The position numbers were made by a program, and so were the translations under genes. A stretch of DNA of 64,000 nt from Planctomycetota bacterium (GTDB lineage: Bacteria > Planctomycetota > UBA1135 > GCA-002686595): assembly GCA_014237855.1 (NCBI GenBank), contig JABACD010000016.1:62001-126000 (forward strand). Direction: 5' to 3'. Under the pieces are notes generated by a model. The model searched no databases. It saw only the letters and a list, made by a program, of their open reading frames with translations, and had not been told where the DNA came from. This document shows positions 1 to 64,000 of the stretch, in pieces. Every line of letters starts with the position of its first letter. Position 1 is the first letter of the stretch.

Positions 1-432
1 AGGACGGATCGCGACCGCTCGACCAGGGATGCCGTTGCCCGCCGGGTAGAGCCCCAGTGTTGTCACGCCGGCATCGAGGATTTCGGGATAGTAGATGTAC
101 CCAGGGTACAGCTCATCGGAAGCCAATTGCTGTGGCTGTGAGTCATTGCTGCCCCTGCTATCCATACCCTGTCGAGAGTAGGCGTTCACGAGCCCGGGAA
201 TGGCCACCGAATCGGGGCCAAGATCAACGACACGAATGCCTCGTTCGATGGGCAGGTCCTCTCCAACAACGGCGATCTTTCCATCCTCGACGAGGATCAC
301 CGCATTGTGAATCGTTCCATCACTGACCGTCTCTGCCTTGGCAACCTTGATCGCCATGACATCCGGCATTGCCAGACCAGGAGTGGGCGCGAGCACCGAG
401 CTCGTGGCCATGAGAATCGTATTTAGGATCAT
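1..432 (-). CDS. A10: secreted amidohydrolase-like protein (partial, C-terminus outside window)
   Basis: Last visible member of the ten-gene amidohydrolase operon; 144 codons are inside the window and the frame is open at the edge. ATG at 432 lies 34 bases after the A9 stop, with a purine-rich AAAGAAAG upstream. The N-terminus (MILNTILMATSSVLA) looks like a short Sec signal. The composite beta domain typical of amidohydrolases follows (AVILVEDGKIAVVGED), then an AIPGLVNAYSRQG segment where active members have PGLVDLHTH. The HxH metal motif is therefore missing, so the protein is probably a pseudoenzyme like A1 to A5. Later ligands cannot be checked because the gene leaves the window. Confidence 0.85.
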   Translation of the reverse strand, partial: MILNTILMATSSVLAPTPGLAMPDVMAIKVAKAETVSDGTIHNAVILVEDGKIAVVGEDLPIERGIRVVDLGPDSVAIPGLVNAYSRQGMDSRGSNDSQPQQLASDELYPGYIYYPEILDAGVTTLGLYPAGNGIPGRAVAIRP

Positions 433-466
433 CGTTCTTTCTTTGGCGCTCTGAGTTCTTCTGAGA

Positions 467-1678
467 TCAGAATCGTTGTTTGCCTTCCTGGTATTCGTAC
501 TCGAGCTGCCCTTCAATCCAGACACGCTGCACATGGCTGCGTGGATCAAGCGGGTCGCCCGTGTACAGGACGATATCGGCGTCTTTACCTTCCTCGAGAC
601 TTCCGACGCGATCGTCAAGCCCAAAGGTGATTGCCGGGTTGATGGTCATTCCTCGAAGCATCTGGTATGAGTCAGCACCAAGCCGAGAGCTCATCGCACC
701 CTGCAGGAAGAACTCTTCCTGTGGGATGACGTTCGAGTCGGTGTTCAATGAGAAGTGCGGGACACCGGCTTTGGAGTACTCAGCTCCGCCTCCATTGATG
801 CGACCATTGGCGCTCGAGTACAGATCCATCATTCGCGGACCGTGATTCACAGGCACTCCCCAGGCAGCGATGGCCGGTGCAGCCTTCCAGCCATCGAAAG
901 ACCCATGACTGATCACACACCGCGTTCCAAACTTCCGGTGCCACATGCGAGCAGTATTCACGACCCCCTCGCTCCCGGCTGTGTGAATCAAGATCGGTAG
1001 CTCTCGGTTCAAGACCTTCTTCAGGTCCTCCAGGGCGAAGTCGAAGCGACCTTCACGAACTGCACCCCTGGCCTTTGCGCAGACGTCTTCCAGGATCCAG
1101 CCCATGCTCGCTCGGTTGTTGCCGAAGGCAAAGGTGCCCGCACGCCGCTGTGGGTTCGAATCCTGAGCTACCTTGAGCCCCCCAACACTCTCAAGCACCG
1201 CAGCATCATAGTGGGGACTTGCCTTCGTCTTGTAGAGCACGCCGAAGCCACCCATGTTGGTACCGCTCCCCGGGATTCCGAAGAGCGTGGTCACCCCAGC
1301 CGAGCATGCCAGACGCATCGCCCGATTGTCGGGTCGAACCGTGGCGCAAGCGCGTAAGCCCGGATTGACGGAACGCACCATGTCGTTGATATCACCCCAC
1401 CCACCGGTGTGAATGTGTGTGTGTAGATCAACCAGCCCCGGAACGGCCCACGACTCGGGAAACTCAAGAACCTCTACCTGACCGGAGATCGGCCTGGGTG
1501 CCCCGACGTAGACGATCTTTCCATCGGTGATCTCGATCTCGCCCGGCTCGAAGATCTGGTCGGCGCTGTTCATGGTCAGCAGCTTGCCACACTGCAAGAC
1601 CAGGTCCTGCGCGTTTGATCCGGGAGCCATGGCCAGCAGGGCCACGCCAAGAGTCAGGGCTGAGAGCTTGCTGGGCAT
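467..1678 (-). CDS. A9: secreted amidohydrolase with intact metal site
   Basis: A 403-residue amidohydrolase-superfamily protein (imidazolonepropionase/prolidase-like group). The start is taken as ATG 1678, which shares one base with the A8 stop (TGATG coupling); an in-frame GTG at 1684 would add two residues. Residues 1-24 form a Sec signal ending SNAQ. Visible candidate ligands are H86 and H88 (DLHTH), K169 (GGLKVAQ), H232 (ILIHT), H258 (VISHG) and D314 (LNTDS), the full set for a binuclear centre. It is the most divergent of the four intact paralogues: it has QDSNPQRR where A6 and A7 have QAGNPERW. The substrate is unknown; a periplasmic hydrolase of cyclic amides or peptides is the family-based guess. 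Confidence 0.9.
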   Translation of the reverse strand: MPSKLSALTLGVALLAMAPGSNAQDLVLQCGKLLTMNSADQIFEPGEIEITDGKIVYVGAPRPISGQVEVLEFPESWAVPGLVDLHTHIHTGGWGDINDMVRSVNPGLRACATVRPDNRAMRLACSAGVTTLFGIPGSGTNMGGFGVLYKTKASPHYDAAVLESVGGLKVAQDSNPQRRAGTFAFGNNRASMGWILEDVCAKARGAVREGRFDFALEDLKKVLNRELPILIHTAGSEGVVNTARMWHRKFGTRCVISHGSFDGWKAAPAIAAWGVPVNHGPRMMDLYSSANGRINGGGAEYSKAGVPHFSLNTDSNVIPQEEFFLQGAMSSRLGADSYQMLRGMTINPAITFGLDDRVGSLEEGKDADIVLYTGDPLDPRSHVQRVWIEGQLEYEYQEGKQRF

Positions 1679-3027
1679 CACCACAGGCGCACCCCCTGAG
1701 GAATTTCATAGACCAGTTCGCCGTCGATCCAGACATACTCGACCGTGGTTCGAGGGTCCGACGGATCACCTGTCAGGACGACCAAGTCTGCTCGCTTGTC
1801 GACCTCGATGCTTCCAAGGTGCTCTGCAATCCCACAGGTGATTGCGGGAACGATTGTCAGGCCTCGTACCGCGGCCATGTCAGTGTTGTCGAATCCATAC
1901 CGGACTCCCATCGCGGACTGCAGGGGCAGTTCCTCCTGAGGAACAACTGGGGCATCCGTGTTGAAGCCAACCATCTTCATGCCACGCTCTTGAAATCCCC
2001 AGGCGCTACCTTCGGCCCTGCCGTCCACGGGAAACCTTGTCGGGCTGGTTGGCCACATGACCTCACGTGGGCCAAGGATCGCCGGCACGCCGATGTCCCT
2101 GGCAACTCCACCCAAGAGCCAGGAGTCGAAGGAGCCATGGTCGATGAAGGTGGGAAAGCCAAACTCCATGCGTAGGATGCGGAGCGTCGAGAGGACCACC
2201 TGGAAGTACTGGGTATGGGTCGAGATGGCGATCTGTTCCTTGTAGAGATCGCGATAGACATCCAGATTGATGCGACGCTCAGGTGCAGCACCATCGCCGT
2301 CTTCAAAGGCTTCCCATCGCCGTGCATAGGCCTTGCCCTGCCGCAATGAGTAGCGTATGTGGTGATTCATCAGGGCGCGGTCCATCCGATAGCCCCAGCG
2401 CTTGGGATTGTCGCCCTGCGCAACCTTCAGAGATCCGGGATTGCGCACCAGCACCTCCTCGAAGTCACCCTCGTGGGTATTCAAGAGGATCCCCTGTCCA
2501 CCGATGTTCGTGCCCGACCCCGGTATGTAGAGGATCGTGGTGATCCCGGCAGCAAGCGGACGCTTGAGGCGATCGTTACCCGGCACTGCCGTGGCGCTGA
2601 CCCGCAGCCCTGGGTTGACCTGGAAGACCATGTCGTTGTAGCCCCGGGGACCGCCAACATGGCTATGCAGGTCGATCATGCCCGGCATGACCCACGAGCT
2701 TCCCACATCAAGTATGGGCGTACCCTCGGGGACCTCGACCTCGGAATCGGCGCCGACCGCGGCTATACGTCCGTCTCTGACCAGGATGACCGCGTGGTCG
2801 ACTGCCTGGCGCCCATCGAGCTCACAGAGGAGCACTTTCGATGCGCGAATTGCGTAGTTTCCACCGGAGGGTATGGCTTCGGTTCCCGGCTTGGCCTCGC
2901 CCCTTGCAGGAGCACCTGCGGCAATCGAAGCCAGCAGGCCCAAGCTCAATACACTGCGCATCCACACCCCGGCCACGGCCGATCCATCGGCCTCGAGCCT
3001 GCGTGAGCTGTGGAAGCGAGGCGCCAT
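1678..3027 (-). CDS. A8: secreted amidohydrolase with intact metal site
   Basis: A 449-residue amidohydrolase. The ATG at 3027 overlaps the A7 stop by one base (TAATG), which suggests translational coupling. From this start the export signal has a long, arginine-containing n-region before the hydrophobic stretch at about residues 23-40; ATG 2961 would give a conventional signal and cannot be excluded. Candidate ligands are H121 and H123 (DLHSH), K201 (GSLKVAQ), H271 (ISTHTQ), H297 (FIDHG) and D358 (FNTDAP). It shares with A6 and A7 the blocks GVTT-like/IPGSGTN, STHTQ, IDHG and PQEEL. It probably hydrolyses a small amide or lactam in the periplasm; the substrate is not evident. Confidence 0.92.
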   Translation of the reverse strand: MAPRFHSSRRLEADGSAVAGVWMRSVLSLGLLASIAAGAPARGEAKPGTEAIPSGGNYAIRASKVLLCELDGRQAVDHAVILVRDGRIAAVGADSEVEVPEGTPILDVGSSWVMPGMIDLHSHVGGPRGYNDMVFQVNPGLRVSATAVPGNDRLKRPLAAGITTILYIPGSGTNIGGQGILLNTHEGDFEEVLVRNPGSLKVAQGDNPKRWGYRMDRALMNHHIRYSLRQGKAYARRWEAFEDGDGAAPERRINLDVYRDLYKEQIAISTHTQYFQVVLSTLRILRMEFGFPTFIDHGSFDSWLLGGVARDIGVPAILGPREVMWPTSPTRFPVDGRAEGSAWGFQERGMKMVGFNTDAPVVPQEELPLQSAMGVRYGFDNTDMAAVRGLTIVPAITCGIAEHLGSIEVDKRADLVVLTGDPSDPRTTVEYVWIDGELVYEIPQGVRLW

Positions 3028-4391
3028 TACCAGCGGCGACCCTGTGTGCTAGCGTCGTAGACCTTCTTGCCCTCGGTGAAGATCATCTCGACTCCGCATC
3101 GAGGATCAGCCGGATCTCCATTGACCACGATCAGGTCAGCCTGCTTGCCAGGTTCGATGCTACCCACCAGGTGATCGATCCCTGCTGTCTTCGCGGGCAC
3201 GATCGTCAGCCCCCGAATTGTCTCGAGATTGTCCCACTTGAAGCCATAGCGAACCGCCATTGAGGCCTGCAGCGACAGCTCTTCCTGTGGAATCACCGGT
3301 GAGTCCGTGTTGAACCCGATCATCTCCAGGCCACCCTCCTGGTAGCCAGCAGCAACCCCCTGAATACGTTCGGGGTTCGTTCCCGCCCAGCTCATCATCA
3401 TTGTCGAGGGGACATCGATGTTTCGCGGGCCGAGGATCGCGTTGACGCCAAGTTCCTGCGCTCGGGGCGCGACTCGATAGGCGTCAAAGGTACCGTGGTC
3501 GATGAACACCGGCAGACCGAGTTCCTTGGCGACCATGGTCAAGGTCATGTTCGCAACCTGGTAGATCTGCGTATGGGTCGAGATCTGCGCCTCCTTGTTG
3601 TAGAGCGAGCGAATCACCTCGAACTGCAGATCCTTCTCCGGAAGAGGCTCCCCGTTGGCCTCGGCCTCCTCCCAGCGCTTGGCGTAGGCCACTCCTCGCT
3701 GGAGGGTGTTCCGGGTGTTCCAGTTCATGAATGAGCGCCCGACCCGGAACAGCCAGCGTTCGGGGTTACCCGCTTGAGCCAGCTTCATGGATCCAGGGTT
3801 TCGCACCTCCATGGCTTCGTAACCCTCGAGACCCAGCTTGAGGAGCACCCCCTGGCCGCCGATGTTCGTCCCCGAGCCGGGGATGAACAGCATGGTCGTC
3901 ACTCCACCGGCGAGCCCCTTCTTGAGCTTCGGATCACCTGGGCGCACCGCTGTGCTCGCCCGGATACCCGGGTTGGTCAGGTAGACCATGTCGTTGATGT
4001 CGAAGGTGCCTGCAACGTGAGCGTGGAGCTCCACCATTCCAGGCGCAAGCCACTGGTCGCCTATGTCGAGCACCTCATATCCCGCCGGGATGCTCACCTC
4101 CGAGGCAGGTCCAACCTCCTCGATCAGGCCGTCACGTATCAACACGATGGCGTTGTCTATGAATTGCTGCCCCTCAAGCGGAACTGTCAGCGCCTTGGCG
4201 GTACGAATAGCCAGGCCCTTGCCACCAGGTTCACCAGGGATGGCCAGGGCCGTTCTGATTGCTGGGCTCGAGGCTTGCTGAACACTCACCTGGGAGGTCT
4301 CAGCCGTCTGGACAGCCGTCGTCTCGGTGCCACCGCCGGCCAAGGCCGCGCCCGACAGGAATAGGAGAGCCGCCAGCGCAGAAGGGATCAT
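3027..4391 (-). CDS. A7: secreted amidohydrolase with intact metal site
   Basis: A 454-residue amidohydrolase. I place the start at ATG 4391, which directly begins a clean Sec signal (MIPSALAALLFLSGAALA); an in-frame TTG at 4409 would add six residues. A low-complexity T/Q/S-rich linker follows the signal (about residues 22-45). Candidate metal ligands are H123 and H125 (ELHAH), K203 (GSMKLAQ), H273 (ISTHTQ), H299 (FIDHG) and D363 (FNTDSP). It is closest to A6: both have NPERWLF and RSFMNWNTRNT before the helix AYAK(R/N)WE, so the two look like a recent tandem duplication. Its gene lies 41 bases after A6. Confidence 0.93.
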   Translation of the reverse strand: MIPSALAALLFLSGAALAGGGTETTAVQTAETSQVSVQQASSPAIRTALAIPGEPGGKGLAIRTAKALTVPLEGQQFIDNAIVLIRDGLIEEVGPASEVSIPAGYEVLDIGDQWLAPGMVELHAHVAGTFDINDMVYLTNPGIRASTAVRPGDPKLKKGLAGGVTTMLFIPGSGTNIGGQGVLLKLGLEGYEAMEVRNPGSMKLAQAGNPERWLFRVGRSFMNWNTRNTLQRGVAYAKRWEEAEANGEPLPEKDLQFEVIRSLYNKEAQISTHTQIYQVANMTLTMVAKELGLPVFIDHGTFDAYRVAPRAQELGVNAILGPRNIDVPSTMMMSWAGTNPERIQGVAAGYQEGGLEMIGFNTDSPVIPQEELSLQASMAVRYGFKWDNLETIRGLTIVPAKTAGIDHLVGSIEPGKQADLIVVNGDPADPRCGVEMIFTEGKKVYDASTQGRRW

Positions 4392-4432
4392 GCGTAATTG
4401 GTGTCTCAAGGGTCTTGTAGGAGGAGGTATGC

Positions 4433-5728
4433 TCAGTTGGAGGGGCTGGTAGCGCTGTCAAAGACGCGTTCGCCGTCGATAAAGACCATCTCCACGCTGG
4501 TGCGAGGATCGGCTGGATCGCCCGTGGTCACGATCAGGTCGGCATCCTTGCCTGCTTCCAGGCTTCCGACCAGGTGATCAATGCCCGCCGCGTTGGCCGG
4601 AATGATCGTGAGGCCTCGAACATGGTCGAGGTTTGAGTTGTCGAACCCGTAGCGCACTCCCATCGCCGCCTGCAGCGAAAGGTGCTCCTGGGGAACGATT
4701 GGTGAGTCCGTGTTGAATCCGACGCGCTTGTGGCCATTCTCCTGGTAGCCCGCCGCAACCCCGATGATCTTTCCATCGGTGTCCAGGAAGCCGCTGTAGG
4801 AACGGGCGATGGCCCGGGGTCCTAGAATCGCCGGCACGCCTGCGTCCTGGGCAAGCGCGCCTGCTCGGTACCCATCAAAGGTGCCGTGGTCGATAAAGAC
4901 GTCCAGGCCGAGCTCCTGCCGGACCATGGTGATCGTCATGAGCACCACCTGATAGATCTGAGTGTGCGTCGAGACCTGTGCCCGCTTCTCGTAGAGGTCT
5001 TTGAAGATCTGCAGCTGAGGATCGTGGTCCGGCCTTGATCCCTCTCCAGCTCGGTACCTCTCCCAGTTCTTCGCGTAGGCAATGCCACGGCGGAAGGTGT
5101 TGCGCGTGTTCCAGTTCATGAACGAGCGCCCAGGACCGAACAACCAACGCTCGGGATTGCCGGCCTGAGCCAGCTTCAAGGAGCCCGGGTTTCGCAGCTC
5201 GTTCTTCTCGTATCCGCCGGGCCCTGTCTTGATGAGCAATCCCTGTCCGCCCATGTTCGAGCCGGAGCCGGGGATGAAGAGAACTGTGGTCACTCCTCCC
5301 TTGTAGGCCCGTGCCAGGGCGCGATTGCTCGCTATCGTCGATGCACTCGCGCGCAGACCAGGGTTCGTCAGGTAGACCGAATCGTTGATGTCATTCGGAA
5401 AGAAAGGGCTGGGCGTGCCCACATGGCTGTGCAACCCAACCATTCCAGGGGAGACCCAGCAGCCTTCGAGATCGATCACAGCGAAGCCCTCGGGTACCTC
5501 AAGCTGTCCCCGGTGCCCAACTGAGCGGATCTTTCCGCCCTCGATGAGGACAACTGCGTTGTCAATCACCTGTTCCCCATCGAGCTCGCAGAGCAGCGCC
5601 TTGGAGGCAAGGAGTGCTATTCCTTCGTGACTCTCGGGCAATGCCAGGGCAGCCGCATCCACCACCGAGAAGGTAGTGAACACCAAGGCTGCTAGGCACA
5701 CGCCGTTGATTCGCTTGAAGGAAGGCAC
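4433..5728 (-). CDS. A6: secreted amidohydrolase with intact metal site
   Basis: A 431-residue amidohydrolase with a Sec signal (basic n-region MPSFKR, hydrophobic 9-26). Candidate ligands are H100 and H102 (GLHSH), K185 (GSLKLAQ), H255 (VSTHTQ), H281 (FIDHG) and D341 (FNTDSP). It is the first member of the operon in transcription order with a complete ligand set: everything upstream (A1 to A5) is degenerate, and A6 to A9 are all intact. The spacing is 24 bases from A5 and 41 to A7. The conserved VPQEHLSLQAAMG after the strand-8 Asp is shared with A7 and A8 and may shape the substrate pocket. Confidence 0.93.
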   Translation of the reverse strand: MPSFKRINGVCLAALVFTTFSVVDAAALALPESHEGIALLASKALLCELDGEQVIDNAVVLIEGGKIRSVGHRGQLEVPEGFAVIDLEGCWVSPGMVGLHSHVGTPSPFFPNDINDSVYLTNPGLRASASTIASNRALARAYKGGVTTVLFIPGSGSNMGGQGLLIKTGPGGYEKNELRNPGSLKLAQAGNPERWLFGPGRSFMNWNTRNTFRRGIAYAKNWERYRAGEGSRPDHDPQLQIFKDLYEKRAQVSTHTQIYQVVLMTITMVRQELGLDVFIDHGTFDGYRAGALAQDAGVPAILGPRAIARSYSGFLDTDGKIIGVAAGYQENGHKRVGFNTDSPIVPQEHLSLQAAMGVRYGFDNSNLDHVRGLTIIPANAAGIDHLVGSLEAGKDADLIVTTGDPADPRTSVEMVFIDGERVFDSATSPSN

Positions 5729-5752
5729 TCTGAAGATCTCCGGCTCGGGGGC

Positions 5753-8584
5753 CTAGTGCAAGCGGACTTCGTGGCCGCCGACCCAGACACGCTGGACGCT
5801 CGTACTGAGATCGAGGGGGTCACCATCAAGGAGCAGGACATCAGCATCCAGGCCAGCTCTCAGGCTCCCAACACGGCCATCGATCGACATCATTTCTGCA
5901 GCATCGGAGGTCAAGGCTCGAAGCGCGCCCGTGGGGCTCATGCCTTGACTGACGGCGTAGGCCGCCATCAAGGGCAGCTCCGCGGCTCCCTCTTCGGCCT
6001 TGCTGTGAAAGGCAACGCGGATCCCAGCATTGGCCAGTTCTGCGTATCGGTTGCGTCGCTCGAGACCCATCTTGGAGTTGCTATAGATCACCCGATGGTC
6101 CAGCAGGACTCCACGAACCCGGCCTACAAGATGATCGGAGACCTTCCAGGCCTCGTCTGCGCCAGAGAGCACAGGCTGCACGCCAATGGACTCGAAGTAA
6201 TCGACACAGTCGAGGATTTCATCGGACCGATCAACGCGGACGACTATCGTGACCTTCCCTTCCAGGGCGGCGCGAAGGGGCTCCAGGTTTGGATTGATTC
6301 CAGGGGACTTGGGCTTGCCCTTGGGCGGCTTGGTCTCCTCCTCCACCACCCTCCGGCGTTCGGAGAGCCCGGCCACCACATACTCCTTCGAGGTTTGGGC
6401 TGCCTCGAACTCGTACTCTCGGCCCTTGACGCCAACTTTTCCAGTGAGCTTCTCCTCTTCGGTCTTGGCACTCAGGGTGACCTGTCCCGAAGAGCCCAAG
6501 CCGGACAGAGAGACCTCGTGGCCCTCACGGGTTCCATGAACGGTTACCAATGAGCTGGAGAGCGTGTTGCAGCGGAGGCGCCCCTCAAGAGAGGTGCCTT
6601 GCTGATCGACTTGAATGCGAAGCCGCTGAGAATTGCCATTCTCATCATCGAATTCGGCCAGCCAGACGCCAGTGATGGGCAGGGCGGGCTCCTCTTCACC
6701 CTTCTTCTTCTTCTTCTTTTTCTTCTTGTCCTTCTCGTCGTCCTCTTCGTCGTCCTTGTCCTCGTCGTCCTCCTCGTCCTCTTCCTCCTCGTCCTCTTCC
6801 TTGGGCTCGGGCGCGGGCGGGACCCATTCGGCCATGGCCATCTCGTAGGCCTCCCACTTCTCCGCGTAGCTGACAACCTTCCCCATCAGACTCTTGACCG
6901 CCCCACCAGCACTCAGCCGATTGGAGTTGCTCCAGACCAGGTTCACAGCTGCCGGATCGGCAACAATGATGTGATCCAGATCGGAACCTGCGGGCTTGTA
7001 GGCCATCGCGGGAGCCCCCGAGCTGCTCGTACCTCTTGGGGTCAGGACCACCGTGGTGACGCCTGCCTGGGCCACCCGACGATCTGCGAAGTCACCCGGC
7101 TCGACGATCGCTTCGTACTTGAACTTCAGCTGAGGCACCTTGGCCGATCCCTCCAGTCCGAGGTATCCCATGGTGTCGATCATTCCGGGCATGGCTGCCG
7201 CACCACGAACCACCGTCGAGCCAATGGGATGGGAAACCCTCCTGCCCACCTCAACGATCTGGCCATCCTTCATCAGTAGCTGACCGGGGCTGAGGACCTC
7301 TCCATTGCCGACGTGGAGCTCTTCAACCTCGAGAACGACCGCTCCGGCTTCCGCCGACTTGTAAGCAACTTCACCATTGACCCAGGTTGCAATGACGCCG
7401 GCCTCTGATGAGAGGGGCGGGCCATTGAGAATCACGAGGTCCGCGTCCTTGCCGAGCGAGATGCTGCCCACACGGTCCTCGACTCCAAGAACCCGTGCCG
7501 CGTTCAAGGTAACGGCCGCGAGCGCATCCTCATGGCTCATTCCACCCTTCCGGGCCAGCTCTGCGTGGAAACGCAAGTCACGAAGACTGCTGGATGAGCC
7601 GCCTGTCACCGCCACGGTGACGCCGGCTTGGTTCAGCTTCGAGGCCAGCTCGGCATCCGGCCAGGTACTCTCCTCTCCCTTACCTTGGTCGCGTGGCGTC
7701 CTGTTCGTGTTCACCCGTGAGTGCACAACAACGGGAATGTCCGCCTTCCCCAGCAACTCCGAGAGTTCACCGGCCTGTCCAGCACCGTCAATGACCAGGG
7801 GAAGTCCGTTCTCGGTGAAGAAGTCCACCAGAGCACGCACCTCTCCGGTGGTCTCTGCAGTCATGCGCCAGGTGGTGCCTTCCTTGATGAGCCCTGCGAG
7901 GTCGGCCCCCGCATAGGGCCCGTACTCGAGGCTCTCTCCTGGCTTTCCGGCGAGCGACAGGAGTTCGGTCAGCGCAACGATTGCGCCCATGGTTGTGCGG
8001 GGCAACTGGGGTCGCTCTACACCAAGGCCCACATCCACAGTCGCCGGTACCGGCGGCTCCCAGTAACCGCGCGTCCTGCGAGCGTCTGCGCTGATGGAGC
8101 CGTGGATCGAGGCTGAGTCGGAGATGACCCGACCTTCACCAAGCTCACCGCCCAACTTGACGACTGCGCCATGTCCGGCAATGAGCCGCCCTCGAGCAGG
8201 CGCCAGGTAGGCCGTGGTAACGCCACCCGAAAGATAGTTGCCGTAGTTACTCCAAGCATCGAACCCGTCCGCTGCAGAGAGGCCGGGCTCGGCTGTTCGT
8301 TCCGAAGGACGGCTGCCACCAATGTTGCTATCGACTGCTATCAGCCCAGGAATGATCACAGCATCCGGGCCATAGTCCACCACGCGAGCACCCTCCAAGG
8401 CCTCGACATCCTTACCGACACCAACGATCTTTCCATCGCTGATAACGAGCGTGCCGCCACCCTCGATGATGCGCCCCCCATCCATGGTGTAGATCGTTCC
8501 AGCTTGAATCGCAACGAGGCCGGTACCCTCGAGGGGCTGACCTCCCGCCAGAGCAGTCGCGAGTAGAAGTGCAGAAAACATCAC
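5753..8584 (-). CDS. A5: double-domain amidohydrolase-like pseudoenzyme with charged tract and beta-rich insert
   Basis: A 943-residue exported protein with two tandem amidohydrolase-fold domains (about 25-415 and 415-943). Neither keeps metal ligands: where active paralogues have HxH, domain 1 reads AVDSNIG and domain 2 reads DTMGYLG. The strand 5, 6 and 8 ligands are replaced by WRMTAET, VIDGAG and VTGGSSSS in domain 1, and by VVRVDRS, VLSGAD and AFHSKA in domain 2. Domain 2 is interrupted at about residues 590-630 by a run of Glu and Asp and then Lys (nine consecutive Lys). A roughly 90-residue beta-rich segment follows (TGVWLAEFDD to YEFEAA), lipocalin-like in pattern but unassigned. The gene abuts A4 with no gap. 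A scaffold or binding role is inferred. Confidence 0.9.
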   Translation of the reverse strand: MMFSALLLATALAGGQPLEGTGLVAIQAGTIYTMDGGRIIEGGGTLVISDGKIVGVGKDVEALEGARVVDYGPDAVIIPGLIAVDSNIGGSRPSERTAEPGLSAADGFDAWSNYGNYLSGGVTTAYLAPARGRLIAGHGAVVKLGGELGEGRVISDSASIHGSISADARRTRGYWEPPVPATVDVGLGVERPQLPRTTMGAIVALTELLSLAGKPGESLEYGPYAGADLAGLIKEGTTWRMTAETTGEVRALVDFFTENGLPLVIDGAGQAGELSELLGKADIPVVVHSRVNTNRTPRDQGKGEESTWPDAELASKLNQAGVTVAVTGGSSSSLRDLRFHAELARKGGMSHEDALAAVTLNAARVLGVEDRVGSISLGKDADLVILNGPPLSSEAGVIATWVNGEVAYKSAEAGAVVLEVEELHVGNGEVLSPGQLLMKDGQIVEVGRRVSHPIGSTVVRGAAAMPGMIDTMGYLGLEGSAKVPQLKFKYEAIVEPGDFADRRVAQAGVTTVVLTPRGTSSSGAPAMAYKPAGSDLDHIIVADPAAVNLVWSNSNRLSAGGAVKSLMGKVVSYAEKWEAYEMAMAEWVPPAPEPKEEDEEEEDEEDDEDKDDEEDDEKDKKKKKKKKKGEEEPALPITGVWLAEFDDENGNSQRLRIQVDQQGTSLEGRLRCNTLSSSLVTVHGTREGHEVSLSGLGSSGQVTLSAKTEEEKLTGKVGVKGREYEFEAAQTSKEYVVAGLSERRRVVEEETKPPKGKPKSPGINPNLEPLRAALEGKVTIVVRVDRSDEILDCVDYFESIGVQPVLSGADEAWKVSDHLVGRVRGVLLDHRVIYSNSKMGLERRNRYAELANAGIRVAFHSKAEEGAAELPLMAAYAVSQGMSPTGALRALTSDAAEMMSIDGRVGSLRAGLDADVLLLDGDPLDLSTSVQRVWVGGHEVRLH
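6701..6802. repeat. Trinucleotide-rich tract encoding the Glu/Asp then Lys run of A5
   Basis: On the plus strand this is an almost pure CTT/CTC/GTC tract (GAG, GAC and AAG codons on the coding strand). It encodes an acidic stretch followed by nine lysines within the second amidohydrolase domain of A5. The frame stays open on both sides, so it is translated. Such tracts can slip during replication, so length variation between related strains would be expected. Confidence 0.85.
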
Positions 8585-10090
8585 CTAGTTCTCCTCGTCC
8601 TCGTGACCTTCATGGTCATCGTCCTTCTCTTCTTCGTTCTCGCCCTCGTCGGGCTCCTTGTCGTCTTTCTCCTCCGGTTCGTCGTGCTTGTGAGGAGTTC
8701 CTGTCTCCATCTCTGCCGAGGTGTTCTCTGGCTGAGCGCCGGTCTCAAGGTGCCGCATGCGGACATCCGTGCTTCGGTCGTAGACATGGTTGCCTTCGAC
8801 CACCACCTGTTCGACATTTGACATCACGCTCAGCGGATCTCCGGAGAAGATAACCACGTTGCCGTCCTTGCCCGGTGCCAATGATCCGACACGGTTGGAA
8901 AGGCCCGTGATCTCGGCCGCTGTCGTGGTCACGGCTGCCAGTGCCTGTTCGCGTGTCATGCCGTGGCCAACGCAGAGGGCCGCCTGGTACCAGAGCGACT
9001 TGCCTGACGTACCCGCCGAGCGCAACGCAAAACGAACTCCCTTGTCCTGGAAGACTGCCGGGACAAAGGTCTCCTTCTCCTCGCCAGTCACAGGGTCCCG
9101 CTCCACATGTGTGAGCACTGAAGAGAGAATGACGGGGATGTTGTGCTGCTTGATCAGGTCAGCCGCCTTCCAGCAACCGCTACTAAGGCAGAGTACAGTC
9201 CTGTTCAGGAACCCGTTGTCCTTGGCAGTACGAATAGCCGTCTGGACATCACCGGGCGTCGAGCAATAGAAGAAGACCGCTGTCTTGCCCTCGACTATTC
9301 CGAGCAGGGGCGCCTTCTTCTCGTCGATCTCCCAACGTGGAATCATCTCCAGATTGGAGACCTTCCATCCATTTCCTCCCATGGGTCGTCCCTTTGAAGT
9401 CTCCTCGTCGGCCTCGCGGCCCTGATAGAGCGCTTCGCGTGTCGCCAGGTCAACGCCGTCTCGCTTCTCCTGAACAACCCCTTCGAGATACCGCCTGAGG
9501 TCGTCAAAGGTCTGTCGCAACGCGAGGGTCTGAGTAGCTCGAGACTTGCCACTCTTCGGGGCCGCAGACATCGCGATGCCTGAGTTTGGCTGTACCGTCA
9601 TCTCTTCAACCGTCATACCAACAGGCTTGACGATGTAGCCCATTCCACCCACGACGCATGAACCTCCCTGCTGGACGTTCAGGGTGGTAACTCCGGAGCG
9701 AAGGGAATCTTCGAAGTAGAAGCTGACCGGGTCGATCGAGTCCTTCACGTTCAGGAAGGCAGCAACGTCAATGTTCTCGTTAGCACGGTCCATGCCCGAG
9801 TTGGTCAAGGCCTCGACAAAACCGGGGAAGGCTACAGAGTTCGGATACTCCTTCACCTCGGCATTCCACGGGTACTTGATGTCCTTACCAACGGCGGTGA
9901 TGCGACCGTTCTCGATCACAATTGTTCCGTTCTCAATCGGCTCACCGTCGAGAGTGATGACCTGGCCAGCCTTGATGACGATGTTGCCATCGCTAAAGGG
10001 CATGGCGTTGGTCGCCGCCGTCAGGGCTGTGGCAGCGAGGCAGGTCGCGACTGCGGTCCGGGCCAGGGTTCCAAGCTTTTGATTCTTCAT
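8585..10090 (-). CDS. A4: amidohydrolase-like pseudoenzyme with acidic, His-containing tail
   Basis: A 501-residue protein with a Sec signal (MKNQKLGTLARTAVATCLAATALTAATNA). The amidohydrolase fold is recognisable from the N-terminal beta domain (VITLDGEPIENGTIVIENGR) and the C-terminal RVGSLAPGKDGNVVIFSGDPL. All ligands appear lost: AFPGFVEALTNSG replaces PGLVDLHTH, AVFFYCST replaces the strand-5 His, CLSSGCW the strand-6 His, and ALRSAGTSG the strand-8 Asp. From about residue 466 the protein ends in a tail of Glu, Asp and Lys with several His (for example HKHDEPEEKDD and DDHEGHEDEEN) that might bind metal or a basic partner. The stop codon touches the A5 start. Confidence 0.9.
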   Translation of the reverse strand: MKNQKLGTLARTAVATCLAATALTAATNAMPFSDGNIVIKAGQVITLDGEPIENGTIVIENGRITAVGKDIKYPWNAEVKEYPNSVAFPGFVEALTNSGMDRANENIDVAAFLNVKDSIDPVSFYFEDSLRSGVTTLNVQQGGSCVVGGMGYIVKPVGMTVEEMTVQPNSGIAMSAAPKSGKSRATQTLALRQTFDDLRRYLEGVVQEKRDGVDLATREALYQGREADEETSKGRPMGGNGWKVSNLEMIPRWEIDEKKAPLLGIVEGKTAVFFYCSTPGDVQTAIRTAKDNGFLNRTVLCLSSGCWKAADLIKQHNIPVILSSVLTHVERDPVTGEEKETFVPAVFQDKGVRFALRSAGTSGKSLWYQAALCVGHGMTREQALAAVTTTAAEITGLSNRVGSLAPGKDGNVVIFSGDPLSVMSNVEQVVVEGNHVYDRSTDVRMRHLETGAQPENTSAEMETGTPHKHDEPEEKDDKEPDEGENEEEKDDDHEGHEDEEN

Positions 10091-10135
10091 CGGGATCTCG
10101 TCTCTTGAGTTCTTGTCCTGAATTCCAGACTCGTC

Positions 10136-11371
10136 TTATTTGCGGGGATCATTGACCAGTTCACCATCTAGAACGACACCCACAACTCGCGAAGTCAGTT
10201 CAAAGGGGGTGCCATTCCAGAGGGCGAGGTCAGCGTCTTTTCCGACCTCGATGCTGCCCACTCGGTCATCGATACCGACCATGCGAGCAGGGTTGATTGT
10301 CACGGCAGCGAGAGCTGAGTCGAAGGAGAGGCCTCCGCGTCGCGCATGGGCTGCCTGCTGTCCGAGTGTTTCTCCTCCAGCCTTGGCGTTGTGGCTCGAG
10401 AGAGCAACCGGCACACCCGCCTCATCGAGCTTTGCAGCGCAGTCCGCAGCAAAGAAGGCGCCATCTGTCGTGCGGCCTGAGGCTCTGTAAGGGGGGAGCA
10501 CAACAGCCGTCCCCGTCCGAACCAAGAAGTCGATCTCGCGCCAGGCCTCTGCACCTGCATCGATGATCAATTGCATGTTCGGCTTGCCTTCTCCGGCCAT
10601 CTCCTCCTTGAGGAACACCGCCGTACGGATGTCCTGGGTTGCCCAGGCCTGCACGAACACGGGCAGGTCGCCATTCAACGCTTGCAGTAGCTGCGGCAAG
10701 CCGTCGAAGGCCCGCTCCTTGTCTCCTTCCGCCTGGAGGGCATCGTACATCGCCTTCCGCCAGGTCCACTCAACCCCCATGCGCGTCGTTGGTCGGCGCG
10801 AATAAAAGTCTGTCGGGCGTCCGAAGGCTGGGTGATTCTTGCTACTCGGCTGGGATCCGATGGCACCTCGTAGAGCAACGTTCGACTTGATCGTTCGTGC
10901 CTCTATGGAGTTCGACCCTCCGGTCTTGAGGGCGACCGACAGGCCTCCGATGCAGTTGTTGTCGTACGGACTTGCAACGACGCTGGTCACACCGTTTCGA
11001 AGCTGGCGATCCCAGTCCCGACTGAACGGGTCGAGCGACAGATCCACGCGGATCCATGGAGTGACCTCTTCGGTCTCCTCAACCGAATATCCGTCCGGAT
11101 AGATGCGAGCGCTCAAGTCGACCATGCCTGGCGTGATCGCTGCAACATGCAGGTCCTCGTCGCCAGGCTCGGCGCCAGGAGTAATCGCAGTGATCTTGCC
11201 GTCCGCAATGACCACCATCGCATTCTCGATCGTCTCTCCAGCTCCCGTGTAGACAGCGTCCGCGTAGACGGACATCTCAGCTACAGGTGTGGCCTCAACA
11301 GCCACGGGCAACGTAGGCGCGGGCACTGAGGCGGTGATCGCTGCCAGTAAGGCTTCAGTCAGGGGGATCAT
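10136..11371 (-). CDS. A3: amidohydrolase-like pseudoenzyme
   Basis: A 411-residue amidohydrolase-fold protein. ATG 11371 overlaps the A2 stop by four bases (ATGA). The N-terminus (MIPLTEALLAAITASVPAP) is hydrophobic but lacks a basic n-region, so export is likely rather than certain. ITPGMVDLSARI replaces PGMVDLHSH, VFVQAWATQ replaces the strand-5 His segment, LIIDAGAEA the strand-6 segment, and VALSSHNAK the strand-8 Asp. The C-terminal RVGSIEVGKDADLALWNGTPF is typical of the family. With no metal ligands visible, hydrolase activity is unlikely. Confidence 0.88.
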   Translation of the reverse strand: MIPLTEALLAAITASVPAPTLPVAVEATPVAEMSVYADAVYTGAGETIENAMVVIADGKITAITPGAEPGDEDLHVAAITPGMVDLSARIYPDGYSVEETEEVTPWIRVDLSLDPFSRDWDRQLRNGVTSVVASPYDNNCIGGLSVALKTGGSNSIEARTIKSNVALRGAIGSQPSSKNHPAFGRPTDFYSRRPTTRMGVEWTWRKAMYDALQAEGDKERAFDGLPQLLQALNGDLPVFVQAWATQDIRTAVFLKEEMAGEGKPNMQLIIDAGAEAWREIDFLVRTGTAVVLPPYRASGRTTDGAFFAADCAAKLDEAGVPVALSSHNAKAGGETLGQQAAHARRGGLSFDSALAAVTINPARMVGIDDRVGSIEVGKDADLALWNGTPFELTSRVVGVVLDGELVNDPRK

Positions 11372-12489
11372 TGATTACCTCCGTGAACTAGCTTGCCATC
11401 GATATAGACGGCCTTGACGGTGGAAGAGAGGGCGACAGGGTCAGCGCTCCAGAGCACCAGGTCGGCGTCCAGGCCACGCGCAATCCGGCCAACGCGCCCC
11501 GACACTCCCGCGATCGCGGCGGCATCGCCCGTCAGGGCCTTCATTCCAGCGCTGGGACTCAGTCCGTCGCGTACACAGAGCGCCACTCCAAAGCGCAAGC
11601 TCTCGGGGTGGCGATCAGGCGCCTCCAACCCGAAACCAATTCGAACCCCGGCCTTCGAGAGGCCGACAACCGAACGAATGCCTCGCGAGCCCTCCCCCAC
11701 GTTGAAGGGTGTACAGACCACGTCGAGCCCTGATTCCTTGATCGCTGGGACCACGTCCTCTGCCCAGTAGGAACCGTAGAGAGCTCCCTTGAGATCGAAC
11801 CTGGCAGCAAAGGCAATGGCTCGCAACGTCTCGGCGCGATCATTGACGTCCATCAAGACGGGCAGTGAACCTCCAGCAGCACGGGACACCGAGCCCTCTG
11901 GATTGGAGAACTGCTTCTCCAGCTCCCCCATGGCGCCGGCGTAGCTCGTGGGGAACTTGTTTCGATTGAGGGCGTCGCTCGACAGTCCAAGCATCAGCTG
12001 TGCTGCCGGCTTGACGACCCGCCCCCCACTCGTCTTGACCACTGCGGTGCGTCCGCCGATCAGACTGCGCGGGGAAGGCGCGAGAACCAGCGTTGTGATC
12101 CCCACTCCAAGCGCACGACTGAAGTCCTTGTGCTCGGGGTTGAATGCGTATCGCGCTTCCGCCTCCGGCATCACCGTGCGAGTTGACTCATTCAGCTCAC
12201 CTACGGCGCCGTCTTCTGACTGAAGTGCTATCAGCCCAGGAGAGAGCGCGCCATCGTGAACAATGAGTTCAGCGCCCGAAGGAACCTTGATGTTCGCGCC
12301 TACCTGCGTGATGACACCGCCCTTCACAAGGATGACGCAGTCTTCGATCGAGCTGCCATCGCCTGTATGGACCAACTTGGCCTGGAAAGCGGTCATGCGC
12401 TCGACCGCAGCAGTCGGCGACGGTATGTCCGTATCGCCTGGGAAGATTGCCGCGAGGGCGACCGCGAGGAGTCCGTTCAGCATGGTCAT
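11368..12489 (-). CDS. A2: amidohydrolase-like pseudoenzyme
   Basis: A 373-residue amidohydrolase-fold protein, the shortest complete member. It starts at ATG 12489, nine bases after the A1 stop, and its last four bases overlap A3. Family features are the beta-domain segment VILVKGGVITQVG, PGLIALQSEDG at the place of HxH, GVGITTLVLAPSP, and the C-terminal RVGRIARGLDADLVLWSADP. The metal ligands are absent (ALQSED; VLMDVNDR for the strand-5 site; GFGLEAPD for the strand-8 site). A weak signal sequence (MTMLNGLLAVALAAIFPG) suggests export with the rest of the operon. Confidence 0.88.
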   Translation of the reverse strand: MTMLNGLLAVALAAIFPGDTDIPSPTAAVERMTAFQAKLVHTGDGSSIEDCVILVKGGVITQVGANIKVPSGAELIVHDGALSPGLIALQSEDGAVGELNESTRTVMPEAEARYAFNPEHKDFSRALGVGITTLVLAPSPRSLIGGRTAVVKTSGGRVVKPAAQLMLGLSSDALNRNKFPTSYAGAMGELEKQFSNPEGSVSRAAGGSLPVLMDVNDRAETLRAIAFAARFDLKGALYGSYWAEDVVPAIKESGLDVVCTPFNVGEGSRGIRSVVGLSKAGVRIGFGLEAPDRHPESLRFGVALCVRDGLSPSAGMKALTGDAAAIAGVSGRVGRIARGLDADLVLWSADPVALSSTVKAVYIDGKLVHGGNQ

Positions 12490-12498
12490 AGTCAGTGG

Positions 12499-13965
12499 TT
12501 AGTTGTCCTCGGGGGTGACTGCCGGACGGCCGCCGCAGAACACGTACTGGATCTTCGTGAAGGGCTCGAGCGGCATGCCGTCGAGAATGAGCAGGTCAGC
12601 GTCCTTGCCAAGCTCTACGCTCCCAACGCGATCAGCCACGTCAAAGGCACGGGCAGCTCCAATCGTCAGAGCTTCAAGAGCCTGCTCCTTCTCGAGCCCA
12701 TGCCCCACGGCCAACTGCGCGAGGAGAGGAAGGTCCCTGGTGGTATCAGCATCACGACCGCCGCTGCCCAGCAAGACAGGCACACCGGCAGCAGCCAGTT
12801 CACCTGCGAGTGAGAGTGTCGCGCCAGTGAACTCGTCCTTCTTGGTTGTACCGCGGAGCGACGGCCAGACGATGACGGGGATGCCTCGCTCAGCAAGGTC
12901 CTCAGCACAACTGAGCGCCTCGGACCCTCCGGCAATCACGAGACGCAGGCGACTGAATCTTTCCGTGCCTGCAAGTAGGTTGCGAATGGCAGAAGAACGG
13001 TGCACCTCAACGACGAGCGGGATCTCGCCCTCGGCCACCCTGGCCAGTGCTGCCTTGTCCTCATTGAACTTCGGCTCGCGCGGCTTCTTGTCCTCCTTGT
13101 ACTTCGACTCCTTGTGTTCTTTTCCGTCCTCTTTCGCCTTCTTGACCTTCTTGTCTCGGTCCTTCTTTGCCTTCTTGAAGTCGTCCTCTAGCTCTTCCTG
13201 CTTCTCAGCTATCGCCTCTTGCCACTCCTTGAGTTTGAACTTGTATTCGACTTCGGCACGGCGGTAAGCCTCTCCGGCTTCGACGCTACTCACAACAGCC
13301 TCGATCTCGGATACGCGGTCGAAGACGTCGGTCGGGCGATCACCGGAGATCATCTGAAAGGTGCCGTCACCCATTCGCTGGAAGGTAGCCCCTCGATTCA
13401 CCGAGTGACCCACCGACATCGCCAGGTCCGCATCGGGGAGCAGGACTGCGTGCTTTGGGTCATTGAGGGTCGGATCCAGCCGCACGAAGGCGCCCAGCCC
13501 ACAGACCTTGCCCTGCCAACCACCCTGCACACGAGCACTTGTGACTCCAGCACGCAGCGCCTCCTGGAAGAGATGGTCCACGTCGAACAAGTTCAACCCA
13601 TCAGCCGTGCGCGCGGACTCCGCCATCTTCGTATCCGCAAGGACGCCGTTGTCAACGCCAAGCGCCGACCAGGGGTCGATGAAGGAGGCGCAAACCACGG
13701 CACCCTTCAGCTCGGTGGCGCCGTCGGGGAGAGCAATGTCAGGCCCGATCTCCAGGATGCGTCCGTCACTGATCAGGACCGAGGTGTTCTCGTGGACCAC
13801 CCCTGGGCGCTCGATCAGCTTTTCGGCACGTATGACATAGACCGCCGGGTCCTCCGATGCAGGGGCGCCAGGAAGCTCGAGCCCAGGAAACGCACTTCCC
13901 ATCGGGGAGACGCTAAGCCCACAGGCCAGACTCACCAGGGACGACCAGATTACCTTCGACCTCAT
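12499..13965 (-). CDS. A1: amidohydrolase-like pseudoenzyme with lysine-rich coiled insert (first gene of the operon)
   Basis: A 488-residue protein. The start is set at ATG 13965, preceded by AGGAG about ten bases upstream and beginning a clear Sec signal (MRSKVIWSSLVSLACGLSV); the frame is open further upstream to 14124 but that part shows no protein-like features. The fold is marked by VLISDGRILEIGPD and RVGSVELGKDADLLILDG. HxH is replaced by SFIDPWSAL, the strand-6 site by LVIAGGSEA and the strand-8 site by LLGSGGRDA; a lone His survives in VVEVHRS. Residues of about 245-302 are a helical, Lys/Glu-rich insert with repeated DKK, KED and KEH units, at the same topological place as the charged insert in A5. 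Confidence 0.88.
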   Translation of the reverse strand: MRSKVIWSSLVSLACGLSVSPMGSAFPGLELPGAPASEDPAVYVIRAEKLIERPGVVHENTSVLISDGRILEIGPDIALPDGATELKGAVVCASFIDPWSALGVDNGVLADTKMAESARTADGLNLFDVDHLFQEALRAGVTSARVQGGWQGKVCGLGAFVRLDPTLNDPKHAVLLPDADLAMSVGHSVNRGATFQRMGDGTFQMISGDRPTDVFDRVSEIEAVVSSVEAGEAYRRAEVEYKFKLKEWQEAIAEKQEELEDDFKKAKKDRDKKVKKAKEDGKEHKESKYKEDKKPREPKFNEDKAALARVAEGEIPLVVEVHRSSAIRNLLAGTERFSRLRLVIAGGSEALSCAEDLAERGIPVIVWPSLRGTTKKDEFTGATLSLAGELAAAGVPVLLGSGGRDADTTRDLPLLAQLAVGHGLEKEQALEALTIGAARAFDVADRVGSVELGKDADLLILDGMPLEPFTKIQYVFCGGRPAVTPEDN

Positions 13966-14058
13966 CCTCTTTATTCTCCTAACTCTCGTGACGCCCGTAA
14001 GGGACAGGCGGTTGGTATCGGCTGGGTTTGCGATGGCAATGGGGAACTCGCATTGGAA

Positions 14059-14099
14059 GGGGGGTCTCCCGGTTCCGTAACTAGGGGGGTCCGATAATA
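14059..14099 (-). promoter_or_regulatory. Possible promoter and direct repeats in the leader of the amidohydrolase operon
   Basis: On the minus strand a TATTAT hexamer (14094-14099) resembles a -10 element, without a convincing -35. It lies about 130 bases upstream of A1. Immediately downstream the nine-base motif GACCCCCCT occurs twice (at 14083-14091 and 14058-14066, minus strand) with a 25-base period, which would suit an operator bound by a dimer on successive helical turns. This is pattern-spotting only; no regulator is encoded next to it. Confidence 0.22.
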
Positions 14100-14220
14100 G
14101 GGGAAGATCGGCGGAGCCGGTCATAAGCTGAGCTGTTAACTGCTGTACTCAGTGGACTTACGGTCGACTTACCAGGCCTGGGAAGGAGCTGGCAAGCTGT
14201 ACGATTGAGCATCGGCGAAG

Positions 14221-14841
14221 GTGGCGGAAATTGAGGACCAGATCAGCCAATTGGCACCCTCAGAGCCGGTAACCGTTTGTCACCCGTTTTTATTTCAAAT
14301 CCGCCGTTCGGAGATTCGAATCTGCTGGCTTGTCGCGCTTGTGCCCGAACCTTCCCACCGAGACTTACACCCACTCCTGCTGGAGCCCGATTACTGGCGC
14401 GACAGGCTCAGGCAACAGCGCTCAGTACGACCCTTCCTGCTCCTGACCCCACGCCCCGACCTCTCTACAGGCGCTTGCGAGGTCCAAGAGATCCGCTTCC
14501 AAGCCCATGACGGGGTGCGCCTTTGGGGCCTGGTGGGCCGCTGCCCGCTCCTTCGAGACGAGCAGCCAGCGGCTTTGAGGATTGTAGGTCCGTGTCATCT
14601 ACCCGCTATCGACGTGAACTCGGTGCAACTTGGTTGTACCGAGTTCGTCATTCAGTCTCCGCCCGGGCGTCGGCTCGAGGATCGGGTTCTGGACGCGGTC
14701 CGGCTGTGCGAGATTGCCTCGAGGTTCGACAGTGTGGACGCCGACCAGGTTGGATTCGGAGCCGTGGAAAGCCTTGGCTTGCCTGATGAGGCACGGATTG
14801 CCGACGGACTTCGAGCCTCCGGCATGATCCACTCCGATTAG
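14221..14841 (+). CDS. Hypothetical protein, possibly a degenerate alpha/beta-hydrolase
   Basis: A 206-residue frame with a GTG start at 14221; the true start is uncertain (another in-frame GTG at 14341). Codon choice in the second two thirds looks coding. The segment VQEIRFQAHDGVRLWGLV and the later RVLDAVRLCEIASRF...VDADQVGF resemble acetyl-xylan-esterase-like hydrolases around their first beta strands and the helix before the nucleophile. The nucleophile elbow (GxSxG) is missing: VGFGAVESLG takes its place. It could be a truncated or inactivated hydrolase. No signal peptide is seen. It is divergent from the amidohydrolase operon and stands alone. Confidence 0.4.
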   Translation: MAEIEDQISQLAPSEPVTVCHPFLFQIRRSEIRICWLVALVPEPSHRDLHPLLLEPDYWRDRLRQQRSVRPFLLLTPRPDLSTGACEVQEIRFQAHDGVRLWGLVGRCPLLRDEQPAALRIVGPCHLPAIDVNSVQLGCTEFVIQSPPGRRLEDRVLDAVRLCEIASRFDSVDADQVGFGAVESLGLPDEARIADGLRASGMIHSD

Positions 14842-15113
14842 AAGAACCACCCATATTGGTTGGTGCTTGGCTTTCACTAAAGGCCCTTTTAGTTTTCACA
14901 CGGCGCACCGAGATCAGCGCCATTGCTGCCTCCTCAGGTTCGAATTCACTCTCTGGATCGGACTAGCGGCGTCAACAAATGGGCCCTAAAGACTCAACAA
15001 AACGAGCCCCCGGCCCCACAGTATCCCTGCGCGTATAATCCCGAGGTGTATCCTCCTTGGCCGTGCCCCACTTCCGTGGAGGCTCAAGTGAGGAGCCCTG
15101 GCGCGCCACCTTC

Positions 15114-15992
15114 TCAGTAGCCGCCGCAGCCCTGGTCGCCCTGGACGATGGCAACCGAGGCGGAGGCGCCGATTCGCGTGGCGCCGGCCTGGATCATGGC
15201 CTGGGCCCCCTCCTGGTCACGGACCCCTCCAGAGGCCTTGACCCCCATGGAGGGCCCGACCGTGCTCCGCATCAAGGCCACGTCCTCGACCGTGGCCCCC
15301 CCGCTGGAGAAGCCAGTGGAGGTCTTCACGAAGTCGGCACCTGCCTGTTTGGCCAGCTTGCAGGCGCGGACCTTCTCATCATCGGTCAGGAGGCAGGTCT
15401 CGAGGATCACCTTGAGGCGAGCCCCCAGCTGGTGGCAGACCTCTGCCAGTCCGGCAATGTCCCGCCGGACGAGGTCATTCTCGCCAGACTTGAGGGCGCC
15501 CACGTTGAGGACCATATCCACCTCACAGGCACCATCCTCGATTGCCCTGCGTGCCTCGTAGGCCTTGACCTCCGGTGCCGAGGCCCCCAACGGGAAGCCC
15601 ACGACCGTGCAAACGAGGACTCCCGAACCGGACAGAATCTCCGCACAGCGACGGACCCAGGTGCCGTTCACGCAGACGCTCGCGAAGCGGTTCGTGAGTG
15701 CCTCATCGCAGAGCTCATCGATCTGAGCTGCAGTGGCGTCGGGTTTGAGCAAGGTGTGATCGATTGTCGCCCCCAGGGTTCCCAGGGCCGTGGCGTTCCC
15801 ACTTCGAATCGCAACCCGGCAAGCCCCCGCATCGAGCACCGACTTGACGCTCTCCGGGCAGACCTGGACATGAATCGAGGTGCAGCCGAGAGCTCCGAGG
15901 TCAGCGCCCTCAATGCCGTGCTCAACCAGCTGTTGAGCAATCTCGGTCAGGATGCTCTCCAAACGCGCTTCGTCAATCGCTGAATTCCGCAT
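15114..15992 (-). CDS. deoC: Deoxyribose-phosphate aldolase with N-terminal extension
   Basis: Cleaves 2-deoxyribose-5-phosphate to glyceraldehyde-3-phosphate and acetaldehyde, the last step of deoxynucleoside breakdown. The class I aldolase core starts around residue 77 ([11 protein letters not shown]) and has the Schiff-base lysine K223 in FVKTSTGF, the second lysine K252 (GVKASGG) and the VDMVLN Asp159. At 292 residues it is longer than usual because of about 75 extra N-terminal residues. The first 25 ([19 protein letters not shown]) form an amphipathic helix of the type that targets cargo to bacterial microcompartments. rpiB lies 46 bases upstream on the same strand, as in sugar-phosphate microcompartment loci; no shell gene is in the window. 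Confidence 0.95.
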
Positions 15993-16038
15993 GTATACCT
16001 CTGCTCGAGACCCACCGGGCCCGCTAGTCCTTCTTCCT

Positions 16039-16857
16039 TCAGGTCCCGCCTGAGGGCGGCAAGACCCTGCGAGCCTCCCGCCGCTCTCCCGTATAGCGTT
16101 CCTCGATACCGACGATCTTGTCCACCCTGCGCTCGTGGCGAGGCGCCCCCTCAGGGGTCGAGAGAAAAGCCTCCAGCACCTGACGACACATCGGAGCTCC
16201 GATCATCGGGCCCCCCATGCTCAGCACGTTGGCGAAGTTGTGCTCCCGTGCGTTCCTCGCGGTCTGCTGGTCATAACAGAGGGCCGCCCGCACGCCAGGG
16301 ACCTTGTTCGCGGCGATCGAAGAGCCGATTCCCGCCCCATCGACACAGACTCCGAAATCGGCACGCCCCGAGGCCACAGCCTCGGCCACCGCACGGGCAA
16401 AGTCAGGGTAATCCACGGCGGTCTGATCATGGGTCCCGAGATCCAGCGGCAAGTGCCCCAGCTCGCGGAGCCAGCCCTTGACCTCTTCCTTGATCGGAAA
16501 GCCTCCATGGTCAGCTCCGATGGCCACCCGTAGAGAGCCACCCGTAGCGGCCAGCCCTTCCTTCAGCTCGATTCCCCGCCTCCAGGCTTCTTCTCGCGCC
16601 AGGGCCGTTACCTGGGCACCCACGGGCACTCGATAGCTCGAACCACGCTCATGGCCCGAGAGATCTTCAGCCGTGACCAGGACCAACCCGGCTTCGTCCC
16701 TCGCCAGGCCATGGCCGTGAGCCTCCCCGGGACCCGCTGAAGACGCCCCCCGGGACACATGCACGCCCGTGACCCTCTTCAACGCCCCGGAGGACGGTTG
16801 GGAGAGCACACCTTGCGCCACTCGGCGCGCGATCGACTGGAGCCGGTTCCGATCCAT
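16039..16857 (-). CDS. rpiB: RpiB/LacAB-family pentose-phosphate isomerase with N-terminal targeting-like extension
   Basis: Interconverts ribose-5-phosphate and ribulose-5-phosphate. The isomerase core begins near residue 109 ([12 protein letters not shown]) and contains the HNFAN motif and [12 protein letters not shown]. The base that is Cys in the E. coli enzyme aligns with Asp174 (CVDGAG), an accepted variant. The first 108 residues are extra: residues 1-20 ([20 protein letters not shown]) form an amphipathic helix like microcompartment encapsulation peptides. A linker follows with LVTAEDL and [16 protein letters not shown], a type I recall from microcompartment-associated proteins. It is in an operon with deoC, 46 bases downstream. 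Confidence 0.93.
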
Positions 16858-17070
16858 GGGCGGCAGAGTCTAACCGGAATGATCAGGAAGATTCTTCCAA
16901 TGTGTGTCGGTGGAGGGTGCCGCCGGCTCTCTAGTCTCCACCTGGGACCAAGCAGCCGCCTCGAACCCGTATCCAGACTGAGGTAGGTCCATCCCCGATA
17001 GATCTAGCCGAGCCTCAATCTCGAGGGTATCGAAGGCCGATGGATCCGGAACTCAGCCCACTCAGCACTC

Positions 17071-18294
17071 ATGGTCCCTAGCTCAGAAGCCCTCGTGGGG
17101 CGCCAACCAATCTTCGATCGAAACCTCGAGGTGGATGGCTACGAACTCCTCTTCCGAGGAGAGGGCATCGATCCCGAAGATCCGAAGTTCGGCGATCTCG
17201 CGACCTCAAGGGTCATCGTCAACACCTTTTCAGAGATCGGACTCAACTCCCTCGTCTCTGGCAAGCGGGCCTTCGTCAATCTGACGGAGAGCTTCATAAC
17301 CGGCAAGCTCTCTCTCCCCTTTCGCCCCGGTGGGGTCGTCTTGGAAGTTCTCGAGATCGTGCCAAATGAACCCAGGGTTCTGGCCGGGCTGAAGAAGCTC
17401 AAGAAACGCGGATTCACGATCGCACTCGATGACTTTGTCTTCATGCCTGGTTGCGAGCCCATGATTGCTCTGGCCGACATGATCAAGCTGGACGTCCTCA
17501 ACCTCAGTGACGATATCGTGGAGTCCAGGGTCAGTCAGTTGCGTCCATTCAAGACCACCCTGCTGGCCGAGAAGATCGAGACCCGTGAACAGTTCGAGGC
17601 CTGCAAGGACATGGGCTTCGAGTACTTCCAGGGCTTCTTCCTCGAGAAGCCATCTGTCGTGCGCAAGAGGTCAATAGACCCTGGAAGCCTGACCATGCTC
17701 TCACTGCTCAATGAGCTGCATAGCCCGGACTTCACCTTCAACAAGGCCGAGGAGATCGTGAAGCAAGACCTGGGGCTTTGCTACCGCCTCTTGCACCACA
17801 TCAACTCCGTGCTCTTCGGCATATCATGCAAGGTCACCTCTGTTCGGGAGGCGCTCGTCTACCTCGGGATTGAGAATGTTCAGAACCTGACGTCTCTATT
17901 CCTGATCGCCGCCAACGATGACACCCCTCGCGCGATGATCACGAGCACCATGCTTCGTGCACGAATGTGCGAAGGGCTCGCGCGTGCTGCCTGCAAGCGA
18001 AACTACGATCAGTACTTCGTCATTGGACTCTTCTCGACCCTCGACTCGCTGATGGAGGTCTCCATGAGTGAGTTGCTGGACAGGCTCCCGATCTCCGCGG
18101 ATCAGAAGGGTGCACTGGCTGGAGACCCTGGACCGATGGGGGATACGCTGAGGACAGTGATCGCCTACGAGCACGGCGATTGGGAGAACGTTGGCTGCCT
18201 CGGCCTGTCCTTGTCCGAAATTCGCGAGACCTACCTGAGCTCGTTGAAGTGGGCCGAGTTCGTCTCGGGCGATGACCCTCGCAAGGCCGCCTAG
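17071..18294 (+). CDS. EAL/HDOD-domain signalling protein (YuxH-like), EAL motif degenerate
   Basis: A 407-residue cytoplasmic regulator-type protein: an EAL-like domain (about 8-205), then an HDOD domain (about 210-400). It has the standard YuxH start (LVGRQPIFDRNLEVDGYELLFRG). The EAL motif is YELLF and the later DDFG is LDDFVF, so cyclic-di-GMP hydrolysis is unlikely; AEKIETREQFEACKDMGFEYFQGFF is the conserved tail of the domain. HDOD lacks the HD-GYP residues. Such proteins usually act as binding or regulatory components. It is a single gene, divergent from rpiB. Confidence 0.88.
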   Translation: MVPSSEALVGRQPIFDRNLEVDGYELLFRGEGIDPEDPKFGDLATSRVIVNTFSEIGLNSLVSGKRAFVNLTESFITGKLSLPFRPGGVVLEVLEIVPNEPRVLAGLKKLKKRGFTIALDDFVFMPGCEPMIALADMIKLDVLNLSDDIVESRVSQLRPFKTTLLAEKIETREQFEACKDMGFEYFQGFFLEKPSVVRKRSIDPGSLTMLSLLNELHSPDFTFNKAEEIVKQDLGLCYRLLHHINSVLFGISCKVTSVREALVYLGIENVQNLTSLFLIAANDDTPRAMITSTMLRARMCEGLARAACKRNYDQYFVIGLFSTLDSLMEVSMSELLDRLPISADQKGALAGDPGPMGDTLRTVIAYEHGDWENVGCLGLSLSEIRETYLSSLKWAEFVSGDDPRKAA

Positions 18295-18502
18295 CCTCAC
18301 GGGTGCTCCTGAGGGCTCTCGCCCTGAGTTCTTGCCAGCACTGTGCACATGCAGGTGACCCCCTGAACAGTCCCCTGCACGCAACGGCCCCCTGAGACCA
18401 CGCATGGGGCAAGCGCACTCAAAAAGTCTCCCTCAGACGCTTGGTGGATCCTTGGCTGCGAGCTAGCCTCCGAATTTAGTTCTTATCCCAAGCTCCAACG
18501 CC

Positions 18503-20299
18503 ATGATCGAACGCAAGAAGCTCAGAGTGTGGGGAGTGGTTGCGCTCAGCTCCCTCGCGCTGACGAACCAGGCATTCGGAGACGCCCTCTCTACTCAGCA
18601 ACTCCTCGAGGTACTGAACCTGCGGGAAGACAAGAGTGCGCCCTGCCAGGAACTCATTAGGGGCGCGGTCCTTGAACTCTGTCGCCTGGAGTGGCCCGCA
18701 GATCGGGCCAAGCAGGAGCTTGAGAGCCTGGAGAGCCGGGCCGGCACCGCCCGCATCGGACAGCAAGGCCTCACCAGCGCCAGCTTGGCCATGCTCTCGG
18801 GCTTGGCTGCCCAGTGCCTCGATCGTGATGCCCCCCTCGCCGCTGCCGAGTTGTTCGAGCTTGAGGCCGCTCTTCTACGCTCTGGTTGCCTGGGTACCTC
18901 GGACGAAGTGGGTGTAGCGGCCTGGTACGACCTGGCCTTCGACCAGCGCGACTTTCCCGCTGCGATCGACCTGGTCAGGAATCTGAAGGGGCCAGGCACG
19001 GAGGAGCTACTCGAGCTCCTGGAGTTGACAGACGAAGCCCTTGGTGGGCAACGCAAGAGCAAGATCTGGGAGTCCCTCTCGACATACAGGGACGACGAGG
19101 GCAAGCGAGCACACAAGCTCAACGAGGCCAGGTGGTCCCTCGCCTGGAGCTGGGAGCGCTGGACCCTCCGGTACGTTTTCGAGGGAAGCTCACTAGAGGA
19201 AGGCATCGCCGCGGTCGAGTTCGCCGCCGAGGCCCTCTCGAACAGGGATGGTCTGGAGCACGAGTCCCAATTCCATGCCCTGCAGACAACGCGTTCCGCA
19301 CTCGTGAGTCTCGCAAACCATTTTGATGCAGCGGAGAAGACACCTCTACTTGACCGCATCGTCCACGACATTGAGGACGTTCGTGCGAGTGGCTGGAGAG
19401 TCCTGACGAGTGGCTCGCTCGACCCCGACCTCATCGAGGAGCATCTCAAGGGTGGGGCCACGGCTCCGATCCTCGTCCTCGATCAGGCCAGCCTCTCCCT
19501 GCGTGGAGCACTTCCGCTACGGATACCGGACGAAGTTCAGGTCTGGGTCCAGCGGGGTTCGCGCAGCAAGGTCCGCATGGGCGGCTCCCTTCAGGTGGAG
19601 GGCGGGCTCAAGGTGGTCGGGCCGGGAACCAAGCCGGTTGAGCTGCACTCGAAGGCGAGCTGGAAGGGGGTGACCTACCGCTCCGGCGCACATGCAGCCT
19701 GGGATCTCTCGATCAGAGGAGCAGAGGTTGGAGTTGGATTTGTCGACAGTATCTACCGGCCATCCTCGGTCTCTTTCTGCGAACTAGAGGACTGTGGTGT
19801 TGGGATAGGTGGAGGCTACCGAGAGCTGGAAGAGGAGGTCGGCGAGCGCTTCACTGACGCGGCTCTCTGGGTTCAGCAAACTCAGGTCAGGAGCTGCAGC
19901 CGAGCTGGGCTGATGACTGGACGCGATTGCACGCTGGTGCAGTGCACCGTGGATGGTTGTGAGATCGGCCTCGAGGCCTCTGATTGGTCGCAGGTCTTCT
20001 TGCTGTGGAGCCGCTTCACCCGCTGCGAGACCCCCATCTCCCTGCGAAGACACGCCGACGGCCTCGCCCTGATGGCAACGAACAGTAGCTTCGAGTCATC
20101 GAGCAAGCGGTCTCCCCGAATTCGCTACGTTCACCCTGGCTCCATGACGCTCGAGTCAAACTTCTGGGGGAGCCTGGTGTTCAAGCCGGAATTCCTGCAG
20201 TTCAACGGTCTACCCCAGGACCCCAAGGCCAAGATCTTGCCGGAGGGCGACCCCAGCCCCCTGGCCAAGGACGCGCCAGGGGCGGGCTACTCCAAGTAG
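18503..20299 (+). CDS. Secreted protein with C-terminal parallel beta-helix region
   Basis: A 598-residue exported protein. The signal peptide is MIERKKLRVWGVVALSSLALTNQAFG. The N-terminal half (about 27-300) is helical and Leu/Glu-rich with no recognised domain. The C-terminal half (about 320-580) has the short hydrophobic repeats with Cys and Gly turns (SFCELEDCGVGIGGG, TQVRSCSRAGLMTG, CTVDGCEIGLEAS) expected of a right-handed parallel beta-helix. No catalytic site is evident, so the role at the cell surface or periplasm is unknown. Isolated gene, 208 bases after the EAL protein. Confidence 0.8.
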   Translation: MIERKKLRVWGVVALSSLALTNQAFGDALSTQQLLEVLNLREDKSAPCQELIRGAVLELCRLEWPADRAKQELESLESRAGTARIGQQGLTSASLAMLSGLAAQCLDRDAPLAAAELFELEAALLRSGCLGTSDEVGVAAWYDLAFDQRDFPAAIDLVRNLKGPGTEELLELLELTDEALGGQRKSKIWESLSTYRDDEGKRAHKLNEARWSLAWSWERWTLRYVFEGSSLEEGIAAVEFAAEALSNRDGLEHESQFHALQTTRSALVSLANHFDAAEKTPLLDRIVHDIEDVRASGWRVLTSGSLDPDLIEEHLKGGATAPILVLDQASLSLRGALPLRIPDEVQVWVQRGSRSKVRMGGSLQVEGGLKVVGPGTKPVELHSKASWKGVTYRSGAHAAWDLSIRGAEVGVGFVDSIYRPSSVSFCELEDCGVGIGGGYRELEEEVGERFTDAALWVQQTQVRSCSRAGLMTGRDCTLVQCTVDGCEIGLEASDWSQVFLLWSRFTRCETPISLRRHADGLALMATNSSFESSSKRSPRIRYVHPGSMTLESNFWGSLVFKPEFLQFNGLPQDPKAKILPEGDPSPLAKDAPGAGYSK

Positions 20300-20473
20300 C
20301 ACCAGGGGCAATTGGCCCCACAAAGCCGGAGCGACGGTAGACTCATGGTGTGCGTTCACCGCGGCGAGTATGGCCACGTGAGCCCTGGGGGGTTTATCCT
20401 CTCTATCCTGATCGAACCACTTAAGCCAATGCCCCTATCTTCTTCCTCCAGGGCGCGGCCAGATCTCATCAAG

Positions 20474-21460
20474 ATGAACACAACGATCTTCTCACTGGCC
20501 GCCCTCGCCATGTTCTCGGCTCCGGCCTTCAGCTCCGACGTCTCGGTTCGACTGACCGGAACCGTACAGAACAACTCTTACTCCTCCGGTCCCTTCGCGG
20601 GTGCTTCGGCCGGCGACACGGCCGTCCTTAGCTGTGACGTCACCACCCCCGGCTTCGACATCGCTCCGGGACAGCTGACCGACTACGCGATCGTCCTCTC
20701 CACCTTCGACATCGACATCAATGGCTCGACTGGGGCTGCACTGGCCGGTGCCACTGACCTCCAGGTTCAGAACGACTTTCCGGTCAGCGACGGCTTTCGA
20801 ATCAACATGACTCAGCTCGCCACGGGAGAGTTCCTCGAGGCAGGCTTCGGTGCCGTCGGCACCTTCTTCAGCTCGAATGACATCACGCTGCTCGGCGGCA
20901 CCTACGACGTCTCTGCCAACCTGACCTCCTTCGGGTACACGGTTCAAGGCTCTGGAGGCTTCATGGAGATCTTCCCCGAGACGCTCGAGATCATTACCGA
21001 CCCCGGGGTGGCCTACTGCTTTGGGGATGGCAGCGGGACCACCTGCCCCTGTGGAAACATCGGTGCCGCTGGCGCCGGCTGTGCCAACAGCGTCGGCTCG
21101 GGCGCTACCCTGGCCGCGTCGGGCACCAGTTCGATACTCGCCGATGACCTCGTGCTGGACGCAACTCAGCTCCCGACGGGCACCCCAGGCCTCTACTTCT
21201 CGGGCAGCAGCCAGCTGAATGACGGGGCGGGCCTCGTGTTCGGTGATGGCCTGCGCTGTGCGAGCAACAACATCATTCGCATGGAGGTCGTGACTGGAGG
21301 CAATGGTGGGAGCTCGAGCACTTCCGTCTCAATCTCCAGCTCCGTCGGCGCGGTCGCTGGCAGCACCAACACCTTTCAGCTGTGGTATCGCAACCCCGGC
21401 GGCCCCTGCAACGCCCAGTTCAACACAACCAACGGATACGAGGTCACCTGGAGCAACTAG
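20474..21460 (+). CDS. Secreted protein with C-terminal Gly/Cys-rich planctomycete-type module
   Basis: A 328-residue secreted protein. The start is ATG 20474, which begins a signal peptide (MNTTIFSLAALAMFSAPAFS); the frame is open further upstream but not signal-like. The N-terminal half is a Ser/Thr/Gly-rich beta region. The C-terminal half begins CFGDGSGTTCPCGN, includes several GAGCANS and GSSQLNDG units, and ends with FQLWYRNPGGPC and YEVTW. I associate this module with extracellular proteins of deep-branching planctomycetes; its function is not established. A terminator-like hairpin follows 32 bases after the stop. Confidence 0.85.
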   Translation: MNTTIFSLAALAMFSAPAFSSDVSVRLTGTVQNNSYSSGPFAGASAGDTAVLSCDVTTPGFDIAPGQLTDYAIVLSTFDIDINGSTGAALAGATDLQVQNDFPVSDGFRINMTQLATGEFLEAGFGAVGTFFSSNDITLLGGTYDVSANLTSFGYTVQGSGGFMEIFPETLEIITDPGVAYCFGDGSGTTCPCGNIGAAGAGCANSVGSGATLAASGTSSILADDLVLDATQLPTGTPGLYFSGSSQLNDGAGLVFGDGLRCASNNIIRMEVVTGGNGGSSSTSVSISSSVGAVAGSTNTFQLWYRNPGGPCNAQFNTTNGYEVTWSN

Positions 21461-21492
21461 AGACCAACACCAACAACCCCAGGACATTCGCC

Positions 21493-21534
21493 AGGGACGT
21501 TGCGCAGGAAGCGTGGCGTCCCTTCTCTTGTTGC
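21493..21534 (+). terminator. Hairpin terminator after the secreted-module gene
   Basis: A 13-bp stem (21493-21505 with 21511-21523, three G-U pairs) and an AGGAA loop, followed by the pyrimidine-rich TTCTCTTGTT. It sits 32 bases after the stop codon and 40 bases before the next gene, so it likely separates the two transcription units. Confidence 0.55.
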
Positions 21535-21573
21535 CGGGCTTGATGGAGGGTCGATTATCCAGACAGAGATGAG

Positions 21574-22641
21574 GTGAGCCCGATTCAAGATCAAGTCACT
21601 CTTTGGGACCGTGTTCGTCTGCTGCCGCTGGAGATCCAGGGTCACGAACTCCAAGGGCTGGAGCTCGTGACCAACAGCTCCTACAGGCGACTGACCACTC
21701 TTGTTCATCTCCATGGGGGCGGCCAGACCGGAAGGGGGGAAGAGGTCGGTTGGGACGCTGGTCTGCAGGAGAAGTTTCTTGGGCGAGCGGACCACCTGCC
21801 GCTAGCGGGTGAGTTCACGCTGGAGAGCTTCAGTGACCACCTCCAGAGCTTGGAGCTCTGTCCCGATCCACCCCCAATCGAGGACTGGAGACACTACCGG
21901 CGCTGGGCCTTCGAGAGCGCGGCCCTCGATCTGGCGCTACGTCAGAACGCACTGGGGCTTGAGGAGGCCTTCGGCCCGAGGGCGCGGCCCCTACACTTCT
22001 GTATCTCCCTGGGCCTGCACAGCTACTCAGCCATCGGGCAGCGCCTCTCGATCCATCCGGATATGCGCTTCAAGCTCGACGCTACCCCAAGCTGGACCGG
22101 GGAGCTCTGCGCTCAGCTGGGCGCCAGCGGAGCCGTGGACGTCGTCGACTTCAAGGGTGCCTACATCGGAACCCCGGTGGATGTACCAGCAGACTCCAGC
22201 CTCTACGCCCGCGTCCTCGATGCCATGCCCGGTGTCATCGTTGAAGACCCTCACGATGAGCCCGAGATCCTGGCGCTCCTCGAGGAGCGCGACGCGCTGG
22301 TGGCCTGGGACGCCCCGATCCACTCGGTGGCAGCGATCGGCGCCATGCCTATCCCCCCGCGGGCCCTCAACATCAAGCCGTCACGCTTCGGGCGACTGGA
22401 GCTCCTGCTCGAGGCCTACGACCACTGTCGTGAACATGGACTCTCGATGTACGGCGGCGGCCAGTTCGAGCTCGGGCCAGGTCGCGAGCAGTGCCAGGCC
22501 CTGGCAGCGCTGTTCCACCCGGACGGGCCCAATGATGTCGCACCCCGTGGATACCACCAGCTGACGAGCCCAGAAGAGCGGCCAGCCAGCCCCCTGTCGT
22601 TGAACTTGTCCCCCACTGGCTTTGGGCTCAGCATGGACTAG
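21574..22641 (+). CDS. Enolase-superfamily (MLE/OSBS-like) protein
   Basis: A 355-residue protein with a GTG start at 21574. The barrel signatures are visible: KLDATPSW (first metal Asp), IVEDPHDEPE (Glu), VAWDAPIHS (Asp) and NIKPSRFGRLELLLEAYDHC (the catalytic-lysine strand), ending YGGGQFELGPGR. The KxK pair normally found about 30 residues before the first metal ligand is not apparent (HSYSAIGQRLSIH lies there), so the usual two-base chemistry may be altered. Candidates are muconate cycloisomerase, o-succinylbenzoate synthase or dipeptide epimerase relatives. addB starts 10 bases after its stop, so the three genes to 28.6 kb may be cotranscribed. Confidence 0.75.
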   Translation: MSPIQDQVTLWDRVRLLPLEIQGHELQGLELVTNSSYRRLTTLVHLHGGGQTGRGEEVGWDAGLQEKFLGRADHLPLAGEFTLESFSDHLQSLELCPDPPPIEDWRHYRRWAFESAALDLALRQNALGLEEAFGPRARPLHFCISLGLHSYSAIGQRLSIHPDMRFKLDATPSWTGELCAQLGASGAVDVVDFKGAYIGTPVDVPADSSLYARVLDAMPGVIVEDPHDEPEILALLEERDALVAWDAPIHSVAAIGAMPIPPRALNIKPSRFGRLELLLEAYDHCREHGLSMYGGGQFELGPGREQCQALAALFHPDGPNDVAPRGYHQLTSPEERPASPLSLNLSPTGFGLSMD

Positions 22642-22651
22642 GATCGGGTTC

Positions 22652-25477
22652 ATGAAGACAAACGCCAGCGTCGAAAGGATTCATCTGGGCTGGCAAGGCC
22701 TACCCCTTGAAGCTGCCGCAGGGTGGCTTCACGAGAGATTCGGAGAGAATCTCAAGGACGTCCTGATCGCTCTTCCCGGTGCACGGAGCGGGAGACTCCT
22801 CGAGGAGGAGCTGGCGCGCCGTATTGGCCCGAAGCTCTCTCCTCCCCGAATCGGAACCGCGGGGATGCTCAGCGATAAGCTCCTCGAGCTCGATGGTGAA
22901 CCCGCCGGCCGCCTGACCCGGACGCTCGCCTGGGCCGGTGCACTGAAGGCGCTTGACCAGAAGCAGCTGCAGCGCATCGCCGCACGCCCCCCCGCGCCCG
23001 ACGACCTCAGCGCCTGGTGGCGGCTGGCCGAGGAGGTGCGTGGGCTCTTCGGCGAGGTTGCCGCGGAGGAGCTCGACTTTGGACGGATCGCCGAGAATGA
23101 GGCCCTTCCCGCCAGCGAGGGCGAACGCCTGCGCTGGGTAGCGCTTGCTGCCGCACAACGAGAGATGGAGGCCCAGCTCGCTGCCGCCGGTGTGACCGAC
23201 CCTCACCTCGGTCGTCTCGAGGCAATCAGGGAGAAGAAGGTCATCTCAGTCGGCCATGTCGTGCTGGTAGGAGTGGTCGAGATGAATCAACTCCTGCGTC
23301 GCGCACTCGAGCTCTGCGAGTCACCGGTCAGCGCGCTGGTCTTCGCTCCCGAAGATGAGCCCGAGGGCTTTGACGAGTGGGGTTGTCTGCGCTCCGAGGC
23401 CTGGATTGACCGCAGCGTCAGCCTGAGTCTCGATCACTGGAGGGTGGCTGACCGCCCCGCGGATCAGGCCAACGCCGCCGTGGAGGAGATCGCCAGCTGG
23501 AAAGGTCAGTTCTCTGCCGACCAGATCACCGTCGGCCTCGCCGGCTCCGACATCGGCCCCTTCATGAGGCGTGGGCTGGCAGAACACGGGGTCCTCGCCC
23601 GTAACGCTGCCGGGATGCCGCTCTCCTCAACGGGCCCCATGAGGCTCATGGAACTCGTCGGGCAGTTCTTGCGCAGCGAGCGCTTTGCTGACCTGGCAAC
23701 GCTCGTACGAAATCCGGACTTCGAGAAGGCGATTCGACGCCGGGATGAGAGCCTCGAGCCCATCGCGCTGGTCAATGCCTACCACAACGCACATCTACCT
23801 CAGCTGGTAGATGGTAGCTGGCTGGCGAGGTCGACAAGTCGTTCAGAACAAGCCTTGCGAGAGAACCTGGTTCGGCTCTGGAAGGCCTGCCTCGAGGTGC
23901 TAGGCCCCTGCTGGAATCAACGCGCCACTGCCTCCGAGGACTCCATCGGAGCACTGCGAACCCTGTTGGAGGTCGTCTATGGGGCGGAACCGCTTGGTTC
24001 CCACGAGGAGGCGCAGCGTCTGGAGCTGTATGCCCTGCGGAAGATCGCAAGCGCCTTCACGGAGGTCGAGGGTCTGCCCGTGCAGCTTGCGCCTCGTAGT
24101 GACGTGGGGGTCACCCTCGATCTCTTGCGGCGCATGCTACGCAACGAGATCGTGCCCCCTCCCGCGGCCAGGGAGGACAAGGACACGATCGAGATGCTCG
24201 GCTGGCTCGAGCTCCCTCTGGACAATGCCCCCGCTCTGATCGTCGTCGGCTACGAGGATGGACAGGTGCCCGAGTCCGTGCGTGGAGATGCATTCCTGCC
24301 CAACTCACTGCGCTCCAGCCTGGGACTCGTCGACGACCAGCAGCGGCTTGCGCGCGACCTCTATGCCACCGAGCTATTGCTCAGATCTCGCACAAAGGTC
24401 TGCTTCATCACTGGCCGAAGGAGCCTCGCGGGCGACCCCAAGCTTCCCAGCAGGATCGTCTTTCACTGTCCCCCGGACGAGGTCGTGCCTCGCGTCAGGC
24501 GTTTTCTTGATGGCACCGCAGGAGCAACAGTAACAGTCGAGGGGTCAGGGCTCGTGGCAGAGCTCCCGCGACGTGAACTCGACTTCGAGCTGACGCGCAT
24601 GCGTGTGACCGACTTCGCACTCTACCTGCGCTCTCCCTACGAGTACTACCTGAGACGCGTCCTCCAGCTGAAGACCCTCGATGACCGAGCCCGTGAGCTC
24701 GACCCTCTAGCCTTCGGTATTCTCACCCACGACGTGATGCAGCTCTTCGGTGAAGACAGGCGCATTCGAGAGGAGACTGACCCCAAGAAGATCTCGAACT
24801 TCCTGTGTGGTGAGCTGCGCTCTCTGGCCCGCGAGTCCTACGGCGAGCGCCCTCTACCGGCCGTCAGGCTCCAGCTGGAACAGCTCGAGCATCGCCTGAG
24901 AGCCTTCGCCGGGAAGCAGGCGGAGCACAGGGCAAGTGGCTGGCAGATCCTGGCCTCGGAGTGGAGCCCCGAGCCTGGCTCGGTGACGATCGATGTCGAC
25001 GGGGAGCCGATCGAACTACGCGGGCAGATCGACCGCATCGACCATCATCCCGAGCGCAAGGCCTACGCCATCTGGGACTACAAGACTGGTGACACGGTCA
25101 AGGCCCCGGGCACTACTCACCGTCGCAAGAATGGTGAGTGGAGGGACCTGCAGCTGCCTCTCTACTGCATCCTGGCCGCGCAGTTGATCGGTGAAGAGCC
25201 TCCGCAGAAGCTGGGGTACATCCCCATCTGCAAGGACACCAAGATGATCGGGTTCTCCTTCGTGAAGAGCTGGGGTGAAAAGAAACAGGCAGACTCAGGT
25301 TACGAGGACGGCATCAGCGCCGCCTACGAGGCCGCCCTCGAGGTGATCCGTGCAATTCGCAAGGAGAGCTTCTTCGACCCCGAAGGATTCGACCCGAGGG
25401 ACGAGATATTGCGCGCCATTGGCGGCCTGGGCCTGATCGAGGATGTCGAGGAAGAGAGCGAGGGAGAGGAAGCATGA
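22652..25477 (+). CDS. addB: AddB-like helicase-nuclease subunit (PD-(D/E)XK)
   Basis: A 941-residue subunit of an AddAB-type double-strand-break repair helicase-nuclease. The start is set at ATG 22652 (AGGA eight bases upstream), ten bases after the preceding stop. The C-terminal nuclease reads GQIDRIDHH then AIWDYKTG (catalytic Asp and Lys near residues 808-810). No Walker A is visible near the N-terminus (LIALPGARSGRLL), so the helicase half is probably inactive. The iron-sulfur cysteines that frame the nuclease in Bacillus AddB are also absent: the usual CPYRF position reads SPYEYYLRR. The ATGA overlap with addA, together with its motifs, makes the assignment solid. Confidence 0.88.
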   Translation: MKTNASVERIHLGWQGLPLEAAAGWLHERFGENLKDVLIALPGARSGRLLEEELARRIGPKLSPPRIGTAGMLSDKLLELDGEPAGRLTRTLAWAGALKALDQKQLQRIAARPPAPDDLSAWWRLAEEVRGLFGEVAAEELDFGRIAENEALPASEGERLRWVALAAAQREMEAQLAAAGVTDPHLGRLEAIREKKVISVGHVVLVGVVEMNQLLRRALELCESPVSALVFAPEDEPEGFDEWGCLRSEAWIDRSVSLSLDHWRVADRPADQANAAVEEIASWKGQFSADQITVGLAGSDIGPFMRRGLAEHGVLARNAAGMPLSSTGPMRLMELVGQFLRSERFADLATLVRNPDFEKAIRRRDESLEPIALVNAYHNAHLPQLVDGSWLARSTSRSEQALRENLVRLWKACLEVLGPCWNQRATASEDSIGALRTLLEVVYGAEPLGSHEEAQRLELYALRKIASAFTEVEGLPVQLAPRSDVGVTLDLLRRMLRNEIVPPPAAREDKDTIEMLGWLELPLDNAPALIVVGYEDGQVPESVRGDAFLPNSLRSSLGLVDDQQRLARDLYATELLLRSRTKVCFITGRRSLAGDPKLPSRIVFHCPPDEVVPRVRRFLDGTAGATVTVEGSGLVAELPRRELDFELTRMRVTDFALYLRSPYEYYLRRVLQLKTLDDRARELDPLAFGILTHDVMQLFGEDRRIREETDPKKISNFLCGELRSLARESYGERPLPAVRLQLEQLEHRLRAFAGKQAEHRASGWQILASEWSPEPGSVTIDVDGEPIELRGQIDRIDHHPERKAYAIWDYKTGDTVKAPGTTHRRKNGEWRDLQLPLYCILAAQLIGEEPPQKLGYIPICKDTKMIGFSFVKSWGEKKQADSGYEDGISAAYEAALEVIRAIRKESFFDPEGFDPRDEILRAIGGLGLIEDVEEESEGEEA

Positions 25478-28400
25478 GCCAGTCACCGCACCTGTTGATT
25501 CGTGCTTCGGCCGGCACGGGCAAGACCTATCGACTCTCCGGACGATTCCTGGAGCTGCTGATTGCTGGCGTACAACCAGAGCGAATTCTGGCCACGACCT
25601 TCACGCGCAAGGCCGCTGGTGAGATCCTCGACCGCGTCCTCGAGTGGCTCGTTGAAGCCATCGAGGATGAGGAGGCCTGCGCTGAGCTGGCCAGTGCCAC
25701 GAGGAACCCGGAGCTCGATGCCTCTGCCTGCAGCGAACTGCTGGCGAGGCTGACCCGAAACCTGCACAGCTTCCAGGTTCGCACCATTGACTCCTTCTTC
25801 GTCCACCTCGTGCAGCTGTTCGCTCTCGACCTCGAGATGCCGTCAGACTGGAAGATCTGTGACGAGCGGGTGGACGAGCGCCTGCGCTCCGAGGCACTGC
25901 AAGACGTCCTGGCCCAGGAGAACGCCGAGGAGCTGCTGCTCTTGCTGCGCGAACTCTCCAAGGGCGGAGCGGGTCGCAGCGTGCAGCAGAAGCTCCTGGA
26001 CGAATCGCGCAAGCTACGCCCGGCACTCCTCGAGAGTGAGCCCGAGGCCTGGGACAGCTTTGCCACTGGGACAGAGGTTGGTACCGCTGAACTACGCAAG
26101 GCGGTTGCCGGGGTCGAGGCAGCACCCCTGCCGACCACGGCCAAGGACGAGCCGAACAAGAACTGGCTCAAGGCCCGCGATGCTTTCCTCCTGCGCGTCC
26201 ACGCAGAACAGTGGGAAGACCTCGTCTCCAATGGTGGCCTTGGAGCTGCCTACCTCTCTGAGGAGCAGACCTACTACAAGATTCCCTTCCCTCCTGAGCT
26301 GCTCGAGGCCCTCAAGCCCCTGATGCGCCATGGCATTCATCGAGTGCTGACGGAACTACGCGCACGCAACATCGCTGGGCGCTCACTCACGGAGACCTTC
26401 GAGCAGGCCTACCAGGCGCGCAAGCGCAGCGAGGGTTCCTTCGGCTTTGCGGATCTTCCTCACGCCATTGCGCCATGCGCCGCCGGCCAGCTGCCGATCG
26501 ATGAGCGCGAGCTCGACATGTGGTTCCGGCTTGACGGCCGTATCGACCACCTCCTGCTCGACGAGTTCCAGGACACCTCTCCCGTGCAGTGGCGCATCCT
26601 GGCTCCGATCGCCAGCGAGATCACCAGCGTCCACGACGGCCAGCGCTCCCTGTTCTGCGTTGGTGACGTCAAGCAGTCAATCTACTCCTTCCGCCATGCG
26701 GAACCGAGGCTACTGGGCCAGCTCCAGCGCATCCTGCCAGGACTCGAGGCCGAGTCGATGGACCTCAGCTACCGTTCCTCAGAGGTGGTTCTCTCGTCGG
26801 TGAACTTGATCTTCTCCGGAATGGGAGACAACTCGGAGCTCGCAGATGATGGCCTGAGTGCCTATCGCACGGCCAGCCGTCGCTGGCTCGAGGGCTTCCG
26901 CGACCACGAGGCTGCCCGCGATATTCCGGGGGCCGTGCGGCTGATCGAGGTGCCCGAGAGCGAGGACCCCACCTCCGCTCTGATAGCGACCACGGTTCGA
27001 AGAATCGCGCAGGTGGTCAACGAGGCTCCTGACGCCTCCGTTGGAATCCTGTTCCGCAAGCGGAAGTTGATCCCTCGGCTGATTCACCAGCTACGCGAGC
27101 ACGACATCGACGCCAGCGGAGAGGGAGGCACACCCCTGACGGACTCGCGCTCGGTCCTGGCATTTCTCTCGCTCCTGCACCTGACCGACTATCCCGAAGA
27201 TAGCGCCGCGGCCTTCCACGTGGCCAGCTCTCCCTTTGGACGATACGTCGGACTCGACGAGAGCACATCCATCAACGACCTCTCCCGTGGGCTCCGCCAG
27301 AGATTGGCGCTCGAGGGCCTGGGTGAATTCACAAGGCACTTCGCTGCTCTGGTGAGCAAGGACGACAGCTGGAGCCCCTGGGACCGTGCCCGCTTTGCAC
27401 AGCTCCTGGATCAGGCCTTTGTCTTCGAGGTCCAGGGCGAGCACCGTCCATCCGCCTTCGTCGACCATGTGCGCTCCAATAGCGCGGAGTCTCCGGGTGG
27501 GTCCTCTGTCCGTGTCATGACGATCCACGCCTCGAAGGGTCTCGAGTTCGATGCTGTGCTCTTGCCTGAGCTCGGCGGCGAGTTCGCCAACTTACGCAGC
27601 TCACTGCACACCTATCGTGCCGAGCCGGAAGCACTCTTCGAGCGGGTCTCACTCGCCGTGAAGAAGGATTTTCAACCACTCTCGCCCGAGCTCAAGATGC
27701 TCTACGAGAACAACACCATGAGCTCGGTCGAAGACAGCCTCTGTGTCCTCTACGTGGCCATGACCCGCGCAGCTCGACTCCTCGAGATGATCGTGCCCTG
27801 GAAAGACCCCAACAAGAATTCCACGGTTCCGGCAACTCACCAGGTCTTGCGTGCAGCCCTCGCAGGCCACGGCCTGCACGAGCCGGATGAAGAGGGTCTG
27901 ATCTGGGAGCATCCCGACAGCGCCCCCGGCGCTGGTTGGTGTGAAGGCCTGGCTGAAGTCCAGCCCCCTCCGGCAGCACGGTCCGCCGTGAAGCTCAAGC
28001 TCGCCAGGCAATCAGCGCCACGCAGCCTGACCCGACGGAGCCCCTCTGCGGAGGAAGGTGGAGGACAGGTTCACGCAGGGGACGTCCTGCGTTCGAACCG
28101 AGGTGCAAGCGTTGGCACGCTCGTCCACGCCTGCTTCGAGGACCTCACCTGGATCGAGCAGTTCGAATTCGATGCGGAGCGGCTCTCTCGATTGCCTGAG
28201 CTCCGCAACGCCGACAGCGGGCTGCGTGAGACAGCCTTGAAGATCGTGTCCGGCGCCCTTGAGAACGAGGCGGTACGGAGCGCACTCTCCCGCGAGATGT
28301 GTGAGGCGCCGGAATCGACCGAGCTGCAGGTCCTTGCGGAGGAACGCTTTGCACTCACAATTCCCAACGAGGATGGTGTGCAGGAGCTCTGGACGGGATC

Positions 28401-28632
28401 TATCGACCGCCTGGTCCTCGCCCGCGAGAGTGACCAGACCGTCTACGCCGAGATCATCGACTACAAGACTGATCGCGTCGACCCCGAGAGGCTCGACGCA
28501 AGGGTGGAGCACTATGCCCCCCAGCTTCGTCGCTACCGCCAGGTCGTCGCAGCGAGGACTGGGCTGGACGCTGAATCGATTCGAACCCGACTCGTATTCC
28601 TTGGAATGGGCGAGGTCAGAGATGTCGTATGA
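25474..28632 (+). CDS. addA: AddA-like UvrD-family helicase-nuclease
   Basis: A 1052-residue ATP-dependent helicase and nuclease, partner of AddB in processing DNA ends for RecA. Motif I is ASAGTGKT at residues 11-18, motif Ia TTFTRKAAGE, motif II LLLDEFQD near 360, motif III GDVKQSIYSFR near 396, motif V TIHASKGLEFD near 682, and motif VI YVAMTRAARL near 759. The C-terminal PD-(D/E)XK nuclease is shown by EIIDYKTDR near 993-998 and the Q-x3-Y helix AHYAPQLRRYR-like (HYAPQLRRYR). Its start overlaps the addB stop by four bases. Confidence 0.95.
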   Translation: MSQSPHLLIRASAGTGKTYRLSGRFLELLIAGVQPERILATTFTRKAAGEILDRVLEWLVEAIEDEEACAELASATRNPELDASACSELLARLTRNLHSFQVRTIDSFFVHLVQLFALDLEMPSDWKICDERVDERLRSEALQDVLAQENAEELLLLLRELSKGGAGRSVQQKLLDESRKLRPALLESEPEAWDSFATGTEVGTAELRKAVAGVEAAPLPTTAKDEPNKNWLKARDAFLLRVHAEQWEDLVSNGGLGAAYLSEEQTYYKIPFPPELLEALKPLMRHGIHRVLTELRARNIAGRSLTETFEQAYQARKRSEGSFGFADLPHAIAPCAAGQLPIDERELDMWFRLDGRIDHLLLDEFQDTSPVQWRILAPIASEITSVHDGQRSLFCVGDVKQSIYSFRHAEPRLLGQLQRILPGLEAESMDLSYRSSEVVLSSVNLIFSGMGDNSELADDGLSAYRTASRRWLEGFRDHEAARDIPGAVRLIEVPESEDPTSALIATTVRRIAQVVNEAPDASVGILFRKRKLIPRLIHQLREHDIDASGEGGTPLTDSRSVLAFLSLLHLTDYPEDSAAAFHVASSPFGRYVGLDESTSINDLSRGLRQRLALEGLGEFTRHFAALVSKDDSWSPWDRARFAQLLDQAFVFEVQGEHRPSAFVDHVRSNSAESPGGSSVRVMTIHASKGLEFDAVLLPELGGEFANLRSSLHTYRAEPEALFERVSLAVKKDFQPLSPELKMLYENNTMSSVEDSLCVLYVAMTRAARLLEMIVPWKDPNKNSTVPATHQVLRAALAGHGLHEPDEEGLIWEHPDSAPGAGWCEGLAEVQPPPAARSAVKLKLARQSAPRSLTRRSPSAEEGGGQVHAGDVLRSNRGASVGTLVHACFEDLTWIEQFEFDAERLSRLPELRNADSGLRETALKIVSGALENEAVRSALSREMCEAPESTELQVLAEERFALTIPNEDGVQELWTGSIDRLVLARESDQTVYAEIIDYKTDRVDPERLDARVEHYAPQLRRYRQVVAARTGLDAESIRTRLVFLGMGEVRDVV

Positions 28633-28641
28633 GCCCGCTCT

Positions 28642-29331
28642 TCACTTCCCCCAGGCGGACCTGACCGCCTCGAAGCCCTGATCGTCGAACTCACGAAGCT
28701 CAGCCTTCACGAACGGGTAGAAGTCGTTGACTCCGAAGTACGCCTCCGAGAGCTCGGCGAAGTACTCCTGTTCATTGTTCATCCCGTAGGCTGGCTCTGT
28801 TCTTCCGCTGCAGCGCAGAACTTGTTCGTAGTCTCCCGACTGCTTTGCCGCCGTGTAAGCAGCGAGGATGCGCTCATCCTTGTAACCAAGAAACTGGTGG
28901 TGGTAGGCGTGCGCTAGCTCGTGCAAGACCATCCAGGGCTGGTCAAAGGACCACCTGATGAAGTTCTGCGCGTTACCGAACTGCACGCCTCTGGCGAGTC
29001 GCGGGTCGTAACCATGCCCCACCAGCCACTCTCGCGAAGGGTGGTAGACCCCTCCAGGCACCCGCGAGTCCTCGAGGTCCATCCAGATCGTCACCCCCTT
29101 CAGCTTGCCCACGGCTTCGGATGGGACAACGTGCTCGATGTCGAAGAGCCGGTGATCCAGAAGCTCCAGCACCTGTGCTCCCAGCTCGTTATCGGTCGTG
29201 GCCAGCTCAGGGTGCACCATCACCGTCCAGCCGCGAATTTCACGCTCTTCGTAGTCGATTGGGCCTTTCGCGGTGCTGGTCTGGGTGAGGGGCATGGCGG
29301 CCATGCACAGCAAGAGGGTGCGGAGGTTCAT
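28642..29331 (-). CDS. Secreted HExxH metallopeptidase-like protein (ATLF-like)
   Basis: A 229-residue exported protein with a signal peptide (MNLRTLLLCMAAMPLTQTSTA). The zinc motif HELAHAYHH lies near residue 138 and is followed about 50 residues later by EYFAELSEAYFGVNDFYPF, whose Glu is the likely third ligand, an arrangement like anthrax-lethal-factor-type domains. The mature N-terminal part (RGWTVMVHPEL) is typical of such secreted planctomycete proteins. It probably acts on proteins or cell-wall peptides outside the cytoplasm. Converges with addA (9 bases apart) and is divergent from the M14 gene. Confidence 0.8.
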   Translation of the reverse strand: MNLRTLLLCMAAMPLTQTSTAKGPIDYEEREIRGWTVMVHPELATTDNELGAQVLELLDHRLFDIEHVVPSEAVGKLKGVTIWMDLEDSRVPGGVYHPSREWLVGHGYDPRLARGVQFGNAQNFIRWSFDQPWMVLHELAHAYHHQFLGYKDERILAAYTAAKQSGDYEQVLRCSGRTEPAYGMNNEQEYFAELSEAYFGVNDFYPFVKAELREFDDQGFEAVRSAWGK

Positions 29332-29382
29332 CTTGTCGAAGGCTTGTGGCGGGAGGGCGCGGACGCGAATAGCCTAGCGGGC

Positions 29383-32256
29383 ATGAAACTCACGAGTACC
29401 GCCGTCTTCCTCTGCTCTTCTCTGATTCTCTCCTGCACCCTGGCCCCGGCAGCATCGATCGTGCCCCATGGGCCCCTCCAGCAAGAGGACCGCTTCGTGC
29501 CCATCCGATTCGGAGATGCCAGGGAACTGGGCTACGAGGCAGAGTTCTTCCCCGGGGCAACCTACGACCCCGAAGTGGCAACCCCGGACTCCTTTCTGGG
29601 CCAGAAGCATGGCAGCCGACTCGCCCATCACGAGGAAGTCCTGGCTGCATTCCGTACCTGGGCGGAAGCTTCAGATCGAGTCAGCCTCAAGACCTTCGGT
29701 CAGACCCATGAGGGACGCGAGCTGGTCTACGCGGTCGTCACTTCAGCCGCTAACCACTCAAGGATCGACGAGATTCGCGCCAACCACGCCAGACTCGCCG
29801 ACCCACGCGGCCTGGGCACCGCCGAGGGTCAGGAGCTGATTGAAGCTGCGCCGGGTGTGGCCTGGATGGGCTACTCCATCCACGGCGATGAGCTCTCAGG
29901 CACGGACGCCTCACTCGCAGTTGCCTATCACCTGATTGCTGGAACGGACCCCGATGTCCTTGCGATGCTCGACGAGCTAGTGATCTTGATTGACCCCTGT
30001 CTGAACCCAGACGGACGCGAGCGCATCATCGGGATGGTCGAGCAGTCGGCGGGCTACACCCCGAACCTTGATTATGCCTCGATGCATCGTGGGCGCTGGC
30101 CCTTCGGGCGGGGTAACCACTATCTGTTCGATATGAACCGTGACTGGATGGGTGGCAGCCAGCCGGAGACTCGCGCCCGCTGGAGCGCGGTCCTCGACTG
30201 GAACCCGCAGCTGTTCGTCGATGCCCACGAGATGGGCAGCCTCGACACCTTCCTGTTCTATCCACAGGCTGCACCCTTCAACCCGGAGCTGCCTGAGCGC
30301 ACGGGGCACTGGCAGGGGGTCTTCGCAGCTGGGGCTTCATCAGCTTTCGATGCCAATGGCTGGAGCTACTACACCCGCGAATGGGCAGATGCCTGGGGTC
30401 CCTTCTACTCCGATTCCTGGGGGTCGCTCACGGGTGCAGTCGGGATTCTCTACGAGCAGGCCGGCACGGCCGGGTTTCAGCTCCGGCGGGCTTCAGGGGA
30501 GCTCCTGACCTATCGCGAAGCCGTTCACCATCAAGTCGCTGCCAGCTTCGAGAACCTTCGCACCCTGCAGGAGTACCGGGTGGAGATCCTCTCCGACTAC
30601 CTGGCCGCAAAACGTCTCAGTGTCGACGAGGACACCGAGGGCAATGAGCTCGTCCTGGCTGTCATTCCAGAGGGCAACCAGAGTCGCCTGGCTGCACTTC
30701 GTCGTATTCTTGACGGCCAGCGCATGGAGTACTCCGAACTCAGCGAGCCGGCCAGCATGGAAGACGCAACTGGTGCACGGGGTGGCAAGGAGGACTCCAT
30801 CGAGCTCCCCGAAGGAACCTTGATCCTGCCCGCACGCCAGCCCCAGCGCAGACTCGTGCGAGCCTTCTTCAACTTCGACCCCCGCATCGACACGGATACG
30901 CTGCGTGAGGAACGCGAGGAGCTAGAGCGCAAGAACTCGTCGAAGATGTACGACCTGACGGCTTGGTCTCTACCTCACGCCCTGAACCTGAACGCCTGGT
31001 GGGGAGAGCTGGACGAGCCTCAGCTCAGGGCCCCAACCACCGGCTTCGAGTTCGGCCTTGTCGAGGCGATTGGACCCGACCAGACGGCCTTTGGCTGGGT
31101 AGTCGATGGGGTCGACGATGGGTCCGTGGCCTTTGCCGCGCGCGCCATGGAGGCGGGGTTGACCGTTCACCTCTCCGATCGAGACTTCGAGACCGGCAAG
31201 GAAGACTGGTCCCGGGGCTCGCTGTTGATCCGTCGCGGAGAGCACGCGCTCTCTGTCGAAGAGCTCGAGGCACGCATCGACGAGGCTGCCCGGGCAGCGG
31301 GAACCCGGGCCTACCCCATCCGATCGGGACGAGCTCCAGGTGATGGGCCCGACCTCGGCGGCGGCCACTTCCACCTCCTGTCTCGACCCCGGGTGGCGCT
31401 GCTTGCCAACTCTCCGGTCTCCTCGAGCACCTACGGGCATCTCTGGCATCACCTGGATGTGATTCTTGGCGTGCCCTTCTCGATCATCGATGCCCAGAGC
31501 ATCCGCGGCGCCGATCTCCGGCGGTACAACGTGATCGTTCTCCCGCCCGGCAACCTGAGGGGGGTCCTCGAGCCCGTGAAGAAAGAGCTTGGAGACTGGG
31601 TTCGCGGTGGCGGAACACTGATCGCTTGCGGGAACAGTGCAGCGCTCATGACCAAGGGGCGGCTGGACCTCTCCTCGGTCTCTCTCAGGCGCAACGCACT
31701 CGAGGAGCTCGACCTCCATGAGCGGGCTGTTCTACGCGAGCGGGGCTCAATGGAAATCGAGATCGATGAGGCGCTTGTCTGGGAGGGCGCAGCGGAGAAT
31801 GAAGAGGACCCCGAAGAATCCGATGAGGACAAGGCCAATGAAGAAGGTGGGGTCCCCATCGAGGAGCGCGATGCCTGGATGAGGCGCTTCTCACCCTCTG
31901 GTGCCAACCTCCTGGCAGAGGTCGACACCGGTCACTGGCTCACCTGTGGCGCTGGGAAGCGGATGCCGATCGGCATGAGCGGCAGGGACGTCCTGCTCTC
32001 CAGGGCACCGGTGCAGACGCCAGTTCGATTCACGAGCGCTGATGACCTGCGGCTCGGCGGCCTGCTCTGGCCCGAGGCCCGCGAACGAATCGCCGACAGC
32101 GCATGGCTGACCCGCGAGGGATCAGGAAATGGCCAGCTGGTCCTCTTCGCCGGCACCCCGGCCTTCCGCGGATATCACCACGCAACGGGACGATTGTTCT
32201 CCAATGCCGTGATCTACGGGCCCGGGATGGGAACGAATCAGCCAGTCGGCTGGTAG
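29383..32256 (+). CDS. Secreted M14-family zinc carboxypeptidase with DJ-1/GATase-like C-terminal domain
   Basis: A 957-residue exported protein. The start is ATG 29383, beginning a signal peptide (MKLTSTAVFLCSSLILSCTLA) whose cysteine could make it a lipoprotein; the frame is open upstream but runs across the divergent gene. The M14 catalytic set is complete: H167 and E170 (HGDE), H282 (VDAHEMG) and the general base E358 (LYEQAG). A middle beta-rich region follows, then a Rossmann-like segment (YNVIVLPPG, LGDWVRGGGTLIACG) resembling class I amidotransferase or DJ-1 folds at about 690-770. The substrate is likely extracellular peptide. Confidence 0.88.
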   Translation: MKLTSTAVFLCSSLILSCTLAPAASIVPHGPLQQEDRFVPIRFGDARELGYEAEFFPGATYDPEVATPDSFLGQKHGSRLAHHEEVLAAFRTWAEASDRVSLKTFGQTHEGRELVYAVVTSAANHSRIDEIRANHARLADPRGLGTAEGQELIEAAPGVAWMGYSIHGDELSGTDASLAVAYHLIAGTDPDVLAMLDELVILIDPCLNPDGRERIIGMVEQSAGYTPNLDYASMHRGRWPFGRGNHYLFDMNRDWMGGSQPETRARWSAVLDWNPQLFVDAHEMGSLDTFLFYPQAAPFNPELPERTGHWQGVFAAGASSAFDANGWSYYTREWADAWGPFYSDSWGSLTGAVGILYEQAGTAGFQLRRASGELLTYREAVHHQVAASFENLRTLQEYRVEILSDYLAAKRLSVDEDTEGNELVLAVIPEGNQSRLAALRRILDGQRMEYSELSEPASMEDATGARGGKEDSIELPEGTLILPARQPQRRLVRAFFNFDPRIDTDTLREEREELERKNSSKMYDLTAWSLPHALNLNAWWGELDEPQLRAPTTGFEFGLVEAIGPDQTAFGWVVDGVDDGSVAFAARAMEAGLTVHLSDRDFETGKEDWSRGSLLIRRGEHALSVEELEARIDEAARAAGTRAYPIRSGRAPGDGPDLGGGHFHLLSRPRVALLANSPVSSSTYGHLWHHLDVILGVPFSIIDAQSIRGADLRRYNVIVLPPGNLRGVLEPVKKELGDWVRGGGTLIACGNSAALMTKGRLDLSSVSLRRNALEELDLHERAVLRERGSMEIEIDEALVWEGAAENEEDPEESDEDKANEEGGVPIEERDAWMRRFSPSGANLLAEVDTGHWLTCGAGKRMPIGMSGRDVLLSRAPVQTPVRFTSADDLRLGGLLWPEARERIADSAWLTREGSGNGQLVLFAGTPAFRGYHHATGRLFSNAVIYGPGMGTNQPVGW

Positions 32257-32268
32257 GCTTCTGACCGC

Positions 32269-33444
32269 GTGCAAGGAAAAGCGACTCCCACAGATCCGGA
32301 AGGCGCGACGAGCTCACCTCTGAAGCTCGCGCTCTGGATCTATCTACTGCTATTCCTCGCGCTGGGCGCGCTCGCCTGGCAGAGACCCACCTGGGAGTGG
32401 GACCTGTTGGGGTACCTGGGCTGCCTCGAGGAGGCTGCCGGCGCCGCGGTCGATGAAGCTCACCCAGCGGTCCGGGCTCAGATCGGGGAACATGCTCCAC
32501 CCAAGGCGGCAGAGGAGCTCTTCTCCAGGAACGAGTACAGACAGAGCCTGAGCAGGGACTCGCAAGCCTTCGACGCTCAGCTGCCATTCTATCGAGGCCG
32601 TGTCGTCTACCTCTGGTCGCTCCGGGGACTCTCGGCCCTGGGACTGCCCCCGATACACGCCGCCTACCTGCTCTCGATCCTCGCGGGACTCCTGCTGGCC
32701 ATCGTCATGTATGCCTGGCTGGCTCGACATCTGCCTCCGTTCCCAGCTGCCCTGCTCTCAGCCACCGGGCTGCTGGCAGCCGGGTACTTCGAGGTCAGTA
32801 CGCTGGCGACTCCCGACATGCTGGCGACAAGCCTGCTGGTTGCCGGCGCCTGGTGCCTGCTGGGGCTCAGGAGGCCACGGACAGCAATCATCCTGTTCCT
32901 GCTGGCGCTCGGGGCCCGAGCAGACCACGCCGTGTTGATCGTTCCGCTGTTGTTGTGGGCCGCCCTGGGAGACTCGGAGAGCACCGGGCTCTCCCTTGGA
33001 GCACTGGGGATCGCCCTGGCCCTCATCGCGGCAACCCTCTTCTACTGCACCGCAGGCCGAGAGAGCTACGGCTGGTGGACCGTCTATCACCATACCTTCT
33101 TCGGCTACAAGTCCTTCCCGAGCACCGAGACACCCGCTCCTGATCTGGCCCTGGCCGTCGAACACGGACTGAAGTCACTCCCGCAGTTCAAGGCCTGGCA
33201 ACCCCTCGGCTTCATGGTGCTCGGAATCGTCGCGCTGCGCCGCGGCTATCGCAGGGGGGGCATGCGCAACCCAGCACTCGCCCTCGCCGCAATTGCGATG
33301 GCCGCACTCATCGCTCACTTCAGTCTCTTGCCGGTTCTCTGGCCACGGCTGATGCTGCCCTACTGGACCCTCATCTGGGTCGCCCTGGTGCTCACGCCCG
33401 TCAGGCCAAGCGATCAGCCAAGATCCGACCAGGCCTCGCCATAA
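32269..33444 (+). CDS. Polytopic membrane protein, possible GT-C glycosyltransferase-like
   Basis: A 391-residue integral membrane protein with a GTG start at 32269, 12 bases after the M14 stop. The first transmembrane helix (LALWIYLLLFLALGALAWQ) is followed by an extracytoplasmic loop starting WEWDLLGYLG with an acidic residue at the place GT-C enzymes bind a lipid-linked donor. About eight further helices follow, including ALGARADHAVLIVPLLLW. The family is not certain; it could be a dolichyl-phosphate-mannose-type transferase relative or simply an uncharacterised membrane protein. Its last 31 bases overlap the convergent SET gene. Confidence 0.7.
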   Translation: MQGKATPTDPEGATSSPLKLALWIYLLLFLALGALAWQRPTWEWDLLGYLGCLEEAAGAAVDEAHPAVRAQIGEHAPPKAAEELFSRNEYRQSLSRDSQAFDAQLPFYRGRVVYLWSLRGLSALGLPPIHAAYLLSILAGLLLAIVMYAWLARHLPPFPAALLSATGLLAAGYFEVSTLATPDMLATSLLVAGAWCLLGLRRPRTAIILFLLALGARADHAVLIVPLLLWAALGDSESTGLSLGALGIALALIAATLFYCTAGRESYGWWTVYHHTFFGYKSFPSTETPAPDLALAVEHGLKSLPQFKAWQPLGFMVLGIVALRRGYRRGGMRNPALALAAIAMAALIAHFSLLPVLWPRLMLPYWTLIWVALVLTPVRPSDQPRSDQASP

Positions 33445-33806
33445 TCGTGGGTGATCTCCTCACCCGGGCGAATCGCCTGGGTCGCCATTAGCTCGAGCCC
33501 GTTGAAGTGAGCATTCGCTCGGCGACTGTGGTTGACGAACCGAGTCTCGTTCTTGCCATCCACGCCATACTCGCGGCCCTCGTCCTCGTCAAAAACCCAG
33601 AGCACATGATCGCCATCTTGGTGCTCGGTGACCTCCGGACCCTCGTAGTGGCCGATCAGCTCACCCTTGCGGAACTTCCGCGCGGCAAACAGGCCCAATC
33701 CGTGAATGTGGCTCTGCTTGACCTCGACATGCGGATTGTCGGATTGCGGGGTCTCATGCGAGGCCCCAGAAAAGGGCTTCTCAGAGAAAAAAGGCTCGAT
33801 CGTCAT
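33414..33806 (-). CDS. Small SET-domain protein (lysine methyltransferase-like)
   Basis: A 130-residue protein that is almost entirely a SET domain: SHIHGLGLFAARKFRKGELIG at the start, RFVNHSRRANAHF (the AdoMet-binding NHS motif) in the middle, and IRPGEEITHDYGE (catalytic Tyr) at the end. The pre-SET zinc region and the cysteines of a post-SET region are missing, as in other bacterial single-domain forms. The target is unknown. Its 3' end overlaps the convergent membrane-protein gene by 31 bases. Confidence 0.85.
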   Translation of the reverse strand: MTIEPFFSEKPFSGASHETPQSDNPHVEVKQSHIHGLGLFAARKFRKGELIGHYEGPEVTEHQDGDHVLWVFDEDEGREYGVDGKNETRFVNHSRRANAHFNGLELMATQAIRPGEEITHDYGEAWSDLG

Positions 33807-33942
33807 ATGGAAGAATTGTCTCGGTCTCGTGATAGACCAGCAGCAAGTAGGCGGGGGCCCCGAAATTTGGCCGCGAAGTCTGTCACGACGAAGCCGGAAT
33901 TGGAAGTCACACCGAGCGACAATTTCTCGCTATTCTCCGGTC

Positions 33943-34308
33943 ATGAAGCTGAATCACACCATGTTGAGAGTGAAGGATTTGGAAGCATCCATCGAGTTCT
34001 ACACCACCTTTCTCGGGCTCAAGGAAGCAAAGCGTCACGCGATTGGGGACGAGGCAACGCTGGTGTTCCTGACCGACGAGGATGAGAGTCACTACATCGA
34101 ACTCACTTACAATCACGATGGGCGTGACTATGAACTGGGCAATCAGTTCGGACACATGGCCTTCGTCGTGGAAGATCTCGACCGCATCAAGGCCGAGGTC
34201 GCCAGACGTGGTTGGTGGTCGCGTGAGAGTCGACCGGAGGTCGGTTCCCAGTACATCTTCGTGCACGACCCCAACGGCTACGACATCGAGATTCTCCAGG
34301 CGCGCTGA
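33943..34308 (+). CDS. Glyoxalase I-fold metalloprotein (lactoylglutathione lyase-like)
   Basis: A 121-residue vicinal-oxygen-chelate protein. ATG 33943 gives MKLNHTMLRVKDLEASIEFYTTFLG, the standard glyoxalase opening; the frame is open further upstream but without family features. Likely ligands are H5, the Glu in HYIELTYN, the His in FGHMAF and the Glu in YDIEIL, the full set of a nickel- or zinc-dependent glyoxalase I. The expected role is methylglyoxal detoxification with a thiol cofactor. Converges on the SDR gene with 15 bases between them. Confidence 0.88.
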   Translation: MKLNHTMLRVKDLEASIEFYTTFLGLKEAKRHAIGDEATLVFLTDEDESHYIELTYNHDGRDYELGNQFGHMAFVVEDLDRIKAEVARRGWWSRESRPEVGSQYIFVHDPNGYDIEILQAR

Positions 34309-34323
34309 GCCTGTTCTCTCCGA

Positions 34324-35085
34324 TCAGGGCCGAAAGCGAGAGGAGATCAGTCGCCACACTGGCCTGGGTAGGACACGGGCCACATAGCGCAATGGCCAGG
34401 AGAGCTGCCAGGGGAAGTGAATCAGCGATTTCCCCGCTTCCATTCCATCAACACAGCGCACGGCACAGTCCTCGACCTCCAACATGAAGGGCATGTGGAA
34501 GTCATTGCGATCGGTCATTTCCGAGCGTACGAATCCCGGCTGGATGTCCACGACCTTGAGGCCCAGAGGACGAAGATCGAGCTCGAGGGTCTCCAGGAAG
34601 ACCTGCAGCCCCGCCTTGGTTGCCGAGTAAGCCCCCGAGCCCGGAAGACTGCGGAGCCCAGCGAGGCTGGAGACCCCAACCAGCGTCCCTCGCCCCCGGG
34701 GTAGCATCACGTCCTTGGCCGCCAGCAGGGTCGCGATTGCCCCGGTGAAGTTAACCTCGAGCACTCGGGACACATCCTCCCACCTGAGTTCGTGCGCAGG
34801 CCCCACACTGCCCACTCCTGCGTTCGCGATCACAAGGTCGAGACCTCCGAGAACACGATCCCAGTGGGCCACGGCTACGAAGACCGCCTGTGGGTCGGAG
34901 ACATCCAGCTCCCAGGCCTCCGCAAGACCTCCTGCCTCACGAATGCGCTCGACCAGGATCTCGAGGCGGTCCACTCGCCGCGCGGCTACCACGACCCTGG
35001 TTCCCCGCCGGGCAAGCTCGAGGGCCAGGGCCTGTCCAATACCGCTGGAAGCTCCGGTGATGAGGGCGTGCTTGAAGGAGGTCAT
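34324..35085 (-). CDS. Short-chain dehydrogenase/reductase
   Basis: A 253-residue classical SDR: nucleotide-binding TGASSGIGQ at residues 10-18, NAGVGS, and the active-site YSATKAG (Tyr and Lys). The R-rich strand-2 end (VVAARRVDRLE) favours NADP(H). The C-terminal part ends in a hydrophobic/basic segment (WQLSWPLRYVARVLPRPVWRLI), suggesting membrane association as in several lipid- or steroid-acting members. The substrate cannot be read from the sequence. Confidence 0.9.
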   Translation of the reverse strand: MTSFKHALITGASSGIGQALALELARRGTRVVVAARRVDRLEILVERIREAGGLAEAWELDVSDPQAVFVAVAHWDRVLGGLDLVIANAGVGSVGPAHELRWEDVSRVLEVNFTGAIATLLAAKDVMLPRGRGTLVGVSSLAGLRSLPGSGAYSATKAGLQVFLETLELDLRPLGLKVVDIQPGFVRSEMTDRNDFHMPFMLEVEDCAVRCVDGMEAGKSLIHFPWQLSWPLRYVARVLPRPVWRLISSRFRP

Positions 35086-35245
35086 GGGATTTGGTCTCGG
35101 CGAATTGCTGGGGTTGGACTAGATCTTCGCTGGAGCGAACCCCTGGCGTCCAGGGGTGGCCTCAGACACTCCAGGAAGGGCTCAAGGCAATGTCGTCCCG
35201 GCCAACCTTGACACCCCGCCCCCCCCGGTCAGAATCTTCGCCCTC

Positions 35246-36589
35246 ATGTTCACCCGAGTTCGCACTCTGCTCGAGGAGCTTCCGCCTCGGGGGCTCTGGC
35301 TCGGGCCCTTGATCCTGGCGGGCTGCAGCATGGAATTCAGCGGCCAGCAGCAGGACTTCGCGCTGAGCGAGAGCACCGTCGAAATCCTACATTCGACACC
35401 TGAGGGACAGGAAAGACTCCTGGCTGAATTGGAACGCCTCTTCGGAGTCGCCAGTGCCCCTGGCCTGCCCGAGTCAGCCGCGAGCCTTCGCTCCCTTGGT
35501 TCTCTCGAGACAGCCCCGTTCGATGTGTCGGCACAAGATGCCGAGGCCATCCGAGAGGGCAACCGTGCCCGCTTTGAGCAGGAACTCGCCGCCATCGAGA
35601 GCGGCGAGGCTGGGTCACTCGGCCCCTGGAAGTGGGCCCCCGGATTGACTGAGTCCTGGGAGGCACTGGTTGCCGAAGAGCTAGCTGGTCCCGCTCACAT
35701 GGAGCGTGCACGCCAGCTCTTCACCGAGTACTACCCGAGCCTGCGCGACTCCGCTGCCCTGTACGGCAACAAGTGCCTGCACTGCCACGGCAACGAGGGG
35801 GGCGGCGATGGGCCGACCTCCTACACCGCGCGACCGATACCCAGGGACTTTCGGCTGGGAATCTTCAAGTACGACAATCTCGAGGACGGCGGGCGCCCCG
35901 AGCGCCAGGACCTGATCGAGATCATTCGAACAGGCATCGAAGGAACCGCCATGCCTTCCATGGCAACTCTCTCTGCTGCGCAACTGCATGGTCTCGCAGA
36001 CTACGTACGCTTGCTGGCCATGCGGGGCGAGGTCGAGCTGAGGCTCACCATGGCCCATGAGGACGGAGAGGAACCACAGCGCTCCGAGATCGACTCACAG
36101 TTCGAGGATGTCGTGTCCTTGTGGCGCGACGCGCCCCGGGAACGGATCGACGCACCAACCACGATCCCCGAGCCCACCGCTGCACGTATCACTCGCGGCC
36201 ACCAGTTGTTTCACGACAGCAGTACTGTCAGCTGCGCCAGCTGCCACGGTGTTGGCGGTCTGGGAGGCGGCCCAGCTGCCTACGGCCAAGCCGAGGACGA
36301 CGCCGACGAGCTCGTCGCCCTGCTCTCGGACTCCTGGGGGCATCCAGCCAGACCGACCGCGATCACGAGCGCAACACTTCGGCACGGAGAGACCCCAGGG
36401 CAACTCTATGAACGCCTCTACCTGGGGATCGACGGAACCCCGATGGCCGGAATTGGCGGTATCGATGACGGCAATGGAGGTTTGATCTTCGACGACGAGG
36501 ACATCTGGTCCTTGGTTCACTACGTTCGGGCCCTGCGTGACCCCCAGTGGAACGCTCTACTCCAGGAGCTCCAGACCGAGGTCCAGTGA
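35246..36589 (+). CDS. Di-haem cytochrome c lipoprotein
   Basis: A 447-residue exported lipoprotein. The start is ATG 35246, giving a signal with lipobox LILAGC; the frame is open upstream but unlike a signal. Two c-type haem sites are present: CLHCH at residues 177-181 and CASCH at 330-334, each followed by a Gly-rich loop and a plausible Met axial ligand (GTAMPSMATL and GTPMAGIGG). It is first in a run with ctaA, ctaB and SCO1, so it is likely an electron donor or subunit of the terminal oxidase branch. Confidence 0.88.
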   Translation: MFTRVRTLLEELPPRGLWLGPLILAGCSMEFSGQQQDFALSESTVEILHSTPEGQERLLAELERLFGVASAPGLPESAASLRSLGSLETAPFDVSAQDAEAIREGNRARFEQELAAIESGEAGSLGPWKWAPGLTESWEALVAEELAGPAHMERARQLFTEYYPSLRDSAALYGNKCLHCHGNEGGGDGPTSYTARPIPRDFRLGIFKYDNLEDGGRPERQDLIEIIRTGIEGTAMPSMATLSAAQLHGLADYVRLLAMRGEVELRLTMAHEDGEEPQRSEIDSQFEDVVSLWRDAPRERIDAPTTIPEPTAARITRGHQLFHDSSTVSCASCHGVGGLGGGPAAYGQAEDDADELVALLSDSWGHPARPTAITSATLRHGETPGQLYERLYLGIDGTPMAGIGGIDDGNGGLIFDDEDIWSLVHYVRALRDPQWNALLQELQTEVQ

Positions 36590-36608
36590 CCTCCTGGCCA
36601 CAGAGACG

Positions 36609-37586
36609 ATGACCACAGCCGCTTCCGAAACGCCCCCCAGCCCCTGGCCTCATCGCCTGGCTGTCGCCACGTGGCTGGCGGCCATCCCGTTGCTGCTGTT
36701 CGGTGGAACAATCACGACCCTCGAAGCCGGCATGGCCATCGACGGCTGGTGGATCCTGGAGCCGGGCCGCGGCGACCACTTCCTGCTCTTCTATCCATTC
36801 GAGAAGTGGTTTCGGGACATGGGCACCTTCTCCGAGCACACCCACCGGTTGTTCGGGATCCTGGTGGGGAACCTGGCCATTGCGACCGTGGTCGTCACCT
36901 GGCTCAAGAACTCTCACAAGCGGGCGCGGTTTGTCGCGCTTGGCGCGCTCCTTCTCGTCTGCTTCCAGGGCTACCTGGGCGGCTCACGAGTCCTCGATGC
37001 GAGCCCGCAGCTCGCCTTCCTCCACGGCGCCCTTGCGCAGATAGTGTTCGCCTACCTGGCCTTCTGCTCCACCTACCTCTCACCCCGCAGACAGGGTTCA
37101 AGGGCCGCTCGCGACCACGAGTCGGGTCGCCTCCTGCGGCTCACGTTCACCGCGCTGATTGCCGTCTATGCCGCGATCTTCGCAGGCGCGTGGCTAAGAC
37201 ACGCCTTCTCCCCCCTGGCTCTGGGCGTGCACATCGGCCTCGTTGTCCTGGCAACCTGGTCTGTCGTGGTCTTGGCGCGCAGCCTCAAGCGACGGGGTGT
37301 CAGTGACCCCAGCTTTCGCCCACTGCGCCGTGCGGCCTTGTGGCTACACCTTCTCATCGGTCTACAGATAGCTCTCGGCCTGGCCTCATTCTGGGTTGTC
37401 GTGATGGTCGCAGAGAAGGGATCAACCGACGTTCATCACTCGGCCTATCCGACCTTGCACGTTCTGTTCGGTGCGCTGGTCCTCTCCAAGCTAGCCTCCA
37501 CAACTCTCTGGGCTCGGCATCAACTCGAGGTCGAACCGAGCCCCGAGAACCCTGCTCGGTCCATCGGCCTGGAAGTTGCTTCGTGA
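36609..37586 (+). CDS. ctaA: Haem A synthase (CtaA/COX15-like)
   Basis: A 325-residue polytopic membrane protein that oxidises haem O to haem A for aa3-type oxidases. The start is ATG 36609, 20 bases after the cytochrome c gene. It has about eight transmembrane helices in two similar halves. Haem-ligand histidines are visible in SEHTHRLFGILVG and in FLHGALAQ (first half), and in LWLHLLIGLQ and VHHSAYPTLHVLFG (second half). Its stop overlaps the ctaB GTG start by four bases. Confidence 0.88.
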   Translation: MTTAASETPPSPWPHRLAVATWLAAIPLLLFGGTITTLEAGMAIDGWWILEPGRGDHFLLFYPFEKWFRDMGTFSEHTHRLFGILVGNLAIATVVVTWLKNSHKRARFVALGALLLVCFQGYLGGSRVLDASPQLAFLHGALAQIVFAYLAFCSTYLSPRRQGSRAARDHESGRLLRLTFTALIAVYAAIFAGAWLRHAFSPLALGVHIGLVVLATWSVVVLARSLKRRGVSDPSFRPLRRAALWLHLLIGLQIALGLASFWVVVMVAEKGSTDVHHSAYPTLHVLFGALVLSKLASTTLWARHQLEVEPSPENPARSIGLEVAS

Positions 37587-38512
37587 GTTCCCACTCGGTG
37601 GAGCCTAACGTCGTGGTAGATCGCGGCACTGGTCTGTGGTCGAGAGTCATCGACTGGACTCAGATGCTCAAGCTGCGTCTCGCCTCGCTGGTTGTGCTGG
37701 GTGCCTTCGTCGGAGCGCTACTGGGGATGAACGAGGCCCACGGCTTCGCCAGTGCAATCGAGGCGGCCTTCTGGATTGCCTGTTCGGCGGCAAGTGGCTG
37801 CGCTCTCAATCAGGTGATCGAGCAGGAAATCGACTCTCGCATGGAGCGCACGAAGGATCGCCCCTTGCTGACCGGCCGCATCAGCGTCCGTGACGCCGTG
37901 CTCGTGTCCGCACTGCTGGGTGCAGCGGCAACCATTGGCCTGGCGCTTCGATTCAACCTGCTCTCCTCCTTCCTCTCGCTGGGGTCTCTGTTCACCTACG
38001 TAGCCGTCTACACCCCGCTCAAGAAGGTCAGCGCACTCAATACCTTCGTGGGCGCGTTCCCTGGGGCTGCCCCGGTGGCCATCGGCTATGCAGCGATGAC
38101 CGGCGACATCGGTAGCTGGGCCATCTCTCTGTTCCTGATTGTCTTCGCCTGGCAGTTCCCGCACTTCATGGCCATCGCCTGGATTCACCGGGAGGACTAT
38201 CGCAGGGCCGGCCTCGCCATGGTCCCCGTCCTACCTGGGGGAGAGAGAGCCGCCGGAATCCAGGCCCTTGGTCACAGCCTGATCCTGACCCCGATCTCCG
38301 TTCTGCCCGCACTCTGGGGAGATGTGGGCCTGGTCTACGCAATCGGAGCACTCGTGATAGGCGTTGTCTTCATCGTATTCGCTGCACGCTTCGCACTCGT
38401 GCAGAACGAGGCCCGGGCCAGGGCCTTGTTCTACTATTCCCTGGTCTACCTCCCCGCACTCTTCGCTCTGATCCTCGCTGACCGCCTGTTTGACGGCGTG
38501 CCCCTCGTATGA
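37583..38512 (+). CDS. ctaB: Protohaem IX farnesyltransferase (haem O synthase)
   Basis: A 309-residue UbiA-family prenyltransferase that attaches farnesyl to haem B, supplying the CtaA substrate. The GTG at 37583 overlaps the ctaA stop (GTGA). The first motif is NQVIEQEIDSRMERTKDRPL, with Glu where the family usually has the first Asp, and the second region reads YTPLKKVSALNTFVGAFPGA, diagnostic for haem O synthases. About nine transmembrane helices. The downstream SCO1 gene overlaps by four bases. Confidence 0.92.
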   Translation: MSSHSVEPNVVVDRGTGLWSRVIDWTQMLKLRLASLVVLGAFVGALLGMNEAHGFASAIEAAFWIACSAASGCALNQVIEQEIDSRMERTKDRPLLTGRISVRDAVLVSALLGAAATIGLALRFNLLSSFLSLGSLFTYVAVYTPLKKVSALNTFVGAFPGAAPVAIGYAAMTGDIGSWAISLFLIVFAWQFPHFMAIAWIHREDYRRAGLAMVPVLPGGERAAGIQALGHSLILTPISVLPALWGDVGLVYAIGALVIGVVFIVFAARFALVQNEARARALFYYSLVYLPALFALILADRLFDGVPLV

Positions 38513-39570
38513 AGCTCACGCTCCACGGAACACTCATCGCCCTCGTCTGCCTGGCGATGCTCTCGATCGCCTGCGCTCCGCCCTCCAGGCCCGGGGCGGA
38601 CATGGGCTTCGAACTGGCCGCAGTGGCTGACTCCCCGCACGAATTCGGAAGCGTCGGCGAGTTCGAGTTCGAGGAGCGCCGTGGGGGCAGGCTGGCCCGA
38701 GAGGATCTGCTTGGCGAGCCGTGGCTGGTCGCCTTCATCTTCACTCGCTGCGCGACGATCTGCCCGGCCATGACCCATGAGCTGAGCCGTGCGCACTCGG
38801 CGCTCGAAGGCATTGACGCCAAGGTCGTGGCAATCTCCATAGACCCCGATCATGACACGCCAGAGGTCCTGACTGAGTACGCCAGCCACTTCGATGGTGG
38901 TCTGTCCGACCAATGGCTCTTCCTGAGCGGCGATGAGGAGTCCACCTACGACTTCATCCGGACCAGCTTCAAGCTCGGTGTCGAGCGTGTGGACGAGGCC
39001 GACCCGGGCCTCGCCGTCAGTCATAGCTCGATGATCTGTGCTGTGGACTCCGCCGGGAAGATCCGTGGCTACTACAACGGCACCACCCCGGAAGGTACGG
39101 ACATGGCCGTACGGCGAGTCCGCTATCTCGCGGGAGTAGCTCCAACAGTGTCTGCCCTGCCAACACTGAATGCATTCCTCAATGGAGTGGCTGCGCTGCT
39201 CCTCGTGCTCGGACTGGTGGCGATCAAGGCTGGCAACAAGGAGCGGCACGCCCTCCTCATGCGCCTGGCCTTCGCTGTCAGCGCAGCCTTTCTCGCGAGT
39301 TACCTCTATTACCACTTCGTTGTCATCCCCTCACAAGGCGGCCCTGTTCGTTTCTCGGGTAGCGGTGTAACGCGGGTCGCCTACCTGACGTTGCTCCTCA
39401 CTCACGTACTCGGTGCCATCATCAACCTCCCCATGGTGCTCAGAACCTTCTGGCTGGCACACAAGGAACGCTGGGAAGACCACAAGTGGTGGGCCAAGAG
39501 GACCCTACCCTTGTGGCTCTATGTCTCGGTGACCGGAGTTCTGGTCTACCTGGTCTTGTACGTCTTCTAG
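38509..39570 (+). CDS. SCO1/SenC copper chaperone fused to a DUF420 membrane domain
   Basis: A 353-residue protein. Residues 1-22 form a lipoprotein-like signal (LSIAC). A thioredoxin-fold SCO domain follows (about 40-205) with copper ligands C81 and C85 (CATIC) and H172 (VSHSSM). The C-terminal 140 residues are a DUF420-type membrane domain with four helices and conserved His (YLYYHF, THVLGAIINLPMVL). SCO1 delivers copper to the CuA centre of cytochrome oxidase; DUF420 proteins are usually separate products in oxidase loci, so the fusion ties both to assembly. Last gene of the operon. Confidence 0.9.
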   Translation: MKLTLHGTLIALVCLAMLSIACAPPSRPGADMGFELAAVADSPHEFGSVGEFEFEERRGGRLAREDLLGEPWLVAFIFTRCATICPAMTHELSRAHSALEGIDAKVVAISIDPDHDTPEVLTEYASHFDGGLSDQWLFLSGDEESTYDFIRTSFKLGVERVDEADPGLAVSHSSMICAVDSAGKIRGYYNGTTPEGTDMAVRRVRYLAGVAPTVSALPTLNAFLNGVAALLLVLGLVAIKAGNKERHALLMRLAFAVSAAFLASYLYYHFVVIPSQGGPVRFSGSGVTRVAYLTLLLTHVLGAIINLPMVLRTFWLAHKERWEDHKWWAKRTLPLWLYVSVTGVLVYLVLYVF

Positions 39571-39576
39571 GAAGAA

Positions 39577-39783
39577 TCAGAGCCAGGGGACCGCAAGGCC
39601 ATTCGAAAAGTTGAACTCGGCGCCGCCGCCAGGGTTGGCGTTCGGGTTGCCGGTGTCGCGGAACCAGAACTGGTAGTAAGTCGAGCTGCCAACGGGCTGA
39701 GCAGTCGCGCCGAAGGGCTGACCCTGGAAGTCGTCGATCTGAACTTCGTCGCTACCAGCGCCGAGGTTGGTGAACTCGATTAA
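39577..39783 (-). pseudogene. Fragment of a secreted-protein C-terminal module
   Basis: In the minus-strand frame ending at TGA 39577, the segment IEFTNLGAGSDEVQIDD...STYYQFWFRDTGNPNANPGG...LAVPW is a clear match in style to the end of the 20474..21460 protein (FQLWYRNPGGPC to VTW). Nothing in the same frame upstream looks like a protein start: the codons before it read RRRRRG in a GC-rich run. The upstream ORF (39780..40118) is in another frame and ends exactly where this begins, so the two may be halves of one gene broken by a frameshift or small deletion. Confidence 0.6.
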
Positions 39784-40118
39784 GCCACGCCGTCTGCGGC
39801 GTACATCAGGAACTCGAAGTTTCGCGGGCCGAGGGCTGTCGTATCAGTCGCCACAATTTTTACCACCAAATTCATGTCAGAGACACCGAAGGTAACAACT
39901 TGGGATATGTCGAACTCCAAGACTCCGCGATCCTCCACGCTTGCGGAGAGGCCAATGGATAGAGGGGGGATCACCGAGACCAGATCTCCGATGCCGTCAA
40001 TCGGGTCATCCGATATCGAAGCTTCGACCACCGGGAGGGCTGTCTCCTGAACGTCTGCGTAGAGATGTTGATGGAGAACACCTAGAGCAGGGAGTAGGAG
40101 TGCGAGCCGATAGTTCAT
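39780..40118 (-). CDS. Small secreted hypothetical protein, possibly the 5' part of a broken gene
   Basis: A 112-residue frame with a signal-like start (MNYRLALLLPALGVLHQHLYA) and a beta-rich middle (VEDRGVLEFDISQVVTFGV) of the kind seen in large secreted planctomycete proteins. Codon usage is less GC-biased than the neighbours. It ends ADGVA at a TAA that coincides with the start of the frameshifted C-terminal module fragment, so it is probably the remnant of a longer secreted protein. Confidence 0.45.
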   Translation of the reverse strand: MNYRLALLLPALGVLHQHLYADVQETALPVVEASISDDPIDGIGDLVSVIPPLSIGLSASVEDRGVLEFDISQVVTFGVSDMNLVVKIVATDTTALGPRNFEFLMYAADGVA

Positions 40119-40519
40119 TTTCTGGCCTCTTTGAGCGAGCTGACTTCAAGGGTATCTGGGGCAGAGTGCGGACATTCACATTCACCCTCGAACGCGTGTT
40201 ATTTTCCAATGTAGCTCCAAGGATCGACCCGGTTGCAGCCATTCATACGAAGAACAAGATCTTGAGAAAAGATCCCACGCTCCGTCCTCCAGTGACACCA
40301 ACATGGCAGGCCCGGGTCCCTCCGCGGGCCAGGTGTGCTCGTGATACGCCGGTCCTCGCACGGCCTTGTAAAAGTCCGCCCCTTCTGTGATCACGCTCTT
40401 GATCAGCAACCACTCCAGGGCTGTGAGTCGAGTTGCCTATCTGAGTTACTGACAACAACAAGTGAGTCCACCATCCGTGCGGATCGGAGACTCTTGCTTA
40501 CCCTCATGGGTTCTGGGCT
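40119..40519. other. Gene-poor stretch
   Basis: About 400 bases with no convincing gene. Short frames exist on both strands but lack family features or signals. An inverted repeat GGCCCG/CGGGCC lies near 40309-40331 without a T-run. Together with the broken gene next to it, this looks like a decaying insertion or rearrangement scar between the oxidase-assembly and Rieske operons. Confidence 0.5.
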
Positions 40520-41284
40520 CTAGAGGATCCGGAAACTCTCCGCCGAGGCGCGCAAGATAAGCTGGTCACCAAGACGCTCGACTTCGCCGGTAATCTCGAG
40601 AGGCAGCGCCACGTAATCGAGCACCGCCTTGTTCATGGGCTCTCCGTTCTCACCAACGAGTAAGAAGTACTCGGCACGCCCGTCCGTATCTCGCACGCAC
40701 AGCACAGGCGGAATCCCACCACTTATGCAGCGCACGGCACAGGCCCGATGAGGCTTGAGGTTCCCGGGATTCATCACGCCCAGGAAGCACTTGCTGTCCA
40801 CGATTTCTCCGATGAGAGAGTGTTCACCAAGCGACTGAGGCCCCTCGGGACTCAAGGCCAGTCCGGGAATCTCCTCGAGGCTCTCGGGGACCAGCTCGAT
40901 CATTGTCCTCCCATCTCGGTGCACCAATGTTCCTTTCAGCCGAACGTGCTTGCCATCGAATTCCGCCACAGCTGCGTCGGCACCAAACTTGAACGGCGCC
41001 ACGATGTGATAGCGCGAGGTCCAGGGCGCACCATCGATCACACCTGGCCTTGGTACATGCAGGGCCGGGTACGGAGTGGTTGAGATGGTGCCTTCAAATG
41101 TCCGCAAGCTGCCGAACTCGAAGGTAGCTCGGGGCAGAGGTCCAAATCCCTTCGCAAGAACGAGGGCCAGCCCCACAGTGCACAGCAGCGCTGCGATGAC
41201 GAAGCTGCGCGTGCGTCGCGCAACCCCCAGAGGGGCTGTCGGGTGGTAGCCGACGTAGAATTCATTCGAGTCTGACTCAGGCAT
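40520..41284 (-). CDS. Membrane-anchored periplasmic protein of the Rieske operon
   Basis: A 254-residue protein. The start is chosen at ATG 41284 because GGGAG lies seven bases upstream; it overlaps the preceding gene by eight bases (an ATG at 41311 is also in frame). One N-terminal helix (FVIAALLCTVGLALVLAKGFG) anchors a large extracytoplasmic domain of beta strands. A Cys-rich segment, SKCFLGVMNPGNLKPHRACAVRCI followed by PVLC, could bind a metal or haem or form disulfides. The family is unrecognised. Last gene of a four-gene operon, presumably a redox partner or assembly factor. Confidence 0.8.
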   Translation of the reverse strand: MPESDSNEFYVGYHPTAPLGVARRTRSFVIAALLCTVGLALVLAKGFGPLPRATFEFGSLRTFEGTISTTPYPALHVPRPGVIDGAPWTSRYHIVAPFKFGADAAVAEFDGKHVRLKGTLVHRDGRTMIELVPESLEEIPGLALSPEGPQSLGEHSLIGEIVDSKCFLGVMNPGNLKPHRACAVRCISGGIPPVLCVRDTDGRAEYFLLVGENGEPMNKAVLDYVALPLEITGEVERLGDQLILRASAESFRIL

Positions 41285-42338
41285 CGGGAGCTCCCTTGTC
41301 GGCGAAGTCAATCAGAGCGGGCGACACCTCGGTTCCCGGTGCATTGGCGTCCGGGTTCACAAGCACTCGTCCTTGCCGAATTCGAACATCAAAGGTCGGG
41401 ACCTTCTCCGTGAACGGCGGTGGCGAGCTACCGTTGTGCGGCTCGTATTGATACCCATGCCATGGGCAGGTTATGCAGCCGTCGATCACCCGGCCTTCTC
41501 CCAGAGGTCCGTTCTGATGCTGGCAAGCATTACTCACTGCGGAGATCTTTCCGTCATAGCGAAAGATCGCGACTCGCTCGCCATCGAGGCAAACGATCCT
41601 TGCGCGCTTATCCTTGATATCATGCACAGCGCAGACGTCGACAAGACCCTCGAACTCAACTCCCTCGACGTCACGATCCAGCCGCGCCTCAGTCCCGGCT
41701 GCGACGAGGTGCAACCCAAGAACCCAGGCCAAGCCCAGCGCCACCGGGAGAGCGAGCCAAGGGCTGGTCTCTGCCTGCAATACCCCCAGAGAGACGTGTC
41801 CGATCAAGAGCGCATAGGCGAAGTAGACAGACATGTGCAGGGCTTTCCAGACCGGGGCGCCAAGATTTGCCAGCCAGAAGTCATGGCTCGTCGCCGCCAT
41901 CAAGAACAAGATCACCAGAGCGCCAAACCCCAGCGGCTGGAATGGGAACCAGGCGAGGCTCCCATAGCTGTCGCTGGCCGTGAAGAGACTCACCAGCGGG
42001 TGAACATCTCCGAACCCGTGGAATTGGATCAGGGACAGCAGTCCGTGCAGGGCCGCCAGGATGAACATGGTCACGCCCATGTGCCGGCGGTTGTAGAGCA
42101 GTGGAAGAAACCGAGGATCGAGACGACACAGAGGCCCAATCGAGAGGATGACGTGCAGCAATAGAAATGCCGCCGCACCAAACCCACGGATCATCAAGGT
42201 CTCCGCCGTCGCATTCGGGCGGAGCAGTGCACCAACACCCATGAACAGACCCAGGAAGAGAATCACCCCCAGAGTGAGGATTCTGTCGTAGACCTTCTTC
42301 TGTCGGTTCCAACCGACCGCGCGATAGGCATGACTCAT
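41277..42338 (-). CDS. Ferric-reductase-like membrane protein fused to a Rieske [2Fe-2S] domain
   Basis: A 353-residue protein. Residues of about 20-220 form six or so transmembrane helices with spaced His (LLHVILSIG, NRRHMGV, LHGLLSLIQFHGF, KALHMSVYFAYALLIGHVSLG), like the two-haem core of ferric reductases. The C-terminal Rieske domain (about 228-330) has C272 and H274 (CQHQNG) and C291 and H294 (CPWHG), all four cluster ligands. It could pass electrons from a Rieske centre through membrane haems. The 5' end overlaps the previous gene by four bases. Confidence 0.88.
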   Translation of the reverse strand: MSHAYRAVGWNRQKKVYDRILTLGVILFLGLFMGVGALLRPNATAETLMIRGFGAAAFLLLHVILSIGPLCRLDPRFLPLLYNRRHMGVTMFILAALHGLLSLIQFHGFGDVHPLVSLFTASDSYGSLAWFPFQPLGFGALVILFLMAATSHDFWLANLGAPVWKALHMSVYFAYALLIGHVSLGVLQAETSPWLALPVALGLAWVLGLHLVAAGTEARLDRDVEGVEFEGLVDVCAVHDIKDKRARIVCLDGERVAIFRYDGKISAVSNACQHQNGPLGEGRVIDGCITCPWHGYQYEPHNGSSPPPFTEKVPTFDVRIRQGRVLVNPDANAPGTEVSPALIDFADKGAPDA

Positions 42339-42721
42339 TGCGCCTTTCCTTCGTCGGTTCCCTCGCCGATCAGGGCTGTGACCTCTTGATCGAGAAGGCT
42401 GTAGACGAACAAGGTTCCCTCTTCGAGCTCTGCTAATTCAGGGCTCCAGGCCAGCCAGAGCCCCGAGCGCACGGCGCCAAGCAGACGTGCATCACCCGGC
42501 AAGCTCTGCCCGATCCTCACAGGGGCAGCACTCCAGTAGAGCAAGGGGTCCGGCTCTATTGGTGCCTCCGGAAGAGCAACTCGACCTAGCCCCAACTCAG
42601 CCGGGAGGTCCACGCGTGGAGTCTCTGTCCGTACAAACATGGAACTCACGAACAGCAAGGGCAATCCGAGCGAGAGCGTCACCAAGATCCGGCGGTGGGC
42701 GCGACGAAGCGGAGCAATCAT
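42335..42721 (-). CDS. Hypothetical membrane-anchored protein of the Rieske operon
   Basis: A 128-residue protein with one N-terminal helix (ILVTLSLGLPLLFVSSMFV) and a small extracytoplasmic domain ending LDQEVTALIGEGTDEGKAQ. No domain is recognised. ATG 42721 shares one base with the preceding stop, and its own stop overlaps the Rieske gene start (ATGA), so it is translated with them and is likely an accessory subunit. Confidence 0.8.
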   Translation of the reverse strand: MIAPLRRAHRRILVTLSLGLPLLFVSSMFVRTETPRVDLPAELGLGRVALPEAPIEPDPLLYWSAAPVRIGQSLPGDARLLGAVRSGLWLAWSPELAELEEGTLFVYSLLDQEVTALIGEGTDEGKAQ

Positions 42722-42930
42722 CAGGCAATTTCGCTGGAACGAGCTCGAATCCAGCGCCTCGCCAGCAAGGGCCAGAGCGACACAACCCCAGGGAATATCA
42801 GTAGCTTGAAGCCAATGGTTCCTGCTCGCGCAGATGGGTCGATGGTCGCCGCTCCTCGAGAAACGAACAACACGGCAAACACGAAGCCGAGGGCCAGGTA
42901 CAGCTCAAGGGCATGAACAATCCAGATCAA
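42721..42930 (-). CDS. Small two-helix membrane protein, first gene of the Rieske operon
   Basis: A 69-residue protein with two transmembrane segments (LYLALGFVFAVLFV and FKLLIFPGVVSLWPLLA) and a basic C-terminus. It starts with TTG at 42930, supported by a strong GGGAGGAG a few bases upstream, one of the clearest ribosome-binding sites in the window. The pattern resembles small membrane subunits of reductase complexes. Tight overlap with the next gene argues for a common complex. Confidence 0.75.
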   Translation of the reverse strand: MIWIVHALELYLALGFVFAVLFVSRGAATIDPSARAGTIGFKLLIFPGVVSLWPLLARRWIRARSSEIA

Positions 42931-43016
42931 GTCTCTCCTCCCTTCAGCTTGATGCTCGGTTCAAAGGCTGCGGTGCAGAGCTCACCATTGGTCACGAGAC
43001 TGGTCGACAGAGCATG

Positions 43017-43511
43017 TCACGCTCCCTTTCCATGGCACTTCTTGTACTTCTTACCACTACCGCATGAGCAGGGATCGTTCCGGCCCAGTTTCTCGGCCTT
43101 GTGAACCACCGGTTGCTGTTTCTTGTGGTGATGGCCGTGATGGGCATTGTGGCCGGTGCGAACAGTCTCCAGGAATTCCTCGGCTGTTGCGTCGAGGCTG
43201 GCCTTGACCTCGAAGAGGTTTGAGACCACGGCTACCTCCTGCAGGTGTTCGAAGTAGGCAGCCAGGACCGGGGGAACGTGGGGCGCCAGGGGATCCTTGC
43301 GCTGAAGGCGCCCCGGCAAGAGGTGTCCCAGAGCGTGGTGCAGGTCGTGGCCATCGAGCTGCCGCGGCTCAGTTCCCAGGTCCTCGTAGCAAATCGAGAG
43401 AAAGGTCTCGATGATCTTGCGCTGTTGATCGAGCGTGGTGCCCTCAATCGCCAGCGCATGGCTGGAGTCCAGGTAGGCGGCGACTTCTAGGGTGATACGC
43501 TTGGTCGTCAT
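43017..43511 (-). CDS. SEC-C zinc-motif protein
   Basis: A 164-residue protein ending in a SEC-C motif ([18 protein letters not shown]), a zinc-binding element first known from the SecA C-terminus. The His-rich linker before it ([13 protein letters not shown]) may also bind metal. The N-terminal about 110 residues are helical and unassigned. The function is likely protein or ribosome contact rather than catalysis. Stands alone, 86 bases from the Rieske operon start. Confidence 0.85.
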
Positions 43512-43629
43512 GGGCCGCAGTCTATTTGGAACGGCTCACAGGTCCAGTCAAAGATGGTCGATGCTTTCTGGAGCCGGGCTTATGGGACTCTTTGGTCCAT
43601 GTGGCGTGGTCGGTCCGCACCGCACCAGC

Positions 43630-44604
43630 TCATGAGTCCAGCTCTATTCCGAGGCCAAGTTCGCGAGCTCTCTCATGGATCGACTTGGCGGCCTGTAGAT
43701 CGAAGAGCGCAGTGCCAACACTCTTGAAGAATGTCGTTCCATGCTCGCCCCGGTCGGGGGAGCCTCCTCGAGCGATCAGCGCACCGAGCGTCTCGACTTG
43801 TTCTCTATCGATCAGTCCTCGCTCCAGTGGAGTTGCCAGCTCCCCCGACTCTTCCATCGCAAGTGGCGTGTCCACCCAGACACCGGCTACTCGCTCAAAG
43901 ACTGCATCCGGATACTCGCGCACACCTGCCTCGAATGACCCCATTGCAATGCAGTGCTTGCCCTCGAAGAGCGTGGGGTCATCGGGCAGAACGGGCTCGC
44001 GAGCCGTGGTAGCTGTGATCACGACCTGGGACTGATCCATCATCGCTTCGATCGAATCAGCGCCGCGTACTTCAATGCCGGGGAGTTCCTGGGTCAGGCG
44101 CTCCAAGAGGAGGTCGCGCCTCTCCTTGCTACGTCCGTACAAGAGCAGCCGACGTAGCGGGTGCGCCGCACACGCATGCCTCGCCTGGTCGAAGGCCTGC
44201 ACTCCGCAGCCGACCAATCCAAGGGTCTCGGCTCCCTTCGGCGCCAGGTGGCGGATACTGACCCCAGTCACGGCCCCGGTTCGTAGAGCCGTGACGGTCT
44301 TGCCATCCATGAGTGCCTGAATCTCACCCGTACGCGGATCACTCAGCACGACCAACCCATCGATGACGGGGCGTCCATGGTCGCTGTTTCGGGGAAATAC
44401 GCTGACCAGCTTGGTGGACAGCGCCTCTCTGGTCAGACAGGGCATCAGCAGCAAGGTGTCGCCGTCGCCACCACAGTTCATGTGCAGGCGATCCGGACTC
44501 GTGTACTCGCCCTCCTCCTGAATAGCGAGGGCTTGCTCGATCGCAGCCAACGCAGCGTCAGGCGCAAGGCAACGGCGAATTTCGGCCCCTGTCAGGAACA
44601 GCAT
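43630..44604 (-). CDS. Ornithine cyclodeaminase/mu-crystallin family protein
   Basis: A 324-residue NAD(P)-dependent enzyme of the family that includes ornithine cyclodeaminase, alanine dehydrogenase and ketimine reductase. Visible features are DRLHMNCGGDGDTLLLMPCL, the active-site Lys in STKLVSVFPRN, GKTVTALRTGAVTGVS, and a Rossmann loop LGLVGCGVQAF. Its start overlaps the serine dehydratase gene by 13 bases. With ammonia released from serine next door, a reductive amination or deamination role on a small amino acid is plausible. Confidence 0.88.
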   Translation of the reverse strand: MLFLTGAEIRRCLAPDAALAAIEQALAIQEEGEYTSPDRLHMNCGGDGDTLLLMPCLTREALSTKLVSVFPRNSDHGRPVIDGLVVLSDPRTGEIQALMDGKTVTALRTGAVTGVSIRHLAPKGAETLGLVGCGVQAFDQARHACAAHPLRRLLLYGRSKERRDLLLERLTQELPGIEVRGADSIEAMMDQSQVVITATTAREPVLPDDPTLFEGKHCIAMGSFEAGVREYPDAVFERVAGVWVDTPLAMEESGELATPLERGLIDREQVETLGALIARGGSPDRGEHGTTFFKSVGTALFDLQAAKSIHERARELGLGIELDS

Positions 44605-46154
44605 CGCTTCTCGAGCTTGGCTTCGATCTCCAACGAGGTACGCGTGACTGAGAGCCCCCCGAGCCCCGTGCAGCGCACCTCACATGGCATGCTCTGACCG
44701 ATGCGATCCATGGCAACGATGACCTCATCCAAGGGGATGACCGCATCGAAGCCGGCCATGGCCATGTTGGCGCAGGAGACCGCGTTGCTGGCTCCCAGCA
44801 CGTTGCGCCCCAGGCAGGGGACCTCGACTCGCTTGGCAACTGGATCGCAGATCAGGCCCAGCATGTTCTGAAGAGACATCGATGAGGCAGCCAGGGCTTG
44901 AGAGAGCGTGCCTCCCGCCATGCCAACCAGTGCCGCCGCAGCCATTCCCGAGCCCGCACCACACTCGGCCTGACAGCCAGCCTTCTCCGCGGCAAAGGTC
45001 GAGTGGGTCGCGATGAAGATGCCGATCATCCCGGCAGCCAACATGCCCTTGGTCAGCTCCTCCTCTGGCAAGCCCATGGTCTGGCCAGCACCGAGTACAG
45101 ATCCAGGTAGAGCAGCACAGGCCCCAGCGGTGGGCGCAGCGACGATGACCCCCATGGAGCTCTTCACCTCCATCATCGCTGTGATCTGGAGGACGATCTC
45201 ATTCAGCATCCCGAGCTCGAGCAGGCTCCCTGACTTCAATCGCTCCTCGTAGGGTTGGCACTGCACGCCGAGGATTCGGTCCTCGAACTCTGTCCCCTCC
45301 ATTCCGATGCGAACGGAGTCCTTGAGCAGAACAACGATGGCGCCCATGCGCTCGAAGACCTCCTCGGCAGTGAGCCTGCCTCGAGCACACTCGTAAGCCA
45401 GGGCCAGCTCCCAAAGCTGGAGGTCACGTCCCTCGTTGTAAGCGAGCATCTCCTCGCAGGTCGTGAAGGGCAGCTGTGTCCCCTTGTGGCTGGCAACCGG
45501 CAACACCTGCTCCATCTCGAGCCAGCTCGTGATTGGGAAGTTCTCGCGTAACTGCGCAACCTCCTGCTCGTCGAGGAAGTCCTGGGCCTTGACCTCGATC
45601 GCTCCCTCCGCGAGCCGCAGCACCTCTGCTTCGCTGAAGAGCTCGGTCAGGCGAGACGCCAGCTCATCCCCAGATCCGTCGAAGAACACCAGGGTCTCGT
45701 GACAGTCCCCAGCTATTGAGAGTGCCACTCCATCCACAGAGAGCACCTCGATCATTCCTCCCCCAGTGGAGTCTGCGATCAGTTGATGCCTCGCTTCAGC
45801 GTTCTCCAGGGTGAGCTTGTAGATGTTGGGGCTGGTTGTCTCGAAGTCGTTGATCTCGATCCGAAGATCGATGCCCGAGCTGCGCATGCCCTCCACATAG
45901 TTGAGCAGTCGCTCATCTGTCAGCTCCCATCCGAGCAGGCCGCCAAAGAGTCCCATGTCAGTCCCTTGGCTCTCGTGGGTGGTGGCCAGGGCGCCTCTTG
46001 ACTCGAACTCCACCAGCACTCGATCGATCTGGCCGCCCATCATCGACAGGGCCAGCCGACCAATTCGCTGGGCAGCGGCGCAGTGTGAACTCGACGCCCC
46101 TCTCATCACGGGTCCGATCACATCGTTGAAGAGGCTGGGTTGGTTGCGGCTCAT
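44592..46154 (-). CDS. sdaA: L-serine ammonia-lyase (fused alpha/beta, iron-sulfur type)
   Basis: A 520-residue enzyme converting L-serine to pyruvate and ammonia with a labile [4Fe-4S] cluster. The N-terminal beta domain has GPVMRGASSSHCAAAQRIGRLA, and the C-terminal alpha domain has EKAGCQAECGAGSGMAAA, LICDPVAKRVEVPCLGRN (cluster cysteines) and NAVSCANMAMAGFD. The single-chain form matches E. coli SdaA rather than the split Bacillus type. Its stop overlaps the ornithine-cyclodeaminase-like gene. Divergent from the threonine-aldolase-like gene, so amino-acid breakdown is the local theme. Confidence 0.93.
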   Translation of the reverse strand: MSRNQPSLFNDVIGPVMRGASSSHCAAAQRIGRLALSMMGGQIDRVLVEFESRGALATTHESQGTDMGLFGGLLGWELTDERLLNYVEGMRSSGIDLRIEINDFETTSPNIYKLTLENAEARHQLIADSTGGGMIEVLSVDGVALSIAGDCHETLVFFDGSGDELASRLTELFSEAEVLRLAEGAIEVKAQDFLDEQEVAQLRENFPITSWLEMEQVLPVASHKGTQLPFTTCEEMLAYNEGRDLQLWELALAYECARGRLTAEEVFERMGAIVVLLKDSVRIGMEGTEFEDRILGVQCQPYEERLKSGSLLELGMLNEIVLQITAMMEVKSSMGVIVAAPTAGACAALPGSVLGAGQTMGLPEEELTKGMLAAGMIGIFIATHSTFAAEKAGCQAECGAGSGMAAAALVGMAGGTLSQALAASSMSLQNMLGLICDPVAKRVEVPCLGRNVLGASNAVSCANMAMAGFDAVIPLDEVIVAMDRIGQSMPCEVRCTGLGGLSVTRTSLEIEAKLEKRCCS

Positions 46155-46497
46155 GAAGGGTCCGTTGATGGAGTCTGCTACTGGTTTCGGGTGTCCGTGC
46201 CGCGAGTAGTCGGGTTGGGGCCAAGAAGGATCGAGCCATGGCTCGTCCCCCTGCGACCCTGCAACTGGAGCGCGGCTCTCGATACCGGAACCGGGTGGTT
46301 GGGACTGTCACCTTACCCTCATCTCGCCTCGCTGGGGAACGCGCACCTCGATCTCGGCGCCGTCACCCCCCCCACCCCCGCTTCGATCCAGGCTCTGGGC
46401 TGAGCTCGCTGCATCCAGCGGCGAATTCCACACCTCGTGGCCAGGCAAGACAGCTCGTGCTTCAGGCTCATCCAGTTCCGCCGAACACGCTATCCTC
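46155..46497. other. Divergent intergenic region
   Basis: About 340 bases between the serine dehydratase and threonine-aldolase-like genes must carry promoters for both directions. A C-rich run (CACCCCCCCCACCCCC) lies at about 46367-46380. I see no convincing promoter pair, riboswitch or small gene. Confidence 0.5.
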
Positions 46498-47607
46498 ATG
46501 CGCATGACAACCACGATCGAGGAGCGCCGCAATACGCTGCGAAGGAGTTGCCGTTCCCTGCATGGCCACGGGTATGAACCGGCTCATCTTGAGCTCAACC
46601 GTGTGGCAACCTGGATCGAGAGTGAGGCCATCGATCAGGATGTCTATGGAGAGGGCGCTACCCTCCAAGGCTTCGAGGCCAGAGTTGCCCAGCTGCTTGG
46701 CTATCCGAGCGCTCGCTTCATGCCCAGTGGCAGCATGGCGCAGCCGATAGCCCTTCGAATCTGGTCCGGACGCGAGGGCACGAAGCGTGTCGGGATGCAT
46801 CCGACATGTCACCTGGAGCTGCACGAGCAGCGTGGCTACAGCGAACTGCACGAACTCGAAGCGAGCCTGATTGGTCCAGCTCAGCGCCCCATGCTAGCCA
46901 GCGACCTGGCCCCGGTCTCGGAGCGACTGGCAGCAGTCGTCGTCGAGCTACCAACCCGTGAGAACGGTGGCCAGCTGCCGGAGTGGGCTCAGCTCGTCGA
47001 ACTCAGCGAGCAGCTGCGGTCCCGCGGCGCACATCCACACCTCGATGGAGCCCGGCTCTGGGAGGCACAAGCTCACTACGACCGCCCCTTCAAGGAGATT
47101 TGTAAGCTCTTCGACTCTGCTTATGTCTCCTTCTACAAGGGCATCGGCGCCCTGTCAGGTGCCATGCTTCTGGGGCCAGAAGACTTCATTCGCGAGGCCA
47201 CGGTCTGGCAGCGACGCCAGGGTGGCAACCTCTATTCACTGCTACCCAACTGGGCCTCGGCGGCGATGCGTCTCGACACCCGACTCGGTCGCTTCTCGAT
47301 CTACCGTCAACGAGCGTTGGAGCTGGCGGAAGCCCTCAGACCAATCGAGGGCTTACGGGTGATCCCCGATCCTCCCCAGGTGAATCTGTGCCATCTATGG
47401 TTCGAGATCTCTCCCGAGGCCTTTCTTGAGGCCCGGGACGTGGCTGCAGAGGAGCTGGGTATCTGGGTTCCAGGTGGAGCACGCCCCGCTGATCCTCCTG
47501 GCTCATGCAAGATCGAGCTCTACGTGGGTGAGGGCGCGTTGAAGCTGGACATGGAGGAAGTTGTGCTCTTCTTCGAGCGCCTGATCTCCCTGGGCCGCAG
47601 AGCCTAG
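46498..47607 (+). CDS. Threonine aldolase/beta-eliminating lyase-like PLP enzyme
   Basis: A 369-residue fold-type I PLP enzyme. HLDGARLWEAQ supplies the cofactor-ring Asp, and K214 in VSFYKGIGALSGAMLLG is the Schiff-base lysine. The early part (DQDVYGEGATLQGFEARVAQLLG then FMPSGSMAQPIALRIW) follows the threonine aldolase layout. ATG 46498 or 46504 may start; no ribosome site is clear. The expected reaction is cleavage of L-threonine-type beta-hydroxy amino acids to glycine and an aldehyde. Confidence 0.85.
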   Translation: MRMTTTIEERRNTLRRSCRSLHGHGYEPAHLELNRVATWIESEAIDQDVYGEGATLQGFEARVAQLLGYPSARFMPSGSMAQPIALRIWSGREGTKRVGMHPTCHLELHEQRGYSELHELEASLIGPAQRPMLASDLAPVSERLAAVVVELPTRENGGQLPEWAQLVELSEQLRSRGAHPHLDGARLWEAQAHYDRPFKEICKLFDSAYVSFYKGIGALSGAMLLGPEDFIREATVWQRRQGGNLYSLLPNWASAAMRLDTRLGRFSIYRQRALELAEALRPIEGLRVIPDPPQVNLCHLWFEISPEAFLEARDVAAEELGIWVPGGARPADPPGSCKIELYVGEGALKLDMEEVVLFFERLISLGRRA

Positions 47608-47614
47608 TTCGGAT

Positions 47615-48004
47615 TCAGTCAGAGATCTGCTGCGGCTTACACTCTCCTGAGGCATCCGGAGTCACCTGCGACCTCAGGCTTTCGGTGTGCTCCAGCCAGC
47701 ACGCCTGAACCTCTTCTGGCAGATCATGATCTCGCATGGTCTCACGAAGGATCTGCGTTCGTCGGTTGAACTGTCCGCCCATGATTGGATGAGCAGCATG
47801 GGCCACCGGGATCGGTTTACCCGTGTAGGTGATGTCTGCGCCGAGGAGATTGAGGGCGAACTCCAGCTCCTTCTGGATCAGCCGCTGCTTGTCCTTGCCC
47901 TTGAAGAAGAAGCCGATCATCACGTCCTTGAAGACGCGGTCGTAGAAGTCCTCGAGTAAGGCCCGCAGCCCTGACTCACCGCCGGCGAGTTCGTGGAGTG
48001 CCAT
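47615..48004 (-). CDS. Truncated haemoglobin-like globin
   Basis: A 129-residue small globin. FYDRVFKDVMIGFFF is the typical B/CD region, TYTGKPIPVAHAAHPIMGGQF contains the proximal His (ten residues before the Phe of GGQF, as in group I truncated haemoglobins), and LLGADITYTG matches the usual block before it. The C-terminal tail is longer and polar. Oxygen, NO or peroxide chemistry is likely but not specified. Converges with the PLP enzyme gene, seven bases apart. Confidence 0.82.
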   Translation of the reverse strand: MALHELAGGESGLRALLEDFYDRVFKDVMIGFFFKGKDKQRLIQKELEFALNLLGADITYTGKPIPVAHAAHPIMGGQFNRRTQILRETMRDHDLPEEVQACWLEHTESLRSQVTPDASGECKPQQISD

Positions 48005-48144
48005 GGATTCGGTGCTGGACTCGAGGCCCAGGACACGTGTGGGTGAATCGGTGTTGCATTGTGCTCAAGGTTCAGCCGGCGGCGCGGCGCCGAGTGCCAG
48101 CGAGGCTCTCTTCCTCACGGTCGAGCCCCTGCACTCTCTCCGTG

Positions 48145-49161
48145 CTACTCGAGGTCGAGGAGCACCTTTCCAAAGTTCATGCGACTGTGCAGATGTTCGT
48201 GAGCACGGTGTGTCTGCTCGAGGGGAAAGACGAAGTCGATGACCGGTTCGAGCTTTCCACTCTGAACGTGCTCGAGGATGCTGACCAGGTGGCGCTGCAA
48301 CAATCCATGATCATCGAAGGTCCCCATGTGAACTCCGAAGACACCCCGGTTCTTGAGCATCATCTTGGACATCGAAAAGCCCCGCATTCCCCAGAGAGCC
48401 TTGAGGGCTGCCAGAGGCTTGAACTTGCGGCCCGGAGCTGCGGCGGATAGCCCGAAGGAGTACAGCCGTCCACCGGGTGCCAGGCACTCATAGCTCTCCC
48501 GCAAGTTCCTTCCACCAACAGCATCAAGGATGTGGTCAGCCCCGCGTCCCTTGGTCTGGCGCATCAGGTCTGCGGCAAAGTCGCTGCGTGCTACCAGCTT
48601 GCCACGACGACTGAGAATACCCTCGGCCTTGATCGGACTGCAGGTGCCATAGACCGGCTCGGCGAGGAAGAGCTTGGCGATCTGCAAGGCGGCGATTCCC
48701 ACACCGCCGGCAATGCCATGAATCATCACGGACTCGTCTGCCTGTACGTTCCCAAGGTGAACGAGCATGTGCCAGGCAGTGAGGTAATTGACGGGGATCG
48801 CAGCCGCCGCATCGAGGGCGATATCGTCAGGTACCTTGATCGTCGCCGCAGCGTCTGCGATCACGTGGGTCTGCTGCCCTCCACTCGGCACCGCTGCGAC
48901 CACCCTGTCCCCCACGGCATATCCTTCAACACCATCACCCAGTGCGTCGACAAGCCCCGAGACCTCGTAGCCGGGCGTGAAGGGCAGCACAGGCCGGGGT
49001 CGGTAGAGCCCCAGGCGCATCATCAGGTCCGCGAAGTTGATGCCGGCGAAAGCTCCGCGAATCCGTAGCTCTCCAGCTCCGGGCTCGCGAATCTCACACT
49101 CCTGGACACGAAGAACCTCGGGTCCTCCGTGACGCGGGATGATAAGTCTGCGGGCTTGCAC
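48145..49161 (-). CDS. VAT-1/quinone-oxidoreductase-type MDR protein
   Basis: A 338-residue zinc-independent medium-chain dehydrogenase: RIRGAFAGINFADLMMRLGLYRP near the start, nucleotide-binding IHGIAGGVGIAALQIAK, and LDAVGGRNLRESYECLAPGGRLYSFG. These are marks of the synaptic-vesicle VAT-1 and quinone-oxidoreductase group; no zinc cysteines are seen. It starts six bases after the sulfotransferase-like gene stop, so is probably cotranscribed with it. Confidence 0.88.
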   Translation of the reverse strand: MQARRLIIPRHGGPEVLRVQECEIREPGAGELRIRGAFAGINFADLMMRLGLYRPRPVLPFTPGYEVSGLVDALGDGVEGYAVGDRVVAAVPSGGQQTHVIADAAATIKVPDDIALDAAAAIPVNYLTAWHMLVHLGNVQADESVMIHGIAGGVGIAALQIAKLFLAEPVYGTCSPIKAEGILSRRGKLVARSDFAADLMRQTKGRGADHILDAVGGRNLRESYECLAPGGRLYSFGLSAAAPGRKFKPLAALKALWGMRGFSMSKMMLKNRGVFGVHMGTFDDHGLLQRHLVSILEHVQSGKLEPVIDFVFPLEQTHRAHEHLHSRMNFGKVLLDLE

Positions 49162-49167
49162 GATGGA

Positions 49168-49902
49168 TTAGACCGAAAGGCACTTGGAGAAGAGGTAGTC
49201 GTAGTGCATCTGAGCCTGGGCAGCAATCTCTTCCAGTTCTGGTGAGAGCTCGATCGTCTTCGGTGTGTAGGGCTGGAAGCCCCTGGACTTGAGCACGGCA
49301 TCGTACCAGTGATCGGCCCAGACCCCGTCGGAGTCACGCCCGCCTGGCTCCCAGGAGAGCATGGACTCCTGGAACTCGATCCCGAGGGCCTCGCAGAGCG
49401 CAGTCAGCACCTCTCTCGGGTTCTCGAGCACCTGACGAGAGTCGACAACTGGCGGCTGTTGCCCGGTCTCGCAGACAAGCCAGTCGTACAATCCGACCTG
49501 TTGCTGGAAGCCAAGATCCTGCAGTCGTGCCTCCTCTCGCTTTTGCATGTAGGAGGAGAGCATCGCACGTGGCTCGCGGATCAGGAATGCATGCTTCAGT
49601 TCGCGCATCCATTCGCGGTCCATTTCGGGCAACAAGTGATGAGCCATCTGCTTCTGGTAGAACACCCCGACCCCCGGCGGGACCTCGCCAGTCATCTCCG
49701 CGGCAACGTCCCGCCAGTCGTTGGGCTGACTGGCCAGGATCTCGTCCGTTACTGGGTGCTGGAGCCCCGTCGAGCTCAGGTAGAAGGCGTAGAACGGCTC
49801 GTCAACGACCATGGAATCGTTGCGGCTCTCAAAGGAACGCATCATCGCCGTGGAGATGTTTCGCGGTCCGGACCAGAGGGCAATACGGGTGACTTCGGTC
49901 AT
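49168..49902 (-). CDS. Sulfotransferase-like protein next to an aminotransferase
   Basis: A 244-residue P-loop protein. LWSGPRNISTAMMRSFESR is the 5'-PSB-like loop of PAPS-dependent sulfotransferases, and KHAFLIREPRAMLSSYMQKR the 3'-PB region with Arg and Ser. I take ATG 49902 as start (a GTG at 49920 is possible). Such proteins recur beside branched-chain aminotransferases in many bacteria; the acceptor is unknown. The upstream aminotransferase gene is 74 bases away on the same strand. Confidence 0.82.
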   Translation of the reverse strand: MTEVTRIALWSGPRNISTAMMRSFESRNDSMVVDEPFYAFYLSSTGLQHPVTDEILASQPNDWRDVAAEMTGEVPPGVGVFYQKQMAHHLLPEMDREWMRELKHAFLIREPRAMLSSYMQKREEARLQDLGFQQQVGLYDWLVCETGQQPPVVDSRQVLENPREVLTALCEALGIEFQESMLSWEPGGRDSDGVWADHWYDAVLKSRGFQPYTPKTIELSPELEEIAAQAQMHYDYLFSKCLSV

Positions 49903-49976
49903 GTTCGAGTAGGGGAGCACCTCGGCTGAGACTCCAGGGTTGTGCGGGTCACTGGTCCGAGCCCAGGCTCATACAG

Positions 49977-50900
49977 CTAGAGCCCTGGGAGCACGGGTTC
50001 GGCCGCAATCCTCTCAGCGTAGAGCCCTTGGAGCCGCTTCACCATCGGGCCGGGGTAGGGTCCAGGGAACGGGCGGCCATCCACATCTCCCACTGAGGTC
50101 AGCCCGGCAAAGGTCCCGGTGATGAAGACCTCCTCGGCGCCGTAGACATCCGAGAGGCTGAAGTTCTTCTCGAAGACAGGGATGCCTGCGTCTCGCGCAA
50201 TCTCGATCACAACCCCACGGGTGATCCCATCCAGGCAGTAGTTGCCCGTGGAGGTCCAGATCTCTCCGCGCCGGACGATGAAGAAGTGTGTCGAGTTACA
50301 CGTGGCGACAAAGCCCTGAGGGTCAAGCATCAGCCCTTCGTCGGCTCCCGCCTTCGCCGCCTGGATACAAGCCTGGATGCAGTTGTGCTTGGAGTGAGTG
50401 TTGAGCCGCGGGTCCTGAACATCCGGCCTCCCGCGGCGCACGTGCACAGTGAAGAGCTTCATCCCGCGGGTGTAGACCTCTTCGCCCGGCTGCTTGTACT
50501 CGGGCAAGATCACGATGGTCGGCCCGGTAACTGTCGCGCGTGGGTCCTGATAAGGAGTCGACTTGACTCCACGGCTGATCATCAGGCGTACATGAACATG
50601 ATCGTTCATTCCGTTTGCCGTGAGCACCCTGGCCAGGCGAGCCGTCAGCTCTTCGGGCGTCAGGCCAATGTCGAGATCGATAGCCCGCGCTCCGTCATAG
50701 ACCCGTTGCAGGTGGCGATCGAGAAACGCAAGCCGGCCCTCGTGCAATCGAAGTCCCTCCCAGATGCCATCTCCGAGGATGAATCCGCTATCGAGGATCG
50801 AGACTGTGGCCTGTGCCTTGGGCACCAGCTCATCGTTGATCGCAACCAGGACCGAATCGTTGCGCTCGTCGTGGGGGTGGCTGTGGGCTCCGTGGGTCAT
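49977..50900 (-). CDS. Class IV aminotransferase (branched-chain or D-amino-acid type)
   Basis: A 307-residue fold-type IV PLP enzyme. The start is ATG 50900; the frame is open further upstream but without family features. Landmarks are ILDSGFILGDGIWEGLRLHEGRLAFLDRHLQR, RLNTHSKHNCIQACIQAAKAGADEGLMLDPQGFVATCNSTHFF in two blocks with the Schiff-base Lys (THSKHN) and the phosphate-contacting Glu position replaced by Cys-Asn (TCNSTHF, where most have TEGS), and DGITRG. That substitution leaves substrate and even activity to be tested. Neighbours suggest amino-acid metabolism. Confidence 0.85.
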   Translation of the reverse strand: MTHGAHSHPHDERNDSVLVAINDELVPKAQATVSILDSGFILGDGIWEGLRLHEGRLAFLDRHLQRVYDGARAIDLDIGLTPEELTARLARVLTANGMNDHVHVRLMISRGVKSTPYQDPRATVTGPTIVILPEYKQPGEEVYTRGMKLFTVHVRRGRPDVQDPRLNTHSKHNCIQACIQAAKAGADEGLMLDPQGFVATCNSTHFFIVRRGEIWTSTGNYCLDGITRGVVIEIARDAGIPVFEKNFSLSDVYGAEEVFITGTFAGLTSVGDVDGRPFPGPYPGPMVKRLQGLYAERIAAEPVLPGL

Positions 50901-51160
50901 TGTCCAGGATCTGAAGACTCTCTCTCGCCCACCCTCTTCTGAGGGCTCGGGACGGTGCTGGAGTGTGAGGCCCTCCGTGCTGCCGTCAAGCCGGGGGCGC
51001 GTTATAAGTTCTGTGTCGTGTCGACCACCGCAGGAGACGCGATCCAAGGGTCTGGAAACGGCTCCACAGGCCTCCGCTCTACAGCGCCTGCTACACTTCG
51101 CGTCCCTCTTCAAGGCCCTCCAGGCTTGATCCCAACGCCCCAAGTATCAACAGATCGAAG

Positions 51161-51628
51161 ATGAAACGCTACGGACTCCGACAGCTCTTGCCCCTGCTTC
51201 TCGCCCTGGCCGTCTCGACTTCATGCGCCTCGGCCCCCTATCAGACTGTCCCGATGCCCTCGGACCTGGGCGAGATGCCGTCGATGGAGGTCGCTCGAAT
51301 CTACGTGGCCCGCTCGACTCAGTTCTGGGGAAAGGTCCATGTCGTGGACGTCATCGATCGTGGAGTCGACATCGGCTCGATCGATGAGAACACCTTCCTG
51401 TGCTGGGATCGCAAGCCCGACCAGACCCCGATCGAGCTGTACTACCATGGCCCCAGCCTCACCGACGGGGTCATCGAGGGGCAGCTGGCCTTCGACGGAG
51501 AACCCGGCTGCGTCTACTACTACGCGGTCCACTTGCGTCGTAGCGACCGCAAGCCCGAGGTCAGGCTCCTCAATGTCAAGGAGGGCCAGGCGCTGATTGC
51601 TGACCGAGCTCCTGCTCAAGTGCGCTGA
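51161..51628 (+). CDS. Small lipoprotein, DUF2846-like
   Basis: A 155-residue protein with a lipoprotein signal (lipobox STSC). The mature domain has ARIYVARSTQFWGKVHVVDV, then GSIDENTFLCWDRKPD and GCVYYYAVHLRR, a beta-rich pattern resembling the DUF2846 lipoprotein family. No enzymatic motif. Followed 29 bases later by the sialidase gene on the same strand, so perhaps cotranscribed. Confidence 0.72.
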   Translation: MKRYGLRQLLPLLLALAVSTSCASAPYQTVPMPSDLGEMPSMEVARIYVARSTQFWGKVHVVDVIDRGVDIGSIDENTFLCWDRKPDQTPIELYYHGPSLTDGVIEGQLAFDGEPGCVYYYAVHLRRSDRKPEVRLLNVKEGQALIADRAPAQVR

Positions 51629-51657
51629 GGCGGTATCTCGGCACCACCCGCTGACAG

Positions 51658-52797
51658 ATGCTCCCGACACTCCTCCTGATCGCCCTGTCTCACTGCGTCC
51701 ACTATCACCAGGAGGGGGAGGCGGCCACCTCGGTCAGGGCGGGCGCTCTGGTGCCGGTTGATGTCTTCTCAAGGGGAGAGGCGGGCTACAACACCTTTCG
51801 CATCCCCGCGACCATCCAGACCGCCGAGGGTCGAGTACTGGCGTTCTGCGAGGGGCGCAAGCACGGCGCTTCTGACAGCGGTGACATCGACATCGTGCTC
51901 AAGCGTTCGGAGGACGGCGGAGCCACTTGGTCCGAGCTAGAGGTTCTCTGGGACGACGACGTGAACACCTGCGGCAATCCCTGTCCCGTGCTCGACCGGG
52001 AATCCGGGGACATCCTGCTGCTGATGACACACAACCTGGGACACGACCATGAGAACGAGATCATCGATCAGACCTCTGAGGGTACGAGAACTGTCTGGAT
52101 CTCACGCAGTGAAGACCAAGGCACCTCATGGTCCGAACCCGAGGAGATCACCGGTGACACGAAGCTGGCGACATGGACCTGGTACGCCACTGGCCCAGGG
52201 GCCGGAATTCAACTCGAGCGCGGGAAGCACGCAGGCCGACTGGTGATTCCCTGCGACCACATAGAGGCCGAGACCAGGCGGTATTTCTCCCACGTGATCT
52301 TCTCCGATGACCACGGCAAGAGCTGGCATCTGGGAGGAAGTACACCCAGGGATCAGGTCAATGAGTGTGAGGTGGTGGAGCTCGAGGACGGGGGCCTGAT
52401 GCTCAACATGCGCAACTACGACAGGTCAAAGCACCGACGCCAGGTTGCTCTGAGCTCTGACGGGGGCGCCAGCTGGTCACACCAGCGCCATGATCCGACG
52501 CTGATCGAGCCGATCTGCCAGGCCAGCCTTCGACGTCTCCGCTGGGCGACGGAGCAAGCTCCCGGAGTCCTGCTCTTCTCCAACCCCGCCGACGAGTCCT
52601 CCCGCCGCCGGCTCACCGTTCGCGCCAGCTTCGACGACGGAGCCAGCTGGCCCCTGGCTCACGTCCTCCATGAGGGCTCAAGCGCTTATTCCTGCCTGGT
52701 AGCCCTCCAGGGCGGCGATGCGGGGTGCCTCTTCGAGGCCGACAGCTACGGCAGGATCCTCTTCACCCGGCTGCCCGCCTCACGCTTCGCCCCCTGA
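51658..52797 (+). CDS. Secreted sialidase-like BNR-repeat protein
   Basis: A 379-residue protein with a short export signal (MLPTLLLIALSHC, possibly lipidated). It has the FRIP motif at residues 47-50 whose Arg binds the sialate carboxylate, and five Asp-box repeats (SEDGGATW, SEDQGTSW, SDDHGKSW, SSDGGASW, SFDDGASW), together defining a six-bladed propeller of the GH33 type. It probably removes terminal sialic or related acids from external glycans. Converges on the purine nucleoside phosphorylase gene. Confidence 0.9.
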   Translation: MLPTLLLIALSHCVHYHQEGEAATSVRAGALVPVDVFSRGEAGYNTFRIPATIQTAEGRVLAFCEGRKHGASDSGDIDIVLKRSEDGGATWSELEVLWDDDVNTCGNPCPVLDRESGDILLLMTHNLGHDHENEIIDQTSEGTRTVWISRSEDQGTSWSEPEEITGDTKLATWTWYATGPGAGIQLERGKHAGRLVIPCDHIEAETRRYFSHVIFSDDHGKSWHLGGSTPRDQVNECEVVELEDGGLMLNMRNYDRSKHRRQVALSSDGGASWSHQRHDPTLIEPICQASLRRLRWATEQAPGVLLFSNPADESSRRRLTVRASFDDGASWPLAHVLHEGSSAYSCLVALQGGDAGCLFEADSYGRILFTRLPASRFAP

Positions 52798-53002
52798 AGA
52801 GGGTCGCGCAGCGGTCAGCCGGGGGGTCCAGCTCCCTGCTCCCACCCCAAAAAATCCCGCCAGAGCCCCTACCACAGCCCAAATTCATAGGAAGTTTCAT
52901 TTTTGAGAGAGAGGAGTCATGTGCTTGCCAGTTCCTCCGAGAACTCCCATGTATCAGCAAGTGCTTACTTTTCTTCTGCTACCACTTCTCTGACTCCCTC
53001 CC

Positions 53003-53033
53003 GCCGGCCGCGGTCTCACCGACCGTGGCCGGC
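53003..53033. terminator. Strong hairpin between convergent genes
   Basis: A 13-bp GC-rich stem (53003-53015 with 53021-53033, one G-U pair) and loop TCACC. It lies 17 bases beyond the purine nucleoside phosphorylase stop and 205 bases after the convergent sialidase. Neither side has a T-run, so it may act as a transcript-end stabiliser or a Rho-assisted terminator. Confidence 0.45.
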
Positions 53034-53049
53034 CTCCACCTGGAGCCTG

Positions 53050-53862
53050 TCAGGCGAGGGGAACGAAGGTCTTCAGCAGCCGCGTGAAGCGCTCGGAGAC
53101 CAGGCGCCCGGCCTCGACGACCTCGTCGTGATTCAGGGGCGTCTCGGAGATCCCAGCAGCAGGGTTGGTGATCGTCGAGATGGCCGCCACGCGCATACCC
53201 GACGCCCTGGCCGCGACAGCCTCCTGGACCGTGCTCATGCCCACTGCGCTGGCACCAGCCCAGCGAAGCATTCGGATCTCCGCGGCGGTCTCGTAGGAGG
53301 GTCCTGGAATCGCCGCGTAGACCCCTCGATGAAGCTCTACCTGGGACTCGGCAGCAGCACGCTCGAGAGCGGCTCCCAGTTCCTCGTCGTAGACCTGACG
53401 ATGGCCCGTCTCGTGGGGGCCAAGCGGGGTGCAACCCTGGAGGTTGATGTGATCATCGATCCGCATCAAGGCCGGAACGTCCCAGTCCGCCTCGATTCCG
53501 CCAGCAGCATTGGTCAGTACCAGGTTGGGAATTCCAAGTAACCCAAAGGCCCGTACACAGCGAGTTGCCTCGCGCGAGTCATGCCCTTCGTAGAGATGGA
53601 CTCGCCCCTTCTGCACCACCACCGGGACGCCCGCAAGTTCTCCGACCACCAGCTCTCCGGCGTGGCCCGGCACACCACTCTGGGGCATGGACTCGATTTC
53701 GGCATATGGAATTACCTGCGGGTTCTCGATTGTGTCCGCGAAGGAGCCCAAGCCGGAGCCGAGCACGAAGGCGATCCGTGCACGACCGACCTCTCGCTCG
53801 AACAGCTCGTGCTGGAGTGATCCGAGCGCCTGGTGCTCGTGATCTAGACGCTCTTCCCTCAT
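53050..53862 (-). CDS. punA: Purine nucleoside phosphorylase (trimeric type)
   Basis: A 270-residue enzyme splitting inosine, guanosine and their deoxy forms to base and (deoxy)ribose-1-phosphate. The landmarks are VLGSGLGSFAD (phosphate loop), GHAGELVVGELAGVPVVV, GRVHLYEGHD, LTNAAGGIEADW, and AVGMSTVQEAVAA with TNPAAGI in the purine pocket, all of the trimeric PNP class. It is the last gene of the nucleoside operon, two bases after the transporter gene. Confidence 0.95.
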   Translation of the reverse strand: MREERLDHEHQALGSLQHELFEREVGRARIAFVLGSGLGSFADTIENPQVIPYAEIESMPQSGVPGHAGELVVGELAGVPVVVQKGRVHLYEGHDSREATRCVRAFGLLGIPNLVLTNAAGGIEADWDVPALMRIDDHINLQGCTPLGPHETGHRQVYDEELGAALERAAAESQVELHRGVYAAIPGPSYETAAEIRMLRWAGASAVGMSTVQEAVAARASGMRVAAISTITNPAAGISETPLNHDEVVEAGRLVSERFTRLLKTFVPLA

Positions 53863-53864
53863 GC

Positions 53865-55148
53865 CTACAGGAAAATCCCCGCGACTGTCGCCGTCATCCA
53901 GGAGGCGAAAGCACCCCCAATCATGGCCTTCAGCGCAATCCGGGCGATGTCCTTCTTGCGCTCGGGTGCAAGGGGGGTAATGCCTCCGATCTGGATTCCG
54001 ATGGAAGCAAAGTTCGCAAAGCCACAGAGCGCGTAGGCCGCCATTTGCGCAGAGCGCTTGTGGACGAACCCTGCGCTCTCTTCGGATCCGCCGGGCAGGT
54101 ACTTCACCAGCTGGTCAAACGCCACGAACTCATTGACAGCGACCTTGGTCCCCAGAAGTGATCCGAACAGCTGGCAGTCGTGCCACCCTTCGACCCCCAT
54201 GATCCAGGCGATCGGCGAGAAGACCTTGCCGAAGATCAAGTTGAGGGTCAGCGCATCCGGCTCCATGCCGAACCAGGTGCCGATGATTCCCAGCGGCCAC
54301 TCGACCAGGTTCACCAGCGCGATGAAGGCGATCAGCATGGCAATCACATTGAGCCATAGCTTGAGACCATCGCTGGTGCCATTGGCTGCTGCCTCGATGA
54401 CATTGTTCGCGTTTCGATTGAACTTGAGAGGAACCGACATGCCGGTCTCGGGAACCGCTGTCTCAGGCAGCATCACCTTGGCGATCACGAACGCTGCGGG
54501 CGCGGACAAGACAGAGGCTGTCAACAGGTGGGGCCCGTACTCCTCGCCGATGAACCCAACGTAGACCGCCAGGACAGAGCCCGCGATCGTGGCAAAGCCA
54601 CCCGTCATCATCGCGTTGAGCTCAGAGATGGTCATCTTGGCGATGTAGGGCTTGACCACCAGGGGTGCCTCCGTCTGGCCCACGAAGACGTTTGCCGCCA
54701 TCGACATGGACTCCGCCCCCGAGACCCCCAGGAGTAACGACATCACCTTGGCCAGCATCCAGACCAGGATCTGCATGATGCCCAGGTGGTAGAGCACACT
54801 CATCAGCGCGGAGAAGAAGATGATGGCCACCAAGCCGGTCCCAGCGAAGGAGAAGATGAAGGCGTGCTCTCCTCCCATCTTGTCTGCCATGACACCGGGT
54901 TTGGCCAGGACTCCGAAGACCATCTGCGCGCCTGGTTCGGTCATGGAGATCAGCTTGGTCACTACCCCGGCCGCCCAGGCGAAGACCCCGGTCCCGTGGC
55001 CCGTGCCCAGGAAGACGGCCGCAAACAGCATCTGCACCAGCAATCCCACGCAGACGATCCGCCAGGGCATCCTTCGCCGATCGGCGGAGAGAATCCACGC
55101 AACGAAGATGAAGAAGGCGAGGCCAAGGAGTCCGTGAACGAATTGCAT
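53865..55148 (-). CDS. nupC: NupC-type concentrative nucleoside transporter
   Basis: A 427-residue integral membrane protein importing nucleosides with protons or sodium. Family marks are GVLAKPGVMADKMGG-like entry loop, VFVGQTEAPLVVKPYIAKMT, MTGGFATIAGSVLAVYVGF, NEFVAFDQLVKYL, and FANFASIGIQIGGITPLAPERK. About ten to eleven helices. The gene sits between the two nucleoside phosphorylases, supplying their substrates. Confidence 0.95.
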   Translation of the reverse strand: MQFVHGLLGLAFFIFVAWILSADRRRMPWRIVCVGLLVQMLFAAVFLGTGHGTGVFAWAAGVVTKLISMTEPGAQMVFGVLAKPGVMADKMGGEHAFIFSFAGTGLVAIIFFSALMSVLYHLGIMQILVWMLAKVMSLLLGVSGAESMSMAANVFVGQTEAPLVVKPYIAKMTISELNAMMTGGFATIAGSVLAVYVGFIGEEYGPHLLTASVLSAPAAFVIAKVMLPETAVPETGMSVPLKFNRNANNVIEAAANGTSDGLKLWLNVIAMLIAFIALVNLVEWPLGIIGTWFGMEPDALTLNLIFGKVFSPIAWIMGVEGWHDCQLFGSLLGTKVAVNEFVAFDQLVKYLPGGSEESAGFVHKRSAQMAAYALCGFANFASIGIQIGGITPLAPERKKDIARIALKAMIGGAFASWMTATVAGIFL

Positions 55149-55195
55149 TCAGCTCTGGGCAGGGTGGTGGCGAGCCGCCTATGGAAGCGATCTGC

Positions 55196-56497
55196 TCAGA
55201 TTCGCGCAAGGATCAGCGGCGAGGACTCGAATTCATCCTCGATCGACACCGCCTTGGAGAGCCTCTCAGTGGCCTCTTCGAGGCCTCGAGCACCCCGATG
55301 ATGAATCGTGCAAAGGGGGCTGCCCGCCGGTACTTCTTCACCCGCGGCCGCGTGCCAGAGAAAGCCCACTCCTGGATCGATCCCGTCGGCAAAGCTCTTC
55401 CGGCCGCCGCCCAGGGCCACCAAAGCCTGGCCGACCTCTCGCACATCATCGAAGCGCAGGTGGCCGCTACGGTCCGCACAGAACACCTCATGGCCCGTTC
55501 TTTCGGGGTCGCCGGCCTCCGTGAACCAGTGCTGCCCTGTCCAGCCCTGGTTTGCACAGACCCGCTCGAAGAGCTCGAGGGCGGAGCCATCATCAAGAAC
55601 CGCAGCGATTCGTGCCTCTCCCTCTGGTTCCGCGGCAACCACACCGGCCATCGTCAGCATCTCGCCACCGAGAACGCAGACCAACTCACGCAAGTCTGCG
55701 GGACCTCCCCCCCGAAGGCAGGCCAAGCTCTCGAGAATCTCGAGGCTATGGCCAACAGCTCGACCAAGAGGGCGGTCCATCGCGGTCTGCACGACTCGAG
55801 CCGGGACGTTCATGCCGTGAGCCAAGGAAATCATCGCCTCGCCCAGCTCTCGTCCGCGCTCGATCTCTGGCAGGAAGGACCCACTACCAAACTTGACGTC
55901 AAGCACCAGGCTCTCCGCTCCCTCCGCAAGTTTCTTGGACATGATTGATGAGGCAATCAGTGGGATCGAGGACACCAGCCCCGTCATGTCCCGCAGGGCG
56001 TAGAACTTCCTATCCGCTGGGACGAGATCTTCTGTCTGGGCGGCAAAGGCGACGCCCAGGCTCGACACAGCGCTCAAGAAACTTCTCTCGTCGAGCATGG
56101 TCGACATGCCTGGTATCGACTCGAGCTTGTCCAACGTGCCACCGGTATGACCGAGTCCACGCCCCGAGATCATCGGAACAGCGACCCCGCAAGCTGCCAC
56201 TGCTGGCGCCAGCGGGATGGATGCCTTGTCACCTACACCACCGGTCGAGTGCTTGTCGCTTGTAGGCACGGCGATGTTCTCCATGTTGATCACCTGCCCC
56301 GAGTGCAACATGGCCTTGGTCCAGTCACACAGTTCTTCACTCTGCATCCCGTGGATGTAGATGGAGGTCAGGAGTGAAGCTGCGTGGTAGTCGTCGATCG
56401 TCCCCTTCACATAGCCGTCGATGAAGAACTCGATCTCTTCTCGTGAGAGCACGCCACCATCCCGCTTGGTGGCCATGACGCCCAGAAGATCCATCAC
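55196..56497 (-). CDS. pdp: Pyrimidine-nucleoside phosphorylase
   Basis: A 433-residue enzyme of the thymidine/pyrimidine nucleoside phosphorylase family. KHSTGGVGDKASIPLAP is the phosphate-binding signature, SGRGLGHTGGTLDKLESIPG the family hallmark, and KRDGGVLSREEIEFFIDGYVKG the opening; its length equals the Bacillus Pdp type. It yields ribose-1-P or deoxyribose-1-P. Its start overlaps the phosphopentomutase stop by four bases (ATGA). Confidence 0.95.
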   Translation of the reverse strand: MMDLLGVMATKRDGGVLSREEIEFFIDGYVKGTIDDYHAASLLTSIYIHGMQSEELCDWTKAMLHSGQVINMENIAVPTSDKHSTGGVGDKASIPLAPAVAACGVAVPMISGRGLGHTGGTLDKLESIPGMSTMLDERSFLSAVSSLGVAFAAQTEDLVPADRKFYALRDMTGLVSSIPLIASSIMSKKLAEGAESLVLDVKFGSGSFLPEIERGRELGEAMISLAHGMNVPARVVQTAMDRPLGRAVGHSLEILESLACLRGGGPADLRELVCVLGGEMLTMAGVVAAEPEGEARIAAVLDDGSALELFERVCANQGWTGQHWFTEAGDPERTGHEVFCADRSGHLRFDDVREVGQALVALGGGRKSFADGIDPGVGFLWHAAAGEEVPAGSPLCTIHHRGARGLEEATERLSKAVSIEDEFESSPLILARI

Positions 56498-57693
56498 CGC
56501 CCCGTTGCCTCGGCCAGAAAAGAGCTCCCCGAGCCAGGCACGGCGACCCCGAAGGCCTCGCAGATGGTCGCTCCGATGTCCGCCATGCTACTGCGTGTCC
56601 CCAGGTCAACCCCGGGTCCAGCCGCAGGACCGGTCACCAGAACAGGGGTGTACTCGCGTGTGTGGTCCGTGGTGGAGGTGAAGGTCGGGTCATTTCCGTG
56701 ATCCGCACAAAGGACAACCAGGTCTCCCGGCCGTAGCGCCCGCTCGAGCTCAATCAGATCGCGATCGAACTCCTCCAGGGCACGGCGATACCCCTGAGGG
56801 TCCCGGCGGTGGCCGTAGAGCATGTCGAAGTCCACCAGGTTCAGGAACAGCAGCCCGCGCTCGAACTGTGCGCCCTCACTCTTGGCCAAATCGATCACTC
56901 GACGCATGCCGTCACGGTTGCCCTCGGTGTGAAAGTCCTGGGTCACACCACGCCCGGCAAAGATGTCAGAGATCTTTCCTACCCCCAGCACAGGGATTCC
57001 AGCAGCGGTCAAGGCATCGAGAGCCGTTGGCCTTGGCGGTTCGAGTGAGTAGTCCTTGCGGTTGTAGGTGCGTTCGAAGCTCCCCGGATCACCGACAAAG
57101 GGTCGTGCGATGACACGCCCAAGGCCGTGGGGCCTGAGGATCTCTCGAGCAACCTGGCAGATCTCGTAGAGTCGCTCGAGCCCGAAGTGCTCCTCGTGAG
57201 CCGCTACCTGGAAGACGCTGTCCGCGCTCGTGTAGACGATGGGCTGTCCCGTCTCGATGTGTTCCAACCCGTACTCCTCGATCACCTCTGTGCCCGAGGC
57301 CACGGAGTTCGACAGCACCCCAGGCAAGCCTGTCGCCTCGAGGAAAGCCTCGATGATCTCAGGAGGAAACCCACCTGGATAGACAGGGAAGGCCTCCTTG
57401 AGAGGACAACACATCATCTCCCAGTGTCCGGTGGAGGTGTCCTTGCCAGGCGAGACTTCGAGGCAGCGGCCAAATGAGCCTGAAGGCGAGGCACTCGCCG
57501 AGATCCCCGTGACTCCTGCTATGTTGCCAAGGCCTAGCTCGCGCAGTCGCGGCGTGTCTGGCTCACCAGCTGCGGCGACCAGGTGATCGAGTGTGTGCGC
57601 CCCCCCATCTCCGAAGTTCGCAGCATCAGGTAGAGCGCCAACTCCAAGGGAGTCGAGAACCAGGACGAAGGCGCGCTCGATAGTTGCGGACAT
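56494..57693 (-). CDS. deoB: Phosphopentomutase
   Basis: A 399-residue alkaline-phosphatase-superfamily enzyme that moves phosphate from C1 to C5 of ribose or deoxyribose. The metal-binding start is VLVLDSLGVGALPDAANFGDGGAHTLDH, the nucleophile Thr lies in KDTSTGHWEMM, and the later metal sites in NLVDFDMLYGHRRD and LCADHGNDPT. First enzyme gene of the operon. Its product deoxyribose-5-P is the DeoC substrate and ribose-5-P the RpiB substrate, both encoded at 15-17 kb. Confidence 0.95.
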   Translation of the reverse strand: MSATIERAFVLVLDSLGVGALPDAANFGDGGAHTLDHLVAAAGEPDTPRLRELGLGNIAGVTGISASASPSGSFGRCLEVSPGKDTSTGHWEMMCCPLKEAFPVYPGGFPPEIIEAFLEATGLPGVLSNSVASGTEVIEEYGLEHIETGQPIVYTSADSVFQVAAHEEHFGLERLYEICQVAREILRPHGLGRVIARPFVGDPGSFERTYNRKDYSLEPPRPTALDALTAAGIPVLGVGKISDIFAGRGVTQDFHTEGNRDGMRRVIDLAKSEGAQFERGLLFLNLVDFDMLYGHRRDPQGYRRALEEFDRDLIELERALRPGDLVVLCADHGNDPTFTSTTDHTREYTPVLVTGPAAGPGVDLGTRSSMADIGATICEAFGVAVPGSGSSFLAEATGR

Positions 57694-57749
57694 CTTTTTC
57701 CGGGTCGGTCGCTAGGTGCTTCAGCAAGAGGGACAGGGCTTCTCCGGAG

Positions 57750-57998
57750 CTACTCGTCCGAATCCTCTTCATCATCCGCGTCCAGCGCCCCTTGAATCAT
57801 CGCCTCAACCTTCTCCTCGAAGTCCTCGACCCAGTCCTCGCCGAAATCTCGCTCAAGAATGTCGCGTTCTGCAAATTCCCAGCGTCCAGAGCGAGGGTCG
57901 AAGTCGAATTGGTAGTCGTGCTCACTGCCGTCGCCCTCGACCACCATCACCATGACGATGTTGTTGGGAGCATCGAGTTCGAGTCGGAAATCAGCCAT
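57750..57998 (-). CDS. Small acidic hypothetical protein
   Basis: An 82-residue acidic protein with no signal peptide or known domain. The first half is beta-like (FRLELDAPNNIVMVMVV), the second a helix (FEEKVEAMIQGAL) ending in DADDEEDSDE. It lies 56 bases upstream of deoB on the same strand and might be cotranscribed. Codon use is normal for the region, so it is probably a real gene. Confidence 0.6.
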   Translation of the reverse strand: MADFRLELDAPNNIVMVMVVEGDGSEHDYQFDFDPRSGRWEFAERDILERDFGEDWVEDFEEKVEAMIQGALDADDEEDSDE

Positions 57999-58148
57999 GA
58001 TCTGTAGTAGCTCCTCTGGAAATCTCTCGTGACGCGGGGTGATCCAAACCTCTCCAGGCCCGACTTGTTAGGCTGGTGGCGAGGTCCAGTGGTTTATCAT
58101 AGGACTTCTTGGGGGTGCACCTCCCCCTTCTGATTACTCGAATCCGCC

Positions 58149-59312
58149 ATGACTCGTCCCCTTCTGCTGCCCCTGATTGCCGCCCTGTGCCTCTGCGTCA
58201 CAGGCTGCTCCAGCTGGCAGCGGGCTGAGGAATTCGAGGGCTGGACCCTCTACGTCAAGTCCGGCGAGTCGATCTCCAACCAGGAGTTCTTCGAGGCCGT
58301 CCAGCCGGCCTTTGAGACCGTCGAGGAGTACCTCGGGCCCTTCGAGGAAGACGTACGGGTCCATGCCTGGATCGGCGGGGTCGAGATGACCGATGGAGCC
58401 AAGGGCACGATCACCACCTCCAGTGATGGAACGATTGCCGACGTACCGGGCATCGGCCCTGCGAGGGTGAGAGCCTTCCACTCCCGTGGCAGCACCAGCC
58501 CCTTTGGCCAGTCCGGAGTCTTCGTTGGCACGGCAGACTCGGGAACAGCCGTGCACGAACTGGTACACGCTCGCCTCGCCGAGGAGAGCACCGAGCTGCC
58601 GCTGTGGTTCGAAGAAGGCTTCGCGATGATCATGGGCGATGGGGCGATGTACCATGGCGAGTGGTTTGTCGACGGCCTTGCCTGCTGGCCGTGGCGCGAG
58701 CTGCGCGAGCAGGAGATCGATGACCAGAGATTGACGGAGCTGCTAGAGGTTTCCTCGGGCGAATCACATAGCGTGACCGACAATGTCCTGGTTCATTTCA
58801 TAGGGTGGGCTATTGTCTTCGATCTCTATCGCGAACGAGGTGTTCTGGACTGGCGAGTCCTCTTCGAGGATTTCCAGAGCGCTCCCGATCCATTGGCCGA
58901 GGCCCGCAGAAGGCTCGATCGAACACTCGACAGGGACACTCCTGCTGAGTGGCTACGGAGGCTGAAGGATCCCGAGCCAGGCATTCGCCTCGCGGCCGCG
59001 CGTGGCACGTGGAAGCTGCACTCCTCTCGAACTCAGCGGATGCTGCTCAGCTACCTGAGGGAGGAAGAGAATCCGGAAGTCCAGGCCTGCCTGGCGGTGA
59101 ATGCTCTGGCAACGGCGGGCCAGGTGGAGCTGGGTCGACGCCAGTCCGGCTGGATGTGGCGTTCGGTCTTTCCGGTGCTTCGACAGACCACCCTTCCCGA
59201 CCCCGAAGAGACCTCGGCCCTGAGAACGCTGTATCGCGCCTATCGCTATGGAAACTCGCGCTACGACACCCAGGCAGCCCTCGAGCGACTCTCGAGGTTC
59301 TGGGAAGACTGA
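58149..59312 (+). CDS. Secreted lipoprotein with gluzincin-like HExxH site
   Basis: A 387-residue lipoprotein (signal with lipobox VTGC). HELVHARLAEESTELPLWFEEGFA carries HExxH at about 138-142 and the third ligand Glu in WFEEG, as in peptidase-MA-like metallopeptidases. After about residue 270 come helical repeats (DPEPGIRLAAARGTW, NPEVQACLAVNALA) like HEAT units. Likely a cell-envelope peptidase of unknown substrate. A small GGGGG/CCCCC hairpin at 58111-58126 sits in its leader. Confidence 0.82.
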   Translation: MTRPLLLPLIAALCLCVTGCSSWQRAEEFEGWTLYVKSGESISNQEFFEAVQPAFETVEEYLGPFEEDVRVHAWIGGVEMTDGAKGTITTSSDGTIADVPGIGPARVRAFHSRGSTSPFGQSGVFVGTADSGTAVHELVHARLAEESTELPLWFEEGFAMIMGDGAMYHGEWFVDGLACWPWRELREQEIDDQRLTELLEVSSGESHSVTDNVLVHFIGWAIVFDLYRERGVLDWRVLFEDFQSAPDPLAEARRRLDRTLDRDTPAEWLRRLKDPEPGIRLAAARGTWKLHSSRTQRMLLSYLREEENPEVQACLAVNALATAGQVELGRRQSGWMWRSVFPVLRQTTLPDPEETSALRTLYRAYRYGNSRYDTQAALERLSRFWED

Positions 59313-59337
59313 GTAATCCGCGAGCGCGACGCCCGGG

Positions 59338-60552
59338 TTACCGTGGGATCACGAGCACCTGTTCTGAGCTGGTGAAGTCACCGCCAGGACCGCAGGAAGC
59401 GATCCGCAAGCCCTCCGGGACATCGCTGATCATGAGCCTTTCACCAAAGGGGTCCTCCAGGCTCGGAGCATGTCCAGTCAGACGGAATTCGATGGCGGTA
59501 CGGACCAGCCGTAGACGGGTCAGCCTCTCGTAGACAGCTTCTTCCACCTTGAGCAGACTCGTCTGGAGCTGAGATAGCGGATTGGAAGATTCTCTCATGG
59601 CTTGCTCTCGCAACCCCACAGCGACCCCACGCTTGGGCCAGCTACTACCCTCTGTTTCTCGCAAGGCCTCATTCCACTCGGTCACCTCTCCGACGTGCTT
59701 GGCAGCCATGTACCGGAGAGAGAAGCCGTATTGCCATGACTTCAGCCGTAGATCGGACCAGGGCTGCCCACCTCCTAAGAAGTTCTCGGGCCAATGAATC
59801 CCCTTGACGAGACGGATAATCTCACCAGGGTAGGCATCGACAGGCATGGGGAAGCTCTCGTCAACTGCAAGCAAGCCGTGGGCAAGCCGCTCGAGCGACG
59901 GCCTCGAGAGGCTCCCAGGATGGCTCAATTCGACCAGAGGATCACTCAGTGAGATATCTAGCAGTCCACAACCACTCATCGAGATGAACATCAGGGGTGT
60001 GTCGATGAAATCACGGCCGACTTGAACTCCGTCGAGAAAGCGTTCGACAGCGCGAGCCTCACGCCCTTCATCCAGGTCTCGCTGCGCCGCAAGGATGACA
60101 ATAGTTGAGAGGTTGCGCAGGCTGGTGTACTGCGGGACCCTGTAACTCAGTCCACTCTCCCAGTCCACGAGGTAGCGTGCCTCACCTCGTCTGGCACCAG
60201 TCGAGACCGCAGCCAACATGGCCTGGTTCTCGTCGACGAGTTTATCGCGAAGCGCAGCGGCCTCGGAGTCTTCACCAACGCCTGAGGACACCGACCAGGC
60301 TATCCAGTCCGCCTCCGCCTCTGGACTCAACAGCCCCAGGGCCCGCTGGTAGTCCAGATGGGCATTGCCGTCGAGCGCTACTCCATGAAGGACTGGCCGG
60401 GTCGCATCCGCCAGGTCGATCGACTCCTGGATTTCATCCACAAGCTCGGTCATCTCCGCCCAGGCTTCTCCCACACGTGCTTCAGTCGCGTTGAATACCC
60501 AGACGAGGATCAGAACGAGTCCGACTCCCAATGCAATAAAGGAATGCTTCAC
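59338..60552 (-). CDS. Membrane-anchored hypothetical protein
   Basis: A 404-residue protein with one N-terminal helix (FIALGVGLVLILVWVF) and a large, mostly helical extracytoplasmic domain. The start is set at GTG 60552, right after GGAGG and beginning the anchor helix; the frame continues upstream to 60702 but that part is Gly/Pro-rich and lies in the leader of the divergent transketolase gene. No domain is recognised. It may belong to a planctomycete family of envelope proteins. Confidence 0.72.
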   Translation of the reverse strand: MKHSFIALGVGLVLILVWVFNATEARVGEAWAEMTELVDEIQESIDLADATRPVLHGVALDGNAHLDYQRALGLLSPEAEADWIAWSVSSGVGEDSEAAALRDKLVDENQAMLAAVSTGARRGEARYLVDWESGLSYRVPQYTSLRNLSTIVILAAQRDLDEGREARAVERFLDGVQVGRDFIDTPLMFISMSGCGLLDISLSDPLVELSHPGSLSRPSLERLAHGLLAVDESFPMPVDAYPGEIIRLVKGIHWPENFLGGGQPWSDLRLKSWQYGFSLRYMAAKHVGEVTEWNEALRETEGSSWPKRGVAVGLREQAMRESSNPLSQLQTSLLKVEEAVYERLTRLRLVRTAIEFRLTGHAPSLEDPFGERLMISDVPEGLRIASCGPGGDFTSSEQVLVIPR

Positions 60553-60807
60553 TGACCTCCATTGAAGCACAGGCCCCAGCTTGAGGGACCAAGGATCTCC
60601 TGGGTCGGCCCAGAGCCACCCGGACCCTCCCAGTCCTGGCAGACCGGACCCCTGTCCCGACCCCAAACGGGACGGAGCGCTGCTCCGACCGGGCGGGGCC
60701 AAACTCTCCTGCAGAAAACCGCGGATCGGCCGGAGCCAGGCCGGAACAAGCCGGTGGCCGCGCTATACTCCGGGCTTCGATACCGGCCCCCAATAGCCCC
60801 CGGAGCC

Positions 60808-63144
60808 ATGCAGACCTTGAAGCACGACAACAGCTACGAAGCCCTCTCCGCCCAGTTCGGGCACTGGAAGAAGACCGGCGATCTGATGGATCAGTGCATC
60901 GACCTGATGCTGAACCTGCGTCAGAGCGGTCACCCTGGTGGTTCACGGTCCAAGGTGCCCCTCCTGGTCTCCTTGACCCTCGGGCTCATGCGCTGGGATG
61001 TTCGTCGGCCTGAACTTCCATTCGGAGACCGCTTCGTCCTCGTTGCCGGCCACACGAACCCGGTCATCTACGCCATGCTGGCGGTCTACAACGAGGCCCT
61101 ACGCATTCGCTACGAGCAGACGGGTGACTCTCGCTATCTGGTTCCTAACGCCGAGGACCGACAGCTCACATGGGAGGACCTCCTGACCCTTCGTCACAAC
61201 GGTGGTCTCCCTGGACACGCTGAGATGGAGGGCAAGACCCTCTTCTTCAAGTTCAATACCGGCCCCTCGGGTCATGGTGCCCCCGCCGCCCTCGGCGAGG
61301 CCATGGCACTCAAGCACGCTGGCGCAGGCGAGGTTCGTGTCTTCGCCATGGAAGGCGAGGGTGGTCACACCGCCGGATGCCACCACGAGGTCAAGAACTC
61401 TGCCTTCGGCTTGGGGTTGGACAATCTCATCTACCTGATGGACTGGAATGACCACGGCATCGACAGCTTTGCCAATAGCGAAGTTTCCGTCGGTGGCCCC
61501 AAGGAGTGGTTCGAGCCTTATGGCTGGCGCACCGCCGGTACAGAGAAGGGAGAAGACCTCGGAGAGATCACTGGCTCTCTGATCGATGTGCTCGGCGACA
61601 AGAACACGGAGAACAGGCCCGGCATGGTCTGGGTCAAGACCCGCAAGGGTCGGGGTTACTACGTCTACGATGCACCCAGCCACGGTAAGGCCCACGGACG
61701 AAACTCCGAGGCCTTCTGGAAGTGCCGCAAGGATTTCCAGGACGAGTATGGCGTTGCCTTTGATGGCTTTGGCAACACCGAGGACCCCGGCGAAGACGCC
61801 ACCCGCGAGCTCTCCAAGAGCTGGTTCCAGACCGTCTTCGAGGTGCTGAGAAACGACCAGGATCTCGTCGAGTATCTCAGCGACCGGCTCGTGGAGCTGG
61901 GCGATTCCGTGCCCACGGCCCCCGAGGGCTTCAAGGCCATCTCGAAGAAGAACCTGGCCGAGGAGAAGTCCTGGCTGAAGGTGGACCAGCTCCCCTCCGA
62001 GCTCTTTCTGGCACCGGGAGCCAAGGCCGCCAACAAGGATGGGTTCGCGAAGTTTGGCTCGTGGGTGAACGCATTGGCGAGAGAGGAGATGGGGCGACCG
62101 CTGGTCCTGTCCTGCTCCGCTGACCTGGCGGACTCCACTGCGATCAGCGGCTTCGCCAAGAGCTTTGGCGACACGAAGGGCTTCGGCTGGTACGACCGCA
62201 ACTCGAACATCGATGGCGCTCAGCTTCCCCAGCAGATCACCGAGTTCACCAACTCGGGTCTGACCGTCGGCCTGGCCACGGTGAATCTCTCCAGCGATCC
62301 AGAGAGGCACTTCGATGGCTACTGGGGTGCCTGCTCGACCTACGGCTCCTTCTCGTACCTCAAGTACGGGATGATGCGGCTGTTCAGTCAGCTGGCTCAG
62401 GACTGTCCGCTCCAGGTTGGAAAGGTCATCTGGGTGGCAGGCCACTCTGGCCCGGAGACCTGCGAGGACAGCCGAACGCACTTCGGCATCTTCTCCCCTG
62501 GTGTGACGCAGCTCTTCCCCGAAGGCCAGGTCATCAATCTACACCCCTGGGAGCACAACGAGGTCGCCCCTGCTCTGGCTGCCGCCCTGGCCAGCGACAT
62601 TCCGATCGTCGCCCTGCACCTGACTCGTCCGGGTATCTCGATTCCCGACCGCAGAGCCCTGGGGGTTCCCTCGCACCTCGAGGCAGCCAAGGGCGCCTAT
62701 GTCATTCGCGAGTACGACGAGAGCCGCCCCAAGGAGGGCACGGTCATCGTGCAAGGCACCAGCGCCACCGACACGATCTTCCAGCTCTTGCCGCAATTCG
62801 AGGAGGGCATTGCACCCAACATCAAGATCGTCGCCGCCGTCTCCTGGGAGCTGTTCCAGATGCAGGACCGAGCCTGGCGTGACCAGGTCCTCCCCCGCCA
62901 CGATTGGCTCGACTCCACAGTCATCACGAACGGCGCACGACGCCTGATGCACGACTGGCTGCCCCACAAGATAGCCGAGCACTACGCACTCAGCTCTGAC
63001 CGAGACAACCGCTGGCGAACCGGTGGCAGCTACGAGGAGGTCAAGGAAGAGGCAGGGCTCGACCCCAAATCGGTGCTCGAGGGTATTCGCCACTTCGCCG
63101 AGAAGCGTGAGGAACGGCTCCGGCTCCTGGGACATCCCGGCTGA
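60808..63144 (+). CDS. Transketolase-family enzyme, divergent
   Basis: A 778-residue thiamine-diphosphate enzyme, longer than classic transketolases. The start is ATG 60808; the frame is open upstream to 60562 but not protein-like. It has HPGGSRSKVPLLV (cf. HPGGPLG), GPSGHGAPAALGEAMALKHAG, the ThDP-binding AMEGEGGHTAG...NSAFGLGLDNLIYLMDWND, and a catalytic Glu position reading QQITEFTNSG in place of GVTEH. CEDSRTHFGIFSPGV aligns with GEDGPTHQP of the normal enzyme. It would link pentose phosphates from nucleosides to glycolysis; another two-carbon transfer is possible. Confidence 0.82.
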   Translation: MQTLKHDNSYEALSAQFGHWKKTGDLMDQCIDLMLNLRQSGHPGGSRSKVPLLVSLTLGLMRWDVRRPELPFGDRFVLVAGHTNPVIYAMLAVYNEALRIRYEQTGDSRYLVPNAEDRQLTWEDLLTLRHNGGLPGHAEMEGKTLFFKFNTGPSGHGAPAALGEAMALKHAGAGEVRVFAMEGEGGHTAGCHHEVKNSAFGLGLDNLIYLMDWNDHGIDSFANSEVSVGGPKEWFEPYGWRTAGTEKGEDLGEITGSLIDVLGDKNTENRPGMVWVKTRKGRGYYVYDAPSHGKAHGRNSEAFWKCRKDFQDEYGVAFDGFGNTEDPGEDATRELSKSWFQTVFEVLRNDQDLVEYLSDRLVELGDSVPTAPEGFKAISKKNLAEEKSWLKVDQLPSELFLAPGAKAANKDGFAKFGSWVNALAREEMGRPLVLSCSADLADSTAISGFAKSFGDTKGFGWYDRNSNIDGAQLPQQITEFTNSGLTVGLATVNLSSDPERHFDGYWGACSTYGSFSYLKYGMMRLFSQLAQDCPLQVGKVIWVAGHSGPETCEDSRTHFGIFSPGVTQLFPEGQVINLHPWEHNEVAPALAAALASDIPIVALHLTRPGISIPDRRALGVPSHLEAAKGAYVIREYDESRPKEGTVIVQGTSATDTIFQLLPQFEEGIAPNIKIVAAVSWELFQMQDRAWRDQVLPRHDWLDSTVITNGARRLMHDWLPHKIAEHYALSSDRDNRWRTGGSYEEVKEEAGLDPKSVLEGIRHFAEKREERLRLLGHPG

Positions 63145-63152
63145 GGCTTGCG

Positions 63153-63180
63153 CTGCAGGCCAGCACCTGGCCGGGTGCAG
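63153..63180. terminator. Inverted repeat between convergent genes
   Basis: GGCCAG-CAC-CTGGCC with outer CTGCA/TGCAG arms forms a stable hairpin between the stops of the transketolase and protease genes. No T-run follows on either strand, so a terminator role is only suggested by position. Confidence 0.35.
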
Positions 63181-63181
63181 A

Positions 63182-64000
63182 TCACTCTGAGCCCGGCAGG
63201 TCGACCGCCGGCTCCAGGGGGAGCACACCAGCCCCCTGCAAGGCCGGCACGATCCGACTGATCTGAGTGTAGCCAAGCCTCTGCCCCTCTTCTTCCAGTG
63301 TCCAGGGGAAGGAGAGGGCTGAGATGCCCAGCGGCGTGATGACCACCGTGTTCTCGATGTCCACGGGAAGCTGGAGACTGAAGATCCCGATGAGCTCCAG
63401 CTGCTTGGTCTCGTCATTCCACAGGTAGACACCCGCCCCCGAGTGCCCCAGGGGAGCCGGCCAGTCCACTGGATAGCCGAGAAAGTGGGCTCCATCGATC
63501 ATGGTCGCAGCTCCAGACAGGGTGTAGGGTCCAGAAGCGAGGAACGAAGCCTGGTCCCGCTCGAGGACGAAGCTGTCATCCCGGAAAATGCTGGAGAACC
63601 CAGGGACGTAGAGCTGCGTGTCCTTGGGGACTACCCAGCCCAAGCTCATGGCCGGAGGATGGATGACCGCTACATCCTGTGGTCCCCAGATCGGGGTCTC
63701 GGTTTCGATCAAGACCCAGTCATTCAGAACCTGTTCGGCGACCCCGCCCGCTGCACTGCCCCCCCTCCCTTCCGCTCTATCAAGCAACCCCGATTCAACG
63801 AGTCGGAACGATGACCCCACGAATGAGCTGGGAACACGAAGGGTCGTCCGGCCAGCATCCGACAAGACCAGTTCGAGGTCTGAAGTTCGGTCACGGTCGA
63901 GCATCATCACTTCCTGCTCCTCCTCCAGACCACCGCCTAACCAGTCCTCCTCTCGGGACCAGACGTGCGCATTTGTCAGCAGGTGGTTCTCTCCCACCAC
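63182..64000 (-). CDS. Trypsin-like serine protease-like protein (partial, N-terminus outside window)
   Basis: 272 codons are visible and the frame is open at the window end, so the start and any signal peptide are missing. The chymotrypsin-fold triad is readable: His in HLLTNAHVW, Asp in LNDWVLIETE, and Ser in APLGHSGAGVYLWN (GHSGAG in place of GDSGG). GIFSLQL after the Ser strand and AMSLGW before it support the assignment. The distance between His and Asp is normal. An exported protease is likely but the localisation cannot be seen. Confidence 0.75.
   Translation of the reverse strand: MVGENHLLTNAHVWSREEDWLGGGLEEEQEVMMLDRDRTSDLELVLSDAGRTTLRVPSSFVGSSFRLVESGLLDRAEGRGGSAAGGVAEQVLNDWVLIETETPIWGPQDVAVIHPPAMSLGWVVPKDTQLYVPGFSSIFRDDSFVLERDQASFLASGPYTLSGAATMIDGAHFLGYPVDWPAPLGHSGAGVYLWNDETKQLELIGIFSLQLPVDIENTVVITPLGISALSFPWTLEEEGQRLGYTQISRIVPALQGAGVLPLEPAVDLPGSE

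Follow-up and report, generated by a model that had tools for sequence, protein, structure and literature searches.

The enzymes nearest in kind to A5, the planctomycete protein described here, are metal-dependent amidohydrolases of the imidazolonepropionase-prolidase type, represented by the structures 3ooq, 3mtw, 3n2c and 2qs8, which fall under COG1228. The closest solved fold to A5 domain 1 is 3ooq from Thermotoga maritima (presumably locus TM0814), with a Z of 43.4 and an rmsd of 2.6 over 351 residues, and the two were also matched by profile (E 2.3e-47). In the alignment 3ooq retains the HxH motif, the His residues and the Asp, and is of the active type, whereas A5 is without them in both of its domains. 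A5 also differs from enzymes of the 3ooq type in being a tandem fusion and in carrying a tethered barrel.

Dihydroorotase homologues belong to the same superfamily as the amidohydrolases. The dead partners known so far from this superfamily occur one at a time, the Pseudomonas ATCase complex being an example. An inactive dihydroorotase homologue is reported to be indispensable for the ATCase dodecamer of P. aeruginosa (PMC7053772), so that a dead superfamily member is needed by its partner enzyme; the comparison with A5 is one of how such a system works and nothing closer. In the Pseudomonas assembly a single dead chain serves one unrelated enzyme, whereas the planctomycete row has seven dead genes (eight dead domains) among live paralogues of the same kind, and the N-termini resemble signal peptides.

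A5 is encoded in a stretch of 64,000 nucleotides, henceforth referred to as the window, from a host genome of 5.3 Mb (contig G000:C20). Open-access searches returned no literature on this gene cluster or on the barrel module, an absence that carries little weight.

Layout of A5 and loss of its metal sites

The A5 gene (5753..8584 (-)) has a GTG start, with ATG as the next codon, and encodes a double pseudo-amidohydrolase of 943 amino acids that is predicted to be exported; its N-terminus resembles a signal peptide by inspection. Domain 1 (7349..8515 (-), residues 24-412) is a pseudo-amidohydrolase with no metal ligands and is followed by the first part of domain 2 (6827..7342 (-), residues 415-586), the last element of which is the helix SYAEKWEAYEMAMAE. 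Domain 2 is then interrupted by a charged tether (6689..6826 (-), residues 587-632), consisting of an acidic run and then nine lysines in a row at residues 620-628 (window 6701-6727), and by a predicted eight-stranded beta-barrel of avidin type (6350..6688 (-), residues 633-745), in which ITGVWLAEFDD is read from residue 637. A second linker and the rest of pseudo-amidohydrolase domain 2 complete the chain (5756..6349 (-), residues 746-943).

Membership of A5 in the amidohydrolase superfamily fold, a (beta/alpha)8 barrel with a composite beta-sandwich, was indicated by two Pfam Amidohydro_1/3 stretches (85 and 80.7 bits) and by the structural match to 3ooq. When aligned to A3, the six ligand positions (the two of the beta1 HxH, beta4 Lys, beta5 His, beta6 His and beta8 Asp) read D/N/H/T/gap/G in domain 1 and M/Y/N/R/gap/K in domain 2 of the window copy. 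The HxH was missing in 46/46 sequences for domain 1 and likewise in 46/46 for domain 2, the 46 being one copy from each of 45 named loci plus that of the window. With the HxH, beta4 Lys, beta5 and beta6 His and beta8 Asp missing in both domains, A5 falls outside the catalytic metallo-amidohydrolases. Both the fold and the deadness are well supported.

The preliminary description had reported two ligand-free amidohydrolase domains in one chain, the second split by an acidic tract, nine lysines and a beta segment placed after a helix that reads AYAK(R/N)WE in the active paralogues. All of these features were recovered. The insert lies directly C-terminal of the helix SYAEKWEAYE, and the counterpart helix reads AYAK(R/N)WE in A3 and A4 and AYARRWE in A2. 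The feature goes beyond chance: tract and beta segment were present in 57/57 usable named relatives (60 loci were read, of which 57 were long enough) and in 17/17 more distant same-order loci at about 27-34% identity; the distant inserts of L130, L132, L133, L136 and L140 were left out of the wider alignments, in which 12/17 were used. Barrel and tether were kept in 58/58 aligned A5 copies. Nearly all of the named relatives are labelled Planctomycetota and some just "bacterium", and they include the complete genomes Pla86 (CP036296) and Poly30 (CP036434).

The tether is predicted to be disordered, with pLDDT below 50 at model positions 572-608. Its length ranges from 29 to 77 residues (median 46), and the median charged fraction is 0.69. 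Since the longest Lys run varies from 2 to 10 among A5 proteins, the nine lysines of the window copy are an instance of composition and not a motif. Judged from these alignments, the composition of the tether is kept and its sequence is not.

Predicted fold and relatives of the inserted barrel

AlphaFold2 modelling of the insert from 58 sequences gave a closed barrel of eight strands with a mean pLDDT of 90, and the barrel again reached about 90 within the full-length A5 model (pLDDT 86.6). The beta segment is accordingly predicted to be a real domain, as first proposed, and not a disordered linker. In a second-look structural comparison, the insert matched zebavidin (4bj8) with a Z of 12.8 and an rmsd of 1.8 over 92 residues, followed by the designed barrel b10 (12.7), quinohemoprotein amine dehydrogenase (QHNDH, 12.6) and Cap15 (12.2). 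The eight-stranded closed up-and-down barrel that characterizes the avidin-type fold is found in the predicted insert; because the four matches are tied within Z 1, the fold class is secure but the family is not. Foldseek ranked designed barrels and fatty-acid-binding proteins highest, at E of about 1e-3, the latter with a TM of about 0.5 and an rmsd of about 5. The earlier term "lipocalin-like" therefore holds at the level of an up-and-down beta-barrel but goes no further, as the best structural matches are avidin-type and other eight-stranded barrels and no Pfam family was matched. No lipocalin was among the 50 structural matches listed for the insert, which by itself excludes nothing.

By sequence, the window insert had no match to any Pfam family at E up to 1, which rejects its assignment as a lipocalin on that basis, and its matches in the PDB were at chance level only. 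Membership in the Avidin family (PF01382) was rejected, with no Pfam match and with hhalign probabilities of 0.2-6% against two planctomycete avidins; a PF01382 search of 246 genomes of the phylum returned 3 matches (G113, G204 and G229), all away from A5 genes. Avidins carry a GxW motif. The insert has GxW in strand 1, as do both planctomycete avidins compared, but it is unlike zebavidin and streptavidin in that its predicted interior is hydrophobic and it is embedded in another protein. The lipocalin-like domain GH43_C (PF16369) was likewise rejected as the family of the insert: the window copy has no match, and direct comparison with a single GH43_C domain from a planctomycete returned a probability of 0.5%, although the related array L178 does match PF16369 (38.2 bits against a cut-off of 23.4).

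Strand alternation over the 58 sequences was regular, with most inward positions hydrophobic in 83-100% of sequences and with conserved glycines. Arg39 of the insert segment is present in 100% of the 58 and is predicted to face outward. It forms part of a predicted outward Arg patch (window 6350-6688, segment residues 24, 26 and 39) in which R24 is kept in 84% and R39 in 100% of the 58 sequences; the patch is a trait of family f1, the 45 named loci defined below, and is not kept in more distant copies.

A profile search for the same insert in other proteins, as had been suggested, did locate relatives. A genome scan with the single insert sequence gave no match, while use of the alignment as query did. 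In the host genome, the insert profile found a further match at the C-terminus of a 669-aa amidohydrolase (L120:8849-10855 (-), G000:C24) and another at the N-terminal end of a serine hydrolase that resembles beta-lactamases. A wider profile added a 1232-aa Sortilin/BNR and PDZ protein (L173:98-3793 (+), G000:C28), with the module in its second half. Across the phylum, module matches at E up to 1e-3 were found in 76/246 genomes, and 19 of these matches were examined for their setting. The module stands at the C-terminus of M28 peptidases and at the N-terminus of an alpha/beta-hydrolase and of beta-lactamase-like proteins; small stand-alone arrays consist of little besides three or four copies in tandem, as counted by inspection (L178:669-2072 (-), L179:796-1935 (+), L186:432-1532 (+)). 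Profile comparison of module and insert gave 93-97% probability for four relatives, against 3.7% or less for shuffled controls; since those four had been found by the same kind of profile, the result counts as a consistency check. On the strength of these profile matches, the barrel is a mobile module carried by exported planctomycete hydrolases, BNR/PDZ proteins and stand-alone arrays. Neither this mobility nor the place of A5 as one position in a conserved pseudo-amidohydrolase row had been part of the preliminary description.

Two side observations concern these settings. Next to the 669-aa amidohydrolase of L120 lies an 888-aa double amidohydrolase, the first domain of which retains an HxH-type motif. 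Relatives of the BNR/PDZ protein in L174 and L183 carry one or two module copies.

The barrel was missing from 9 out-of-class A5 copies of the same row (L211-L216, L218, L220 and L224), where the site holds no more than a charged linker or short loop; a further copy, in L217, is cut by a contig end. The barrel is thus dispensable for the cluster. A series from short loop to charged linker to linker plus barrel is plausible, with change in either direction. Full-length coverage by the A5 profile was counted, among the matches listed, in 37/246 genomes of the phylum, all with an insert match, but this agreement is in part circular: a copy has to contain the insert to be covered without a break, and barrel-less copies appear as broken matches; a further count of 154/154 genomes refers to any amidohydrolase match and not to A5 orthologues. 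In an A5-like ORF of L219 (G160), the insert site is occupied by a beta-rich but divergent loop; this loop was missed by the insert profile and reached 24.6% in the profile comparison with the insert, and it is perhaps a drifted barrel.

The gene row and its dead positions

A5 is one of eleven co-directed amidohydrolase-like genes in the order A9, A8, A7, A6, A5, A4, A3, A2, A1, A0 and Am1. The row begins with the pseudo-amidohydrolase A9 (12499..14124 (-)), which has a charged tract in the same loop as A5, and continues with the pseudo-amidohydrolases A8 (11368..12489 (-)), A7 (10136..11371 (-)) and A6 (8585..10090 (-)), the last with an incomplete ligand set. Downstream of A5 lie four paralogues with all six metal ligands, A4 (4433..5728 (-)), A3 (3027..4409 (-)), A2 (1678..3027 (-)) and A1 (467..1684 (-)), and then the N-terminal part of the pseudo-amidohydrolase A0 (1..432 (-)), the rest of which is in L119 beyond the window and is followed by Am1. 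Within the window, neighbouring genes of the row touch, overlap or are separated by at most 46 bases, and the pseudo-subunit ORFs are open over 373-943 codons.

The exact order A9-A8-A7-A6-A5-(1-5 actives)-A0-Am1 was found in 44/45 named loci, the core in 45/45, and the row was on one strand in all. These 45 are the loci of at least 18 kb among the 60 named (L057-L116), and the 45th, L087, is a short locus. They form family f1, whose flanks are conserved as well (adjacent region 43/45, Glycos_transf_3 gene 38/45), so that order within f1 alone is weak evidence. Outside f1 the flanks change: Glycos_transf_3 is the sole recurring flank gene in 7 in-class loci (3/7), and in 13 out-of-class loci the row is ordered with 0 recurring immediate flank genes (flanks of 0 to 5 kb a side), one of these loci, L209, having one match to a more distant window ORF. 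A5 adjoins A6 in 19/23 out-of-class loci, and of the other four, two are cut on that side and two, L221 and L222, are without such a row; out-of-class loci give no estimate of frequency, as they were picked by their A5 or insert matches.

The f1 flanks comprise DeoC-like, RpiB-like and Glycos_transf_3 genes (window 14209-16869 and L119:4276-5526). Their apparent identities suggest a nucleoside-salvage neighbourhood.

The HxH was present in 150/150 sequences of A1-A4 type and was missing in both A5 domains, A6, A7, A9 and A0, while an HxH-type motif occurred in 2/46 A8 sequences. For Am1 the ligand state was taken from the alignment, as the motif pattern missed its true beta1 site. In no dead group is a full ligand set the rule, and every one of them shows a gap where the beta6 His would stand. 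The positions nevertheless carry characteristic residues: Tyr40/45, Arg45/45, Lys38/45 and Arg39/45 in A0, Ser40/46, Arg41/46, Gln39/46 and His43/46 in A7, and Trp46/46 in A9. Polar residues are also retained in A6 (His38/46, Lys38/46), at the beta4 position of A5 domain 1 (His39/46) and at the second beta1 position of A5 domain 2 (His23/46).

In a tree of 215 domains, in which the subunit labels derive from profiles of the same groups, A0, A5 domain 1, A5 domain 2 and A6 each formed a clade of 20/20, with 20/21 for Am1, 19/20 for A7, 18/20 for A8 and 16/20 for A9, the last with low support (0.085). Nearly all dead positions thus appear, from this tree, to be clades of their own across the class and other families of the phylum. 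Median identity was 56% for dead A6 and 54% for dead A7, against 55% for active A3 and 53% for active A1; A8 (41%) and A5 (48%) fall below the actives, and A9 is also less conserved. Charged tracts were found in A5 (45/45), A9 (45/45), A0 (44/44), Am1 (34/44), A6 (20/45), A7 (7/45) and A8 (0/45), and in 2/145 actives. They are a habit of the dead subunits.

Possible roles of A5 and its neighbours

On the reading that we tentatively favour, a single operon encodes a hetero-oligomeric amidohydrolase complex; A5 would be one of its subunits, exported and catalytically dead, and the barrel would serve it as an accessory arm for docking. The complex is suggested by the fixed order, tight spacing and position-specific clades of the row, by an order that outlives the flanks outside f1, by the conservation of the pseudo-subunits and by their position-specific dead-site residues; tandem duplication alone can be enough to keep genes adjacent. 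Catalysis would fall to the one to five paralogues of A1-A4 type, which keep a binuclear metal site and whose substrates are probably dipeptides or similar amides. The pseudo-subunits A5-A9, A0 and Am1 would hold fixed positions; they would stabilize or regulate the actives and might also present substrate. The charged flexible tether of A5, with the folded barrel on it, would have arisen from the beta4-alpha4 loop of domain 2. Since the insert lies between these two elements, barrel topology implies that it probably leaves from the catalytic face, and the inserted barrel may act as a docking or capping arm that extends across the dead site or reaches a neighbouring subunit. With greater reserve, the row may be pictured as an ancient exported machine of the Planctomycetota, with about a dozen mostly dead amidohydrolase domains locked in position like ring complexes with non-catalytic subunits; the avidin-type barrel of A5 would then be a recruitable arm, an unclassified module shared with other exported hydrolases.

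The main rival, which we regard as less likely, holds that the pseudo-amidohydrolases are stand-alone exported ligand binders. Arg, Lys and Trp would replace the metals and an anion or peptide would be bound uncleaved, with the inserted barrel adding a second, lipophilic pocket, in a capture-and-digest operon with no complex. The position-specific conserved residues at the dead sites of A0, A7 and A9 fit such a role, as do the predicted hydrophobic interior of the barrel in nearly all 58 sequences and the fatty-acid-binding proteins among the Foldseek matches. A tightly packed core of Leu, Val and Ile would, however, mimic a lipophilic pocket, and the strict collinearity and position-specific clades exceed what independent binders need. 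Activity of A5-type domains by a metal-free or mononuclear mechanism appears improbable: polar residues are kept at some positions of both A5 domains and of A6, but no dead position retains a metal-binding set, the gap at beta6 His extends to every dead group, and the variable replacement at ligand positions within A5 argues against a catalytic role.

A similarly low and marginally smaller chance is given to the row being debris of tandem duplication, in which neutral drift lets dead copies persist and a common beta module was captured by chance as a functionless insert. The absence of the barrel from 9 out-of-class A5 copies and the scatter of its homologues over unrelated proteins would be expected of such debris. 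Against it stand the long open frames, conservation about equal to that of the actives, the order and identity of positions kept over class and phylum, and the retention of barrel and tether in all 58 aligned A5 copies. That the insert is merely a disordered, low-complexity linker is scarcely credible; the flanking tract is indeed charged and predicted disordered, but the segment after it is modelled with a pLDDT of 90 in isolation and of about 90 within the full chain, resembles solved barrels with Z values reaching 12.8 and recurs elsewhere as a module.

In this row eight dead domains stand next to one to five live ones in an order fixed over the class and beyond, so that the function of pseudoenzymes can be tested in a lineage for which complete genomes exist (Pla86 and Poly30). 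The barrel module, found on several kinds of hydrolase, was missed by Pfam in the window copy and in most other settings scanned, so that its assignment would help to annotate many planctomycete proteins at once.

In five loci (L194, L199, L200, L206 and L210) one more gene lies between or close to the actives; it is weakly A1-like and without the HxH pattern, and is possibly a further dead position.
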